Assembly: GCA_020975725.1 (NCBI GenBank)
Contig: QXJR01000016.1
Span: 574,689-638,688, forward strand
Source of the DNA: Picocystis sp. L7
Lineage: Eukaryota > Chlorophyta > Picocystophyceae > Picocystales > Picocystaceae
Reading direction: 5' to 3'
DNA: 64,000 nt
Part shown: positions 1 through 64,000 of the stretch, one piece after another
Position numbering within the stretch: position 1 is the first letter of the stretch
Layout of the letters: the number at the start of each line of letters is the position of its first letter
Notes under the pieces: generated by a model
Database searches by the model: none
The model's input: the letters and a program-made list of their open reading frames with translations, nothing else
Told to the model about the DNA's origin: nothing
Program-made: the position numbers and the translations under genes

Positions 1-1643
1 GCTGCTTCCACTTTCTCTACATTGACAGACCCCCCATATCCTATGGAGAACAAGACGTTGGTTTTACCCAAGTATGTGCTGTTTTTAAGCGAAGATCCTG
101 CTTCTGAGACCCCAACCACGGTGTATCTACCAACAAGAGGATCCGCCACCCCACGAGGCAAAGGCGCGCCATCCTTTGTGCTGTAATGCACAGAGATCGA
201 AAAATCATCGTACTGCTCTTTCATGGTGAGCGTCTTTTTCAGAGGCAGGATCCTCTTGTCCTGGGAGACCAGGGCCACCCTCTTTGCTTTCGAATCCTTG
301 CTCGCTTCATCCTTCGTTGGGATCTCTTGTTCGAGGAGCAAGTCAAAAGTGGCAATATCTGACATCCCGAACTTTCGCAGCCTAAAAGATGTGCTAATGT
401 TCGCGGCGTGCAATGCAGCACCGAGAACGGCAGCTTCGTCTGCATCCAGGTGTCTATCCAGGCCCTTGGTCACCAGGACCTTTTCCAAGGCTTGTCGGAC
501 CCCAGGGACCCTGGTCCCGCCCCCGAGTAACTCGACTGCCGAAAAATCATCAGGGGTCAGGCCACTCCCATCGATCAACTCCTTCAGCGGCAGGGCTGCT
601 TTTTCGAAAAAATCTCCCGCAAGCTCTTCGAACTTCACGCGGGTAATGGATGTGCGGAAATCTAAGTCATTATGAAGTGACTCGACGTTCAAGGGCGCGT
701 CGGAGTTCGCGCTCAGAATCTCTTTCGTGCGCTTGCATTCGCGCTTCAATTTGGCCATGGCCCGTGGAGATCCTCGAATGTCGGTCCCCGGGTGCAGAGC
801 TTCGAACTCGTCAGCGAAATGGTTCATCAAAACGACATCCAAATCTTCAGCGCCAGTATCGCTGTCCCATTTCACCTGCATGGTTTCGAATTGGCTGTAG
901 GTGTTATTTTTGTAGCCTTCCTTCACCACAAAGGAAGAGAACTTGACATGGGCGACTTCGACGCTGTTGGCTCCCATATCATACAGCACAACATGTTCCG
1001 TTTTGTTGGTGAAGTCCTTCTCGATACCGTACTGAAGCGCCGCAGCGGCATAAGAGTTGATGAGAGCCAGCGTGTTGAGTCCTGCCAGATTGGCTGCATC
1101 CAGCAGTGCAGCTCTCTGGCTTTGTCCGAACCAGGCGGGCACAGTCAAGACCACGTCGGATACCTTGCTTTCGAGTTGTGCTTCTCCGATTCCCTTGGCA
1201 TACTCCAGGATCATCGCCACCAGTTCTTCAGCTGCGTATTCTTCTCCTTGTCCCATTTGGAACCGGACGGTGCCTCTCTCCGGATCTTGTACAAATTGGA
1301 TGGGCAGATACCTTTCTTTCCAGAGGCTGTTTCGCAGCTCGTGGCTGTCTTGGTAGAGCACCCCCAGTAGGTCCCTTGCATAGGGCACGATCCGATCCGG
1401 ATACAGTCCTGCTTTGACGGCCGCTGGTTCCCCGATGAGTCTTTCGCCTTGGCTGAATCCCACGAGCGCGGGTGTTTTCCTTTTGGACATTTCGTTGGTG
1501 ACCACCCCCACCGATCGTGGCGCAATGGCAGCCACTTTGAGCGATTCGCTTCCGAGATCGATGGAGAGCAGTTTGGCTCCACCGTAGACCACCAGATTTC
1601 CCACCACCACCATCCACGCCATCAGGTTTCGCATGGCGATCAT
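1..1643 (-). CDS. HYOU1/GRP170-like ER Hsp70 (3' part beyond window)
   Basis: The minus-strand frame is open from an ATG at 1643 to the window edge, giving 547 codons. The N-terminus (MIAMRNLMAWMVVVGNLVVY) is hydrophobic and reads as a signal peptide. It is followed by the Hsp70 phosphate motif SIDLGSESLKVA, a second nucleotide-binding motif YDMGANSVDVAHV and the adenosine motif LLGGGTRVPGVRQAL. The signal peptide and the long spacing after the ATPase domain fit the large ER-lumenal Hsp110/GRP170 class (HYOU1/Lhs1), which acts as nucleotide-exchange factor for BiP; that class is usually about 900-1000 residues, so the substrate-binding part lies to the left. No intron is needed in the visible part. 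It is divergent from the SAND/ARID gene. Assignment to the Hsp70 superfamily is firm; the GRP170 subclass is probable. Confidence 0.88.
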   Translation of the reverse strand, partial: MIAMRNLMAWMVVVGNLVVYGGAKLLSIDLGSESLKVAAIAPRSVGVVTNEMSKRKTPALVGFSQGERLIGEPAAVKAGLYPDRIVPYARDLLGVLYQDSHELRNSLWKERYLPIQFVQDPERGTVRFQMGQGEEYAAEELVAMILEYAKGIGEAQLESKVSDVVLTVPAWFGQSQRAALLDAANLAGLNTLALINSYAAAALQYGIEKDFTNKTEHVVLYDMGANSVEVAHVKFSSFVVKEGYKNNTYSQFETMQVKWDSDTGAEDLDVVLMNHFADEFEALHPGTDIRGSPRAMAKLKRECKRTKEILSANSDAPLNVESLHNDLDFRTSITRVKFEELAGDFFEKAALPLKELIDGSGLTPDDFSAVELLGGGTRVPGVRQALEKVLVTKGLDRHLDADEAAVLGAALHAANISTSFRLRKFGMSDIATFDLLLEQEIPTKDEASKDSKAKRVALVSQDKRILPLKKTLTMKEQYDDFSISVHYSTKDGAPLPRGVADPLVGRYTVVGVSEAGSSLKNSTYLGKTNVLFSIGYGGSVNVEKVEA

Positions 1644-2945
1644 GCTTGATCCTTCGTCTCCGATCTGGATCGTGTCCGTGATGCCCGTTGGGTGCGTTCG
1701 ATCGGTTCACCCTGGCTCCATCCACCGGTGCGGTCTCGATCCAGGCGAGTCCGGGTCCTATCGGGGTGGAGGGATCCCATCGACCCAGGAAGACAGACCA
1801 ATCCACCCCCCTCGCGTCCCCATTGTCAACGAAGGAAGGGAAAGGAAAAGAAAGGAAGGGGAAACGGGGACGGCCTCGTTCGAGAAGGTTCCACCCGGGC
1901 GTAAACAAGACAAGGTGGGAGATCGAAAACTTGGATCCATCCCAACCGAACACCCCTGTCCATGTACCGTGCACCGAAAACGAAACGGATTCGACGTGGC
2001 GGGAAACGTCGGGCCAAAGCACCTGCCATGTCTTGGACAAAGCGTAGGCGAAGTCGGACCGAAAAAATGCCATGCAGATGGCGGAATTTTATCCTAGGCG
2101 CGTGCGATCGAGCAACGAGCCCCAGTGTGATTCTTCGCCTCTTCTTGCGTATACGCCACCTCATGCAAACGATTCCTTGCGACGCCAAGTCCAGCCTTCC
2201 GTCTCCAACGCACTCATCGCGGGAGTGAAGCAAGATGTGTCGAGGTCGGTGATTGCAGACAAGCGCGGAGTGTAGCATGCACGCCAAGGCAACGAAAGGT
2301 ATTTGAATTACCTCCGCGAGGGGGAGACGGCAACATCTCGTGCTCCCGTCTCGTGGAGGAGGCCTCGTCGCATGGCAAGATGATGCTACCTCCCTTTTCC
2401 ACGATCGATTTCGAGCTTTTGCATTGTGAGTGCCGAGGAGCGGCCATCTAATCGCCCCCCGACTATCAACGACATCTTTCACAACGAGAAGGGAGACCGT
2501 CCTCGAGCCAAACTCCTCTCGATACATCGAAGCACCTTGCATCCTTCGTGGATGGTTTTCGCGCGAGCATGGAGGAACGAGGAACATACGCTTCATGCAC
2601 ATCCCTCGGGGTCCCGGGCAAAGCGACTCCTCCCGTACCGTGTTTGAGCGATCCTCGATCACAACTTTGCGTTCCCTTCTTTCCTTGCCATCTCGCCCAC
2701 ACCTGCGCCGTGTTGGAAGCGGATGCGATTCATCCGACCGAAGCATCCTTACGCGTGCGTGAGGTTGCACGAGACACGCCCGTTATCAACCGGGCGTGGA
2801 ATCGATCCAACCCTGGTACGCCAAGTCCACCTTCCCATCGGTGTGGTTTGGGTTCGTTCCCCCGGGGTTGGAGGCACCCATCCCCCCAGCAGGGTGGAAA
2901 GACCGCCTCCAGAGGCCCAGGGGGACGGGAGTGGTGCACGTTCCC
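1644..2945. other. Divergent intergenic region
   Basis: This is about 1.3 kb between the HYOU1-like gene and the SAND/ARID gene. It is GC-rich with many GATCC and GGATCC words, and chance open frames occur on both strands. I see no recognisable coding domain. It must hold both promoters and possibly 5' exons of the SAND/ARID gene. Confidence 0.5.
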
Positions 2946-4538
2946 ATGTCGGAGGACCGTTCACACCAACCTGTACGCGATGGGAAGGGGGAAGAGAAAG
3001 AGACGGGAAACGCAGCACCCACGTCCGAACGCGTACAGGTGTGGTGCAACGGATACCAAGGATGGCTGGAACTCAACACCCTGATGGTGCACCACGGCGA
3101 GCAGACCATGGCCCCCACGGCGTTCGAACGATACTGTGGGAAAGGTGCGTCCAAGAAGTGGAGGACGTCGGTCTGGAAAATAGACCAACACGGAAACCGC
3201 GAACAGACCATTGGATCGTACCTCATCCAAAGAGGCCTTCACGTGACAATCGCAACCAGGAGATCCAAAGGAGCGAAACTCAAACGGAAACCCATCCATA
3301 CGAATGTGGATGCGCAGGATCCGTTCGCCTGGGAGGAAATACCCGAACATCAAACACCTGAACCACTGCCGCCGATGGAAGCCGGAAGGGAACCCCCCAT
3401 CCTCAAATTCAATCTGAAAGGCATGTCCGGTCCAGATCTGGCAAAGATTGCGGCCCATACCCAGAGGGAAGACCCGAATCAAAACGTGCTTGATGTGCCC
3501 CCACCGGTGCTCCGAAATAACTTGCCCAAGCCAGAAGATGTGGACGTCTTCTCCAAACCAGGGGTTTCCAAAGTCTACGCGCTCGGCCATTCGAAGTCCG
3601 ACAACATGGAAAAAAGAGCCGTACAGCAAGGTATCCTCGCAGACTCTCAAGAGGCATATCAAGCAATCTACGAGCACATCTTTGGCAAAGCCGAAGCCCC
3701 CTGGGATGTGATCAACCATGGAATAGTACCCAAGTTATTCAACAAAGACTTGGACCTGCAAATGCTGTTTCTTGCCGTGCAGGAAGAAGGAGGCTATGAC
3801 GTGGTAACTTTGAACAACCTATGGAGCACAATCGCTATGACAATCGGATGCCAGGAGCAGGCTGCTACATCGGCGGTGGTATTGGAGGGTTTGTACAGAA
3901 AGTACCTGCTTGCCTTTCAAAAAAGATGGGAAGAGGAACAAGGAGGTGAAGAAGAGGATGCCGCGGACGAGGATGATGCAAGTGAAGGCAATGCAGTTGG
4001 AGAGAACCTAGGGGAGCAAACGGGTCTGCATCCAGAAATGCAACAACCATCAACCTCAATGGACGTGGGAACAGATGTGGATGGGGAGGTTCGATGCAGG
4101 AGGGCTTCAGTATCTGAAACGCGAGCGGGCAGCACTAGCTCGGAAGAGGATGGTGCAAGTACCCCGAGCGGTGAACTTGGGGGCAGGCACAGCACAGCAG
4201 AGGGCAAACCGCGTCTCGAGCACGGTGGCAAGGCCGTGGAGAATGGGATGGGATTCCTGAAAGGGAAGATTGGGATGAAAACGCCTATTTTCACCGAGGA
4301 AGGAACAAGCGATGGCGATTCACGGGAAGAAGAAGCACCAGAGGTTCACGCAATGGTAGATGGGAAAACACAGGTGATCCCTTCCGTTTGTCAACAGGAC
4401 GACGAAGGGAGAACGGTTCAGGGCACGAGAAACGGTGATAGCACGGATGTCCATCATACCGTGGGTACTACATTTCCTGCTCAGGAAATTATTGTGGTTG
4501 ACTGCGACAGCGACAGCGATGTGGCTGCGTTCTTCTGA
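2946..4538 (+). CDS. SAND and ARID domain DNA-binding protein
   Basis: This is a 530-residue frame from the first in-frame ATG; the frame extends upstream without an ATG, so a 5' exon may be missing. Residues about 30-100 carry a SAND-like core: the stretch MAPTAFERYCGKGASKKWRT corresponds to the MTP-FE---G--SKNWK signature of SAND domains, followed by a TIGSYL--RGL helix. Residues about 245-330 match ARID/BRIGHT: LQMLFLAVQEEGGYDVVTLN, then the conserved LW, and LYRKYLLAF at the end. The C-terminal 150 residues are acidic, low in complexity and probably disordered. SAND and ARID are both DNA-binding modules of chromatin regulators, so a nuclear transcription or chromatin role is inferred. It converges on GNA1 with a 69-bp gap. 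Confidence 0.8.
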   Translation: MSEDRSHQPVRDGKGEEKETGNAAPTSERVQVWCNGYQGWLELNTLMVHHGEQTMAPTAFERYCGKGASKKWRTSVWKIDQHGNREQTIGSYLIQRGLHVTIATRRSKGAKLKRKPIHTNVDAQDPFAWEEIPEHQTPEPLPPMEAGREPPILKFNLKGMSGPDLAKIAAHTQREDPNQNVLDVPPPVLRNNLPKPEDVDVFSKPGVSKVYALGHSKSDNMEKRAVQQGILADSQEAYQAIYEHIFGKAEAPWDVINHGIVPKLFNKDLDLQMLFLAVQEEGGYDVVTLNNLWSTIAMTIGCQEQAATSAVVLEGLYRKYLLAFQKRWEEEQGGEEEDAADEDDASEGNAVGENLGEQTGLHPEMQQPSTSMDVGTDVDGEVRCRRASVSETRAGSTSSEEDGASTPSGELGGRHSTAEGKPRLEHGGKAVENGMGFLKGKIGMKTPIFTEEGTSDGDSREEEAPEVHAMVDGKTQVIPSVCQQDDEGRTVQGTRNGDSTDVHHTVGTTFPAQEIIVVDCDSDSDVAAFF

Positions 4539-4607
4539 GCACTGCCTTCTCAACGCATTGACCATGGAATCTTGCCGATCACGGCCGTTTCCGTGGCTTG
4601 TGCGATG

Positions 4608-5045
4608 TCAGAAATAATAGGCCATCTGCACCTCTTTTTTTCGAAACCCGCACTTTTCGTAGAACCTTGCGTTTGTCTCCGCACAGTCCAGTATGACTTT
4701 GTAGCACCCTCGTCTTTCGGCGTATTGGAGGAGGTCTTGGACGATCCACTTTCCCAGTTGTTTTCCCCTGGCCTGTTGGTCTACGACGACGTCTTCAACG
4801 TGTGCGACGCATCCGCATTCTCGTATGAATTTTTTTTCGATCAGTGCGGTTCCGGTGGCGATCACTTTGTCTTGGTTTGGATCGACGATCACCACGACTC
4901 TCTGGTTTCCATCTCGTTCCATGTCCAGGTATCTCTTTCGGAATGCGTTTCGATCCACCTGTCCGACGAGGGTGAGTTGTCCCAGCAGTTCCAAGAACCC
5001 ACGATCGTAATCTTCCAGTTGGAGGGTCCTGACGTTCCATTCCAT
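4608..5045 (-). CDS. GNA1: Glucosamine-6-phosphate N-acetyltransferase
   Basis: This is a complete 145-aa single-exon protein, close to the usual 150-185 aa of GNA1. It shows the GNAT fold signatures of this family: VRTLQLEDYDRGFLELLGQL at the start, KFIRECGCVAHVEDVVV in the middle, the acetyl-CoA pyrophosphate loop as RGKQLGKWIV, then GCYKVILDCAETNARFYEKC and a terminal FYEKCGF. The enzyme transfers acetyl from acetyl-CoA to glucosamine-6-phosphate, the second step of UDP-GlcNAc synthesis in the cytosol, feeding N-glycosylation and any glucosamine-containing wall. It is divergent from the 37-aa/395-aa pair, with 250 bp between the starts. The start was chosen because MEWNVRTL matches where the family begins. 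Confidence 0.95.
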   Translation of the reverse strand: MEWNVRTLQLEDYDRGFLELLGQLTLVGQVDRNAFRKRYLDMERDGNQRVVVIVDPNQDKVIATGTALIEKKFIRECGCVAHVEDVVVDQQARGKQLGKWIVQDLLQYAERRGCYKVILDCAETNARFYEKCGFRKKEVQMAYYF

Positions 5046-5295
5046 GGTGGTCTGTGGTGCGTCCTACCCTTTTCCTGTCGTCGATTGGACGGGGCTGGAT
5101 CGTTCCCTTCCACCCCACCCCACCCGTCCCAGTCTTTCCTTTCGTTGGGGATGGAGATGGACACGGATCGGGGGATCCATTGTTGACCGAACTTTCCCAT
5201 CCACGGGTGGGAGTGACCCACCCTGGATCCATCCCTTTGGGGAAGGGCACGAGATCCGAGATCAGACCCGATCCAACCCCAACGACGTCGGTCGC

Positions 5296-5409
5296 ATGGA
5301 AGGGACAGAAGCCACAGGGCGCGAACTGCTCGTCAGCGGATTGCTGCTGATCGTTGCACTCGCCATCTACACCAAAACCGTGCTGCGACCCAAGCTGCAA
5401 GGGACATGA
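5296..5409 (+). CDS. 37-aa single-span membrane peptide, overlaps next gene
   Basis: The ATG at 5296 opens a 37-codon frame: an acidic N-terminus (MEGTEATGRE), one hydrophobic span (LLVSGLLLIVALAIY) and a basic tail (TKTVLRPKLQGT). Its TGA overlaps the ATG of the next gene as ATGA at 5406-5409. The shape is that of a small tail-anchored or membrane-complex subunit, but I do not recognise the family; OST4 was considered and does not fit. The overlap suggests either a bicistronic mRNA or a regulatory upstream reading frame for the 395-aa protein. Confidence 0.5.
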   Translation: MEGTEATGRELLVSGLLLIVALAIYTKTVLRPKLQGT

Positions 5410-6593
5410 TTCCAAACAACCACGATCGAGAAGAGAACGCAGGACAAGAGGAAGACAAGAACCCCAACCCAGACAGAGTCGAACGACAACAAGAGGTGGA
5501 AAGGACGCAACCGGCACACAACGAAAGAAGAGCAGAGACCGGACTCGATGCCCTGATCAGGAGGGAGTGGATCGCCAAACACGTCACCAAAGTGCTGCGA
5601 AAAGCAGCCGGTACGACGAGGACGGAACAGAGGAAAGACATGTGTGCCGCCCTGTTCTCCGACCTCGTCGGAGAAGTGCAGGATCCGAACGCAGATGCCG
5701 ACCGAGAAGACAAGAGGAGGAATGGAAGGCGTAAGACGCTGTGCTTCTACGAAATGCTCGCACCGTACTACGAAACACTCGACACCAAGGACGTGGACGA
5801 ACTGCTCCAGTGCTTCCACCAGCTCTGGAGCTCGCCGCACATCCCGTCCATCTTCACGCTCCTCTTGCATCGGTGGCTGTTCAGCGAAGCGGTGGATCGA
5901 TCGCAGCTGCTCAAGTACGCCAACGTCGTGGCGGATGGGGCCAAACCACTGCGTAGATGGGACGTTCGACGCGGAGAAACGAGGTTCAAACCAATCTTCC
6001 TGTACCTCACCTACGAGGTTACCCTCAATCCGAAGAAAATCGATTCCGTCACCGAAGACGTCTGTCGGGTGCTGGTGCGATACGTGGTCCAGAGCTTCCT
6101 CTTCTACGAAACCCGACAGAAGCTGCCGGACCTGCTGGAGAGGCTGCCCAACGTCATCAAAGGGGTGAATCCGTTGGAACTGTTCATGTTGGAAAATTCC
6201 AAGGAGTTGGAGCAAATATCCGTGGAGAGTGCCTTGCTGAGGTACCTGGAAGGCCTGGAAACGATGGCGAGTCTACCGGGTTGGAACCACATGGGAAAGG
6301 TCTCCAAAGCCAGGCTCCAAAGTACGATCCACAGCCTGACATCTCCGGGCGGACCGCGATACCCACCGCGCTCGGTACGGCACGCGGCCATTCACACGCT
6401 TGACGTGCTCTATCCGCAGGGAAGGCATGCAAGGCGCATGGTCATTTATATTTCTAGGCTCATGCACCCGTTGTTCTGGCCGCAGTCCATGGCGTATCAT
6501 CTGAGCCGATGGTTGGGCTTGGCATGGTTAGGGGCGATGCTGCAACAAGCATACGCCAAAGCCAAGGGAAGGCTTCGTATGAGGAGAGCTTGA
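5406..6593 (+). CDS. Hypothetical protein, 395 aa, helical
   Basis: This is an uninterrupted 395-codon frame with coding-like composition. The first 60 residues are charged and low complexity (many E, N, Q, R). From about residue 85 the protein becomes a typical helical soluble domain with motifs such as CFYEMLAPYYETLD, DELLQCFHQLW, IFLYLTYEVTLNPKKID and YVVQSFLFYETRQKLPDLLE. The last 45 residues include a more hydrophobic stretch (HPLFWPQSMAYHLSRWLGLA) that could be a membrane anchor, followed by a basic end. I do not recognise a named family. Its start overlaps the stop of the 37-aa frame, and an AATAAA lies 19 bp after the stop. Confidence 0.75.
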   Translation: MIPNNHDREENAGQEEDKNPNPDRVERQQEVERTQPAHNERRAETGLDALIRREWIAKHVTKVLRKAAGTTRTEQRKDMCAALFSDLVGEVQDPNADADREDKRRNGRRKTLCFYEMLAPYYETLDTKDVDELLQCFHQLWSSPHIPSIFTLLLHRWLFSEAVDRSQLLKYANVVADGAKPLRRWDVRRGETRFKPIFLYLTYEVTLNPKKIDSVTEDVCRVLVRYVVQSFLFYETRQKLPDLLERLPNVIKGVNPLELFMLENSKELEQISVESALLRYLEGLETMASLPGWNHMGKVSKARLQSTIHSLTSPGGPRYPPRSVRHAAIHTLDVLYPQGRHARRMVIYISRLMHPLFWPQSMAYHLSRWLGLAWLGAMLQQAYAKAKGRLRMRRA

Positions 6594-6611
6594 GGCATCT
6601 GGTCGGTTTTG

Positions 6612-6617
6612 AATAAA
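6612..6617 (+). terminator. AATAAA polyadenylation signal
   Basis: A canonical AATAAA hexamer lies 19 bp past the stop of the 395-aa gene and is followed by GT-rich sequence (tgtttg). The position fits a short 3' UTR in this compact arm. Confidence 0.55.
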
Positions 6618-6754
6618 TGTTTGCTCAGGCAGTTGTCCAAGCAAGGATTGCGTCCGCCGCACATCAAGGAACACGATTCACCTCCAAGCGCCCCATCTCC
6701 TTGCCTCAACGTCCAGACGATGCCCAGGGCTTCCAAGGCTACTTCACGGGCACA

Positions 6755-7246
6755 TCAGGTCTTCGGAAGCAACTTTCTGGGTTCGGGAAAGCTGAAGAGC
6801 GGTGCAATGAGATTGAAGAAGAAGCGAGAGGCGTCCTTCAACAAATTCATCGACACAGCACACAGCAAGAGCACGCCAATAGCAGCTAGCTTCACCTTCC
6901 AGGTACAGAGGGCCCGAAACGAGCCGTCTGGATTGTACACGATAGTGCTACGAAGCAACAAAAGCGACTCCAAGATACAATACAAGATCACCCTTGCTCC
7001 GAATGCGATCGCGGATGTGGCCGCAAAGGCGAGGGCGGTGGGTACGGCGTTCGTGATCGCCGCTTCCAGTGCGACGGCTACCCGAACCGCCGGCTTCACC
7101 CTCGGCTTCCCTTCCGCGCCGGCGCTCGACGCATGCATGCACGTCTTCCTTCTTTCCAGTCTACGCCTTCCAGCCTCGGGAAACCTTCCTCTCTCCCTCC
7201 TGCATCGGATACCGCGTCCCCGCAGCGTCGAACACGCGGTGCGCAT
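6755..7246 (-). CDS. Putative organelle-targeted membrane protein, 163 aa
   Basis: This is a complete minus-strand frame. The first about 55 residues are Arg-, Ala- and Ser-rich with almost no acidic residues (MRTACSTLRGRGIRCRRERG), like a plastid or mitochondrial presequence. Two hydrophobic regions follow: residues about 58-95 (ALEAAITNAVPTALAFAATS and onward), possibly a hairpin, and about 115-155 (KLAAIGVLLLCAVSMNLLKD). The family is not recognised. It converges with the 395-aa gene with about 160 bp between the stops. The opposite-strand frames here have no domain features, so the minus strand was preferred. Confidence 0.55.
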   Translation of the reverse strand: MRTACSTLRGRGIRCRRERGRFPEAGRRRLERRKTCMHASSAGAEGKPRVKPAVRVAVALEAAITNAVPTALAFAATSAIAFGARVILYCILESLLLLRSTIVYNPDGSFRALCTWKVKLAAIGVLLLCAVSMNLLKDASRFFFNLIAPLFSFPEPRKLLPKT

Positions 7247-9020
7247 GGAACCGACCTTCGTCGTCGACGATTGGATTGGTCTACGTTCCCAAGACCCACT
7301 CCCACGATGTACCCTTTCACGTGCGTGAATGAGCGATGGGATTCAAGGTAATCACCCTGCGCGTCAGATGCTGCCAGGGATCAACGATGCCAAACTTCCA
7401 CGCAATTCAAGGGCGATGACTGAAATTACATATCGAGTAAACCTTCCAAGCCAAGTCAAGATGGTTTGTGCCAGGTACGAACGAGCAATCCCCGATGGTT
7501 CACACGAAGCGCAATGCCTTTGTAACGTCAATCGCGCCAACGCTCTTCAAAGTGGGCAACGAAGAATGGTCTCTTCATGAGAGATGGCGTGCGGATTGCA
7601 CTGTCCATAGCACCGTCATTCACGCGTCGCACGATAGAAAATGCTATTCGGAGGGAAAAGAACAACTAGTGGACACTACGCACAACGTGTACCACGTCCG
7701 CGTAGTCCAACATTGCCGGGGTGGTAAGATGATTGGAACGTTGGAACGCGATAAAACGCGATTCGACAATGGGGAGGCTTCTGGTGAACGTCTTCATATG
7801 ATTTTATGGAGCTGCATATGATCCGTTTGTTGAGCGTTGCACAAGCGGAAAGAAGTAAGCCTCAAATTCCTCCGATCGTGCATGATTTCGAGTTTTCACG
7901 TGTATCTTTCATTGACATCAGACAATTGGAAGACATAGAAACACAATTTGAAAGTCCAATCGCAACTCCATAAGACAGGGCTACTGCAAAATGTTCGAGT
8001 CGTTGCCGCCTCAACCGTGTGTCGGGTGGAGCGTTTAAACGAAAGATATGCGTCTCTTGCTTGCAAGGTTCAAACACTTGCAGCGTCTCACGTAGCTATG
8101 GACACTAGCGTGTAGCCAAACGTAGCGCATGACGTCTACTTCGAAAAGGTGGGATGTGCCGAGCACTTGCACGGTCGCATGGCCATTTTTGTGTGGATCT
8201 GGTGCGGTATTGCGCAAAATGTCGAATCAACATTCATTGCAATTCGACTGTAAAAGGTCCATGATGCTTAGAATGGCACCGGGCGCGCTATTTCTTGAAA
8301 CGATGGAGGCAAGTTCAAGAAATCCAAGTTTCAACTAGATATCTGGCGAAAGCCATGGAGAAGACCTTGGAATTGTTTCCAAAGGCTTGCATCTGCGTTG
8401 AAGGCTTTAGATAAAGAGAAGCTAATGCTGATTTGCGACCATTGCGATGGAAGCACGAATGTCATGATTTGCATCAAGCAATGACTTCCATGTTGACGAA
8501 TTGCATCCCCTTGATTGTCGTTGATGTAAAAGGCATAAGAAGCAACGTGCGGTGTAGTTACAAGCCTATCTATACGCTCCCTTGGGCGAAGGACTTTGTT
8601 TACGCAAGCTTTCAATGTAGGATGGACTGGCAATTTTCGTGAGTGTATCCGTGGTGCTGATTCGCGAGTTGCTTTCGTTCCCGAAGACCATCTCGGGACT
8701 AACCCACGACCCTCATGCAATCTTGCAACTGGCCTGTGCTTGGACGCGGCATCGAAGCTCACCACGAGATCGCCTGGTTCCCCCGAGATTCCCGATATCC
8801 GTTGGACACGATCTGTTTGGCTTGGATGGGTTCCGCTCACTTTGATCCAATGCACGGTTCAGCCCGACCGACACGACGCCAGGCTTCTATGGGACTTGGG
8901 ATGGAATCCCTTTCTGGTCGATTCTCCCAACCTGGCATAGCTAACCGGTGATTGGCTTCTCCTTGAACCTGTTCCAGTGGTCGTGGGAGGCGAACTTCGG
9001 ACCCGTCCACAACATCTCCA
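7247..9020. other. Long intergenic region, no gene seen
   Basis: This stretch of about 1.8 kb has lower GC than its surroundings. Only short, unsupported frames occur on both strands, none with a recognisable domain. No tRNA-like box A/box B pair was found by eye. It should contain the promoters of the two flanking divergent genes. Confidence 0.45.
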
Positions 9021-9980
9021 ATGGACGTGTGGGCGATTCAACGGTTCCCTGCTCGTGGACATTCTAGGAAGGGATCCAAGACAGGATGGATGGCTAGAGG
9101 TGGTGGGAATAGGATCGGAAGAACCGCCGCGAAATCGGACGTGGTCCTGGCCAAAGGGACGCGTGTCGACTTCACCACCACTCCAGGCAGGGTTGGACAC
9201 GTCCTTACCGGGAAGAACAAGCTAGAAGCACAACCGTTGTTGGCCAAAAACCTGGCAGACGATTCGGTCTATCTCTTCTTCAAGTGCTGGCCACCCGTGC
9301 TGGCTGCTGCAAGTGGCATCGCCGTTCTCAACAACGGAGCCAAACTAGCACTCGTGCTGGGGCTGTTGAAGCTGGGTGCTCCCTTGAATGTCAGCACCAA
9401 AGAAGCAATCAGTACAGCAGCAGCTCTGTGTGGTTTCCTTGCAAATTTGGGGATTATCGTTGTAGGGTACGCGTTCAGCGTTTGGGCCAATGTAGCAACT
9501 GTCCTCGTGTGCAGGTCGCTGGAAAACAAGGAAGGACGCAGGGCATGGGCAGCCATAGGATCTGCCTTGCACGGCCCTTTGCTTATGTCCACCATCCAGA
9601 CAGAGTTTCAGGCCGCCTTTTCGAAACTCAAGTTTACGGCAAAGCTCGTCTTGCCTGGTATCCTTAGGTCAATCGATTTGGCGTTGACGGTTCCGGTGGT
9701 TGTGTGTGAAGGTCTGCATGGAGTCGATGCGTTGGATAGGTCTGTGGCGCTCATGCGAGGGCATCGACGATCATTTGTGACAGCGGTGGCCATTGTTCTA
9801 GCCCTGTTCACTCTTCCTTTCTACATCGCGGACCTACTCTTCTTTTCAGAGGGACTGGAAATGGGCCTAGGTAATGTCCTTTTTCAGTTCCTTGGGGGAA
9901 TCGTTCCTTCCCTTGCTTTGCAGGTCCTCGCTTTCCATACCTACAGCTGTTTGTGCACCAGACCCGTTGGTGCAACTTAG
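9021..9980 (+). CDS. Multi-pass membrane protein, 319 aa
   Basis: This is a complete frame with about five hydrophobic segments from residue 85 onward (for example VLAAASGIAVLNNGAKLALV, ALCGFLANLGIIVVGYAFSV, FVTAVAIVLALFTLPFYIAD). Near residue 230 it has a loop VVVCEGLHGVDALDRSVALM followed by RGHRRSF. This resembles the E-G-ALxRS--L--G loop of GPDPase-type membrane domains and related eukaryotic membrane proteins, but the match is weak. The first about 70 residues are basic and could be a targeting sequence or partly non-coding, so the start is uncertain. It is convergent with calreticulin, with only 79 bp between the stops. Confidence 0.65.
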   Translation: MDVWAIQRFPARGHSRKGSKTGWMARGGGNRIGRTAAKSDVVLAKGTRVDFTTTPGRVGHVLTGKNKLEAQPLLAKNLADDSVYLFFKCWPPVLAAASGIAVLNNGAKLALVLGLLKLGAPLNVSTKEAISTAAALCGFLANLGIIVVGYAFSVWANVATVLVCRSLENKEGRRAWAAIGSALHGPLLMSTIQTEFQAAFSKLKFTAKLVLPGILRSIDLALTVPVVVCEGLHGVDALDRSVALMRGHRRSFVTAVAIVLALFTLPFYIADLLFFSEGLEMGLGNVLFQFLGGIVPSLALQVLAFHTYSCLCTRPVGAT

Positions 9981-10022
9981 AGTGGAGCAGCGTACCAAAT
10001 GCAAGGAGAGTGAAAGAGCAAG

Positions 10023-10028
10023 AATAAA
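10023..10028 (+). terminator. AATAAA polyadenylation signal
   Basis: AATAAA lies 43 bp after the membrane-protein stop. Cleavage downstream of it would fall at or near the calreticulin stop codon at 10060, so the two convergent transcripts probably overlap at their 3' ends. Confidence 0.5.
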
Positions 10029-10059
10029 ATCGAATTCTGTCTTTTTTGGTTTGAATGAA

Positions 10060-11478
10060 TTAAAGTTCGTCCCTCATGTGATCTGATCCTTCATCTACTT
10101 CCTCCTCCTCTTCTCCATCAAAGTCATAGTCCTCCTCATCCTCGTCCTCCTCATCGTCTTCGTCGTCGTCGTCTGTTGCGGCGCTGTCGTCCTTGGTGGC
10201 TTCCTTCATCATGGCTTCCTCGGCCTCCTTCAGGTCTCCCCAAGTTTCTTTAGCAAAGCTTTTGGCGTATTCAGCATCGTCTGCGATCAGAATATTGTCG
10301 AAGATGCTGCCGGCTTCAACCTGCCAGAGTTCGAAGCCGACGAATTTGGTATCAGGGTAGTGATAGAGCATGTCATCATGCACGTACTCAGGGTTGGGGA
10401 TCTGTGGAGCCTTCCAAATACCCTTGTAGTTGGGATTGTCAATGGTCTTCTGCACCCACTCACCCTTGTATTCTGGGTTCCTGCGTTTCGGAGGTTCCCA
10501 TTGGCCATCTTCCTCATCGTCCCACTCATCAGGCTTCGTGGCGTCTGGGTCAGCGATGTACTCGGGAATGTCGTCCCATCCTTCGGGCTTCTTATCCTCA
10601 GGATCTGGGATGGTGGGCCTCTCATCCCAGTCTTCCGGCTTTTCTGCCTCCGGGTCGTCAATCATTTTGGGAGGCAGGAAGTCCCAGTCGTCGTAGAGGG
10701 AACCTTCCTCAACAACCTCATTGTCGATCAACACTTGGTAGTCGTTGCTAGGTTTGACAACCAGCGTGTAGACGTGGGTGAGCTTGTCATCCTTGGGTTT
10801 GATGGTCTTTTTGGTCAGGAGGTTGTTTCCTTTGTAGGTGAAGATAACATGCACCTTCTTCGTGGATCCACACACATCGGGTCCGAACATGATGCTGTAA
10901 GGAGTGTCTCCACCGAACGCTTCCATTTGGTCCTTGCTGCTCTCCGGCAGCAGCTTGATGTATCCACCACCACATTTGAGCCCCTGTTCGTGCTTGACGG
11001 TGAATTGCAGCACGAGATCTTTGTCTTTATTGTCGAACTTTTCCTTCATTTCCGACGAGATGGCGAAGAAGCGCGAATCGGGCGTGGTTTGGATTCCTTT
11101 GTTGTCTGCGTTGCCATACCATTTCCCGGCCGTGTGGATCCAGTCGCCTGCCGTGCCTTCGTCTTGCTTCCAGGTGGATTTGGTCCATCTTTCCGTCCAC
11201 TTGTCTGCACGTATGTGCATCGTTCAGGTTTTCATGTCACGTCCATCCATCGGTCAGTCCTTTCGTGTCCGTTCCTTTCGTCGGTGCTTCGGCATCGTGC
11301 GACCTTCGCGAAGGTTCCACTCGGGGTCCCTCTCACTCCCCTGTCCCTTCTCAGGTGGCCGGTGGGATCGTCCCTCCCTTTGGCCACACGTACCGTCGAA
11401 GGTCTCCTTGAAGTAGACGTGGGCGTGTGCAGTGGTGGCCACGAGGGCCAGCGCCACGGCGGTCGCGATCCTGGCCAT
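10060..11478 (-). CDS. CRT: Calreticulin, one intron
   Basis: Exon 1 is 11394-11478 (signal peptide MARIATAVALALVATTAHA, then HVYFKETFD). A 189-nt GT-AG intron spans 11205-11393, and exon 2 is 10060-11204. The join is in frame and gives 409 aa, the usual calreticulin size, with the classic FKETFDDKWTERW start. The P-domain is visible as acidic type-A repeats (DPEAEKPEDWDE, DPEDKKPEGWDD, DPDATKPDEWDD) followed by type-B repeats (WEPPKRRNPEYKGEW, GIWKAPQIPNPEY). The C-domain is a long Glu/Asp run, and the end is RDEL, a variant of the KDEL/HDEL retrieval signal. It is an ER-lumenal lectin chaperone and Ca2+ buffer. It is divergent from the HVA22-like gene. Confidence 0.96.
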
Positions 11479-12236
11479 CTTCGAAGGATGTGCGTGTGGA
11501 CGAACACGCACTGGCGGCGGATGCAGTGGGACGCGGTGGGGTCTGCCTCCAATCGGGTGGTGTCTGGTTGGGTCTCCCTTCTCCCCCACACGACTGGTAG
11601 GCCAGCCCACCCCACGATGGTGGAACGGACGTGGGAAGGGTGGGATCCACCCCGTTCCAACCCGAGGATTCGTGCAAGGTGGGGACGTCCTCTCCACCCA
11701 TCCACACGACCCAGGGTGGTATGGAAACGACCACGGCCTCCCCTCGGACGAACCACCGAAGGTCGTGGAGAGACGGGAAAGGGAAAGGGATGGCAGAGCG
11801 GTCTCCACACCGAGGAGAGGACATCCACGTGCATGGGCAGAAGGAAGGGGAACTCGCAGGCACCCATCCACGAGGAACGAAGGACGACGTGAAGACCGAC
11901 GATCCACGTGATCGCAGTTGGGATGTCGAGGAAAGAGCCGTGGAAGGATGCACAAGCACTGGGGTCGATGACGAACGGGATGGATCCATCCGATGGATCC
12001 GCCTCCCCGTCCAGCCCTCCTGTCCGTTCGATGGACCCGTCCCATGACCTTCCAGCCCACCCATTGGATGGAACACCTGTCCATGCCCCTCGCATCCCAA
12101 CCCCGACACAGGGGCGGTAGATTCGGGGATCCTCGAACGGTCCTACCCGAATCCACCAACGGCAGTCCCGAAACTCTTTCCCGGAGCAAGTCGATCCGCG
12201 AAAACACGAACCAAAGTGACCGCGACACCCACCACC
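11479..12236. other. Divergent promoter region calreticulin / HVA22
   Basis: This is 758 bp of GC-rich sequence with repeated GGATCC and CCATCC words. Long frames on both strands are compositional and lack domains. No gene is called. Confidence 0.45.
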
Positions 12237-13130
12237 ATGGCGGTCGCAGGAATCGCCTGGATTGCACTGTGCGTCAAAGCAAAGCGGTGCCGCCAGGAGA
12301 GACGTGACAAGGATGTCGCTCCGCGTCCCAGAAACGTCCGAGGAGCTGACCGGTTGTGATACCACGACAGGCTCGGACTCGGATACGTGTATCCGGCGTA
12401 TCAGTGCTACAAGACCGTCGAACGAGGCGACGCTGCCGGAAACGTAGAGCTGAAAAAGTGGTGCACGTACTGGTACGCGATGGCGAGGAGCACGACGGAG
12501 CGGTGGAGAGTACACGAGAGCGACGTGCTGACCTCCACGACTCCCTCCAGGATCATACTCGCCGTCTTTACCAGCTCAGAGGGATTGCTGGATAGATGCT
12601 TGGGATGGTACGCGATGCAGCAACGCCTTCGGTTCCCAACACGTGCGTGGCGTCCTTGCTCTGACCGACGCCAACCTTGAACTTGTGCTTCAGGATGCCG
12701 CTGTATGCGCTCGCCAAAGTGGTGTTGGTCGTGTACCTGTGGCACCCAAGAACCATGGTGCGTTACGTCGAGGACGATTTCGATCGAGGTCGTCGCACCG
12801 CATGAATGACTTCCTGGTGCTTCGTGGATGGCTGACAAGGCTTCGCGCACGCACGCGTCACAGGGCTCTGCTCGGCTCTACCACCAGTTCCTTCGCCCCT
12901 TCCTGAAAACGCACGAGGACAAGATCGATCGCCAGCTGAAGGAGGTGAAAACTTTCGCAACCTCGAAATTCGAGAGGTACTACACGGCATTCATGAACTG
13001 GTTCAATCAGAGATTTAGCGAGGCGATCAACCAGATGGCACAGCGAGCACAACAGCAGCAGGTGCCCAACCCCGCAGCGGGTAGAAATTTTCCGCCCGGT
13101 GCACAACGCAACGGGCAGAAGGTACGGTAA
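12237..13130 (+). CDS. HVA22/REEP (TB2/DP1) family protein, five exons
   Basis: Exons inferred at 12237-12286, 12371-12472, 12551-12607, 12694-12757 and 12864-13130 join in frame to 179 aa. All introns are GT-AG and 78-106 nt; three of the four start GTACGCG or GTGCGTT. The spliced protein reads through the TB2/DP1 signature: GLGYVYPAYQCYKTVERGD, KKWCTYW, IILAVFTSSEGLLDR, LGWMPLYALAKVVLVVYLW, then the GxxxLYHQFLRPFL block. The tail is amphipathic and Gln-rich. Family members are ER-membrane hairpin proteins that shape tubular ER and act in traffic or ER-phagy. Exon 1 (MAVAGIAWIALCVKAK) is the least certain. It is convergent with NDUFB10 (119 bp between stops). Confidence 0.88.
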
Positions 13131-13249
13131 GTGGTATCCTTCCTGGCTACAATAGTCAGGGAAGGGGCAGTTTGATGGGGGGCTTTGTAGGCCTAGCCAG
13201 GGAAGAATTGCATTATTCGCTTCGGCAAGATCGCAGTCTTGGCACTCGA

Positions 13250-13726
13250 TCACTTGCTCAAAAAGTTCAATCGGTTGATGCCCACGTGTCTCAGCCTCTC
13301 CAAGTACTCCGTCACAAGCTGGGCGTCGGTGACCATTCGGTATTCAGCCGTGCATCCGCGTGTCAGCAACTTCACTATGTGTCGAGCCACAAGACGATGT
13401 AAATACAGATGATCATGACCCTTTGCTTACCTCTTTGCAGTTTTGATGATGATTCACGCCTTCCCTTTTGTAGCACTGCTTGACCTTCTCGCGGAGCAGC
13501 TTTTCTCGAGACGTGGATGACGATGCCGAGGTCAGCGTGGCGAGGCGAGGAGTGGGTTGCCTGTTGCGGACACCTTGTCTTGCGATCGTACCTTGACGCT
13601 TTCGACCTCCACCAGCTTCTCTCGCACGAGGTGCTCCTTTCTTTCGAACGCACCCAGCGGTTCATCCGCACGGCTCTCCAATTCTTCTTCCGTGGGAAAG
13701 GTCCTGGCGAAGGGTTTTTTTCCCAT
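13250..13726 (-). CDS. NDUFB10: Complex I subunit NDUFB10/PDSW, three exons
   Basis: Exons at 13592-13726, 13431-13499 and 13250-13369 (introns of 92 and 61 nt, GT-AG) give a 107-aa protein, the size of plant NDUFB10 subunits. Exon 1 holds ERKEHLVREKLVEVESVK, which matches the family's EHLVREKW-DIETAK block. Exon 2 continues without a gap as LLREKVKQCYKREGVNHHQN, then C, the conserved CYR-EGVNH-QKC segment with its two cysteines. The tail (exon 3) resembles the family only loosely. The protein is an accessory subunit of the mitochondrial NADH:ubiquinone oxidoreductase membrane arm. It is divergent from the RRM gene. Confidence 0.88.
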
Positions 13727-14278
13727 GGTTCAGGCACCTGGCGTCGGTTCGCCGTTGTTCGATCCCCACCCCGTCCTTTCCCACGTTGTTCGGATCCCAA
13801 CCCTCTTTTTTTTTCAACCACCCAGGTGCGTCTCTTCGTGGGTTGGCGTGTCGCGCGTCGCGAACAGTTGTTTGGTGGTTCCCACGCGGTCGGTCGGGTT
13901 TCGTTCGCCTTGGCCACCGTTGTGGATCGTTTCCCCATCCCCGTTCGAAACGAACGGTTGTGGGGTCCACATCCGCCCGCAGGGAAGGGATCGACGGGGT
14001 TCGATTCACAACCGTGTTCGTGGGAGGAACGGGGACGTACCTTCACAACCCTCGATCCTGGGAGGGGAAGGTTCGGGTCGGATCTGGACGGTGGGTGAGG
14101 GGAGACAAGGGTGGAGACCAAACGACGCCCACCGAACGCCACCCGACCCACGATGGAACCATAACGCACACGCGATCCGATCCATCCCCAACACCGCCGT
14201 CGCAAACATACCGCAACGATCGGAAGTGAAAGGAACTGCCGTCGGTAGGAACGAAGGAAGCATCCGCAGCACCGGACC
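13727..14278. other. Divergent intergenic NDUFB10 / RRM
   Basis: These 552 bp show GC-rich, promoter-type sequence with chance frames on both strands. I see no domain or RNA gene. Confidence 0.45.
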
Positions 14279-14599
14279 ATGACCACCTGGCAAGCGACGT
14301 GGAAACCACCCCGACCCGTCCATCACAACCCAGCCGTCGTGTTGGACCTGGAATCGGACGTGGGCGAAGAGACCCTCAAAAAAGCGTTCTCCAAGTACGG
14401 AAAAGTGGAGAGCGTGCTTCGACCTGAAAACGAAACGTTCGCGTTCATTTATTACCAAGACAAGTACGATGCGGAAAAGGCCACGTCGTCCCTCGACGGC
14501 GAACAGCTTGGCGGACGAAATGTGCGTGTCCGTGACGGGAAGAAAATATTCAAAGAAGTGTCGGATTGGCGGTCTCGGCTCCTCCAGGAGAAAGACTGA
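14279..14599 (+). CDS. Small single-RRM RNA-binding protein
   Basis: This is a 106-aa single-exon frame, nearly all of it one RRM. RNP2 is AVVLDLES at about residue 19 and RNP1 is TFAFIYYQ at about residue 52, with the usual beta-alpha-beta spacing, a SLDGEQLGGRNVRV segment before the last strand and a basic C-terminus. RNP1 lacks the usual leading K/R-G and has Ala and Ile, so nucleotide contacts may differ from canonical RRMs. The overall form is that of one-RRM splicing factors such as plant SR-type proteins without an RS tail; the exact role is unknown. Its stop lies 7 bp from the fibrillin stop on the other strand. Confidence 0.85.
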   Translation: MTTWQATWKPPRPVHHNPAVVLDLESDVGEETLKKAFSKYGKVESVLRPENETFAFIYYQDKYDAEKATSSLDGEQLGGRNVRVRDGKKIFKEVSDWRSRLLQEKD

Positions 14600-14606
14600 C
14601 CGTCCA

Positions 14607-15314
14607 CTAGCACTTCTCCAAGATGAATAGATTTCCTTTGTCGTCCCTGCCAATGCGAAACTTTTCATCCACGTAGGTGATGTCCAACCAACCTGTGGGG
14701 TTGAAAACCTCCAAGAGCATGTCGTAGTTCTGTTCGAAGATCGCCCTAAGCTGCTCCGGCTCCAAGGTCGCGTCCACGAGGTCCACCTGCACTTTCGTGT
14801 CCGACAATTCCTTGTAGGAAGCCATCAGCGTGAGCGCCCCCACAGAACCGTTCAACCCGGGTGCTCGGAAGGTGATGCGGTTGGATGCGATTTTTTCCGT
14901 CGCATCGATGTCCTGGTATATGTCCGACAGCTGCAGGAACCCCCTCAATCCGAGCTTCGTCCTCTTGGATCCCATGATGGCAATGGTGCTGTAGAGCACT
15001 CGCCATCTTCCGTCCACGCGATCCACGGGCCTCCCGGGGAGAGCGCTTCCTCTCTTTTCCACCTCTTTCGCCATTTCTTCGATGGCTTCTGCTTTGGACA
15101 CTTTGACCCCGAAGATCCCGCGGTTGGTCCCCTCCACTTCGCTCACGAGGGCCCGGAGTCGGTCTTCGACCTGCTCTTGGGCGGGCAGCGGAGCAGCGTG
15201 TGCCACGTGTGCGGTGACGTTCCTGCCGCGCTTTCGGTTCGGTTCCTTCCTTCTCCCCGGACCGCTCGCAGTCGTCCCACGGTGGAGAGAAGCGGCGTGC
15301 GTCGCAGCGAGCAT
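14607..15314 (-). CDS. Plastid fibrillin (PAP/fibrillin domain)
   Basis: This is a 235-aa frame with its start at ATG 15314. The first about 45 residues (MLAATHAASLHRGTTASG onward) are rich in Ala, Thr, Ser and Arg with almost no acid, as in chloroplast transit peptides. The PAP/fibrillin domain follows: LVSEVEGTNRGIFG, then VDGRWRVLYSTIAIMGSKRT, the DIYQDIDATEKIASNRITF strand pair, and the end motif WLDITYVDEKFRIGRDDKGN before LFILEKC. Fibrillins bind lipids at plastoglobules and thylakoids and protect photosystems under light stress. It is convergent with the RRM gene and divergent from the YggT gene. A plastid in the host is the main inference. Confidence 0.9.
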   Translation of the reverse strand: MLAATHAASLHRGTTASGPGRRKEPNRKRGRNVTAHVAHAAPLPAQEQVEDRLRALVSEVEGTNRGIFGVKVSKAEAIEEMAKEVEKRGSALPGRPVDRVDGRWRVLYSTIAIMGSKRTKLGLRGFLQLSDIYQDIDATEKIASNRITFRAPGLNGSVGALTLMASYKELSDTKVQVDLVDATLEPEQLRAIFEQNYDMLLEVFNPTGWLDITYVDEKFRIGRDDKGNLFILEKC

Positions 15315-15665
15315 GTCGATTCCGCGTGTCCTTCCCACAGGAACGGTTCTGTACGACGTGGGTGGCTGTCGGTGGTCCGGGCACGTCTGTGGTCGAGGCT
15401 GCATCGGACCCAACCCGGACCGTTCCTGGATCGATCCCTCCTGTCCCAGGCTCGTCCGGGTGGGAGTATACGAACGGGGGCTGGGTACCCAAGGGATCCG
15501 GTTCCACGTCCCATCGTCCCCGATCCATTGGAACCGAATGGATCGGACATCCCACCGGGTCTCGCCCTTCCCTCCTCGGATCGGATCCTCGATGAACGGG
15601 GCCTTGAACGGATCCACAGGTGGGAACAGACGACGAAAAGCACAGCACCCCTCACGAACGGGACG
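15315..15665. other. Divergent promoter of two plastid-protein genes
   Basis: A 351-bp region separates the starts of the fibrillin and YggT genes and has many GGATC/GATCC words. Its size and position suggest a shared bidirectional promoter for two plastid-targeted products. Confidence 0.45.
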
Positions 15666-16259
15666 ATGGCGACGGCCTGCACGATCGCGAGGGCGACGCC
15701 CGCGATCAAGAGAGACGAGGGAAGGAAGGGAACCGTGAGAAGAATGTGGAAGACCGTGAAACGCGTGCAAAGGAACCTCATGCGACCGGCGGAACCGGTG
15801 GGTGTCGTGGAGAAGACGGCATCCTTCGAGCACGGACAGAACCCGAACCGAAGCTCCAAACCGGAGAAAGTAGACAGCGACGGCGAAGGAGCGAAGAAAG
15901 AAACATCGAACGTTGCGGGACAGCTGAAGAACATGCGTATGCTCGCGGCGGTGGCACCGTTCGCCGCGGTGAGCACGACGAACGCGACCTTTCCACTGAT
16001 CGTGCAGGCGTTGGCGAGCTTCCTCAAAATCTATCTCCTCCTGCTCTTCTTGAGGGTGCTCCTGACTTGGTTCCCAAACTTCGACTGGATGGTGCAACCG
16101 TGGGTCACCCTGCGCCAAGTGACGGATCCCTACTTGAATCTGTTCCGAGGGTTCGTGCCCCCTTTGATGGGACAGATCGATTTCACGCCGGTCGTTGGAT
16201 TCCTCCTGCTTCAGTGGCTTCACGAAACCTTGGAATCGAGCACGGAATCGCTGTGGTGA
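15666..16259 (+). CDS. YggT-family membrane protein, likely plastid
   Basis: This is a 197-aa frame from ATG 15666. The first about 90 residues are basic (ATACTIARATPAIKR and onward), consistent with a targeting sequence. Two YggT hydrophobic helices follow: FLKIYLLLLFLRVLLTWFPN and VVGFLLLQWLHETL. Between them lies the family signature DPYLNLFRGFVPPLMGQIDF with the conserved P and R residues. YggT proteins are found in bacteria and plastids; plant members (YLMG/CCB3) act in nucleoid distribution and cytochrome b6 maturation. Which of these roles applies here cannot be read from sequence alone. The start is plausible but a later Met (MRMLAAVA) is also possible. Confidence 0.85.
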   Translation: MATACTIARATPAIKRDEGRKGTVRRMWKTVKRVQRNLMRPAEPVGVVEKTASFEHGQNPNRSSKPEKVDSDGEGAKKETSNVAGQLKNMRMLAAVAPFAAVSTTNATFPLIVQALASFLKIYLLLLFLRVLLTWFPNFDWMVQPWVTLRQVTDPYLNLFRGFVPPLMGQIDFTPVVGFLLLQWLHETLESSTESLW

Positions 16260-17019
16260 GGTGGCCTTGCGAAAGGTTCCCTGCGTTGGACGTGGAAGCA
16301 GGCGTGCTTGGCGGACTTCCAACCACAGGGGCGGGTTTAATCGACATGGATGGATGGATTGGCCGATGCTCTTGGGAGTCTTCGACGCCTTTGCGTTCCC
16401 GAGCATGGATGCGCCACGCACAGAGGCAGCCTTCCCCTCGTAAGATGCGCGTCCTTTTTCTTCGTGCGTGTCTGATCAGCTTCCCTCCATCCCTTCACGA
16501 GGCATTTCAGGAGGCTGCGTTTCTCTGGCCACATTCGGCGGAGGTAGGTGCAGGAACGAGCCTGCAGTCCTGTTTCCCCCGCATCGTTCCTGATCGGATT
16601 CTGGCGCTACGATTCGATACACAGGGGACCTTTGTCCGATGCTGCGCGAAGTCCGGCGGGATCCAAGCTCGACGGAGGTTCGTGACAGGTCGGTCGCCCG
16701 TGCGTTGCATCCCCGTATCCTCCCTCGCACAATTGGAACGGCTTCGTGCGCCATCCCCAGGTTCCATACGTCCTCGTGTTGGTTTCAATTCTCCGTCCCC
16801 GTGGTCCCTTGGATCCTGGTCCGACCTTCCCCCCCCAAGCATCGATCCATGGGCGATCCATGCCACTCGCCTTCCCTTCCGACCCGAAAGGACGTCCAGG
16901 TGGAACGACGGCGTGGCGGCGGTTGAGACCACGAACGCACGATGCGAGGGCCATGGATGCGCGTGGTGCAGGGATGCTTGGGTTCTGCGCAAAGGGCGCG
17001 CGTCCATCGAACGAGGGAG
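16260..17019. other. Intergenic, no gene seen
   Basis: These 760 bp lie between the YggT stop and the pyruvate kinase start. A long antisense frame runs from here into pyruvate kinase but has no domain features. The stretch probably holds the YggT 3' UTR and the pyruvate kinase promoter or 5' UTR. Confidence 0.4.
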
Positions 17020-18558
17020 ATGGCCACGGAAGCCGGGAAGGAGCTCGTGCGGGCCCACAAAGCACCTAGGAACACGTCCATCATCTGCACCATCGGTCCG
17101 GCCTCCGAACATATCGATCAGCTCCGAAGCGTGGTAGGAGCAGGAATGAACGTCATGAGGTGCAACTTCAGTCACGGGCAGTTCGACGAACAGGGTCCTA
17201 GGATCCAAAACCTGCAAGCCATCCTCCAAGAGATCAATGGCGAAGGCAGCCGCCCGAGCGCAGACCTCTGCGGGGTGGCCATCGACCTGAAAGGACCGGA
17301 GATTCGAACAGGACTGCTCCAGAAGTCGTCCAAGCCCAAGGCAGGGCTCGAATCTGGCAAGCCCTTCACGCTCTTCACCGACGACGGTATGCGCACGGAA
17401 GGGAGCGCAAAAGGCGTGTGGATCGACTATCCTCTGCAGAAGAACATCGTGCCTGGAATGCCCGTGTACATCGACGATGGCCTCATTCACTTGGAAGTGG
17501 AAGAATGCCGTCCGGACCGCATCGAGTGCAGGATAATAAATGGAGGAAGGCTGGGGGAGAAAAAGGGGGTCAACGTACCAGGAACCAAGGTGGAGCTCCC
17601 GGCCATCACGGAGCACGACCGCAGTGTTCTCACCTGGGGAGCACAGCAGGGGGCGGACATCGTCTTTGCTTCGTTCATCCGCACAGCAAAAGACGTCTCT
17701 GAACTGCGCGACTTCCTGCGCAGCGTTTCCGGCGGTCACATGCACATCATGTCCAAAATCGAAAACCAAGAAGGGCTGGACAACTTCGACTCCATCCTGG
17801 AAGAATCAGATGGCATCATGATCGCCCGCGGCGATCTCGGCATCGAGATCCCTACGGAAGAAGTCCCCTTTGCGCAGAAGATGATGACCGAAAAAAGCAA
17901 CAGGAAGGGTAAGCCCGTGGCGTGCGCCACGCAAATGCTCGAGAGCATGGAGGACAGACCCCGCCCTTCTCGAGCGGAGGCTGGCGATGTGGTCAATGCC
18001 GTCCTCCAAGGATCGGACTTGGTCATGTTGTCTGGGGAGTCTGCAAACGGCAAGTACCCGGCCATCACCGTACGGACGATGAACCAGCTCTGCAGGCGGG
18101 CAGAGTTAGAGCAGCGAAATAATCCTTCGAGCACAGCCCCTGCACCTCCCGCCCTGGAGCTTCTGGCGCTACGCTCCCTCTCCTCCGCTGCCTACGCGGC
18201 GGCTCGCAGCGTCCCTAAGGATGGCCTCCTGATACTGCCATCTGACCAGGCCCGTTTCGCACAAAAGGTTGCTAGCTTCAGACCTTCCTGTATGGTCATC
18301 TGCCCCACCACAAGCCTGCACAACGCGAAGCAGCTGCTACTTTACCGCGGTCTTCAGCCCCTGTTCGTACCAGAGCCTGTTCTGTACGAGCATGGCATCA
18401 GCGGATCCTCCACCGAGTACCAGAGGGACGTGGTGCTTGCAACGGTTGCCAAGGAGTATGCCATTCGCCATGGATGGGTCCAGCCTTCGACAGAGGCATT
18501 GGCGGCGGTGCACAACAGCGATCCCAGGCTGCATGTACCCGCCCTCACCATCTTGTAA
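17020..18558 (+). CDS. PK: Pyruvate kinase
   Basis: This is a 512-aa single-exon enzyme, close to the family norm of about 500. The start MATEAGKELV was taken because the family N-terminus (NTSIICTIGPAS) follows about 25 residues later. Active-site features are visible: IICTIGPAS, MNVMRCNFSHG (usually MNV-R-NFSHG, keeping the ATP/K+ site R, N and S), DLKGPEIRTG, the catalytic Lys segment IMSKIENQEGLDNFD, the metal-binding MIARGDLGIEIP, and RAEAGDVVNAVLQGSDLVML before SGESANGKYP. The C-terminal domain (residues about 370-512) is the allosteric region. It makes ATP and pyruvate from PEP and ADP in glycolysis. There is no clear organelle presequence, so it is likely cytosolic. Confidence 0.97.
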   Translation: MATEAGKELVRAHKAPRNTSIICTIGPASEHIDQLRSVVGAGMNVMRCNFSHGQFDEQGPRIQNLQAILQEINGEGSRPSADLCGVAIDLKGPEIRTGLLQKSSKPKAGLESGKPFTLFTDDGMRTEGSAKGVWIDYPLQKNIVPGMPVYIDDGLIHLEVEECRPDRIECRIINGGRLGEKKGVNVPGTKVELPAITEHDRSVLTWGAQQGADIVFASFIRTAKDVSELRDFLRSVSGGHMHIMSKIENQEGLDNFDSILEESDGIMIARGDLGIEIPTEEVPFAQKMMTEKSNRKGKPVACATQMLESMEDRPRPSRAEAGDVVNAVLQGSDLVMLSGESANGKYPAITVRTMNQLCRRAELEQRNNPSSTAPAPPALELLALRSLSSAAYAAARSVPKDGLLILPSDQARFAQKVASFRPSCMVICPTTSLHNAKQLLLYRGLQPLFVPEPVLYEHGISGSSTEYQRDVVLATVAKEYAIRHGWVQPSTEALAAVHNSDPRLHVPALTIL

Positions 18559-18808
18559 TCGAAGGTGCCCACGGTTGTTGGGAGCGCGTGTCTCGATCGT
18601 AGCCATGCACGACCGCCCTCTGCTTGCAATCCAGCCACACTGCAGCCCAGGAAGAGGGCTTGTATTTCCATGGATGGCGATCCCCAGGCCATCCTTCCTC
18701 ACCTGGTGTGGGGTGCATGGTGTGCGATGGAGACCCCTGGCCGGAACCAGTTTTGTCGATCGAGACGAAGGCGGAGGGAGGTTTGCTGGTCCACGGAACG
18801 AATGCAAG

Positions 18809-19615
18809 ATGGACTTGTTCGACAATGACGAAGGGGTGCCGGAATGGGTGGCGCAAGACGAAGACGAGAGAGCTGCGGAAGCGCTTCGCGAGGCGGCGGG
18901 ACCGCCCTCGTTCCGTGCGCTCCTGCCCGAGATCAAGACGAAGACCCTCCTGGTCATGATGTGCACTTCCTCGCACCTGCTGATGCACCGCGCGTGTGAG
19001 AAGAAGCGAATGATCGGATCGATCCTGTGTACTTCGGTCCCCATGCGTGGAAACCGGGTTCGACCGCACCATCAGGATCGAACGTGCTTCGTGTACGCGC
19101 TGGGCGATCCGTCAGAGTGCCTGGTGCTCGTCTGTCAAGCACGCCTAGGCATCGTGGAGACGAATCTGCTCCCTAAAGTGCTCTTTGAGAAGATCGAACC
19201 GGAACGCGTGTTGGTCCTGGACAGCTTCGTGGGATCTGGCATGAGCAACCGGTACAGGAGTCAGGAACTCGCACCCTCCATGTTCAGCTTGCGCACCCGA
19301 GCCAAGCAGGGCGATCCGGTCCGGGTGGACGCAGGCTTACCCATGCTTCCATCAGGGATCCTCCTAGAGGGTGCCCTCGCAGCATTGATGGCACACTGCG
19401 AAGCTATGTCGTGGGATGGAGTCGCGCTCGTGTACAACCAGCCTTTGCCGATTCCGGACTTTGGACAAGTCTCCCTGTGGTCGGAAGTGCTCACGACCTC
19501 GGACCTTCCTGGACTGTCTCCAGGTGTTTTTGATCTGAAGGGCGCGAAAGCGGCAATCCAGGAGGATCTCGAATTGCTTTGGGATCAGTCTTCCTTTGGC
19601 AAGGTGTATCTATGA
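18809..19615 (+). CDS. Proteasome assembly chaperone 1-like (PSMG1/PAC1)
   Basis: This is a 268-aa frame starting MDLFDNDEGVPEWV. It has the layout of PSMG1: an acidic N-terminus, then a KTKTLLVMMCTSSHLLMH strand-helix, CLVLVCQARLGIVETNLLPK, the strand RVLVLDSFVGSGM followed by a YRSQELAPSMFSLRT loop, a LPSGILLEGALAALMAHCEA helix and an ALVYNQP strand. In PAC1 the matching positions are an F-C-C strand, a -ITIL- strand, an LPSPFLRAL-type segment and a -AILYLCY- strand. PAC1 pairs with PAC2 to assemble the 20S alpha ring. Similarity is recognised by pattern and is not strong, so treat the family as probable. Confidence 0.6.
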   Translation: MDLFDNDEGVPEWVAQDEDERAAEALREAAGPPSFRALLPEIKTKTLLVMMCTSSHLLMHRACEKKRMIGSILCTSVPMRGNRVRPHHQDRTCFVYALGDPSECLVLVCQARLGIVETNLLPKVLFEKIEPERVLVLDSFVGSGMSNRYRSQELAPSMFSLRTRAKQGDPVRVDAGLPMLPSGILLEGALAALMAHCEAMSWDGVALVYNQPLPIPDFGQVSLWSEVLTTSDLPGLSPGVFDLKGAKAAIQEDLELLWDQSSFGKVYL

Positions 19616-20161
19616 TTGTTTGGACGAGGGAGAGGACCGCCCAGGTGCGGGGTTCAAGTGCACATCCATGCCCACTGTGCACTACTACCTTGACCCTCCC
19701 CCTCTGGCTTGATGCGCGTGATGGGTCGGGCGTCCGTGGGGTTTGGGGGGCTCCCAAGACACGTGGTTCTCCAGGTTTGCTTTGGGTACATTCATCTCGT
19801 CTTGTAACTTGTCCTCTTCGGGTGCGTGATGTGGATCTGCTCATCCTGGTATGTCGGGTGTGTGGGTGCTTGGGATGCTGCGGGGAGAGCGAGGGACAAG
19901 TTCCCGTCTACCCTGGGACGCTGTTGGATCGGACCCACAGACCCCCTTTCACATGCTTGGTTCAAAGAGACCTGGGAAAGGAAGGATTCGAGGTTCGACG
20001 GTCCAATGACCGCCATCCACGAAACGTGGGAACGTGTCCACGACACGTGAGCGCGTTCCACGTCCCATCGACGTCCAACCCGTCCCTTCCGACCCGGGAA
20101 ATCGAACTTGGCTGGGTGAACGAAAGACCTAGCCCCATCGCCGACACGCGATAGGAGTGGG
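19616..20161. other. Intergenic, no gene seen
   Basis: These 546 bp lie between the PSMG1-like and SDR genes. Only compositional frames are present. Confidence 0.4.
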
Positions 20162-21265
20162 ATGCAGGACATGGAGAACGTAAGGAACGACGAAGGAACC
20201 CACTCCACGTACGTTAGCCCGATCACCGATGCCGAACGAAAACAAGGCAAGTGCTTGGTCTGTGTCACCGGTGGTGCAGGATACCTGGGAAGCGTGCTCG
20301 TGGCCAGGCTGCTCGCATGCGGACACCAAGTGCGAGCCACGGTGAGGGACGCGGATCGCGCGAGGTTCCTGTACGAACTGCCAGGCGCCTCCGAACGACT
20401 CCAGCTCTACGAAGCGGACATCTTTGTGCCAGGAGCCTTCGACGAAGCCATCGAAGGATGCAGCATCGTGCACCACGTTGCGGCCGTCTACTCCATGACC
20501 GAAAGGGCAAGTGCCATCATCGAAGCGTCGATGGAAGGGGTCAAGAACGTGCTGGATAGCGTCAACAAGCACGACTCGGTGCGCAGGGTGGTGCTCACGT
20601 CATCCAGCGTGGCCGTCGTCGGAGATCCGCTCGAAAAGGGCGCAGGACACGTCTTCACCGAAGACGACTGGTCCGTCGTGCCCACCCCGAAAGTTATGCC
20701 CTACTTCTACGCCAAGCGAGAGGCGGAAAGAGAAGCCGTGGCCATCTGCGAAAGGCAATCTCGGTGGGACCTGGTGAGGCTGAATCCTCCAGCAATCTTT
20801 GGTCCTTGGCCTGGCACTAGGAAAGACGCCACCTCCGTCAAAATGGGGATGGATCTGGCCACCGGTAAGCTACGGTTTGCTCCGGAGATTTACATGGGAA
20901 CGGTGGACGTGCGCGACGTCGCCAAGGCACACTCCCTGGCAATGCTACCACAGACCAAAGCGGGCAGGTACCTCTGCGCCGCGGAGGTGCATACGCTTGT
21001 TGATCTGGCTCAGGTCGTCGAGGACGAATGCACGAAAAGCAAGAAGGTGGCTCGCTCCATTCCAAAACCTTTGCTGTACCTGATCGGCCCTTTCGTGGGT
21101 ATGCCTTGGTCCACCGTTCGAGTCATGGTAGGAAAGCCACTCCGCTTCGATTCAAGCAAGGCAGAGAAGGAGCTCGGAATGGGAGATTGGATACCCGCCA
21201 AGCAGAGCCTCGTTGACATGGTGAAGGACATGGAACGGAAAGGCATGATTTCTCCCAAGCAATAA
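20162..21265 (+). CDS. Extended SDR, dihydroflavonol-4-reductase/CCR-like
   Basis: This is a 367-aa single-exon protein. The Rossmann motif VTGGAGYLGSVLVARLL (TGxxGxxG) lies at about residue 36, followed by RATVRDADRARFLYE with the arginine that favours NADP(H). The catalytic Ser lies in VVLTSSSVAVVG and the YxxxK pair in PYFYAKREAE. Downstream VRLNPPAIFGPW and the substrate-domain GTVDVRDVAKAHSLAM are typical of the DFR/cinnamoyl-CoA reductase/3-beta-HSD group of extended SDRs. This group reduces ketones or aldehydes on varied substrates (flavonoid, phenylpropanoid, sterol), and the actual substrate cannot be told here. A C-terminal basic/hydrophobic patch (KPLLYLIGPFVGMPW) could touch membranes. 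Confidence 0.9.
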   Translation: MQDMENVRNDEGTHSTYVSPITDAERKQGKCLVCVTGGAGYLGSVLVARLLACGHQVRATVRDADRARFLYELPGASERLQLYEADIFVPGAFDEAIEGCSIVHHVAAVYSMTERASAIIEASMEGVKNVLDSVNKHDSVRRVVLTSSSVAVVGDPLEKGAGHVFTEDDWSVVPTPKVMPYFYAKREAEREAVAICERQSRWDLVRLNPPAIFGPWPGTRKDATSVKMGMDLATGKLRFAPEIYMGTVDVRDVAKAHSLAMLPQTKAGRYLCAAEVHTLVDLAQVVEDECTKSKKVARSIPKPLLYLIGPFVGMPWSTVRVMVGKPLRFDSSKAEKELGMGDWIPAKQSLVDMVKDMERKGMISPKQ

Positions 21266-21341
21266 GCCGGCCTCTGCGCTGCCAGCCGACGGCGCCCATG
21301 GCGGTGCCCCAAAGACTTTGGCTGTGTGTCCGTAGGTGGAT

Positions 21342-22600
21342 ATGCATGACACACCATGCAAAAAGGCTAGGGTGGCACCTATCCTCGCCCCTCGGTTGGT
21401 GCCGTTCCGAGCTCGTGGAGCATGTGGCGAAGGAGACGGGGTACGGGGATCGGTTGATCAAACACGTTTCCGCCGTCCACCCTTTTCAACCCCAATTGAG
21501 AACCCTTGGGTATCCTGTGAATGTTATTGGACGTCCGTCTGTATCCTGGTGCGGTACGTCCCCTCTGTCTCCACGCGTCCCCGGAACTTGCACGGCAGAT
21601 GCTCCGTCTTCGCAGTCGTGCCGTCCATCCCTTGCCCTCCTTCTTGGCCCGCTTTCCTTTCTTCACCCTTGCCAGGCAATCCTGTGAATTGGACGGATGA
21701 ACTCTTGTCTCCAAGATGATGGGACTGGTGCTGGTCTTGTCCTGCCTTGGGATTGGTGTTCGGGGACGGACCCAACCCGATCCGACGATCAAGGGGAAAC
21801 GGTGGGAGAACGGACGAGGTAACATGGCACCTCCACCTTGGTGTGTGCGTGGTAAGGGGAGCCCACAAGCACGAGAGGGAAAGCACGTGGAGAAGAGGAA
21901 GTGCACGTGGAAGGCACAGGCGGAGTCGGAGGAAGACGTGAGACGTTATCGAGAAGATCGGAAACGGTTGTATCCCAAGCTGCGACGGTCGGACCCACCA
22001 GAAGAATCGCATCATGCCGAAGGACAAGACGGAGAAGAGAGAGAGAGGCGGAAGGAGTTGCTCAAGTCCATCCTCGCCGCACAGAAGGCCATGGGCCTGC
22101 AGCGAGCGGCAGGAACGATGGCCTTAGAGGTGCGAAACCTCGGCGGGTCCAGGACCGGTGGATCGAATAACACTGGCATGAGAAAGGAAGGACACACATC
22201 ACGAACGACGCACTCGATACACCGTCGCGGCTGGGATGCGGTTCGAGGTGAGATGACTGCATCGGCAGCCAGAGAGCGGGATTCCGGCAAAAGGGAAGGC
22301 ATGGGTCTTCAGGAGGGACTTGCAGCTTTGCAATCCTACGACGACAGCGAGGATGAAACCTCCCCACCAGTGCACCCCTCCAGCTGCACCGAACATTCAC
22401 GAGGATCCCTCCGATCGCAAAACTTTGGCGCACCACGAGGAATGGAACAGGGAGCGGATTCTTGCGCCCCCGCCTGCCCATCCTCCAGCATGTACAGGCA
22501 GCGCGAGCCAGCCCATCGCGGAAAGAAGCGCAAGCAAAGCACTGGCCATTCACAAGAACATGCGCCGAAGAAGACCTTGCTGCAAAAGCTCTTCTCCTGA
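21342..22600 (+). CDS. NUFIP-like snoRNP assembly factor, two exons inferred
   Basis: Exon 2 (21920-22600) carries SEEDVRRYREDRKRLYPKL at its start, matching the NUFIP1/Rsa1 signature (TPEEI--W-EERRK-YPT). It ends in KKTLLQKLFS, like the TLLEKLL end of that family. Upstream, an in-frame 56-codon exon 1 (21342-21509, MHDTPCKKARVAPILAPRLV) ends PIENPW|GT. Joining it across a 410-nt GT-AG intron keeps phase 0 on both sides and gives 282 aa. Exon 1 is inferred from phase and splice sites only. NUFIP proteins scaffold box C/D snoRNP assembly with the R2TP/HSP90 complex in the nucleus. The linker is Arg/Ser/Glu-rich and disordered. Confidence 0.6.
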
Positions 22601-23519
22601 GACTAAAGTTGAATTCGGTGTTCGAAGATTGGTGGGTCATCGTGTGTTGCATGATGCGGACCGTGCGAAGAATAGCAGGTAATCCTCTAGACAGGGACGC
22701 GCACAAGTCCATGGAACCTTTCGCTGTTTTAGAGGAAGACAAGCGACTTGGAACAATAAATGTTCTCCGAGGAAAGCTTTCGCACACACTGCTTTTGCTC
22801 TCATACCTGCTTTGAAAACACAAAGTAGGTGCTTGAGCGTTTGCACTATTCTCGTTTCAAGTTGATCCGATCGATAGCGGCGACGTCTCAAAGTTCTTGG
22901 CACTGGATCAGCGTGCTTCGTCGAGGCGCTACCTGGACATGCTCGTGCTTGAACTATGCAGTTACAGGAGTGGCTGCTGCTGGTTTGGTTCCTTGGACCC
23001 CTTCTGTATCGAATATGTGTTCGATCATGGAAGAGCTGCACGGTCTATGGGCCATGACTGTTTTAGTACTCACGCACATTTCAGCCGAGCATCTTACGTC
23101 CTCCCTCCGTCGGTGCATCTTCTCCCTGGACTTCATGGACGGGTATGAAGTGCGGTACCATCCTGCGAACAACCAACCAATACGGATGCGCATCCCCCGT
23201 CCGAGTGCAGTAAGGACCAATTTTCCTAGAGCTTGATCTTGGACATCTTTGCTTGCAGATAGACCGATGGATGGGATTGGTATTGAGAAAAAGGGGTACA
23301 TGATCGCTCTGTGGGAGTTTGTTCTCTACCGCAGACGAGGAGGTCGCCCCCGAGAACCAAGCCGTGTACGTGCTCGCCTCATCGTGCGCGTGACTTAACT
23401 TTGACGTAAACTCCACCCACCATATGTACTGAGTGGGTTAGCCCATGAAATACACTCTTTGCTAACCACGTCGAGACGCGCTTCGAGCCGCCACGGCATT
23501 CTCCCATCCATCGACCGTC
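22601..23519. other. Transition zone, no gene seen
   Basis: GC drops here relative to the core arm. Only short unsupported frames are seen. From about here to the telomere almost everything is repeat or mobile-element sequence. Confidence 0.4.
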
Positions 23520-24000
23520 ACCGACTCGTCGACCAGGCGCAGGGGATTTAGACCCCCTTCTCGAGAAGGGACAAGATTCTCATGATTTAAAACCGACACA
23601 GTCCGATTGAAGGGGATCAATCCCATCTCTACCTTTGCTTCTGGAAGGTAGGGCTTGGGGGATGGACGGTGTCGATGCGACTACCAGCTCGGGTTCGCCC
23701 CGGGGCGAACGCAACGGACGGTCAGATGTAACTCTAGGGAGCACGTGGGCTGCCATGGCACCCCAGTTGCCCCAATTCCAACCGCCAGTGAGAGGCGGTG
23801 AGAGAGGTAGACCATTGGTACCTCTTTGCTTTCAGATACAATCCTTCTACTTGCCTAGCCAAGTGCGCAACACGCTTCCTCCTCCGGCCCTGACCAACGC
23901 GACAAGAGACCCCACTTGGACACTCCAGAACGCATGTTGGCGCCTCCCACGCCGGCTGAGGCTCCTCCATTGCAAAAAGGAAGAGCGAAGAAGGAGACCC
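23520..24000 (+). repeat. Interspersed repeat family, copy A
   Basis: This stretch shares long near-identical runs with positions 41990-42450 (reverse), 43030-43480 (forward), 43955-44330 (reverse) and 51170-51560 (forward). Landmarks are a cgttcgccccggggcgaacg palindrome-like core, 'aattccaaccgccagtgaga' and 'ggtagggcttgggggatgg'. The frames inside are short and not conserved, so it is probably non-coding (LTR, MITE or leader of a retroelement). Confidence 0.7.
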
Positions 24001-25099
24001 CACACAAGGGCCGAGAAGTCCATTATCCGCGGAGACCCTCGTCACAAAGACCACGAGTTTGCACAAACAATTCCACGGACACAAGTCGAACATAGTTGAC
24101 ACAACAAACGATCGCATCCTAGGACCACTATCTCTAAAGCACGGGAGACTGCAATCACTTGCTCCGAGTGATTAGAGAAAGCTACGAGAGTTGCTTCCCG
24201 CAACCGCAAAATATTCTCCCTTATGTTCTCCAACCAGGTGGTGAAGAGCAATGGAACAAGCCTTTAAAGCAGCGTGCGTGGTGTTGTTTGCTTCCCCCGT
24301 TCCTTGAGACGAATGTATACTGTGGAGGATGGTGTAGGTTTTGGTCGAGGGTGACCAATTGACGACACGTTGTGCGCCTTTGTTTTTAAGAGCACCATGA
24401 TGGTCAAAACCTTAGTATCGTTTAGCATTGAAAGGTACGAGTTGTGTACAAGACGCAAGGTTTCGTCCGCCGAAAATTCCCAAATTTCGTGGGTTTCTTA
24501 TGCTCGTTGGAGGGTCTCCCCATTCGGGTTTAGTGTTTTTTCTTAGTAAGAAACCTTCCGAAGTTGCTCAAAGGCACAAGATAATCGAAACCATAAAAGA
24601 ACACCACTCCTAGCTCCGATTTGTCTAGAGACGGCATTCCGATGCTCGATCAAATCCGATGTAGCTGTACCCTTGCCTTCTCCATTTGCATGTTCAAGGG
24701 GATGCGAGCATGCCTTTGTGGATCGCCCTACCCTCGCCTCATCTTTCAGCGTCGCTTGTGTGAGAGTTTCTAGCGACGAAGGAGGATCGATCCCAAACCT
24801 ATGCTAGCTTCCTCCAAGTATGTGCCTCAATATAAATAAAAGCGTGGAGAACTACAAAGATCATTCACCCCTCCTTGACGTGATTCGTTAACGTCGCCGG
24901 AACTAACCATAGAGTATACGAACGATTTCAAACGTAAAAGGAAGGTCCTAAGGTCGAGTAAAAATACATTTTTCTTTTTCACTATAGGTGTATCTACAAA
25001 GTTCCATAACGTGCCCGACTAAAAGCCCCAATGTATGGAAGAATGTACCATTGTACCCTGAACCCTAAACCGCTCATCAATCTTGGCAACCATGGCTAT
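24001..25099. other. No feature seen
   Basis: This is AT-richer intergenic sequence with no supported frame, RNA gene or repeat that I could recognise. One isolated 'ccctaaacc' occurs near 25065. Confidence 0.35.
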
Positions 25100-25145
25100 C
25101 TAAGAAGGGCATTTGCTTAAACTATACACAAATGCGCACGACCGG

Positions 25146-25832
25146 TCACCATGTAACCTCGGACGCACGGCACATTTTCCGCGCGTCCGAGGAGGCAAAA
25201 TCTGCGTTCGCAACCGATCTCTTGGCATTTTTCCCACGGTGCTCGAGGGTTTCGAAACCCTCGAGCGCACCGTCGTCCGGAGACGCCATGGCCAAGGCCG
25301 TGGGGGTGCGAACGGGTTCGTTAGCCTCTCGACCACCTCCAGAAGCACGAGGCTTCTTCTGCTGGGAGGTGGGAGCGGCGAGCGTGGCTTTCGAAGCCAT
25401 TTCTCGCTCTTTTTCGTTCGCCTCCTCCACGAAACCCTCGCGAGCGGTTCGTGGAGGCACGGCGCCTCTCTCTGGGCGCGCGCGAGATCGCTCGGCGTCG
25501 GCATTGCCGACAGCCACCACCGCAGGAGCGGCGAGGGGACGTTGGCCGTCGGCGATGCCGACACGTCCCTCGCTCGCTACCTTTTTCTTCGCCATTGTCT
25601 TCGCCGCCACTCGCGGGCGGAAGCTCGTTGAACGGTGTGGCGCTTGCGCGCCCACCTCCTTTTCCTGTGGCGCGAAGACGACGAGGGTGGTGGCGTCGGC
25701 GTGCGTTCGCGCTCGTTCGCTCGTGCGTTCGTGTCGCCGCGGTGCTCGAGACCGTTGGGCGGAACGTTGAGGAATGTTGTTGTTGTGTTTTCGTTCCCCT
25801 CCGCCGCAATTAATATTACATCTTAACTCCAT
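25146..25832 (-). CDS. GC-rich island with a possible 228-aa basic ORF
   Basis: A GC-rich island of about 0.7 kb in an AT-rich setting is open on several frames. The minus-strand frame from ATG 25832 is open for 228 codons and is rich in Ala, Arg, Lys and Glu (internal candidate start MAKKKVASEGRVG). Its composition resembles the N-terminal part of a retroelement gag or a disordered nuclear protein, but no domain is visible. The plus strand is also open for more than 200 codons, so the reading may simply reflect composition. Confidence 0.22.
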   Translation of the reverse strand: MELRCNINCGGGERKHNNNIPQRSAQRSRAPRRHERTSERARTHADATTLVVFAPQEKEVGAQAPHRSTSFRPRVAAKTMAKKKVASEGRVGIADGQRPLAAPAVVAVGNADAERSRARPERGAVPPRTAREGFVEEANEKEREMASKATLAAPTSQQKKPRASGGGREANEPVRTPTALAMASPDDGALEGFETLEHRGKNAKRSVANADFASSDARKMCRASEVTW

Positions 25833-26033
25833 TGGGGAATCCGCCCGTGGCTAAGCCACGTATTTATCCGGTTCATCGGCCACAGAGCCCTCATTAGAAA
25901 GGGGGACAAACCGGTCCCTATTCGGGTTAGTCCTGGCCCTGCATCCGCCTAGGGACATGGCTAAGGAGGACGTCCCAGTGAGGGGAAGGCAAGGGCCTTC
26001 CTTGGGCATCCGAGAATATTCCCTCATGCCTCC

Positions 26034-26462
26034 CTAGTAGGTGGCGAGATGTTGCAAGCGAGGGAAGCAGGGAGCCTTTGGCCAATGAGGAGTGATCATG
26101 GTCACAAGGGCTCTAGGTTCGGCCTCGAGCTTGCCCATCACGGAGTCGATGAGGCAAGAGGGTGGGTGTGCCCATAGGTTGCCAAGACCAGCCCATTCTT
26201 GGGCGAGAGCATAGGTCTCCCGTGTAAAGCAGGCCGGACATTGGGCATTGTTTGGCGAGGCAAACAAGTCCCAAGTGAATGGCCCGAATTTAATTGAGAA
26301 CCTCTCAAAAGCCTCACGACGGAGTGCATATTCCTCATCGTCGAAGGACACTCTCGGCAAGATAGGTGTCTCGAGGGTGGGCGCAGCAATAGTGATCGTT
26401 GTGGTCCAACTTCCACTCATCGCCGACTTTTGTTTGCATGTGTTTAAGGTCTGTTTCTTCAC
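26034..26462 (-). pseudogene. Retroelement Pol fragment (RNase H-like end)
   Basis: The 142-residue frame contains FGPFTWDLFASPNNAQCPAC, a spacing of about 25 residues, then LWAHPPSCLIDSVMGKL and ITPHWPKAPCF. This WDLFAS-N-Q ... PP--LI--V--K ... P-WP---W pattern is the hallmark of the RNase H/post-RT region of DIRS-like and related retroelement polyproteins. No reverse transcriptase motifs adjoin it, so this is a fragment. It has been truncated on both sides and is not an active element. Confidence 0.6.
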
Positions 26463-26859
26463 TGATATTTCCTGGTCCGAAATCCAGGGGTTGTATCATA
26501 AGCAATAGATAGCCTGGGTCCTGTACCGCCTTCCCAACCTCGCATCTTGGGACGATTAAGCCTAACATTCTGGATGCGATAAATTGGTGGTGTCCATACA
26601 CAGTATCTTCCTTGCCACAGGTGTTCTTTAACACCATCCGGTGGTTGTGCTAGTCTAGGGCCACAAGGTGTTTGCGTGAAAGGTTGCACGAAACATACTA
26701 TCAAATGTGTCTAAAGGGCACCTGGCCACGGAAACAATGGACTGTAAATGTGGGCTCACTTAGTGGAGCTGTAGGAACCTTCCTACCTACGGTTAGTGTC
26801 AATTGCAGTGTATGGCCAGTATTCGTCTAGGTCACCCCTGATAGGTCTGTTGATTGCAA

Positions 26860-27546
26860 CGGTTTATCTATTTGTAGCCTGGCTACAAATTAGCCTGTTT
26901 TTTCCTCAGCGGGATCAACCACCGTCCGTTCCATTCGAACAAAACAGCAAGGAGTAAATATACACTTTTGAACAAAACATGCAAAGGAACAAGGATTCCT
27001 CCTCGTGTCTTCGTAATATTCGCTTGAACGATTCACCGACTCATCGATCGCCTGTCTCGAGAGCGACAATTGCCGCAGAGCAATTCCCGCTCCATTGTGA
27101 GGCGAAGGGGGGGGATCCTTGGGTCTCACCGGAGGACAAGGAAACGACTTAGCCAAAACAACCAAAAGACAGATACATCGATCGACCTACTGAGCCATTC
27201 CCGACGACTTTCCCGCCACAGATCACCGCACAAAAACGCGAACATAGCCGAAAAAAAAGACGCACGTCAATCAACACGCCAAAGCAGCTTGTCCACACCC
27301 ACTAGCAGGAAACGAAAAGACAGCAGGCGTCGACCGTGGGTATTGTTGCGGGCTGCTTTTGAGACTTCCAAGAGAGCAGATGACGGCTTCGGACAGCCAA
27401 GTGGGCTGCTTTTGGGACATCGAGGGTGGCCGGTGACGGCGTCAGACAACCAGGTGGGCTACTTTGGGACATCTAGGGTGGCAGGTGACGGCGTCGGACA
27501 GCCAGGTGGGCTACTTTTGGGACATCCATGAAGGCAAGTGACGGCA
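26860..27546 (+). repeat. MULE left terminal inverted repeat (687 bp)
   Basis: This is the reverse complement of 30069-30755 with few mismatches. The inner part (27350-27560) is a tandem array of four units of 52-53 bp, each containing a 'gggctacttttgggacatc' type word. The outer tip has a small palindrome, tttgtagcctggctacaaa. Confidence 0.88.
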
Positions 27547-27684
27547 TCGGACAGTTAGGTGGGCTGTAGTTAAGAGCCACATTTGAAAGTTGGCTAGAAA
27601 AGAGTTAAGGAGGTTGAGGTGGAGTGTGTTGTAAGTGTGGTAAATGACTTTTTCTTTTCAAGAGCATAATCAAGTATCCTTGAA

Positions 27685-30035
27685 TTACTTGTGAATCTCC
27701 GTACATGGCCTCCGCCTTTTTTGCTGTGGTCTCCCTTTGCCACGTACCCATGGAAGGTCTAACATTTGGCATGCTCCTTGCCCGGGGATTTGCACGTCAC
27801 GGGGTGAGCCAAGCGATGATTGTTTTTGTACTATGGTGGCGGCAAGTCTGTCAAGTTCCCTTAGTACGATATCGGTAGTGCTTGCATCATTCGCACATGA
27901 TGCCAACTCACATACATATTTGACCTTTTGTTGGATTGCTACATAAACATGTTCTTTTGTTTGCAGTTCCTTCTCTCTAGTGGCCAACAACTCAACATTT
28001 GGAGCATTGTTGTTGAGTAAAAGTCTTTATACGCGTTCATTGTTCGTTGGGTGCATTCAAGCTTCCAATTTTCATTGAATTCATCACCTTCTAATGAGAA
28101 GATTTGTTTGTGGATATAGAGAGCCAACATATGCCTACAAGGCAAGCCCATGTTTAAGCTATATTGGCATGAACATTTGCCAAGAGAAGTCGAGCGGTTG
28201 TCCAATCTTGTTGATATTCCTAGCTCCACATCCAAAGAATTGGTGGTTTCAATGGTTTGCTCGGTAGCGTCACTAGCACCCTCCATACGGACACTGTTTG
28301 GCTCATTGTGAGTTAAATTTGTACAAATTCTTTGAACATGATATTGTTCACTTGCCATCCCACCTTCTTTACTAACAAGGTAATGTTGTGCTTGGTTTCG
28401 TTGCCCGCTGAGATGACGTCATGCAAATGGTGTAATGAAATCAGCCGCACTATCAAGAAGAGGTGAGTGCAAAATCTGGCTAGCTTGAAGTAGTCTCCCA
28501 TGAAGAACACGCATATAATCTTCACTCATTTTCTCATTGGCGTATTCTGACAACTTGTTCAACATGTGAGTTAACGAATTGCGAGAGGAAAGAAATCCCT
28601 TGATGGCAACGTGTATAGATTCTGACCGTTGAGTGGAATGAGCCCCTTGAGTGAAATATTGCCAAGTCCATCAACTAGCCCATTGTCTCCTTTTCGCATG
28701 CATCATATTTGAGTACCTTGTTGCTTTTTGTGTCGTCGTCCACTTTTTAGAAGGCATAGTTGAAGAGCCCATTGATTTGTCGTGTGCTTGGTGTGTCCCT
28801 TCATCGAGTGGGGCCTCTACTTGGGATGTTTTCCAGACATTGTGATTTTCAAATGATGTACCTTCAGCACTTTTTCCACCCTTGTTGGCCCTCTCTGCTA
28901 GAACCTTCAAAACAAATTCCTTGAGTTGTTCGAAATCTCTCTCAAATGACTCGATTGAACGGGCATCCGAGTCCCTTGCTATCTCCCAAAACAACTTGCG
29001 AAATGTGGACCATGAATTCCCAAGAATCGGCTTCAAGTTCTTCACCACGTTTTGTGCAAAGTGCCATAGGCATAGCAAATGAGTTACTTCCGGCCATGTA
29101 CTCTTCAATGCATATGCCATCGCTTGGTCACCATCTGTCAACACCACACGGGGTGCATGACCATTTGAAGCATCCTCGAGGGATTTGAAAACCCACTCAA
29201 AATCTTCAACGGTCTCTTGCACGAGCAAAGAGCAAGCAACAATGACCGTCATCCCATTTGCATTAGTTGTACAAAAACACCCAAGCTTCATCCCATGTCT
29301 ATTCGTGGCATGACTAGTATCATAAAGAAGAACCCGCGAACTCGAAACTTTGATCCACGCCTCTTTACCTTCCTCGAGGGTGAAGAATGCCCTCGACAAT
29401 CTTCCTTCATTATCGCAATGAATGTTCCACGACTTGCTATCATGACGGTTGCGAAGTAGATTTAGAAAGTCACTACAATCTCTTGCTTTTTCCCCCAAAG
29501 AAGGTGCCAACTTGTTACAAACATCCTTGTATGTCCACATTGGTGTTTCTCCTTTGTCTTTCATCTTTTGTTGTAAGCTCACATCTATATCTCGCATCCG
29601 AATACTCGATTGTAACAACGATTGCCCATATTCGACTACTTCGTTAGGAATGGTCCGTTCCGTGGGTATTAGCCGCAATTCATCTGCATGATCCTCCTTG
29701 AACAATTCATGGTTATGAACTAGGGAAATAAAACGTTTCAAATACCATTTGCCATCACGTTCCCCGACGATCAAACCATAGGGACAACCATTGCATTGAG
29801 TTGTTGTTCGCAGTATATGAGCTTGAGAGGGGCGGTTGCCACTCCTGCGACACAAGATTTTCTTCCTTTGTCCAGATTTTTTTGTAGCACGTATCGACCC
29901 ACCAAACCGAACCCACGATTTTCCACCTTCACACAAACTCAAAAATGTGTTCACTTCCCACAAAGCCCCCTCCGTTGTAGACCAAGGGCCCTGTGGGAAG
30001 CCAACAGGCCCAATATGGAGTAAACTGGGCTCCAT
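27685..30035 (-). pseudogene. FAR1/MULE transposase pseudogene
   Basis: It reads from ATG 30035. A FAR1 DNA-binding zinc domain comes first (FLSLCEGGKSWVRFGGSIRA ... CNGCPYGLIV ... HNHELF). Next is the MULE DDE transposase (SRVLLYDTSHATNRHGMKLG, VVLTDGDQAMAYALKSTWPE, HLLCLWHFAQNVVKNL), then a SWIM finger (CSCQYSLNMGLPCRHMLAL). Three breaks are seen: an in-frame TGA at 28671-28673 (WAS*WTWQYF), a second in-frame TGA near 28420 (ITPFA*RHLSGQ), and a frameshift near 28000 after which the tail continues in another frame to about 27685. The gene otherwise has normal domain order and length. Both nonsense codons are TGA. Confidence 0.85.
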
Positions 30036-30068
30036 GTGCTGAATGGGACCCAAGAGATCTGCCTCAAT

Positions 30069-30755
30069 TGCCGTCACCTGCCTTCATGGATGTCCCAAAA
30101 GTAGCCCACCTGGCTGTCCGACGCCGTCACCTGCCACCCTAGATGTCCCAAAGTAGCCCACCTGGTTGTCTGACGCCGTCACCGGCCACCCTCGATGTCC
30201 CAAAAGCAGCCCACTTGGCTGTCCGAAGCCGTCATCTGCTCTCTTGGAAGTCTCAAAAGCAGCCCGCAACAATACCCACGGTCGACGCCTGCTGTCTTTT
30301 CGTTTCCTGCTAGTGGGTGTGGACAAGCTGCTTTGGCGTGTTGATTGACGTGCGTCTTTTTTTTCGGCTATGTTCGCGTTTTTGTGCGGTGATCTGTGGC
30401 GGGAAAGTCGTCGGGAATGGCTCAGTAGGTCGATCGATGTATCTGTCTTTTGGTTGTTTTGGCTAAGTCGTTTCCTTGTCCTCCGGTGAGACCTAAGGAT
30501 CCCCCCCCTTCGCCTCACAATGGAGCGGGAATTGCTCTGCGGCAATTGTCGCTCTCGAGACAGGCGATCAATGAGTCGGTGAATCGTTCAAGCGAATATT
30601 ACGAAGACACGAGGAGGAATCCTTGTTCCTTTGCATGTTTTGTTCAAAAGTGTATATTTACTCCTTGCTGTTTTGTTCGAATGGAACGGACGGTGGTTGA
30701 TCCCGCTGAGGAAAAAACAGGCTAATTTGTAGCCAGGCTACAAATAGATAAACCG
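30069..30755 (-). repeat. MULE right terminal inverted repeat (687 bp)
   Basis: This is the inverted partner of 26860-27546 and has exactly the same length. It contains the same tandem units of about 53 bp at its inner side (30069-30265). The transposase reading frame begins right at its inner edge. Confidence 0.88.
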
Positions 30756-31450
30756 TGAATGCTATTCATGAAATAATTTCTCGCTGATGGAAGAGTAGCT
30801 TGCTAATGTATCTAGGTAGGTTTGTGTCCTATTCTCGTTTTTTTTTTTCCAAAGTAAGTTTCTGCAACTAGGAATTCTTGCCTAGGCCTAGTATTACTCA
30901 ATTAGTTCAAGGAGACAGGAGTTCTTTCAATGTTAACTGGGGCCGTTGTTGGAGTTGCTCCCACCTCTGCTCCGGTAACCAAGTTCACCGGGCGGAGTAT
31001 ATTTTGTTATTGGGGGCACCCATAACAGATGCCATTTTGCATGAGGATTGATTGTAGTCGTATCGGGGGCAGCGTTGACACACCCCATGAGCGAGGCACA
31101 TATTCTTCTCTACTTGTGACAGCTTGGCTCCGAGCGGTTTGTTCGGTTGCTGGATCTCTACTTATATGATGGCTTTTTTCTGTCCATCATCGAGATCGTC
31201 GCATCGCTTTCGCTCATCTTTTGCGAAGCTGCGGTCTTAATTATCCTTCCGTGGCACTAACATTGGAGGAGCTGCTGTTCTTCGCGTTGGTCCCAAATGG
31301 GGACGTTGCTGGCTATTGCGCTGGGGTGTGGCGTAGCGATTCTTCAGTTGGTCAGCAGTTGTCTTGGTCTCTTTGCGGGGCTGTTCAGCAGCTTCCTTTT
31401 CTAGCTTGAGTATGACTGTTGCCAAGTTTCCTGGTTCCACATCATGAACT
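30756..31450. other. No gene seen
   Basis: About 700 bp of AT-rich sequence without supported frames or recognised repeats. Confidence 0.35.
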
Positions 31451-31733
31451 ATATTGTTTGCGACAGGTCACCGGTGGCAGTCCAACTCGTTTTGCCAATG
31501 TGAGCGTACAATTCCGTGCGCCCGTGCAAGCCTTCCTCGTTTTCCTTCTTGCCAAGTATGTTCGCTTTTTCTCTCTTATGTCGCCTCCCCGCCTCGTATC
31601 CTTGTGCCAAGTCAAATGCTCTCGTACTCCGCATAGGACAGGCTAAGACGCCTCCTCTTCAATCTCAATTCCGCTTCTTCTTCAATTACAAATGCAAAGG
31701 CTCACGCCTTATATAGTGCTCTCCACACCATAG
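31451..31733 (+). repeat. 283-bp dispersed direct repeat, copy 1
   Basis: Nearly identical and in the same orientation as 52786-53068, with two mismatches noticed. It runs from 'atattgtt.gcgacaggtc' to 'ctccacaccatag' and contains a TATA-like 'gccttatatagtgctc' near its right end, which could be an LTR-type promoter. The flanks of the two copies differ. Confidence 0.8.
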
Positions 31734-31940
31734 GGGAGTGGGACACCAGCCCTATCAAGTCCACCAAGGACTTGCCTCGTGATATGCACATGGGTTGCAT
31801 CCCTAGGCAGGATTCCATCACGTAATGGTGCCTAGGGGGTTTTGCCCCTCCCCTTATCTCTCACGTCTCGTGAGGACTTCGTCCACTACAAACCTGTACC
31901 GCTCCCTTGAGGGCCTCACCCTATTGTACGAATCCCCATG

Positions 31941-31958
31941 TGTCCTATATATAGGACA
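31941..31958. repeat. TATA-centred palindrome at array left edge
   Basis: Perfect 18-bp palindrome TGTCCTATATATAGGACA at the left edge of the array. The same palindrome marks every unit boundary. Confidence 0.85.
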
Positions 31959-32135
31959 ATCTTTCCAATAGGAACGTTTTTCTGCAAATTGCCCAATTCA
32001 GATGGGAGAATTGATGCCTGAATACCTAAGACATGTTCCAATCATGGGACGGAATTCCGATGAGCAAGTTCAGTATTGGTTTTTGCGCGGTCGAACCACG
32101 AAGGAAGCCCTACGGGTTTTCGGACGTGATCGCGC

Positions 32136-34487
32136 ATGGCGCCGCGACGGAAGCAACGCCAGCAACGGCCTCCGAATCCGCTCATCGAAGCGCGCGTTCG
32201 CATTCCAGCAACCGAGTTTGGCTTCGAATGGGCCCGTGAAGCGCATGGGGAGGCGTGGAGCGACACGTGGTATGACGGCGTGGTGCTCCGCCTCATACGT
32301 TTACGTACAGGAGAGCAGGAGGCCATCGTTCGCTGCCACACGGCGGGCACCTCGGCGGAGGAATGGCCGGTCACCGAGGAAACGGTGAACCGTTACAGGG
32401 TTGTCGAGCAACCACCGGAAGAAGAACCGCAGCGCGCGACCACGGAGGAAGAAAGACCCACCGGAATGGATGCCGGTGAGGATGACGACTTGGTACCTCC
32501 ACCCACGGAGGTACCACCGGAGGAGGCCTTCCTCGACGTCCAGGAGTGCGCGACGCTCCACGAGGAAGGCTTGGACCCGCTTGGAGATGGCGTGGACGCC
32601 AACGAAGTTGCTAGGAATGGTTTTGGAGTGGTGTGGGAGGAAGAGGAGGCGCATGTGACCGTCGACTCACATGCAGCCAATGGCGTCAGAGACAGGCATC
32701 AAGGCTATGCCTCGCCTTTGTCCTACATACCAGAGCCTTTTCGTGAGACAGAAGCATTGCAGTATTTCCTACGGTTCTTCCCGTACGAACTGTTGCCTGA
32801 TTGGACTGCTGAGATCACCAGACGTGGTCGAAGCAAGTACAACAGACCAGGTGACACTTTCTTGTCTTACGACAGAGAGTGTACACCTGGTATGTTGTTG
32901 AGGGTGCTTGGGTGCTTTGTGTACATGTTGTTGCACCCTGGACACAGCAGGAAGTCCTTCTGGCAGGTGATTGATGTGGAAAAGGACCCACTGGCGGTCC
33001 AGTTCAACCTAAACAAGTTCTTCTGCAGGAGGGACTTTGACCGCATTCTGGAATTTTTGGCAGACAGTGTGCCAAAATACACAGCGGAGCGAGGAGCGAG
33101 AGTGGACAGACCGGAGCAAGCTGGAGCTTGCAAGGGACCCAGAGGCACCCTGCATACACTGCGAGATGATCCTCATTGGGAACTGCGCAGGTTCTGGGAT
33201 GCATGGAATGCACATGCATCCCGGCATTACACTCCAAGCTGGCTGGTGGTTGTGGATGAATCCATGTTGAAATGGATGGGCCGGTACATGCCCTCTAGGA
33301 TGTTTCTGCGCAGGAAACCTAACCCGCTGGGCAGGGAGCTGAAAACTGTATGTGATGGGCTGACTGGTGTCTGCTTTCGTATGGAACCAGTGGAGAATGC
33401 AGGCTTGATGAAGGAGAAAGAATTCTTTGCAGAATTTGGCACCACAACGGCAACCACCCTCAGGCTAATGAAGCCGTTCTTTGGCAGTGGGCGTGTCTGC
33501 CTTGGTGACAGCTGGTTTGGGTCAGTCAAGACATGCTGTGCGCTGCTGGAGCGCGGTGTGTACTCCGTGTTGAATGTGAAAACAGCACACAGGGGTTACC
33601 CCAAGGCTGCACTTCAACGTTTCCTTTCGAGTGAGCCCAACCAACCTGGACTGACTGTTTGCATTCCAGGAGAAGTCTCTGTGCGCAGGACCCGCACCTT
33701 GATCAAGGCAACTGCCCATCGTGGGCCTGCTGGTGTACCACTGTGCTTGGTGTCTTCCTGCTTCACCACACAGCCAGCAGGCACCATGAAGTACATGATC
33801 AAGCATCCAACGGACACCACTCATCTGCTGGCAAAGCAGATCCCAGTAGATGAGACAACGCAGATGTACAGATCCAAGTACAGCATTGTGGACCAGCACA
33901 ACCGTTTGCGAACAGGTAGCGTTGCGTTCCACGACGTGTGGAAAACGCACGACTTTCGAATTCGCGAGCTGAGTGAGCTGATTGGATTGGCGGAGGTGAA
34001 CACCTTCCTGCTCATGCGTGCAAACGGAACAGGGCAGGTGCGACAGAAGCAATGCAGGATGCTCCTCGCAAAGGAGCTCCTGGAAAATCCGTGGATAATG
34101 GCAGAGTTGGAGACGGAGAGGCAGCAAGCTCTCCGTCTTCGTCCGTTGATCGCTGCGATGGGTGATTTGGGTGGAGGAAGTGGACACCGTCTGGTGGCAC
34201 TTGAGGAAGTGATGAGGACGAGTGGCGAAGACACGGAAGTGAGGAAGGTGACGCAGCGACGCTGCGTCATGTGCGGTAGGAAAGCCTCGGCAGCATGCCA
34301 GGCATGTCACAAGCCAAGTGAAGGCATCGTTGCCTACCTCTGTGGGCCATACACGGGCCGTGATTGTGCCGCACAACACATGGCGGGAGTCCCCTCTAGG
34401 CGACGCCGGAGGGTGTCGGGGGCGGACGTGCACACACCTGCACTGGCCCGTCTGATGCGAAGTCGGAGGCGTAGCTCCACAGAGTAA
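32136..34487 (+). CDS. piggyBac transposase, copy 1 (783 aa)
   Basis: This is an intact 783-aa frame. Residues 15-90 form a Tudor/chromo-like module (IPATEFGFEWAREAHG, WYDGVV, EEWPV...RYRV), and 92-170 is an acidic linker. The DDE_Tnp_1_7 (piggyBac) core spans about 195-620 with catalytic aspartates at D374 (VVVDESMLKWMGRYMP), D458 (VCLGDSWFGSVKTC) and D586 (SIVDQHNRLRTG). The last about 80 residues hold a Cys/His cross-brace finger (CVMCGRKASAACQACHK...C...C..H) like the C-terminal DNA-binding domain of piggyBac. The enzyme cuts and pastes its own element. This copy has Arg579 where copies 2 and 3 have Asn. Confidence 0.95.
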   Translation: MAPRRKQRQQRPPNPLIEARVRIPATEFGFEWAREAHGEAWSDTWYDGVVLRLIRLRTGEQEAIVRCHTAGTSAEEWPVTEETVNRYRVVEQPPEEEPQRATTEEERPTGMDAGEDDDLVPPPTEVPPEEAFLDVQECATLHEEGLDPLGDGVDANEVARNGFGVVWEEEEAHVTVDSHAANGVRDRHQGYASPLSYIPEPFRETEALQYFLRFFPYELLPDWTAEITRRGRSKYNRPGDTFLSYDRECTPGMLLRVLGCFVYMLLHPGHSRKSFWQVIDVEKDPLAVQFNLNKFFCRRDFDRILEFLADSVPKYTAERGARVDRPEQAGACKGPRGTLHTLRDDPHWELRRFWDAWNAHASRHYTPSWLVVVDESMLKWMGRYMPSRMFLRRKPNPLGRELKTVCDGLTGVCFRMEPVENAGLMKEKEFFAEFGTTTATTLRLMKPFFGSGRVCLGDSWFGSVKTCCALLERGVYSVLNVKTAHRGYPKAALQRFLSSEPNQPGLTVCIPGEVSVRRTRTLIKATAHRGPAGVPLCLVSSCFTTQPAGTMKYMIKHPTDTTHLLAKQIPVDETTQMYRSKYSIVDQHNRLRTGSVAFHDVWKTHDFRIRELSELIGLAEVNTFLLMRANGTGQVRQKQCRMLLAKELLENPWIMAELETERQQALRLRPLIAAMGDLGGGSGHRLVALEEVMRTSGEDTEVRKVTQRRCVMCGRKASAACQACHKPSEGIVAYLCGPYTGRDCAAQHMAGVPSRRRRRVSGADVHTPALARLMRSRRRSSTE

Positions 34488-34766
34488 TAGATCGATAAGT
34501 TGAGCTTCTAAGCCTTCAAATGAGCCGTGCCACGCGACGTGGGAGAGCGCGATGGGTGTACACGGACCGCGCGAAGTTGGGCGCTATTGTCCTATGGGTT
34601 GACGAAGGGTCGGATGTACGGGGCGCTGGACGACGACACGGGGCATCTCTCCGCTCATGCGCGTGGACTTAGAAGCTCCAAAGAGTTCGCTACACGTCCT
34701 AGAACGCGCAAAAGAGACGCGCATGGTTATGGTGGCGAACGCGCGCCAAACGTCATTGTCCCCGAT

Positions 34767-34784
34767 TGTCCTATATATAGGACA
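34767..34784. repeat. TATA-centred palindrome, junction 1/2
   Basis: Same 18-bp palindrome as at 31941; at this junction it extends to a perfect 22-bp palindrome (attgtcc...ggacaat). Confidence 0.85.
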
Positions 34785-34961
34785 ATCTTTCCAATAGGAA
34801 CGTTTTTCTGCAAATTGCCCAATTCAGATGGGAGAATTGATGCCTGAATACCTAAGACATGTTCCAATCATGGGACGGAATTCCGATGAGCAAGTTCAGT
34901 ATTGGTTTTTGCGCGGTCGAACCACGAAGGAAGCCCTACGGGTTTTCGGACGTGATCGCGC

Positions 34962-37313
34962 ATGGCGCCGCGACGGAAGCAACGCCAGCAACGGCCTCCG
35001 AATCCGCTCATCGAAGCGCGCGTTCGCATTCCAACAACCGAGTTTGGCTTCGAATGGGCCCGTGAAGCGCATGGGGAGGCGTGGAGCGACACGTGGTATG
35101 ACGGCGTGGTGCTCCGCCTCATACGTTTACGTACAGGAGAGCAGGAGGCCATCGTTCGCTGCCACACGGCGGGCACCTCGGCGGAGGAATGGCCGGTCAC
35201 CGAGGAAACGGTGAACCGTTACAGGGTTGTCGAGCAACCACCGGAAGAAGAACCGCAGCGCGCGACCACGGAGGAAGAAAGACCCACCGGAATGGATGCC
35301 GGTGAGGATGACGACTTGGTACCTCCACCCACGGAGGTACCACCGGAGGAGGCCTTCCTCGACGTCCAGGAGTGCGCGACGCTCCACGAGGAAGGCTTGG
35401 ACCCGCTTGGAGATGGCGTGGACGCCAACGAAGTTGCTAGGAATGGTTTTGGAGTGGTGTGGGAGGAAGAGGAGGCGCATGTGACCGTCGACTCACATGC
35501 AGCCAATGGCGTCAGAGACAGGCATCAAGGCTATGCCTCGCCTTTGTCCTACATACCAGAGCCTTTTCGTGAGACAGAAGCATTGCAGTATTTCCTACGG
35601 TTCTTCCCGTACGAACTGTTGCCTGATTGGACTGCTGAGATCACCAGACGTGGTCGAAGCAAGTACAACAGACCAGGTGACACTTTCTTGTCTTACGACA
35701 GAGAGTGTACACCTGGTATGTTGTTGAGGGTGCTTGGGTGCTTTGTGTACATGTTGTTGCACCCTGGACACAGCAGGAAGTCCTTCTGGCAGGTGATTGA
35801 TGTGGAAAAGGACCCACTGGCGGTCCAGTTCAACCTAAACAAGTTCTTCTGCAGGAGGGACTTTGACCGCATTCTGGAATTTTTGGCAGACAGTGTGCCA
35901 AAATACACAGCGGAGCGAGGAGCGAGAGTGGACAGACCGGAGCAAGCTGGAGCTTGCAAGGGACCCAGAGGCACCCTGCATACACTGCGAGATGATCCTC
36001 ATTGGGAACTGCGCAGGTTCTGGGATGCATGGAATGCACATGCATCCCGGCATTACACTCCAAGCTGGCTGGTGGTTGTGGATGAATCCATGTTGAAATG
36101 GATGGGCCGGTACATGCCCTCTAGGATGTTTCTGCGCAGGAAACCTAACCCGCTGGGCAGGGAGCTGAAAACTGTATGTGATGGGCTGACTGGTGTCTGC
36201 TTTCGTATGGAACCAGTAGAGAATGCAGGCTTGATGAAGGAGAAAGAATTCTTTGCAGAATTTGGCACCACAACGGCAACCACCCTCAGGCTAATGAAGC
36301 CGTTCTTTGGCAGTGGGCGCGTCTGCCTTGGTGACAGCTGGTTTGGGTCAGTCAAGACATGCTGTGCGCTGCTGGAGCGCGGTGTGTACTCCGTGTTGAA
36401 TGTGAAAACAGCACACAGGGGTTACCCCAAGGCTGCACTTCAACGTTTCCTTTCGAGTGAGCCCAACCAACCTGGACTGACTGTTTGCATTCCAGGAGAA
36501 GTCTCTGTGCGCAGGACCCGCACCTTGATCAAGGCAACTGCCCATCGTGGGCCTGCTGGTGTACCACTGTGCTTGGTGTCTTCCTGCTTCACCACACAGC
36601 CAGCAGGCACCATGAAGTACATGATCAAGCATCCAACGGACACCACTCATCTGCTGGCAAAGCAGATCCCAGTAGATGAGACAACGCAGATGTACAACTC
36701 CAAGTACAGCATTGTGGACCAGCACAACCGGTTGCGAACAGGTAGCGTTGCGTTCCACGACGTGTGGAAAACGCACGACTTTCGAATTCGCGAGCTGAGT
36801 GAGCTGATTGGATTGGCGGAGGTGAACACCTTCCTCCTCATGCGTGCAAACGGAACAGGGCAGGTGCGACAGAAGCAATGCAGGATGCTCCTCGCAAAGG
36901 AGCTCCTGGAAAATCCGTGGATAATGGCAGAGTTGGAGACGGAGAGGCAGCAAGCTCTCCGTCTTCGTCCGTTGATCGCTGCGATGGGTGATTTGGGTGG
37001 AGGAAGTGGACACCGTCTGGTGGCACTTGAGGAAGTGATGAGGACGAGTGGCGAAGACACGGAAGTGAGGAAGGTGACGCAGCGACGCTGCGTCATGTGC
37101 GGTAGGAAAGCCTCGGCAGCATGCCAGGCATGTCACAAGCCAAGTGAAGGCATCGTTGCCTACCTCTGTGGGCCATACACGGGCCGTGATTGTGCCGCAC
37201 AACACATGGCGGGAGTCCCCTCTAGGCGACGCCGGAGGGTGTCGGGGGCGGACGTGCACACACCTGCACTGGCCCGTCTGATGCGAAGTCGGAGGCGTAG
37301 CTCCACAGAGTAA
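34962..37313 (+). CDS. piggyBac transposase, copy 2 (783 aa)
   Basis: Intact and almost identical to copy 1. Residue 25 is Thr rather than Ala (RIPTTEFG) and residue 579 is Asn rather than Arg. All three catalytic aspartates, the Tudor-like N-terminus and the C-terminal Cys/His finger are kept. The near-identity and lack of any break show either recent movement or ongoing homogenisation within the array. Confidence 0.95.
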   Translation: MAPRRKQRQQRPPNPLIEARVRIPTTEFGFEWAREAHGEAWSDTWYDGVVLRLIRLRTGEQEAIVRCHTAGTSAEEWPVTEETVNRYRVVEQPPEEEPQRATTEEERPTGMDAGEDDDLVPPPTEVPPEEAFLDVQECATLHEEGLDPLGDGVDANEVARNGFGVVWEEEEAHVTVDSHAANGVRDRHQGYASPLSYIPEPFRETEALQYFLRFFPYELLPDWTAEITRRGRSKYNRPGDTFLSYDRECTPGMLLRVLGCFVYMLLHPGHSRKSFWQVIDVEKDPLAVQFNLNKFFCRRDFDRILEFLADSVPKYTAERGARVDRPEQAGACKGPRGTLHTLRDDPHWELRRFWDAWNAHASRHYTPSWLVVVDESMLKWMGRYMPSRMFLRRKPNPLGRELKTVCDGLTGVCFRMEPVENAGLMKEKEFFAEFGTTTATTLRLMKPFFGSGRVCLGDSWFGSVKTCCALLERGVYSVLNVKTAHRGYPKAALQRFLSSEPNQPGLTVCIPGEVSVRRTRTLIKATAHRGPAGVPLCLVSSCFTTQPAGTMKYMIKHPTDTTHLLAKQIPVDETTQMYNSKYSIVDQHNRLRTGSVAFHDVWKTHDFRIRELSELIGLAEVNTFLLMRANGTGQVRQKQCRMLLAKELLENPWIMAELETERQQALRLRPLIAAMGDLGGGSGHRLVALEEVMRTSGEDTEVRKVTQRRCVMCGRKASAACQACHKPSEGIVAYLCGPYTGRDCAAQHMAGVPSRRRRRVSGADVHTPALARLMRSRRRSSTE

Positions 37314-37592
37314 TAGATCGATAAGTTGAGCTTCTAAGCCTTCAAATGAGCCGTGCCACGCGACGTGGGAGAGCGCGATGGGTGTACACGGACCGCGCGA
37401 AGTTGGGCGCTATTGTCCTATGGGTTGACGAAGGGTCGGATGTACGGGGCGCTGGACGACGACACGGGGCATCTCTCCGCTCATGCGCGTGGACTTAGAA
37501 GCTCCAAAGAGTTCGCTACACGTCCTAGAACGCGCAAAAGAGACGCGCATGGTTATGGTGGCGAACGCGCGCCAAACGTCATTGTCCCCGAT

Positions 37593-37610
37593 TGTCCTAT
37601 ATATAGGACA
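37593..37610. repeat. TATA-centred palindrome, junction 2/3
   Basis: Exactly 2826 bp after the previous one and identical to it. Confidence 0.85.
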
Positions 37611-37787
37611 ATCTTTCCAATAGGAACGTTTTTCTGCAAATTGCCCAATTCAGATGGGAGAATTGATGCCTGAATACCTAAGACATGTTCCAATCATGGG
37701 ACGGAATTCCGATGAGCAAGTTCAGTATTGGTTTTTGCGCGGTCGAACCACGAAGGAAGCCCTACGGGTTTTCGGACGTGATCGCGC

Positions 37788-40139
37788 ATGGCGCCGCGAC
37801 GGAAGCAACGCCAGCAACGGCCTCCGAATCCGCTCATCGAAGCGCGCGTTCGCATTCCAGCAACCGAGTTTGGCTTCGAATGGGCCCGTGAAGCGCATGG
37901 GGAGGCGTGGAGCGACACGTGGTATGACGGCGTGGTGCTCCGCCTCATACGTTTACGTACAGGAGAGCAGGAGGCCATCGTTCGCTGCCACACGGCGGGC
38001 ACCTCGGCGGAGGAATGGCCGGTCACCGAGGAAACGGTGAACCGTTACAGGGTTGTCGAGCAACCACCGGAAGAAGAACCGCAGCGCGCGACCACGGAGG
38101 AAGAAAGACCCACCGGAATGGATGCCGGTGAGGATGACGACTTGGTACCTCCACCCACGGAGGTACCACCGGAGGAGGCCTTCCTCGACGTCCAGGAGTG
38201 CGCGACGCTCCACGAGGAAGGCTTGGACCCGCTTGGAGATGGCGTGGACGCCAACGAAGTTGCTAGGAATGGTTTTGGAGTGGTGTGGGAGGAAGAGGAG
38301 GCGCATGTGACCGTCGACTCACATGCAGCCAATGGCGTCAGAGACAGGCATCAAGGCTATGCCTCGCCTTTGTCCTACATACCAGAGCCTTTTCGTGAGA
38401 CAGAAGCATTGCAGTATTTCCTACGGTTCTTCCCGTACGAACTGTTGCCTGATTGGACTGCTGAGATCACCAGACGTGGTCGAAGCAAGTACAACAGACC
38501 AGGTGACACTTTCTTGTCTTACGACAGAGAGTGTACACCTGGTATGTTGTTGAGGGTGCTTGGGTGCTTTGTGTACATGTTGTTGCACCCTGGACACAGC
38601 AGGAAGTCCTTCTGGCAGGTGATTGATGTGGAAAAGGACCCACTGGCGGTCCAGTTCAACCTAAACAAGTTCTTCTGCAGGAGGGACTTTGACCGCATTC
38701 TGGAATTTTTGGCAGACAGTGTGCCAAAATACACAGCGGAGCGAGGAGCGAGAGTGGACAGACCTGAGCAAGCTGGAGCTTGCAAGGGACCCAGAGGCAC
38801 CCTGCATACACTGCGAGATGATCCTCATTGGGAACTGCGCAGGTTCTGGGATGCATGGAATGCACATGCATCCCGGCATTACACTCCAAGCTGGCTGGTG
38901 GTTGTGGATGAATCCATGTTGAAATGGATGGGCCGGTACATGCCCTCTAGGATGTTTCTGCGCAGGAAACCTAACCCGCTGGGCAGGGAGCTGAAAACTG
39001 TATGTGATGGGCTGACTGGTGTCTGCTTTCGTATGGAACCAGTAGAGAATGCAGGCTTGATGAAGGAGAAAGAATTCTTTGCAGAATTTGGCACCACAAC
39101 GGCAACCACCCTCAGGCTAATGAAGCCGTTCTTTGGCAGTGGGCGCGTCTGCCTTGGTGACAGCTGGTTTGGGTCAGTCAAGACATGCTGTGCGCTGCTG
39201 GAGCGCGGTGTGTACTCCGTGTTGAATGTGAAAACAGCACACAGGGGTTACCCCAAGGCTGCACTTCAACGTTTCCTTTCGAGTGAGCCCAACCAACCTG
39301 GACTGACTGTTTGCATTCCAGGAGAAGTCTCTGTGCGCAGGACCCGCACCTTGATCAAGGCAACTGCCCATCGTGGGCCTGCTGGTGTACCACTGTGCTT
39401 GGTGTCTTCCTGCTTCACCACACAGCCAGTAGGCACCATGAAGTACATGATCAAGCATCCAACGGACACCACTCATCTGCTGGCAAAGCAAATCCCAGTA
39501 GATGAGACAACGCAGATGTACAACTCCAAGTACAGCATTGTGGACCAGCACAACCGGTTGCGAACAGGTAGCGTTGCGTTCCACGACGTGTGGAAAACGC
39601 ACGACTTTCGAATTCGCGAGCTGAGTGAGCTGATTGGATTGGCGGAGGTGAACACCTTCCTCCTCATGCGTGCAAACGGAACAGGGCAGGTGCGACAGAA
39701 GCAATGCAGGATGCTCCTCGCAAAGGAGCTCCTGGAAAATCCGTGGATAATGGCAGAGTTGGAGACGGAGAGGCAGCAAGCTCTCCGTCTTCGTCCGTTG
39801 ATCGCTGCGATGGGTGATTTGGGTGGAGGAAGTGGACACCGTCTGGTGGCACTTGAGGAAGTGATGAGGACGAGTGGCGAAGACACGGAAGTGAGGAAGG
39901 TGACGCAGCGACGCTGCGTCATGTGCGGTAGGAAAGCCTCGGCAGCATGCCAGGCATGTCACAAGCCAAGTGAAGGCATCGTTGCCTACCTCTGTGGGCC
40001 ATACACGGGCCGTGATTGTGCCGCACAACACATGGCGGGAGTCCCCTCTAGGCGACGCCGGAGGGTGTCGGGGGCGGACGTGCACACACCTGCACTGGCC
40101 CGTCTGATGCGAAGTCGGAGGCGTAGCTCCACAGAGTAA
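37788..40139 (+). CDS. piggyBac transposase, copy 3 (783 aa)
   Basis: Intact. It differs from copy 1 at residue 548 (Val for Ala in TTQPVGTMKY) and at residue 579 (Asn for Arg), and shares Ala25 with copy 1. The catalytic triad and zinc finger are complete. Shared third-position differences (for example 'ccagtagagaatgc') group copies 2 and 3 against copy 1, suggesting that 2 and 3 derive from the most recent duplication step. Confidence 0.95.
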   Translation: MAPRRKQRQQRPPNPLIEARVRIPATEFGFEWAREAHGEAWSDTWYDGVVLRLIRLRTGEQEAIVRCHTAGTSAEEWPVTEETVNRYRVVEQPPEEEPQRATTEEERPTGMDAGEDDDLVPPPTEVPPEEAFLDVQECATLHEEGLDPLGDGVDANEVARNGFGVVWEEEEAHVTVDSHAANGVRDRHQGYASPLSYIPEPFRETEALQYFLRFFPYELLPDWTAEITRRGRSKYNRPGDTFLSYDRECTPGMLLRVLGCFVYMLLHPGHSRKSFWQVIDVEKDPLAVQFNLNKFFCRRDFDRILEFLADSVPKYTAERGARVDRPEQAGACKGPRGTLHTLRDDPHWELRRFWDAWNAHASRHYTPSWLVVVDESMLKWMGRYMPSRMFLRRKPNPLGRELKTVCDGLTGVCFRMEPVENAGLMKEKEFFAEFGTTTATTLRLMKPFFGSGRVCLGDSWFGSVKTCCALLERGVYSVLNVKTAHRGYPKAALQRFLSSEPNQPGLTVCIPGEVSVRRTRTLIKATAHRGPAGVPLCLVSSCFTTQPVGTMKYMIKHPTDTTHLLAKQIPVDETTQMYNSKYSIVDQHNRLRTGSVAFHDVWKTHDFRIRELSELIGLAEVNTFLLMRANGTGQVRQKQCRMLLAKELLENPWIMAELETERQQALRLRPLIAAMGDLGGGSGHRLVALEEVMRTSGEDTEVRKVTQRRCVMCGRKASAACQACHKPSEGIVAYLCGPYTGRDCAAQHMAGVPSRRRRRVSGADVHTPALARLMRSRRRSSTE

Positions 40140-40418
40140 TAGATCGATAAGTTGAGCTTCTAAGCCTTCAAATGAGCCGTGCCACGCGACGTGGGAGAGC
40201 GCGATGGGTGTACACGGACCGCGCGAAGTTGGGCGCTATTGTCCTATGGGTTGACGAAGGGTCGGATGTACGGGGCGCTGGACGACGACACGGGGCATCT
40301 CTCCGCTCATGCGCGTGGACTTAGAAGCTCCAAAGAGTTCGCTACACGTCCTAGAACGCGCAAAAGAGACGCGCATGGTTATGGTGGCGAACGCGCGCCA
40401 AACGTCATTGTCCCCGAT

Positions 40419-40436
40419 TGTCCTATATATAGGACA
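40419..40436. repeat. TATA-centred palindrome at array right edge
   Basis: Fourth copy of the palindrome, closing the array. Right of it the sequence (atgagctggggatttac) is roughly the reverse complement of the sequence left of the array (gtacgaatccccatg). Confidence 0.8.
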
Positions 40437-40691
40437 ATGAGCTGGGGATTTACACACTATGGGGACCCATCCATGGGCCGTAGGGAGCTCCTCTCCACGC
40501 CCCACACCAAGGGTGGGCATCCTCGGGGGGCCATTCTTGCTCAAGGGGCGGTGCATTCGGGTGGTCACCCTTGAGAGTCTTACCTTAGACTCTACAAGGT
40601 CCATTCCATGGCTTTTGATTGACGAGTCTCCGCTTAGACTCCAACATCTATCCACATCAATCAAGTGATCCGGGTGTTTATATAACGCTCG

Positions 40692-41435
40692 CTAGAGATA
40701 GGCTGGTAGCCCATGCTGGAGTCTTCTTGATATATCGTGTTTCATTAAAGTGCGGCACACAGGAGATGAGCTTGGGTTGACGACAGATGTCAATTGCACC
40801 AGCTTGCTCAAAAATTGCAAAGCATTATCGCCCCGGCGCATACTAGTATGGAATTCGCGCCATGCTTCAGGGCCTGGGTCTTGATTCTTGAACGTACGGC
40901 GGAGGTAAGCATACAACTCTTCCACTGCTTTGAGGGCACCTGGATCGCGCATGATGAGGTTTTGCACCATTGATTTGGTTGTGCCTCCCAAAGCTTGATT
41001 GATCGCAAGTACCAACTGCTTCTTCGGGCGGTTGGGAGCGTACGCTTGGCACCAACACACAACATCGCGATACCAGTAAGTTAGGGCATATGGATTTTCA
41101 TCTAGCTCCAGTCCACTTAATTTTTCAGGTATCTCCAAGGAGACCTTTTGAATATTCTTTGAGTCTTGTAGAGGTGGCCCATACAATGTGGTGAGATGGG
41201 GAAGTCCCTCTTCCTCGGAAGGGGCATGTGTCCCTCCTAAGGCTGCCACATGCAGATTTTCTTGAGCAAGTTCGGTCTCATTTTGTTCTTCACCATTAGG
41301 TGGATTTGCTTCAAGGGCTTAAAGCTGTCCCTCAAGCTTAGCGAAACGCTCTTGGAGAGTGTTCCTCAAGGACCATTTTTCTTCCAAGTCTCTATGGAGT
41401 GAAACTATCCGAGAAGTGTGGTCGGGGTCCTCCAT
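40692..41435 (-). pseudogene. Retrotransposon Gag-like gene with internal stop
   Basis: The frame begins MEDPDHTSRIVSLHRDLEEK, a coiled-coil-like start, is interrupted by a TAA at about 41320 (EGQL*ALEANPP), and continues open to 40692. The body has Gag/UBN2-type features: LTYWYRDVVCWCQ, INQALGGTTKSMVQNLI, DPGALKAVEELYAYLRRTF and EFHTSMRRGDNALQFLSKLV. This is the pattern of LTR-retrotransposon capsid proteins. No protease or reverse transcriptase follows, so only the gag part remains. It lies directly right of the piggyBac array. Confidence 0.6.
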
Positions 41436-41719
41436 TTCCTTGAGCGTATGGCATTCTCCACTCTACTAAAAGCTTAGATAGTGTCCCAAAAGTGTCCGTG
41501 AGTGTAGAACGCTCACACACGTAAATTGGAGGAGAGCGAATTGACGGAAAGGGGACGGTCCACCGGTCCCCAACGGGAGTCTTCTCACTTGCGGATGAGG
41601 TCCTCCTTTTGCCGACTCAAGCTTGCTGCCTAGCGAAGTCGGTCTCTTGGTGGTTGGGCAAGCTCGTAGACCTTGGCAACTGGTGGAGAGGGTGGAGGGA
41701 GGCACGTGTAATGGCCAGC

Positions 41720-42540
41720 AAGGCCTCGCAGGGTCCATTTGAGACCGTGGTCTACAAGACTAATCCCCCGAGACCCCATATGGATGAGGAGCCATCGTGT
41801 CCCTTCTCTATCAACGCCTATACCGTTCCGGAACCGCACTCGGTCCCCTCGAGGGTCATATTTATTGGACTTGCATCCGTGGTTGAGTGACCCGACACAC
41901 ATACTCTTGGTGACAAGGGTCTCGTGGGGGACGGACTTCTCACCCCCTGTCGCGAGATCTTGTATCTCTTCTCCCTCGCAATGAACAAGCCTCGGCGGGC
42001 GTGGGAGGCGCCAACATGCGTTCTGGAGTGTCCAAGTGGGGTCTCTTGTCGCGTTGGTCAGGGTCGGAGGAGGAACGTGTTGCGCACTTGGCTAGGCAAG
42101 TAGAAGGATTGTATCACAAAGCAAAGAGGGACCAAGGGTCTATCTCTCTCACCGCCTCTCACTGGCGGTTGGAATTGGGGCAACTGGGGTGCCGTGGCAG
42201 CCCACGTGCTCCCTAGAGTCACATCTGACCGTCCGTTGCGTTCGCCCCGGGGCGAACCTGAGCTGGTAATCGCATCGACACCGTCCATCCCCCAAGCCCT
42301 ACCTTCGAGAAGCAAAGGTAGAGATGGGGTTGATCCCCTTCAGTCGGTCTAAATGCCCGATGTGCCTTACAGGAGACCCGTTCTGATCCGGGGCGACCTT
42401 TTTCAATACGAACCCCCAAGGGGGCTGGCTTGTGTTCCGGAACGATACAACCGTTGTTTCAAAAGGGACACCATTTTCCTTTATCCACATGGGGCGTCGG
42501 GGATCTAGTCCCGTAGACCAAAGTTTCATAGGGACCCTGG
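41720..42540. repeat. Inverted repeat pair around repeat copy B
   Basis: Positions about 41720-41850 and 42420-42540 are diverged reverse complements of each other: the first reads 'gaccgtggtctacaagacta' and the second, reversed, 'ctttggtctacgggactaga'; both continue to a ccccat-tggat and a 'gttccggaac' word. Together they look like the ends of a degenerate element that contains interspersed repeat copy B. Confidence 0.5.
41990..42450 (-). repeat. Interspersed repeat family, copy B
   Basis: Reverse-oriented copy of the family at 23520. It shares the 'cactggcggttggaattgg' and 'cgttcgccccggggcgaac' words and continues beyond the shared core to 'cctttttcaatacgaacccc'. Confidence 0.7.
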
Positions 42541-42619
42541 GACGCCTCGTTGGCCGTTATACATTGAAGGAAGGTCGTGTTGGAGGGTATGATCAGTATC
42601 CTTCTAAATCGGCAGATGC

Positions 42620-43029
42620 AGTTCCGTGAACGATGGTTCTTTACCTGGGGTGCTCAGCCCTAGGGTTCTTAGATTCGTGACGATGGCGGTAGCAATCCGC
42701 ACTTCAATGTTAACGTGTGTTGAACACTTGTTGGTTCGAAGGTGAACGGGTGTTGGTTTCTTTTAGTCAAGCAAAAAAATTAATTCACAATGAAGTCGTG
42801 GAAGCTATGTAGAGTGCGCTTCAGCGAGGTTAACGATCCCACGTCTCGTAGAAAACCCCGTAGATTGATGTGGTGCTCGTGTTCTTTGAGGTTGCTCAGA
42901 GCGTTGCAGTGAGGGCTAGTGGGTTGACGTCCTCGACGACTTTCCGTCTCGGGTCCTCGGGCATTCTTCTTTTGGCGGGTACCCGTTCACTATCTCGTAC
43001 CTTGTACCAAGCTAAAACCCTGGTTCAAG
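42620..43029. other. No feature seen
   Basis: About 400 bp between two oppositely oriented repeat copies, with no supported frame. Confidence 0.35.
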
Positions 43030-43480
43030 AGGGGTATTTCTAATAGGTCGCCCCGGATCAGAACGGGTCTCCTGTAAGGCACATCGGGCATTTAGACCGA
43101 CTGAAGGGGATCAACCCCATCTCTACCTTTGCTTCTCGAAGGTAGGGCTTGGGGGATGGACGGTGTCGATGCGATTACCAGCTCACGTTCGCCGATTGGC
43201 AGACGCAACGGACGGTCAAATGTAACTCTAGGGAGCACGTGGGCTGCCACGACACCCCAGTTGTCCCAATTCCAACCGCCAGTAAGAGACGGTGAGAGAG
43301 GTAGACCCTTGGTCCCTCTTTGCTTTGTGATACACTTCTAATACTTGCCAAGCCAAAAGCACAACACGCCTCCTCCTCCGGCCCTGACCAACGCGACGAG
43401 ACACGTCACTTGGACGCTCTAGCACGTCCATCCACGCCTCCCAAGCGGCCGAGGCTCGTTCAACGCAAGGGAGAGGAGAG
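43030..43480 (+). repeat. Interspersed repeat family, copy C
   Basis: Forward copy, very close to copies A and B ('ggggatcaaccccatctcta', then the 'gggcttgggggatggacgg' word). The central CCCCGGGG palindrome seen in A and B is disrupted here ('cgttcgccgattggcagacg'). Confidence 0.7.
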
Positions 43481-43954
43481 AGAAAAGAAGTCCTCTTGTA
43501 GACTTTGTTTCACTCTCGACCTTTGGAGGACTAGAAAAGTGGTCGTATACACTTGGACCCACGAGGAGAGGTGGGACAAACTCGGATGCTTGGTGAAGAA
43601 CGGCTCCTTGAGTACTCCGATGATGCCTAGACGCGGAGGACAGCGCGTGGGTTGGAGGCTTTGAGTAGAACTTGTTCATTTAAAAGACCGGTGGTTCCTC
43701 TCTATGTGGTATCAAGGACATCCTCTGCGGTATGTGTCCAAAAAGGTACAATTAGTACTCTTATTGAGGGCTATATGTCTGCATTTATACATGTATTGTC
43801 GACGAAGGAGAAAACACTCCTCCATGGGGAGGGTGACCTAGGAAGGTGTAACACACGGGATGAAGGGCCCGTTCTCCGATGAAGTCCTCATCTCCAAGGG
43901 TGAGTATGTGAAGCAAACAACTCCACGGACGCAAGTCTAATACGTGCCAATGAT
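43481..43954. other. No feature seen
   Basis: About 470 bp of mixed sequence between repeat copies, with no recognisable domain in any frame. Confidence 0.3.
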
Positions 43955-44330
43955 AAGCAAAGTCAAGAAGTGTATCACAAGACAAACACGGATGATAGGT
44001 CTACTTCGCTCACGGCTTCTCACTGGCGGTTGGAATCGGAGCAAAGGGGATGTCTTAGCCGCCTTCGTCTTCCCCTAAGTCAACCCTCACCGTCCATTTC
44101 GCTTGCCCTGGGCGACATTGAGCTGTCACTTGTTCGACACCGCCAAGCCCCTTAGTCCCATCCCTCACGATCGTGGATAGGGGACGGGGTCGGTTGGTTC
44201 CCTTCGGTCTGTCGCGATCAAAGTACCCGGTTCTCCTAACTGGAAGTCCGCTCTGGTCGCGGTGACTATGCTTCAATACGACTCGGGGGAAATTGGTTTT
44301 GATCCCGGAATGATACGGCCGTTGTACTCC
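43955..44330 (-). repeat. Interspersed repeat family, copy D (diverged)
   Basis: Reverse-oriented and more diverged. It keeps 'tctcactggcggttggaatc', 'caccgtccatttcg' and 'ggttggttcccttcggtctg'. The last word pairs it with copy E rather than with A-C, so there are at least two subfamilies. Confidence 0.55.
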
Positions 44331-45560
44331 GAAGGGGTATCGTACTCCTTACTCAGTGGGTAGCCCCAATGGTTCGGACCCGTAAGCCATGATCCCATAT
44401 GAACCGTGACGGGGCTCGTTCATAGGAGGAGGCCACGGCCTTACGCAAAACAATGTGCTTACTGGGGTATACCGCGAGGTGTTGAGTAGGTAAACCAGTA
44501 GTGGAAAAAGGACAATGTACCAATGCATACAGTTTCAGAGCATTAAGAGGTCAAGTCTTGCCACCAATAGTATGGTATTCTTGCACACCAATACTATATC
44601 GGGGCACGCATTGAGTTCTTGGCTAGGACCGGACTAATAAGGAGTATTAGAAAAAGGATGGGACCACCCCAGGGCAACACACCTATTGGCCCTACTTTAG
44701 GGGCGGTAGATCTTGCTTGACATGAACGTTGCATCCTAATTTTTGGGGGTGTACTCTGAAACTTCCGTAGATGGGATTCCATCCCTCTCCCCTCGGAACG
44801 ATGAAGACGGTTGATCCTCCATTGAGTGAAGATTCCCTTGGGTTCATGGGTATGTCTAAACCGATTGAATTTGGCCGATGGATCCAAAGGACGAGCGCCT
44901 CGATGGCAAGAGTGTGCTTGGTGGAGGCTTCTGAGAGTGTAATCGATCGATCATATCATGCATGTTAAGTATCTGAGGTGGCATTCGTGCGACCCATAGA
45001 GAGCGCAGTGCCAGCAGGACCGTTCCGGACCGTCGTCCATGCCGGCCTACATGATAGAGCTTCATTTCCCAACAGAGAAGAAGCTCACACACAGGCATTC
45101 CTGACCCAGGTTTCTCGAAAGGATCCTTAACGGGGCCGGAAAGCAATGAAAAAAAGAAGCAAGTAACGGAAAAAGGGAAGAGAACAGAAGAAAGGGAGAG
45201 AAAAAAGAACGGGCGTCCCTTTTCTTCCACAAGGAGCTCTTCTCAAAACTCACACATGCACAAAAAGACTCGGACCTTGTACCCTTGGCCCATCCATCGC
45301 CCATGCGAGGACTGCTCAAGCAACCTTGTTCTTCAATCCATAGCAAGCGCTAGTCAATCGGGTGCAATTGGATTAAAACGAAGCAGTCCTCCATCGAAAA
45401 GCCTGCATGGTCCACTTTCCGAATCCCCATGCACAAACTCCTGCATCACTTCTGACAGCCTTGGGTGAGCAAACACGCAAGCACAGTGGACAGTAGGAAA
45501 GGAAAAACTTTACAAAACCTTATGTTTCTGACCGTAGTCAAGCATGTCGAAACCTATATC

Positions 45561-47366
45561 TCACGCATTGACCAGCTGTCCCCCTCCGAAAATCTTGAGG
45601 TCCGATCGAAGGGATCCTGGATATCCAGGCCACGCGCGATTTGTCTTCCCCGCGGCAGTGGATCCCCCTTCCCCATAAGCTGGGTTGCTGCCTCCGGAAA
45701 ACATGCCACGGTCAAGCTCCTTGTTGGGAGAGACACCTGTGCCAACCAAGGACCCATCCAGGAACACCCGTATGCGACCGGGACCACGGATGCGGATGTC
45801 CACCACCACCTCGTGTGCCTGTCCATCCAAGGGGAACCCTTCCGTTTCTAGACGGGCGGTTCCTGGTCCCGGGGGATCCGTGCCTGCCCCTGCACGCGCC
45901 ACCAGCATCGGTGGATTGCCGGCCACCAGTCCCACCCAGGTCCCTCTCCCTCTGGCTCCGTGGTTGAACAACATCACATCCTCCTCCACAGTGCTGGGGA
46001 AAACAACCTTGCAAGCAAATACGATGTCCTGGTTGAGCACTTCCTCGTTGGAAAAAGGACCTGCAGGGACCGAGCGGGACAGCGTCAAGGGAGCCGTCAG
46101 ATTGGGCGGGGGCATCGTGGTGACCTGGCCTACCCAATGGGTCGTGCAAACCATGTGCATCTGCGCGTTGCCCTGAGAAATCGAACAGCTTCGATTGACC
46201 TCCTCCAGTCCAAAGGTCGTATCCGGCAAGGAGGGGGACGGCGTGGGTGGGGGTGGAGGAGGTGCAAAAGGAGGGCCTGGTGGATTTGGGGGGAGGGTAG
46301 GCTCGGGAGATGGTTCTGGTAAGGGTGGTGGAGGAGGGTCAAACAGATCCTCTTCCACGCACGAAGTTTCCTGCATCTCATATGGATTGTTTGGTGCATC
46401 ACAAGCTCCCCCGTATTCGGGTTCAACGATGAAACTCCACCCCCGCGTTCTCCTGAAATAATTGGGATCGGAAGTTGATGGTAAACATTCCGACCAATCG
46501 TCCCATTGCCACTCGCAAGGTACAGGTTCCGGCAATACGCACACGTTTTCTTTGCACAACATCGACCTGGTATTGTAATGCTCGTGACATTCCACATCTT
46601 TGACGCAAGTGAAGGAAGGCAACGCTTCTAAGATGCCTTCCAGCCCTGACTCTGATTCGGAGACTATGGTAAAGTCGAGTTTTGTACACCACCCATTCAT
46701 CACACCATTGCCGTCTACATTGACATGTTTTACAATCCCTGCAACTGGGCAGTCCCCCCCAACTACACCATCTCCGGCACCAAGATACCGAAGCTGTCCT
46801 GTGGCCTGTGCTACAGTTGGATTTCGTACATGAACTACGTTGGGTGAAGATTGATTCACCAATTCCCATTTTCCAATGCTCGTTTTGTTTTTGGGTACCA
46901 AAACAGCATGCCATTGGTGTGGAGAAAAATACACGTAGAGTCCGGTTGATACTTCTTTCAGATTAGAACCGTCCGGTTGGAAAACTGCAATAGGATTTGT
47001 GCTCCCGCCTGAGTCTATCGGATCGAACGTCAGTGCGTATATCATGTAGAACGCACGATTCAGGTCATATTCACGGGTATATCGAACGTATTGGTCGTTC
47101 ATATTCAAACGAAACTGAAACATGGGCGTTTCTTCCTGTATTGCCGTTTGCATCACCCTGGCTCCCATATTGTATAGTTTCCCCTCGCTTCCCCTTGCAG
47201 AGCCTGCATAAAGCAAGGGAGTTGACAGCATGAGTGTGAGGGTGGAGGCTGTCCTCCGGCCAATCCACAGCGACCCGTGTGAAAAGATCTCAATGGGCAA
47301 AACCCATGACCACCACGTCCCTTTCCATCCCGTACGTCCAGATGCACGATCCCGTCCAGAATCCAT
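45561..47366 (-). CDS. Secreted-type TSP1/laminin-G-like protein, left paralog
   Basis: This is a 601-aa frame. Residues 1-81 are identical to the right paralog and include a hydrophobic stretch STLTLMLSTPLLYAGSARGS that may be a signal peptide (a start at a later Met is possible). Residues 82-344 are unique to this copy. Within them CVKDVECHEHYNTRSMLC is EGF-like, and CEWQWDDWSEC with later YGGACDAPNNPYEMQETSC resembles a thrombospondin type 1 repeat. A Pro-rich hinge follows (PEPTLPPNPPGPPFAPPPPP), then a domain of about 210 residues (VFACKVVFPSTVEEDVMLFN ... HEVVVDIRIRGPGRIRVFLD) with the sandwich-strand pattern of laminin-G/ConA-like lectins. An extracellular or surface role is inferred. 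Confidence 0.8.
   Translation of the reverse strand: MDSGRDRASGRTGWKGTWWSWVLPIEIFSHGSLWIGRRTASTLTLMLSTPLLYAGSARGSEGKLYNMGARVMQTAIQEETPMFQFRLNMNDQYVRYTREYDLNRAFYMIYALTFDPIDSGGSTNPIAVFQPDGSNLKEVSTGLYVYFSPHQWHAVLVPKNKTSIGKWELVNQSSPNVVHVRNPTVAQATGQLRYLGAGDGVVGGDCPVAGIVKHVNVDGNGVMNGWCTKLDFTIVSESESGLEGILEALPSFTCVKDVECHEHYNTRSMLCKENVCVLPEPVPCEWQWDDWSECLPSTSDPNYFRRTRGWSFIVEPEYGGACDAPNNPYEMQETSCVEEDLFDPPPPPLPEPSPEPTLPPNPPGPPFAPPPPPPTPSPSLPDTTFGLEEVNRSCSISQGNAQMHMVCTTHWVGQVTTMPPPNLTAPLTLSRSVPAGPFSNEEVLNQDIVFACKVVFPSTVEEDVMLFNHGARGRGTWVGLVAGNPPMLVARAGAGTDPPGPGTARLETEGFPLDGQAHEVVVDIRIRGPGRIRVFLDGSLVGTGVSPNKELDRGMFSGGSNPAYGEGGSTAAGKTNRAWPGYPGSLRSDLKIFGGGQLVNA
46335..47122 (-). other. Variable cassette, left (788 bp)
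   Basis: This part of the left gene does not match the right arm at nucleotide level except in short words, although the encoded proteins remain alignable (for example YALTFD, STGLYV, AVLVP, the HYNT segment and GGACDAP). Its edges are abrupt: identity stops at 'acgccca' on the 5' side and starts again at 'cctccacc' on the 3' side. Confidence 0.85.
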
Positions 47367-47618
47367 CGTTGGTGTCCGCGCGTCCGTCGCGTCTCCGTTC
47401 CCTTGGTGTCGACTTGCGCTCTCTTCGGTTCCCGCGCGGGACGTGCGTTAGCACTGGCGTCGGACGTTCCTTCCCTCCACGTCCGGAAGTGTGTGTCAGG
47501 GTCGTCCGGGTCACGTCTGACCCTGCGTTGTCCTCCCGAGGGCGGATAGGACCATGGTGTCGCCGTGGTGGTCTTTTGGTGAGAGTAGATGTCTACAGCT
47601 GCCCCAACCGAAGACGAA

Positions 47619-47744
47619 ACCCTGATACCATCCAGGGTCCCCATCCACGGACCGTGTAGATACCCCTGCCCCTCAGGCACCCTGACCCTGTCCTTACTGT
47701 CCCTTGGTGGGGTCGGGGCTTCCGGAAGCTTCCGGAATCGGGGG
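47619..47744. promoter_or_regulatory. 126-bp spacer between inverted arms, bidirectional promoter zone
   Basis: This is the only sequence between the two identical inner arms. The starts of the two divergent genes lie 630 bp apart, so both promoters fall within the duplicated inner arms plus this spacer and should be the same on both sides. The spacer has a small palindrome 'tccggaagcttccgga' at its right. Confidence 0.5.
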
Positions 47745-47996
47745 TTCGTCTTCGGTTGGGGCAGCTGTAGACATCTACTCTCACCAAAAGACCACCACGG
47801 CGACACCATGGTCCTATCCGCCCTCGGGAGGACAACGCAGGGTCAGACGTGACCCGGACGACCCTGACACACACTTCCGGACGTGGAGGGAAGGAACGTC
47901 CGACGCCAGTGCTAACGCACGTCCCGCGCGGGAACCGAAGAGAGCGCAAGTCGACACCAAGGGAACGGAGACGCGACGGACGCGCGGACACCAACG

Positions 47997-49814
47997 ATGG
48001 ATTCTGGACGGGATCGTGCATCTGGACGTACGGGATGGAAAGGGACGTGGTGGTCATGGGTTTTGCCCATTGAGATCTTTTCACACGGGTCGCTGTGGAT
48101 TGGCCGGAGGACAGCCTCCACCCTCACACTCATGCTGTCAACTCCCTTGCTTTATGCAGGCTCTGCAAGGGGAAGCGAGGGGAAACTATACAATATGGGA
48201 GCCAGGGTGATGCAAACGGCAATACAGGAAGAAACGCCCACCCCCACATTTCGATTGTCCATTCAAAGCCAGTTCGTTCGATACACAGACAATATCAATT
48301 TGAGTCGACCCATTCATATCAAATACGCGCTGACCTTCGATGAACCCAATCCGATCGCGGAATTTAGCGTGGTGAATCGAACGTTATGCGAAGTCAACAC
48401 GGGTTTGTATGTCTCCGGGGTGGCATGGTCGCAACCGGGTGAACAGTTCAACGCCGTACTGGTACCGGGAACGCATGCGTACAATCGGGCCGTCATGGAA
48501 ATGATCGATGGGGAAGAGTCCGGGACCGTGCGTCTCCGTAACTTGGTCGATATGGGGATCAATCGTATCTGGTACCTCGGAGGTGGACAAGACGAGGATA
48601 CGTGTTGTTGTCCCGTTTCCGGGTTGGTGAAGCACGTGTTTCGAGACAGAGACGGGACCATGGGGAACTTTTTCAGCTGGTGTACCCACTTCGATTTTAC
48701 GCTTCATGCAAACGGGTCCAGCGATCGGGCCCAGATTCGGTCGAAGCTGCTTCCTATGGACTGTCAGACCGATGCCGATTGTCATGAGCAATACAATACC
48801 TTGGCGATGTCGTGTGAATGGAACCAGTGCGTCCACCCGGAACAAGTCGATTGCATTTGGGAATGGATGCCGTGGTCCCCGGATCCATGTGAACCTTCAG
48901 ACATTCAAACAAGCACGTGGTTCTACATTCAAGAACCTTTGCATGGAGGATTATGCGATGCACCAGCAGACAAAAACATCGCACGGGAGAGACATTGTCC
49001 ATCTTTTTTCGACAGTCCGGATGGTGGTGGGTCTCCAGAGCCTCCACCACCCTTACCAGAACCATCTCCCGAGCCTACCCTCCCCCCAAATCCACCAGGC
49101 CCTCCTTTTGCACCTCCTCCACCCCCACCCACGCCGTCCCCCTCCTTGCCGGATACGACCTTTGGACTGGAGGAGGTCAATCGAAGCTGTTCGATTTCTC
49201 AGGGCAACGCGCAGATGCACATGGTTTGCACGACCCATTGGGTAGGCCAGGTCACCACGATGCCCCCGCCCAATCTGACGGCTCCCTTGACGCTGTCCCG
49301 CTCGGTCCCTGCAGGTCCTTTTTCCAACGAGGAAGTGCTCAACCAGGACATCGTATTTGCTTGCAAGGTTGTTTTCCCCAGCACTGTGGAGGAGGATGTG
49401 ATGTTGTTCAACCACGGAGCCAGAGGGAGAGGGACCTGGGTGGGACTGGTGGCCGGCAATCCACCGATGCTGGTGGCGCGTGCAGGGGCAGGCACGGATC
49501 CCCCGGGACCAGGAACCGCCCGTCTAGAAACGGAAGGGTTCCCCTTGGATGGACAGGCACACGAGGTGGTGGTGGACATCCGCATCCGTGGTCCCGGTCG
49601 CATACGGGTGTTCCTGGATGGGTCCTTGGTTGGCACAGGTGTCTCTCCCAACAAGGAGCTTGACCGTGGCATGTTTTCCGGAGGCAGCAACCCAGCTTAT
49701 GGGGAAGGGGGATCCACTGCCGCGGGGAAGACAAATCGCGCGTGGCCTGGATATCCAGGATCCCTTCGATCGGACCTCAAGATTTTCGGAGGGGGACAGC
49801 TGGTCAATGCGTGA
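47997..49814 (+). CDS. Secreted-type TSP1/laminin-G-like protein, right paralog
   Basis: This is a 605-aa frame in mirror orientation to the left paralog. Residues 1-81 and 349-605 (Pro-rich hinge plus laminin-G-like domain) are identical to it as read. Residues 82-348 form this copy's own variable domain: TFRLSIQSQFVRYTDNINLS at its start, an extra CCC cluster (GQDEDTCCCPVSG), the EGF-like CQTDADCHEQYNTLAMSC, and a TSP1-like CIWEWMPWSPDPC with GGLCDAPADKNIARERHC. Domain order and cysteine spacing resemble the left copy, but most residues differ. It is probably an extracellular matrix or surface protein; the binding partner is unknown. Confidence 0.8.
   Translation: MDSGRDRASGRTGWKGTWWSWVLPIEIFSHGSLWIGRRTASTLTLMLSTPLLYAGSARGSEGKLYNMGARVMQTAIQEETPTPTFRLSIQSQFVRYTDNINLSRPIHIKYALTFDEPNPIAEFSVVNRTLCEVNTGLYVSGVAWSQPGEQFNAVLVPGTHAYNRAVMEMIDGEESGTVRLRNLVDMGINRIWYLGGGQDEDTCCCPVSGLVKHVFRDRDGTMGNFFSWCTHFDFTLHANGSSDRAQIRSKLLPMDCQTDADCHEQYNTLAMSCEWNQCVHPEQVDCIWEWMPWSPDPCEPSDIQTSTWFYIQEPLHGGLCDAPADKNIARERHCPSFFDSPDGGGSPEPPPPLPEPSPEPTLPPNPPGPPFAPPPPPPTPSPSLPDTTFGLEEVNRSCSISQGNAQMHMVCTTHWVGQVTTMPPPNLTAPLTLSRSVPAGPFSNEEVLNQDIVFACKVVFPSTVEEDVMLFNHGARGRGTWVGLVAGNPPMLVARAGAGTDPPGPGTARLETEGFPLDGQAHEVVVDIRIRGPGRIRVFLDGSLVGTGVSPNKELDRGMFSGGSNPAYGEGGSTAAGKTNRAWPGYPGSLRSDLKIFGGGQLVNA
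48241..49040 (+). other. Variable cassette, right (800 bp)
   Basis: Counterpart of 46335-47122. It is 12 bp longer and codes for a domain of the same type but with very different residues. The exact flank lengths on both sides (496 and 1115 bp) equal those of the left arm. Confidence 0.85.
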
Positions 49815-50495
49815 GATATAGGTTTCGACATGCTTGACTACGGTCAGAAACATAAGGTTTTGTAAAGTTTTTCCTTTCCTACTGTCCACTGTGCTTGCGT
49901 GTTTGCTCACCCAAGGCTGTCAGAAGTGATGCAGGAGTTTGTGCATGGGGATTCGGAAAGTGGACCATGCAGGCTTTTCGATGGAGGACTGCTTCGTTTT
50001 AATCCTATTGCACCCGATTGACTAGCGCTTGCTATGGATTGAAGAACAAGGTTGCTTGAGCAGTCCTCGCATGGGCGATGGATGGGCCAAGGGTACAAGG
50101 TCCGAGTCTTTTTGTGCATGTGTGAGTTTTGAGAGGAGCTCCTTGTGGAAGAAAAGTGTTGAGAGACCTGGGTGCAGGGATCCCTTTGCGGAAGTTTCTT
50201 CTCTATTGGGAGAAGAAACTCTATCGTGCAAGCAGGCAGGGACGACGGTCTCGAACGGACCAACTACCACCGTGCTCTCGATGGGCCGCACGAATCTGAC
50301 CTCGGATACTTCACATGCATGAGTAAACAGAATGATTGCACTCTCAAAAGCCACCACCAAGCACACTCTTGCCATCAAGATTCTCGTCCATTGGATCCAT
50401 CAACCGAACTCCGTCGGATTAGACCGACGAACTTGCCCAAGGGAGTCTTCAGGGAACTTAGGATCAACTGTCTCAAAGAAGGGACACCCTGTCTT

Positions 50496-51169
50496 TTTTC
50501 TGTCCCTTTCTTCCACCCCTTTTACGGTCCGTTTAGGATCCCCTTTCGGAAGGGCAACCCGGGAAACACCGTTCTCCCATACCCCCCGATCCCCTGTTCG
50601 TTCGTTCGTTCGCCACGTTCCCGTACCCGGACGCCGTACGCCCGCGAAACACGGGAAATATCTCGGGAAACATCGTGTGGAGAACCCCGCCGTGGATGGG
50701 CGGGCATCCCCAACTGGATCCCTCCCAGTTCCTCCCTCGGCGGTTGGAGAACCCAAACTCGCACGAGGAGAGCCACAAATGGACAACAAGACGAGGCAAG
50801 GCGGGCAGGCGGAACACCACAGGGGAAGCTAGAGGGCTGGAGGATGCGTGGAAGACGAAGCAGGAGGCGGATCAAAGAGAAGGCTTGGTGGAACGGAGGC
50901 GGAAAAAGGGGGAAGGAGGCGTGACGCGTGGGGAAAGGGGGGTGTGAGGCACTGGACGACATCTTCGGATGTGCAGCGAGGCGTTGCGAACAAAATGGAG
51001 TGCGAGCCTCGAATGCGTGGGGAATCTTTGGAATAGGCGTGTGTTGCATAAGGCAATGGCCTCCTCCTGTGAACGAGGCCCATTAGGGTCCGTCGAGACT
51101 CTGGCTTACGGGTCCGAACCATCGAGGCTACCCATCGAGTAAGGGATCTGATATCCCTTTGGAATACAA
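50496..51169. other. No gene seen
   Basis: GC-rich sequence with low-complexity Arg/Gly/Ser frames on both strands and no domain. Confidence 0.35.
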
Positions 51170-51560
51170 CGACAGTATCGTTCCGGAACCAGAACTAGTT
51201 TCCCCCGGTCGCATTGAAGCACGGTCGCCCCCGATCAGAACGGGCTTCTTGTAAGGGGAACCGGGGACCTTGATCGAGACAGACCGAAGGGAACCAACCG
51301 ACCCCGTCCCAATCCACAATTGTGAGGGGTGGGCCTGAGGGGGCTGAACGGTGTCGAGCAAGTGACAGCTCATAGTCGCCCCGGGGCGAGCAAAATGGAC
51401 GGTCAGGTGTGACTTAGAGGAGGACGAAGGCGGATAAGACACCTCCTTTGCTCCAATTCCAACCGCCAGTGAGAGGCGGTGGGAGAGGTAGGCCTATCGT
51501 CCCTCTTTGCTTTGTGATAGAATTTGACTTTGCCAACCACCAGCGCGCCTCCTTCCGTCC
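51170..51560 (+). repeat. Interspersed repeat family, copy E (diverged)
   Basis: Shares 'cagaacgggcttcttgtaag', 'aattccaaccgccagtgaga' and 'gtccctctttgctttgtgat' with the family. The core is 'cgccccggggcgag'. It is closest to copy D. Confidence 0.6.
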
Positions 51561-51639
51561 TCCTTCGACGACTTGCTGAGGCCTACGCGCTAGCCCAACC
51601 ACTAGGAGGTCGACCTGAATAGGCACCACGCATCGGGCC

Positions 51640-52785
51640 GGCTAGAAGGGGACTTTGTCCACGAGTGCGAGGACCCTCGCCCAAGACCGGTGCACCGGCT
51701 CCTTCCCGACACACGCTCTCCTCCAAGGCACGTGTGTGAGTGTCCAAAACTCACGGACGCTTTTGCAACAGCGTGGCAGCAAAGCGTGAAGGCGGGCCGG
51801 TCGATTGGAGGTGAGAAATGGCCTCGCTGGCGTGGGCCCCCCTCCTCTCTTCATGCTTTGGTGCATATTGGAAAACACGGGGGGACTCGTGCTGGTTGAA
51901 GAGTGCTGACGGTGCAAATTTCGGTGATTGGCAGTTGGGAAGTCTCCGGTGATTTGAAGGTGAATGGCATTGTTGAGAACTCTTGAAATTGCACGAAGAA
52001 GCCTCGGGTGTCCAGTTCACCTTTGTGGCAGATCATTCGGTAGCGGCAGTGCAGGTTGCACTCCAACAATGTGCTTTACACATCCTGTGGCTGCATTCAG
52101 CACCTCAAAACCTTTCTGGTTTGAGGAAGCTGGATCTATTGGTGTGCATGACACATTGTTGGCAAAGGTGTGAAGAATTGAGCGGGGAGAGATTGCGTAA
52201 ACCTGTGAGAGCGGCGGGGACTTTCCAAGTGAAAGTAATAGATTCACAACTTGCGGCTTGGAAAGGACTGCACCTTTCCAAATACAAGGAGGAAAGGTAC
52301 ACTACACTTGAGCATCAGACACACAGCTAATCTCCCGTTGCACAATCCCTTTGAGCACTCGGGAGTAGACAATGCCATAGAGGTTGGTCATGGTTGTTTC
52401 AAGGAACGGAACAAGTTTAGGCCACTCTCGCCGGTCCTATGTCAAAATGAACTTAACCAAGCAGTCAACTCTCGACCAAAACACTTGCTCGTTTTGCTTG
52501 GCTCTCCAATCTTTAATTTTTCCTTGCTTGCGCCGTTTCTTTGCCACTTCATTTGACATCTCTTAATTGGTCCCGATGTAAAACAAGTTCCATAATTTTG
52601 TCACAAAGTTCACATTCGTGCAAAGCACTGGCACGTGAAGTCCAAGAGCTTCTTGATGATTGTCATCATCAGGCTCCCATCTCAACCTAGAGGATTGAGG
52701 TTGTCTTGTCCATAATTTGTAGTTTTCTTCACAAAGCACTTCGATTTTGGACAGCAATCCATCAATGACCTTTGTCATTGCTTGA
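51640..52785. other. No gene seen
   Basis: About 1.1 kb with only short frames. I could not recognise a domain or a repeat shared with other parts of the window. Confidence 0.35.
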
Positions 52786-53068
52786 ATATTGTTGGCGACA
52801 GGTCACCGGTGGCAGTCCAACTCGTTTTGCCAATGTGAGCGTACAATTCCGTGCGCCCGTGCAAGCCTTCCTCGTTTTCCTTCTTGCCAAGTATGTTCGC
52901 TTTTTCTCTCTTATGTCGCCTCCCCGCCTCGTATCCTTGTGCCAAGTCAAATGCTCTCGTACTCCGCATAGGACAGGCTAAGACGCCTCCTTTTCAATCT
53001 CAATTCCGCTTCTTCTTCAATTACAAATGCAAAGGCTCACGCCTTATATAGTGCTCTCCACACCATAG
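52786..53068 (+). repeat. 283-bp dispersed direct repeat, copy 2
   Basis: Same orientation and nearly the same sequence as 31451-31733 (noticed differences: 'gttggcgac' for 'gtttgcgac', and 'cctcctttt' for 'cctcctctt'). The two copies bracket 21 kb that includes the piggyBac array and the inverted gene pair. Confidence 0.8.
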
Positions 53069-53730
53069 AGGTACCCCAAAATGCCCGTGCCGAAACAGGG
53101 ATTAGGGGTCGAATTGGGGTCTGCCCCCACGGGACAAAACTGCCCCCACGGGACACCTTCCCCGTATTTGAGAGGAGCCGTATCGAAGCCCCCGAAACTC
53201 GGTACGGTAAGAATGTGTAAATCCGACACTAAGACCCGGGATTCCCGTCCCCTGTTCGGCTGCAAAAGTTCGCGGTCCTCCCAAGCTCTGTCCCTCGATT
53301 TGGGTTCAGAAGCAAGGAATCCCGATACTTGGGGCGACTCAGCGGGGACTGTAAAGGAAATGCCTTGGGTAGCAGATTTTGCCATTGGTCATCCCGAGCA
53401 AGTATCCATGCCCGCCGAGGACGACATCCGACTTCAGACCAATCACGATGAAGGAACCAAAGGGGGTATTCAGGAGCGCGAATGAGACGAAGACAGAGAG
53501 AAAAAGGGGGGCATTCCTACTTTCGTGAACCCCTCGGGTACTGCCTGAACGAGCTGTCGGAACAACCCCGACCCCTTCGGACGCACGACCAATTCGTCCA
53601 AAATCACTCCGACGAGTCTTCCAGGCGCCCACGATGCCTAAATCTACGAACGATAAAGGATCCAAGACGCAATTATCCCGACGCCTGACTGCTTGCGTTT
53701 TCAGCGCTGTCTACCCTCTCCCTCCTGCAC

Positions 53731-54160
53731 GACCTCCCAGCGGCCAAGGGACCGAGGCGTCGTCGGGCAGCAGGAGGTCCCTTCGCGGCCTCGGAATGGG
53801 AGGAAGGGTCGGGACGAGGCCTCCACCTGTCTCCGGAGGCTTCGAAAGGCCTGTCTGCCGAGTTTCGGATCCATTTTCCTCGAAACGACGCAATTGGAAG
53901 GGGTCCTCCGGGTGGACGACCTCCCAGCGGCCAAGGGACCGAGGCGTCGTCGGGCAGCAGGAGGTCCATTCGCGGCCTCGGAATGGGGGGAAGGGTCGGG
54001 ACGAGGCCTCCACCTGTCCCCGGAGGCTTCGAAAGGCCTGTCTGCCGAGTTTCGAATCCATTCTCCTCGAAACGACGCAATTGGAAGGGGTCCTCCGGGT
54101 GGACAACCTCCCAGCGGCCAAGGGACCGAGGCGGTTGTCACGTGGGCCTGCTAGACATTT
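53731..54160. repeat. 187-bp tandem repeat, about 2.3 units
   Basis: Units start at about 53731, 53918 and 54105 with 'gacctcccagcggccaagg'. Units 1 and 2 differ at scattered bases only. The period, 187 = 3 x 62 + 1, shifts the frame at each unit, yet three plus frames and three minus frames stay open across much of the block. Confidence 0.8.
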
Positions 54161-54499
54161 ACGACCTGTCTGTGCATGATCGAGCCTTCGGGGAAGGGCG
54201 GTTGAGTTATATTAACAAGAAAGTAATTTAACGTATACCACAAATATGAGACGTGGTTAGACAAGATGGTTTAAGGAGTGATCCACGGAAAGTGCCGCAT
54301 CCGATGCATGTACCTGGTTTAGAATCTGGCTGGTCCCTATTCTTCCTGTTTACTCTCAACTCACATCTCTGCTATCTACAAGGGGCGGTATAGTAGATCT
54401 TCCCATTCCATGACCAGCCCGAGGAGATCTTTCGGCTCTAGCCTTTGGGAGAGCCCTGGTAGTGAGGACAACTCTCGATCCTTTTCAGAAATTCAGAAA

Positions 54500-54718
54500 G
54501 TCCCCACGGGACACGACTGCCCCCAGGGTACACGGCTGCCCCCCGGGACAGGGTCGACCCCACAGTGACACAGCTGCCCCCATGAAACACAAGTGCCCCC
54601 AGGGGACAAGGTCGACCCCACGGGGACACAACTGCCCCCAGGGAACACAGCTGCCCCCAGGGAACACAAGTGCCCCGAGGGGACAGGGTCGACCCCACAG
54701 GGACACGGTTGCCCCCAG
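54500..54718. repeat. GACAC/CCCCAG minisatellite, left part
   Basis: Degenerate units of about 18-19 bp of the form 'gccccc-aggggacac-a-' with variants. It continues at 58561 after the Harbinger element. A short related stretch (tgcccccacgggacaaaact) lies at 53125-53160. Confidence 0.8.
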
Positions 54719-54738
54719 AGAGGAGTTTAGATTTTGGG
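54719..54738 (+). repeat. Harbinger left terminal inverted repeat
   Basis: First 20 bp of the element, identical to the reverse complement of 58541-58560. Looser similarity continues inward. Confidence 0.9.
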
Positions 54739-55056
54739 GTGAGAGGAAATTTTGGGGTAAGGGCGCCTTACCCCAAAATCAGCTCCTTTTGAGTCGTCGT
54801 TGAGGAGTTTAGATTTTTGAGAAAGAAAGTGGGGGAAGTTGCCATTCCTCTGCGGTGTATGTAGCCTTTCGGGCATTTTCGTTCTGGCGGGTGGGCTGGT
54901 TTGAAAGTGGACGTGCGCAGGTTCCTCGCCGACACCAAGGCCATCGCGCAAGCGCTAAACTTGAAGTGTACGTACGATGGCAATTGTTTGCCGAACGTAC
55001 GCGCCTGGATAAGTGCGAGCTGACATTTCCTTGGATTGTCGGGCTTGCGTTGTAGG

Positions 55057-56028
55057 ATGGGTGGTGGTGGTGGCGGGACCACAAGCGCAATCCCACCTGA
55101 TGGTGTGGATGTGCAAGAAGAAATGGACACCGTGGACACATGCACGGATCTCGCAACAGCGGACAATGCACGTTCTCCGCTGGTTGAATGCCAGGTCAAC
55201 GAGGATGCGAAGTGTGCGCCTCTACGCGGTCGAACTTGGACAATGGCGCACAACAAGGCGTTGTTGTATGTCGTCCGGGACAACGATTGTTGTTTCTTCG
55301 AAAAGAGGACGAACGTCGAAAAAGGTGCGGCGTGGAATCTCTATCGCGAACGACTCAAGGGTATATACCCGAAACTTTTCGGATCCTGGCTCCTCGACCG
55401 AAAGCAGATCCGCAGGCGGATTTTGGACCTAGTGAAGGCTCACAAGGAGAATGAGCATGAGGCCCAGCGCGCGACCGGGCGAGGAGGTGGGATGGTGGAT
55501 GAGGAATTCGCACAGCTGTGCGACGAGGTGGCCGAGCGTGTGGAGGATGCTGAGGCGAAGAAAGGTGAGCTACAGACGCAGAGAGCACGAGCACGCGAGG
55601 CGAAGGATCGCAACGGCGAACTGCTGGTGCTCCACCAGCTCCAGACTGGTGGAAAACGTGCACGGAGCCAAACGCATGCAAACAGTTCACCCGATGAGTC
55701 TGCGCCTACACATCCTGGACGACGACGTCGTACGTCGGGCGACGACAACCGCGCCATGCTTCTTCCGTCGTTGCAAGACAGCTTGGCCGCTGTGCTTCGC
55801 TCGCAAGAACGACGTGACGCTGTGGACGAGTGGAAAGTGCGTTCTGAATCGCATCTTTGTGATCCTCTACGACATCCGGATCCAGGCTCGTTGGATGCGT
55901 ACCTCGAAGCACGGATGTGCGTTAGTGTCCCGTGCACAAGCACGCAAGCACTGGCACACCCCTCCCAATGCGACGAGGAGGAAGTCGAGTCTCCCAACAT
56001 GGGTACTATGAACATGACGCGTATGTAA
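55057..56028 (+). CDS. Harbinger Myb/SANT-like DNA-binding protein (323 aa)
   Basis: The frame runs from ATG 55057. Residues about 55-105 carry a Myb/trihelix-like module (RTWTMAHNKALLYVVRDNDC ... AAWNLYRERL) with the regularly spaced W/F residues of such domains. A Glu/Lys-rich coiled-coil-like segment follows (AERVEDAEAKKGELQTQRAR). In PIF/Harbinger elements a Myb-like protein brings the transposase to the element ends and into the nucleus, and that role is inferred from family knowledge. An AATAAA lies at about 56141, past the stop. Confidence 0.75.
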   Translation: MGGGGGGTTSAIPPDGVDVQEEMDTVDTCTDLATADNARSPLVECQVNEDAKCAPLRGRTWTMAHNKALLYVVRDNDCCFFEKRTNVEKGAAWNLYRERLKGIYPKLFGSWLLDRKQIRRRILDLVKAHKENEHEAQRATGRGGGMVDEEFAQLCDEVAERVEDAEAKKGELQTQRARAREAKDRNGELLVLHQLQTGGKRARSQTHANSSPDESAPTHPGRRRRTSGDDNRAMLLPSLQDSLAAVLRSQERRDAVDEWKVRSESHLCDPLRHPDPGSLDAYLEARMCVSVPCTSTQALAHPSQCDEEEVESPNMGTMNMTRM

Positions 56029-56249
56029 TGTATGTGCACGTAGCACAATGTTTGAGTACACTTTTCTATTTATATTACAACCAGCGTCGCACCATTCACT
56101 TCCACTCGCAGAAACCGATCGAGTGGTGGATTTTTGCTGAATAAAGGGAGGAATTGATTTCAAACGATGTACGAGACAAGTCACTCAATACTAGAGTTTG
56201 CATTACAATATGTCTATCGTGCTTGCGGATCCTTGGTTAATGGTGGTTT

Positions 56250-56880
56250 TGCTGCCACCGAGTTTGCTGCCACCAGGAAGGAAGGTTGCTGCCACCGAGT
56301 TTGCTGCCACCAGGAAGGAAGATTGCTACCACCAAGTTTGCTGCCACCGAGTTTGCTGCCACCAGGAAGGAAGGTTGCTGCCACCGAGTTTGCTGCCACC
56401 AGGAAGGAAGGTTGCTGCCATCAAGTTTGCTGCCACCAGGAAGGAAGGTTGCTGCCACCGAGTTTGCTGCCACCAGGAAGGAAGGTTGCTGCCACCAGGA
56501 AGGAAGGTTGCTGCCATCAAGTTTTCTGCCACCAGGAAGGAAGATTGCTACCACCAAGTTTGCTGCCACCGAGTTTGCTGCCACCAGGAAGGAAGGTTGC
56601 TGCCACCGAGTTTGCTGCCACCAGGAAGGAAGGTTGCTGCCATCAAGTTTGCTGCCACCAGGAAGGAAGGTTGCTGCCACCGAGTTTGCTGCCACCAGGA
56701 AGGAAGGTTGCTGCCACCAGGAAGGAAGGTTGCTGCCATCAAGTTTTCTGCCACCAGGAAGGAAGATTGCTGCCACCAAGTTTGCTGCCACCGAGTTTGC
56801 TGCCACCAGGAAGGAAGGTTGCTGCCACCGAGTTTGCTGCCACTAGGAAGGAAGATTGGTGCCATCGAGTTTGCTGCCAA
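56250..56880. repeat. 37-bp minisatellite with 222-bp higher-order period
   Basis: The block consists of 37-bp units like 'tttgctgccaccaggaaggaaggttgctgccaccgag', with variants in which accgag becomes atcaag. The variant 'gattgct(a/g)cc' recurs at 56321, 56543 and 56765, exactly 222 bp (six units) apart, so blocks of six units were duplicated. It lies between the two genes of the Harbinger element. Confidence 0.9.
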
Positions 56881-57064
56881 GAAGATAGGTATTGGAAGTG
56901 CTTGCGGGAAGGCATAGAATGATGAAGAAGACGAACTTGGACATCAAGCAGGATCATCTTCCATTTGTATGTCTTCCTCACTGTAAGAAGAGCGTTCGCC
57001 ATCTACACCGCACAAAGTTAGCCCAGTGAACGAAAAGCGCCACCCTTTGCGTCGTATCGTTTTG

Positions 57065-58350
57065 CTACTCACCATCCATTGCCCGGCGAATCATCGCTTC
57101 GTACTCCTCCAACGTCGGCGGCGCGATACCCAAGTAGTCGGTCGTAACACCTCCACACAAGCAAGTGTGGAAGTTCATCAGCAACGCGGCAACCAAGTCT
57201 TCCTTACCGGTTTGGCGTAACATGATTGTTCGCCTGGTCTTGTCGCCCACGAAGGGCCAAAGCTGCTCCAGCTTTCCAAAGATCCATTCCACGGCCTGTC
57301 GATAGCTGCTCATTGCTTCGTTGAATGCAGCCTGTTCTGCAGAAATGTTCCCTTTGAATGGGCGGTGTAGCAAGTCAGTCCTGGGGTACGCACCGTCGCC
57401 ATACAATGTCACCACGTGTCCCACCTCGTCCACGATCGCTTGCAAACGCGCCTCGATGTTCGATCGTCGCAAAATGTTCGCATCGCCCACCGATCCAGCA
57501 TGTGGACCGTCGTAGTCCGCGATCATGAAATTGGAAAGGACCACCGCCTGGTACTTGGTGGCATGCATCCTTTTCCAACCGCTGTATGCAGCGTCCTCGC
57601 CTTCCGTTGGCCTGCGAATCTTGAACAGCGTCCCGTCGATGAATCCACAGCATGTAGGTATGCGGCATCCCTTTGCCGCTAGATCTTTTGCAAGGCGAGG
57701 GAGCTCATGCAGCCACACCTCTAGACGCAACGCCCGCTTGGCATACGGGTATACGTGATCCAACATTGCATTGTGGAGCTCTGACAGTGCACTTGCAGAC
57801 CGATCAAAGGTAGAAGACAAGTGATGCAGGTTCTCCAGCGTCGCCATTCGACGCAAGAGCAGCAACATCCCTTCTTCGCCCGTGAAGACTCTTCCTGTTC
57901 CTCGAACGCGAATCGTACTCTGGATGTTGAGGATCCGCATTAGCTCGCGTATCTCCCATCCCACAAAACGGCAGTGTTGCCGTAACCAGTCGTCCGTGAA
58001 CCCTCCAATCGTCCGAGGTACATTCCCCACCGCATTCCTATAGTTCCAATATCGCTTCGCGTTTTCCAGGTCCTTCCAACACCTTTCGATTGCCGCAAGA
58101 AGGAGGCGTAGAACCCCAATCCGCACGTCCGCGCGAAGACGTCGGGCAGCCAAGAAACCCATGAAAAGACCCACGAGCTCGTCGAACTGCTTTCGCAACA
58201 GCCTACGCTCCAACGCGCATCCCACTCGCGATGGCATGTTCCAGTCTTTCTTTTCCCGCGGAACGAGGGGCCGCTCCGCCTTTTCTGGGGTTGCGCACAC
58301 CGCTCGCGGAGGAAGGAGGACCGCTTACCCAAAAACTCCTCGAAGGCCAT
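57065..58350 (-). CDS. PIF/Harbinger DDE transposase (HARBI1-like)
   Basis: The main exon is 57065-58284. A 22-nt first exon (58329-58350, MAFEEFL) is inferred across a 44-nt intron with a perfect GTAAGC donor; the join is in frame and gives 413 aa. If the intron is not real, the first ATG in the long frame is 58237. The DDE_Tnp_4 nuclease is clear: CGFIDGTLFKIRRP (D1), NFMIADYDGPHAGSVGDANI, TLYGDGAYPRTDLL (D2) and YRQAVEWIFGKLEQLWPF (E). A helical N-terminal region (FTDDWLRQHCRF and onward) precedes it. It cuts and joins the element, leaving the 3-bp duplication seen here. All catalytic residues are present. Confidence 0.88.
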
Positions 58351-58540
58351 GGCGAATTAAATACTATTCGATCGGAAGGCTACCTTCCAAAATCTGCCCC
58401 ACTATACAGTCCCCGAACCCCCCGAAATCAAAAAAGAGTAAGCTACGGGCCCCTAGCTTACTCCTTTTTGGATTTTTGCGAAAGAGGATCGCCCCGGAAA
58501 CCGAGAAGAAACTCCCGCTTACCCGAATATTTTGCCTTAT

Positions 58541-58560
58541 CCCAAAATCTAAACTCCTCT
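58541..58560 (-). repeat. Harbinger right terminal inverted repeat
   Basis: Last 20 bp of the element, the inverted partner of 54719-54738, followed directly by the CAG duplication. Confidence 0.9.
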
Positions 58561-58735
58561 CAGGGAACACAAGTACCCCCAGGGGACACGACTGCCCCCA
58601 AAGGACACACATGCCCCCAGGGGACAGGGTCGAGCCCACAGGGACACAGTTGCCCCCCGGGGACATGGCTGCCCCCAGGGAACACGGCTGCCCCCAGGGG
58701 ACACAGGCTCCCCAAGGAAGCACAGCTCCCCATGG
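58561..58735. repeat. GACAC/CCCCAG minisatellite, right part
   Basis: Continues the 54500-54718 repeat in the same phase and orientation (cagggaacacaagtaccccc and similar units). Confidence 0.8.
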
Positions 58736-59002
58736 GTACCGTACTGTGGCAGGTCTTTGCATCTATGGGCGTGAGAGAGGAGAAACCCTAGCATCTCAGA
58801 ATTGTCCACTTTGGAAACTTGCACCTTCGAAAACGTCCGTCCTCGCCCTCTCCAATCATTCTTACCAAAGGTACGCAGCTATCGCCAAAGGGGGATGCGT
58901 TCGAGGTAGCAAGAAGAGTATGCGCTGTAGATAGAAGCTAACTTTTCTTCCACGCAAGTTCCGACTCCTATTCTTTCAGCTCACTTTCATATCGTGGACA
59001 AA

Positions 59003-60709
59003 ATGTTACCCAATGATAGCAGCAGTTGTCTTGAAGACCAGAATGGAGAGTCGGGCGACGAAGTTCTTACAAAGGAACCTGAAAATCGAACAATTTCTGG
59101 CGAGGATGTGGACTGGAGTGCCATATTTCACCCGGCCTTTGACGGCAATCAGCAGAGCTTCGAGAGTCTAGTGGGGCATCTCAATGAAGAGCTCGACAAC
59201 GATGTACGTTCATCTCTCCCTAAAATGCCACGCTTAGAGGGCCGCAGCATCGATGGTGGTCAGCTGCACTTGAGTGTCGACGTGGACAGCGTCAAGGGCC
59301 TCTTCACCCTGAACGCCTTCATGGATGCGTTCCATGATGGTGTGGAGTCAAGAGCCCCTCCCACGTTTGAACTTTATACGAATGTTCATGGGACTCACAC
59401 TCTCGCAGCTCGTGGAAATCAAAGCTCCACGCCGAGATGTAAACGTGGAGCTGTCAGTATACCCAAGATCCCCGATCCTGTCCACACAAGCTTACCCGAA
59501 CGTTTAGGAGAATCAGAGCTTCGGTGGCTAGACCCTTCTGGGTCACAACAAAGGTGGACAAGTTTGGCAGAACTAAAGCATGTGCAGTTGGCGCATGTAC
59601 GAGCAGGGCATGTAAATGCAAGATTGTGGTGGATCTTTCCTAACATGCCTGCCAAGACCAGACACTCGTCTGCTGAAAAAGCTTCGAAGCAACCAAGGCT
59701 AGACGGCATCCAAAAGCAGAGGGTTCAAGGAATACTTTCCAAAGCAAAAACGATGGCAGAAGGAAAAGCACGAGAGGCCCTTAACGCGATCTCCAGTGCA
59801 TCTGGAGAAGAGACTGAGATTTTGGCTGACTTGGAAGCGACTAACTACTTGGCTTTTGAAACTTGCACAGCAATCATGAAATGGCAAAGAAGTGGGGAAA
59901 GCTTGACACTTTGCCTGAAAAGAGTCTATAAGGAACTAACAGACGCATTCATTCCAGCTCATCCGCTACCTCATCACTCAACAGAGCACACGGCTCGATT
60001 GTCAGTGGGTGCCTTTCACGCGTTATTGGTGTCAATGCCCATTGCAATTGCATTGCTTGATGAGGAGCATGCTGGGGCACAACTGGGGTACACTTTGCTT
60101 TACTTTGATGCCTTGGGTATCAAACCTCAGACAGCACAGTTTGTTGACGGCCGAAGCATCCCAACGGACGCCATAAGAATTGTCAGAGATGCCCTTCCTA
60201 AGCTAGAAGAAGCTTCAAACCACTGTTGCAGAGTGGATATGGCGTTGGAATGGCATTCATCGTCTTCACTTGAGACTGCCTTGTTTTGGTCTGGTGGGTG
60301 CATTCCGAAAGTTCTATCCAAGCTCCCGAGGAACCTCAAAACACGTGCAAGAATCTATCCCCAATTTGGGATTCTCAATGCCGTCAACATTCAAGCACAT
60401 AACTTGTATTGGATACCGGGGCCACCAAACAGGCATACATTCGCCGTGCCACGTGGGGGTGGGGTAACTTTCCTAGGCAAGCATGTCCCAGCTCGAGAGA
60501 TCCAAGAGGATACCTTGGAAGAAACCTCTACCCTCCCTCCAGAAGTCAATTTGCTGAACATGTACTTTCCTGGGCCAAAAAGAACATCGAGCACTTTCAA
60601 TACATGGGGCATGTCCTTCAACAGCATGACCCCATACCTTGCCATCCACCACTTGGTTCCTGGATTGGAGACAGCCACTGCCGAGCTGCACAAGGTGGGG
60701 TTTAGGTAG
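59003..60709 (+). CDS. Orphan protein, 568 aa
   Basis: This is an uninterrupted frame from ATG 59003 (the frame extends a few codons upstream without ATG). The N-terminal about 60 residues are acidic (NGESGDEVLTKEPENR). The middle has a Lys-rich helix (KASKQPRLDGIQKQRVQGIL). The C-terminal half is a compact-looking mixed fold (YTLLYFDALGIKPQTAQFVD, RVDMALEWHSSSSLETALFW, NAVNIQAHNLYWIPGPPNRH, VTFLGKHVPAREIQ). I recognise no family and no transposase or capsid motif. Codon and base composition are more balanced than in the core genes. It lies between the Harbinger element and the terminal MULE, so it may be a subtelomeric family gene or part of an unknown element. Confidence 0.6.
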   Translation: MLPNDSSSCLEDQNGESGDEVLTKEPENRTISGEDVDWSAIFHPAFDGNQQSFESLVGHLNEELDNDVRSSLPKMPRLEGRSIDGGQLHLSVDVDSVKGLFTLNAFMDAFHDGVESRAPPTFELYTNVHGTHTLAARGNQSSTPRCKRGAVSIPKIPDPVHTSLPERLGESELRWLDPSGSQQRWTSLAELKHVQLAHVRAGHVNARLWWIFPNMPAKTRHSSAEKASKQPRLDGIQKQRVQGILSKAKTMAEGKAREALNAISSASGEETEILADLEATNYLAFETCTAIMKWQRSGESLTLCLKRVYKELTDAFIPAHPLPHHSTEHTARLSVGAFHALLVSMPIAIALLDEEHAGAQLGYTLLYFDALGIKPQTAQFVDGRSIPTDAIRIVRDALPKLEEASNHCCRVDMALEWHSSSSLETALFWSGGCIPKVLSKLPRNLKTRARIYPQFGILNAVNIQAHNLYWIPGPPNRHTFAVPRGGGVTFLGKHVPAREIQEDTLEETSTLPPEVNLLNMYFPGPKRTSSTFNTWGMSFNSMTPYLAIHHLVPGLETATAELHKVGFR

Positions 60710-61925
60710 AGGCCTTTTGCGATTGCGATTGGGTACCCTCAGGTATTAGGTATTGAAGATTTCCGCTCCAAAACGGTTCGAGCTAAGCTGAGTTGCGCAA
60801 AGTAGTTGCTGGAGGTCGACCTAAGCTGAGTTGCGCAAAGTAGATGCTTGCCCCCCTTTTTGAAATCGTCCGTGCCCCCCTTTTTTTCTTCCGCTTCTCG
60901 TGGGGCAGCTCCCCCGTCCTTCGTTCGTTCCTTTTTTTTTTCGGGCGTGGGGGATTCGGGTTGGGGGGGCGCGGAACCCGCCATCGCCCCGGGACCTCGT
61001 TCGTGGGCGTCCTTTCGGTCGGGGAGCGGGGTGGGGGCGTCGGCGGGGCCTCTCCATCGCCATCGCGCGTGGGGGCGCATCCCACCCCGTCGCGCGCGCG
61101 TGGGGGTGGGGGGGGTGAGGGGCAGGGGGGGAAAGGGGGGTACAGGGGGGGTTGTGGCTGAATTTTGACCCCTCCCTTGGCTGAATTTCGACCCCCCCCC
61201 CCTTTTCGTAAACTTTGTCGATGTTTATCGAGGGACGCCCCCCCGAACCGTGGGAAAGGGACCCCCTCTGGATCCACCGCAGATCGGCGCTTAAAATCGA
61301 ACTTAACCACACAGAGCCAGGGAGGCAGAGGTGGAACCCCTGACCACCGACCAGGGCCGATCCAGAAAGAAAAAAGATCGGCCGACGCCGACATCGGAAC
61401 ACGTGTGGTGCGTCGGAACGGGCGCGCGAGGTGCACCGTTTCGATTCACCACACGTGGACGCGTGCAGAGGGAGGAGAAGAAGGAGAAGAAGGAAGGAGC
61501 GAGGAGGAAGCGCTGCGAAGAGGGACAGGAGGGCTGGGTGACGACCTGCTCTTGGGACGACATCGTCCTGCCCAAGAACAGGTCGTCTCCCCTACCAGGC
61601 TCGAAAGGGGGGTGGAAAGGGACTGGCAGGGACCGTGGAAACGTGCGGGACGAGGACGCTGGAGCGTGGCCGGTCGGGATGGGGGACGCGACCACGTGGC
61701 TCGAGGGGGTGCAGGACGGCCGTCGGTGGACCACAGGGACCACCGTGGGAGCGTGCGCGTGCTAGCAAACCGTGCTGTGGGGAGTTGCTCCCGCACCGCT
61801 TGCTACCAATCGCAAGGAAACAGGGGCGAGGTACCGTCAAGCCTGGAGTGAGGGAAGGAGTTATGATGACGAGCCTGACCGACTTGCTCATGAAAGGTTC
61901 GATATTAAACGAACGCTGATTCTGC
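60710..61925. other. G-rich subtelomeric spacer
   Basis: This spacer of about 1.2 kb has a duplicated word 'aagctgagttgcgcaaagtag' (about 60785 and 60822), long G or C runs and no supported gene, although many GC-driven frames are open. Confidence 0.45.
61101..61153 (+). other. Dense G-run tract, potential G-quadruplex
   Basis: At least six runs of four or more G with loops of 1-5 bases (tgggggtggg, gggggtgagg, ggcagggggg, gaaagggggg, tacagggggg). This exceeds the usual four-run G-quadruplex pattern. A 12-C run follows near 61190. Confidence 0.7.
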
Positions 61926-63953
61926 CTACGTCTCTAGAGACTCATTGCTTGGGTTGTCGACGAATGCCTGGCTTGCTTGCAAGGTCAACAGTTCTTCAAG
62001 GCCCACCTTGAATCTTTTCTTTCTTTGCTGGTGGCTGGAAAGCGTAGCTCTTTGCTTCCAAGTCAGGTCTTTCACATATTGCAGCTTCATAATTTGGGTC
62101 CTCGATCGTTGGAGAATCCTCTGATCTTGAGGAAATACCCGTACACCGTTGTGCACTTGTAGAGCCAAGATGTGCTTGCACAAACCACAACCTATGTAAT
62201 CGAAACAAGTGCACGTATCCTTGACCACTATCCATTTTGCTTTCCTCTCGCAATATTGTGAAAGACTTTCTTGCTTTGAAGGTTCCAATCCACAAGTGAT
62301 GTGCTTGTGAGCTTCCTTGAAGAGCAATTTTTGTACTTGTGCCTCACATTCTTGAAGAAATTCTTGCTCTACGACTTTAGAATGAAACAACCCCTTTTGA
62401 ACTACTTCCTTTGCAATACTTTGCGCTTCTCCATACACATGTTGAAGGAAGTTGTTTGATGGTAGCAATACACAATCATCAACCTCTTGCCGGAGGGCCC
62501 AATCAGCACTTAGTAGGAGCAAGTCCACATCTTCCCACATTGTCCTTCGAATAACCAATCGACGCTCGTTTGAAAAGGTGTATTCCCGCATTTTTTCACG
62601 TACCAATGATCCAATTCCTACCATGAGCGGTTTGAAGGCCTTGTGCACATCTAGCCGCCTCTGTGTGGCTCTGCTTGGCATATGCACCGTCTTAAAAGTT
62701 CGATTGTTGCTCTCATGTCCTTGGTTGCTCACCGGGAATCCGTGTGGTGCATCGCAACGAGCCCAGTTTTTGAATGGTCCACCATAAGTACTCTTCCACC
62801 ATTTCTTGAAGGCTTCGAATTTGGCGCACTCTTGTTCAAATTTATCCAACAATTCCTCCTTCACTTGCTTGGTTGGACTAAAAGATATGTGTTTGATGTA
62901 TCCGGCAATTACTGTCGCGCTATTTGTCGGCACTCCATACTTTTTGCAAGCTTGCTGTAGATTTCCATCCACTCGGCTCAAGTGCGCATAACAGTCTTGC
63001 TGATGCCAAGCCAACTGTCTTTCATTAAAAAATGCCTGGATTCCTGAGTGCAAACCTGCACCTGCATCTTTCAAAATGTAAATACCATCGAAAAATCGTT
63101 CGGCATCAACTGAGAGGATGTCCCAGATTGAATTCAAAAACAAAACTGTGGTAGCTTGACTCTCAACAGGAACAATGCTATAGAGGATTGGAAACCAATG
63201 ATTGCCACCATCAGTGACTCCGCTTGCCATGAGTATGAATCGGTCACCGGTGAAAACTTTGAAAGTTGCATCTATCGTGAATTGCTTTGCGTTGTTTGTT
63301 TCACATAATGCTCTTGCCCATTCTACCATTTGAGGGCATGAGAAGCTCACTTTGAATTCTTGAAAAAAAGATGCTTCATCAACTTCAAGTGGCAAACACC
63401 AATCGACAACGTATACTTCATCCTTTTGGTACAATTTGCTTGCATCATAAGAGTTCATCTCAAGCAAATGTTTGATGTCTTGAATGCTACCTTGACAACC
63501 ATTTTTTTGCCTTTGATACACCAAGAAATTTCTTAACATCTTCTTTGTGATGCCGTCCACAATTAGCCCTTCCTTCTCAAGTTGTTGCATTATCCGCGGA
63601 ACACGTAAATCACTATCAACATATTTGACCAATTCCACTCGAATACCCAATGGAAGGCCTTTCTTGGTCTTTGAACAAGGAAGCATGCATTGACTATGGT
63701 CATGTTTGTCCTTCGAGAGCAAAGCCAAATGTCCACTACTTTTTCTTATCAAAATTGCCTTGGCCGTACAACCACTACTTTCAGCTCCATTACAAACCCA
63801 TCTTTCCATGAGAAGACAATCATCATGAGTTCTACGAGGATACTTTCCATTTTCCTTTCCTTTCGAGGTCTTTTTCTTCCATTTTCCCACCACATCAGGT
63901 TGAAGAGCTTGCAAATTTGACTTAAGCCAATCTTGCTCAACTTCACAAAGATG
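61926..63953 (-). CDS. Mutator-like transposase, 5' end cut by telomere
   Basis: The frame is open from the telomere junction to 61926, about 675 codons, with no ATG in the first about 35 codons, so the original start is missing. The N-terminus has a FLYWCH-like zinc region (MERWVCNGAESSGCTAKAIL ... DKHDHSQC). The MULE transposase core follows (KQFTIDATFKVFTGDRFILM, YILKDAGAGLHSGIQAFFNE, WHQQDCYAHLSRVDGNLQQA), then a SWIM finger (CTCFDYIGCGLCKHILALQV). Apart from the lost start, no stop or shift is seen. Length and domain order fit Mutator transposases of 650-750 aa. It is unrelated at sequence level to the FAR1-type copy at 28-30 kb beyond the shared superfamily. Confidence 0.85.
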   Translation of the reverse strand, partial: HLCEVEQDWLKSNLQALQPDVVGKWKKKTSKGKENGKYPRRTHDDCLLMERWVCNGAESSGCTAKAILIRKSSGHLALLSKDKHDHSQCMLPCSKTKKGLPLGIRVELVKYVDSDLRVPRIMQQLEKEGLIVDGITKKMLRNFLVYQRQKNGCQGSIQDIKHLLEMNSYDASKLYQKDEVYVVDWCLPLEVDEASFFQEFKVSFSCPQMVEWARALCETNNAKQFTIDATFKVFTGDRFILMASGVTDGGNHWFPILYSIVPVESQATTVLFLNSIWDILSVDAERFFDGIYILKDAGAGLHSGIQAFFNERQLAWHQQDCYAHLSRVDGNLQQACKKYGVPTNSATVIAGYIKHISFSPTKQVKEELLDKFEQECAKFEAFKKWWKSTYGGPFKNWARCDAPHGFPVSNQGHESNNRTFKTVHMPSRATQRRLDVHKAFKPLMVGIGSLVREKMREYTFSNERRLVIRRTMWEDVDLLLLSADWALRQEVDDCVLLPSNNFLQHVYGEAQSIAKEVVQKGLFHSKVVEQEFLQECEAQVQKLLFKEAHKHITCGLEPSKQESLSQYCERKAKWIVVKDTCTCFDYIGCGLCKHILALQVHNGVRVFPQDQRILQRSRTQIMKLQYVKDLTWKQRATLSSHQQRKKRFKVGLEELLTLQASQAFVDNPSNESLET

Positions 63954-63954
63954 G

Positions 63955-64000
63955 TTTAGGGTTAGGGTTAGGGTTTAGGGTTTAGGGTTTAGGGTTTAGG
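63955..64000 (+). repeat. Telomere, TTTAGGG type
   Basis: Units in order: TTTAGGG, TTAGGG, TTAGGG, then TTTAGGG three times and a cut unit at the window end. The G-rich strand runs 5' to 3' toward position 64000, as at a right chromosome end. The first units include two TTAGGG variants. Confidence 0.95.

What the first reader, a model, noticed from the sequence alone, without database searches (positions are those of the whole stretch)
44760..50495. Subtelomeric inverted gene pair with a swapped or diversified cassette between identical flanks
Two head-to-head genes for secreted-type proteins share a near-identical 5' tract (496 bp incl. promoter and residues 1-81) and a near-identical 3' tract (1115 bp incl. 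proline hinge, lectin-like domain and 3' UTR), but the 788/800-bp segment between them is so diverged that only protein-level similarity remains. Edges are abrupt. Outside the homogenised tracts the arms are again diverged (44760-45219 against 50156-50495). So an old inverted duplication has been homogenised by recent conversion everywhere except in the domain likely to face the outside. Location next to a telomere, inverted arms and modular swapping recall surface-variation systems of pathogens (VSG, var, MSG), but in what appears to be an alga. I know of no described system of this form there; this is inference.
Basis: partly seen in the sequence, partly recalled or inferred. Interest (0 to 1): 0.93.

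Follow-up and report, generated by a model that had tools for sequence, protein, structure and literature searches.

The report
Alga's paired surface genes, swappable middles
Near a chromosome end of a tiny salt-lake green alga, two mirror-image genes for probable surface or secreted proteins are nearly identical except in their middle part, and related genes elsewhere in the genome share the same start, hinge or tail joined to different outer domains.

Summary
Genes A (45561-47366, -) and B (47997-49814, +) are head to head and share an identical 496-bp 5' tract and a 1116-bp 3' tract with 2 mismatches, around cassettes of 788/800 bp that are 41% identical in protein. The genome is probably Picocystis. 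The "diverged outer arms" are mostly copies of a dispersed, LTR-like element.

The single-copy spacer between the genes matches that of the C10 head-to-head pair (119/126 bases in one orientation, 57/114 in the other), so the mirror arrangement is old. Yet arms differ by 0/315 and 1/284 bases within pairs and 9% between: concerted evolution, presumably by gene conversion. Pairs at C10 and C4 also have near-identical flanks and differing ectodomains; seven other pairs do not.

Promoter and first 21 codons recur on DUF285-repeat genes; tail modules recur on different ectodomains. Two such relatives are receptor kinases with an MLKL-like domain. Of 50 DUF285 genes, 46 lie within 60 kb of contig ends.

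VSG/var-like switching is not supported: no further copy of this cassette was found. Selection for diversity and function remain unproven.

The parts
45561..47366 (-). Gene A, 601 aa: shared N-terminus, cassette A, proline hinge, conserved C-terminal domain
   Evidence: open frame
47997..49814 (+). Gene B, 605 aa: same layout with cassette B
   Evidence: open frame
47123..47618 (-). 5' tract of gene A (promoter side and codons 1-81), identical to that of gene B
   Evidence: 496 bp, 0 mismatches
47745..48240 (+). 5' tract of gene B
47619..47744 (.). Single-copy asymmetric spacer between the 5' tracts (centre of a presumed bidirectional promoter), shared with the C10 pair and in halves with C28
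   Evidence: 119/126 to C10 in one orientation, 57/114 in the other
46335..47122 (-). Cassette A (residues ~82-344), diverged segment
   Evidence: 103/250 aa identical to cassette B; no third copy found in this genome
48241..49040 (+). Cassette B (residues ~82-348)
46221..46337 (-). Proline-rich hinge of gene A (limits approximate); the cassette/3'-tract edge lies at its start
   Evidence: alignment and edge at 46334
49038..49154 (+). Proline-rich hinge of gene B (limits approximate)
45219..46334 (-). 3' tract, left arm: hinge, C-terminal domain, sequence 3' of the stop
   Evidence: 1116 bp, 2 mismatches
49041..50156 (+). 3' tract, right arm
50157..50478 (+). LTR-like dispersed element at the outer end of the right 3' tract (limits approximate; 50161-50473 aligns); gene-side homology resumes at ~50479
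44805..45116 (-). LTR-like element of the same family, ~100 bp further out on the left arm; a different insertion site
50479..50513 (+). Residual homology to 45187-45221 beyond the homogenised tract (88.6%)
63954..64000 (+). Telomere-type repeats (TTTAGGG) at the contig end

Best explanation
The pair belongs to a chromosome-end set of modular surface-protein genes in a Picocystis alga. A bidirectional promoter unit with two genes head to head is ancestral to this locus, C10 and C28. Gene conversion between the two arms has made promoter, N-terminus and C-terminus alike within the window pair and the C10 pair (and largely at C4), while the central, presumably outer-facing segment stays different. 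Over longer times the same promoter/N-terminus, proline hinge and C-terminal or transmembrane-kinase modules have been joined to different ectodomains, with joins in or next to proline-rich stretches. Shown by sequence: the mosaic, the ancestral arrangement (window and C10), recurrence of the pattern at three loci, module sharing, chromosome-end clustering. Inferred: that conversion rather than repeated re-duplication did it, that the proteins reach the surface or outside, and that they serve recognition (of other cells, microbes or viruses), with kinase-bearing relatives signalling and A/B as secreted or wall-bound partners.
For: Exact mosaic. Shared asymmetric spacer, with 0/315 and 1/284 differences within pairs against 25-26/282 between. 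Differences concentrated in the ectodomain: window 372/753 plus 82 gap columns inside, 2/1612 outside; C10 19/639 plus 225 gap columns inside, 2/2777 outside; C4 40/387 inside, 4/882 outside. C4 left arm alternates between blocks matching C22 and blocks matching its partner arm, with ten sites that fit neither order. Module joins: C4 and C26 kinase genes are 93.4% identical in DNA from inside the proline hinge onward with no DNA match before it; C28L and C21 95.2% from within the transmembrane segment, just after the hinge; A and C1 94% from codon 420, next to a second short proline run; A and C4/C10 alike only over codons 1-21 and the promoter. The C-terminal domain is joined to DUF285 in a Picocystis salinarum protein and in environmental proteins. 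Of 50 DUF285 genes formed from the 150 listed of 167 matches, 46 lie within 60 kb of contig ends (17% of the genome); neighbour pairs are 11 divergent, 0 convergent, 1 tandem.
Against: Only 3 of 10 head-to-head pairs examined show homogenised flanks with a differing ectodomain. The other seven (C8, C12, C23 twice, C24, C28 twice) are 67-90% alike in their aligned pieces with no long near-identical tract; for six of them only 3.2-5.3 kb was read. Three more DUF285 pairs (C5, C7, C11) were not fetched. In C4 the 5' end of the gene is also diverged (11261-11319) and was left out of the count. Region ends were set after seeing the profiles, so the Fisher p-values are descriptive. In C10 and C4 the differing part is a repeat array, which can change without selection. 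No dN/dS sign of diversifying selection: pN below pS in all three pairs. No expression, localisation or binding data; no second isolate compared at this locus.
Confidence: 0.7

Rival explanations
1. Non-adaptive island (compatible with the mechanism above, but without selection): arm-to-arm conversion homogenises whatever is still alike and stops at segments already too different, or at an inserted element. The cassette difference is a relic that conversion cannot cross.
For: The 3' tract ends exactly at the right-arm LTR-like insertion. Half of the aligned cassette bases differ (372 of 753). pN/pS about 0.5. In C10 the differences sit in a self-similar repeat array.
Against: In all three near-identical pairs the difference sits in the ectodomain (at C4 also at the 5' end), and the C4 ectodomains were still mostly alike (40/387) yet not erased.
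Confidence: 0.4
2. Recent inverted duplication of one gene, followed by replacement of one cassette from an allele or lost paralogue.
For: Flanks nearly identical; an environmental protein, P0002, carries a cysteine-rich part resembling the end of both cassettes; C10 arms end abruptly, as after a recent duplication.
Against: The unique spacer is shared with C10 in one orientation, so the pair is older than its arm identity; arm homology resumes at lower identity beyond the right-arm element; no donor cassette was found in this genome.
Confidence: 0.2
3. A true antigenic-variation or switch system, with an expression site fed by a cassette archive or an inverting segment.
For: Chromosome-end location, shared 5' modules and inverted arms.
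Against: No further copy of the cassette found; both genes and the other 5'-module genes have their own 5' module; no host-immunity setting is known for this free-living alga (general knowledge).
Confidence: 0.06
4. Assembly artefact at an inverted repeat.
For: Palindromes are prone to collapse or chimeras (general knowledge); reads could not be inspected.
Against: Different open cassettes on the two arms, two mismatches in the 3' tract and different element insertion sites; a similar layout at C10 and C4.
Confidence: 0.04

Closest known systems
Subtelomeric variant surface gene families: Pneumocystis msg (PMC10622565, abstract and outline seen); Trypanosoma VSG and Plasmodium var (recalled; listings)
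   Same: Many surface-protein genes near chromosome ends, mosaic genes, shared conserved modules around variable parts
   Different: No archive of this cassette found, no single expression site seen, free-living alga; mirror pairs with homogenised arms; some relatives are receptor kinases
DUF285/PARCEL repeat proteins (Roske et al. 2010, PMC2996958: passages and part 1 of section 8 seen)
   Same: Genes sharing the promoter or C-terminal module carry DUF285; PARCEL genes are reported in Ostreococcus, Micromonas and a diatom and described as in flux within genomes
   Different: Genes A and B lack DUF285; the parts read report presence and chromosome distribution, not chromosome-end mirror pairs or module joins
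MLKL-type kinases of plants, such as wheat Pm13 (PMC10951266, passages seen)
   Same: MLKL N-terminal helical domain followed by a protein kinase in the relatives at C4 and C26
   Different: Here a transmembrane segment and an ectodomain precede it; A and B lack these parts
Concerted evolution of palindrome arms, as on ape sex chromosomes (recalled; PMC11168930 seen in a listing only)
   Same: Arms of an inverted repeat kept near-identical
   Different: Here a segment inside the gene stays different

Membership tests
Antigenic-variation systems (VSG, var, msg) | Multi-gene family near chromosome ends | tested here: met
   six of six 5'-module loci within 60 kb of a contig end; 46 of 50 DUF285 genes. 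Not every contig end is a telomere
Antigenic-variation systems (VSG, var, msg) | Silent archive of alternative cassettes for the site | tested here: not met
   besides the two window cassettes only one match, E 0.235, at E<=10
Antigenic-variation systems (VSG, var, msg) | Mutually exclusive expression and switching | not testable with these tools
   no RNA or clonal-line data
DUF285/PARCEL proteins | DUF285 repeats (PF03382) | tested here: not met
   not found in A and B, found in module-sharing relatives
MLKL-type kinases | MLKL_N plus kinase domain | tested here: not met
   not found in A and B; both domains found in C4:1.21M and C26; 10 MLKL_N matches in the genome
Concerted evolution of palindrome arms | Arms more alike within a pair than between pairs although the pair arrangement is ancestral | tested here: met
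   window against C10: spacer 119/126; arms 0/315 and 1/284 within, 25-26/282 between
Lectin (LamG/ConA-like) proteins | Recognisable lectin fold in the C-terminal domain | tested here: inconclusive

The most novel reading that the evidence does not exclude
A germline-diversified nonself- or self-recognition system in a free-living unicellular green alga: interchangeable ectodomains on a common promoter, hinge, transmembrane, MLKL-like helical bundle and kinase chassis (a possible cell-death signalling module), with secreted members such as A and B as ligands or decoys. Mirror-pair gene conversion would keep the chassis uniform while two ectodomain versions are held per locus.
Probability: 0.2. 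Interest if true: 0.9.

Novelty: new variant of a known kind. Interest (0 to 1): 0.72.

Why it matters
Chromosome-end surface-gene variation is known mainly from parasites (general knowledge). A similar genomic architecture in a free-living alga, tied to receptor kinases with an MLKL-like domain, would let one ask whether such architecture evolves for recognition in general rather than for immune escape. The mirror pairs also give a natural test of what limits gene conversion.

Tried and rejected
Known fold for cassette or C-terminal domain: Pfam at E<=1 gave none for A and only a below-cut-off 0.36 match for B. PDB sequences gave none at E<=10 for the cysteine-rich part or for the C-terminal domain of A alone. 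The nine-member profile gave 17 weak matches (best 0.0011, huntingtin), which I judge from names and positions to be proline-rich or composition matches; I did not view alignments. A thrombospondin-1-like reading of the cysteine-rich end was recalled from motif spacing and is unsupported.

Protein database: the cassette part of B found none of 554 candidates at E<=0.01, P0002 included. P0002's likeness to the cassettes rests on about 85 residues and on the full-length search, in which only the 8000 candidates sharing most words were scored. Viral contigs with the C-terminal domain: 5 stretches matched a pattern, none was a relative. An intron in the N-terminal region was considered by eye and dropped because the joins tried gave a stop, a wrong phase or loss of the hydrophobic stretch. 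Outer flanks as residual duplication arms: rejected.

Literature: paper searches listed nothing that I recognise as describing this arrangement in Picocystis or another green alga; I judged most papers by title and abstract start, and only open-licence papers are held.

Full report
Identity of the genome. The window is the end of contig C14 in a 20.5-Mb, 30-contig genome, with plant-type telomere repeats at its right end. The best protein relative of gene A is an uncharacterised protein of Picocystis salinarum (94% identical over 37% of gene A). The published Picocystis strain ML draft has 53.6% GC (PMC6346183, part 1 of 2 of the text seen), close to the window's 54%. I take the organism to be Picocystis, strain unknown.

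The observation. Exact mapping confirms it: 496 bp without mismatch, cassettes of 788 and 800 bp, then 1116 bp with two mismatches, both beyond the stop codon. No coding difference exists in codons 1-81 or from residue 345 of gene A (the hinge) to the end. In the cassettes 103 of 250 aligned residues agree; synonymous sites are saturated (pS 0.835) and pN is 0.421. The cassettes are thus old relatives under constraint, not freshly mutated copies.

What the outer flanks are. The flank segments that align at 77% match 33 places genome-wide (both window flanks included; a capped list), twelve of them in six pairs 4.69-4.79 kb apart, as LTRs of a retrotransposon would be. On the right arm such an element begins at the end of the homogenised tract, and gene-side homology resumes behind it for about 35 bp at 88.6%. 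So these flanks do not by themselves show an old duplication, although the short residual homology hints that the arms differed before the tract was homogenised.

Why gene conversion is the best reading. The 126-bp spacer between the 5' tracts is present once per locus and cannot be homogenised arm to arm. It matches the spacer of the C10 head-to-head pair at 119 of 126 positions in one orientation and 57 of 114 in the other. The head-to-head unit therefore predates the split of the two loci. Yet the 5' halves differ by 0 of 315 (window) and 1 of 284 (C10) within pairs and by 25 to 26 of 282 between them. That is concerted evolution. At C4:9992-13039 the left arm alternates between blocks shared with its partner and blocks shared with a gene on C22, with ten sites out of order; the C22 gene is cut off by telomere repeats, so the comparison stops there.

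Recurrence. Mismatches inside and outside the ectodomain are 372/753 (plus 82 gap columns) against 2/1612 in the window, 19/639 (plus 225 gap columns) against 2/2777 at C10, and 40/387 against 4/882 at C4. The C10 and C4 ectodomain limits are the DUF285 match limits. The outer limits of the counted arms were chosen after seeing the profiles, and a diverged 5' end of the C4 arms was left out. Seven other pairs read (C8, C12, C23 twice, C24, C28 twice) show no such near-identical tracts. Three listed DUF285 pairs (C5, C7, C11) were not fetched.

The wider family. The promoter and first 21 codons recur at C10 (both arms), C4:1.21M, C21, C28 (right gene) and C13, there joined to DUF285 repeats; the left gene at C28 shares only the promoter. 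C4:1.21M and C26 have long open frames for receptor kinases whose DNA is 93.4% identical from inside the hinge to the end, with no DNA match before it; C4 has DUF285 there, C26 no Pfam family. C28L and C21 share 95.2% from within the transmembrane segment onward; A and C1 share 94% from codon 420. Outside this genome the C-terminal domain search found five proteins among 2846 candidates: joined to DUF285 (P0001, P0003), to DUF285 plus a fibronectin-type domain (P0004), to a cysteine-rich part like the end of cassettes A and B (P0002, about 85 residues), or alone (P0005, 269 of 270 residues identical to C21:460418). From the 150 listed of 167 DUF285 matches I formed 50 genes: 46 lie within 60 kb of a contig end (17% of the genome lies there), and close neighbours are 11 divergent, 0 convergent, 1 tandem. 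The gene count is a lower bound. Contig ends are not always telomeres: of 23 contig starts seen, six bear telomere repeats (C3, C10, C12, C19, C20, C23); the right ends of C14 and C22 do, that of C21 does not.

Possible function. C4:1.21M and C26 contain Pfam MLKL_N (2.8e-13 and 9.3e-13, over the cut-off) between the transmembrane segment and the kinase domain. All ten MLKL_N matches in the genome fall within places matched by the kinase-protein search; the ectodomains of three of those loci were not read. In plants MLKL-type proteins act in immunity and cell death (PMC10951266, passages). DUF285 proteins are also numerous in an algal giant virus (PMC10720644, passages) and expressed in diatoms, where a link to high latitudes was noted (PMC11992049, passages), so other roles are open. 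Recognition of other cells, microbes or viruses is a reasonable guess for the family. For A and B, which lack the transmembrane and kinase parts, a secreted or wall-bound partner role is inference only.

Limits. No reads, RNA or second isolate could be examined at this locus. Selection for diversity is not shown: a relic that conversion cannot cross explains the window almost as well.

Noticed in passing
window 32130-40139: Three nearly identical tandem 785-aa open frames; the first tested has a DDE_Tnp_1_7 (piggyBac-type) transposase domain.
   Followed up: partly
window 56158-56922: Long open frames in several frames made of a short repeat, a minisatellite.
   Followed up: no
window 28671-30083 and 61926-63974: A clear MULE transposase ORF (9.9e-23) and a second open frame with a weak, below-cut-off MULE match (0.014) that reaches the telomere repeats.
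   Followed up: partly
L079 (C22:365300-366534): Telomere repeats begin inside the repeat array of a DUF285 gene, as if a broken chromosome end had been healed there.
   Followed up: partly
L024 (C10:26000-35999): Kinase copies on both arms are 99-100% alike per 150-bp block, and one search counts the same set of stops (TGA, TAG, TAA) in each, so the arms were probably equalised or duplicated after the break; the ectodomain ORFs stay open.
   Followed up: partly
L076 (C26:20700-24200): Open receptor-kinase frame of 1028 aa with an ectodomain that matches no Pfam family, on the same hinge-kinase chassis.
   Followed up: partly
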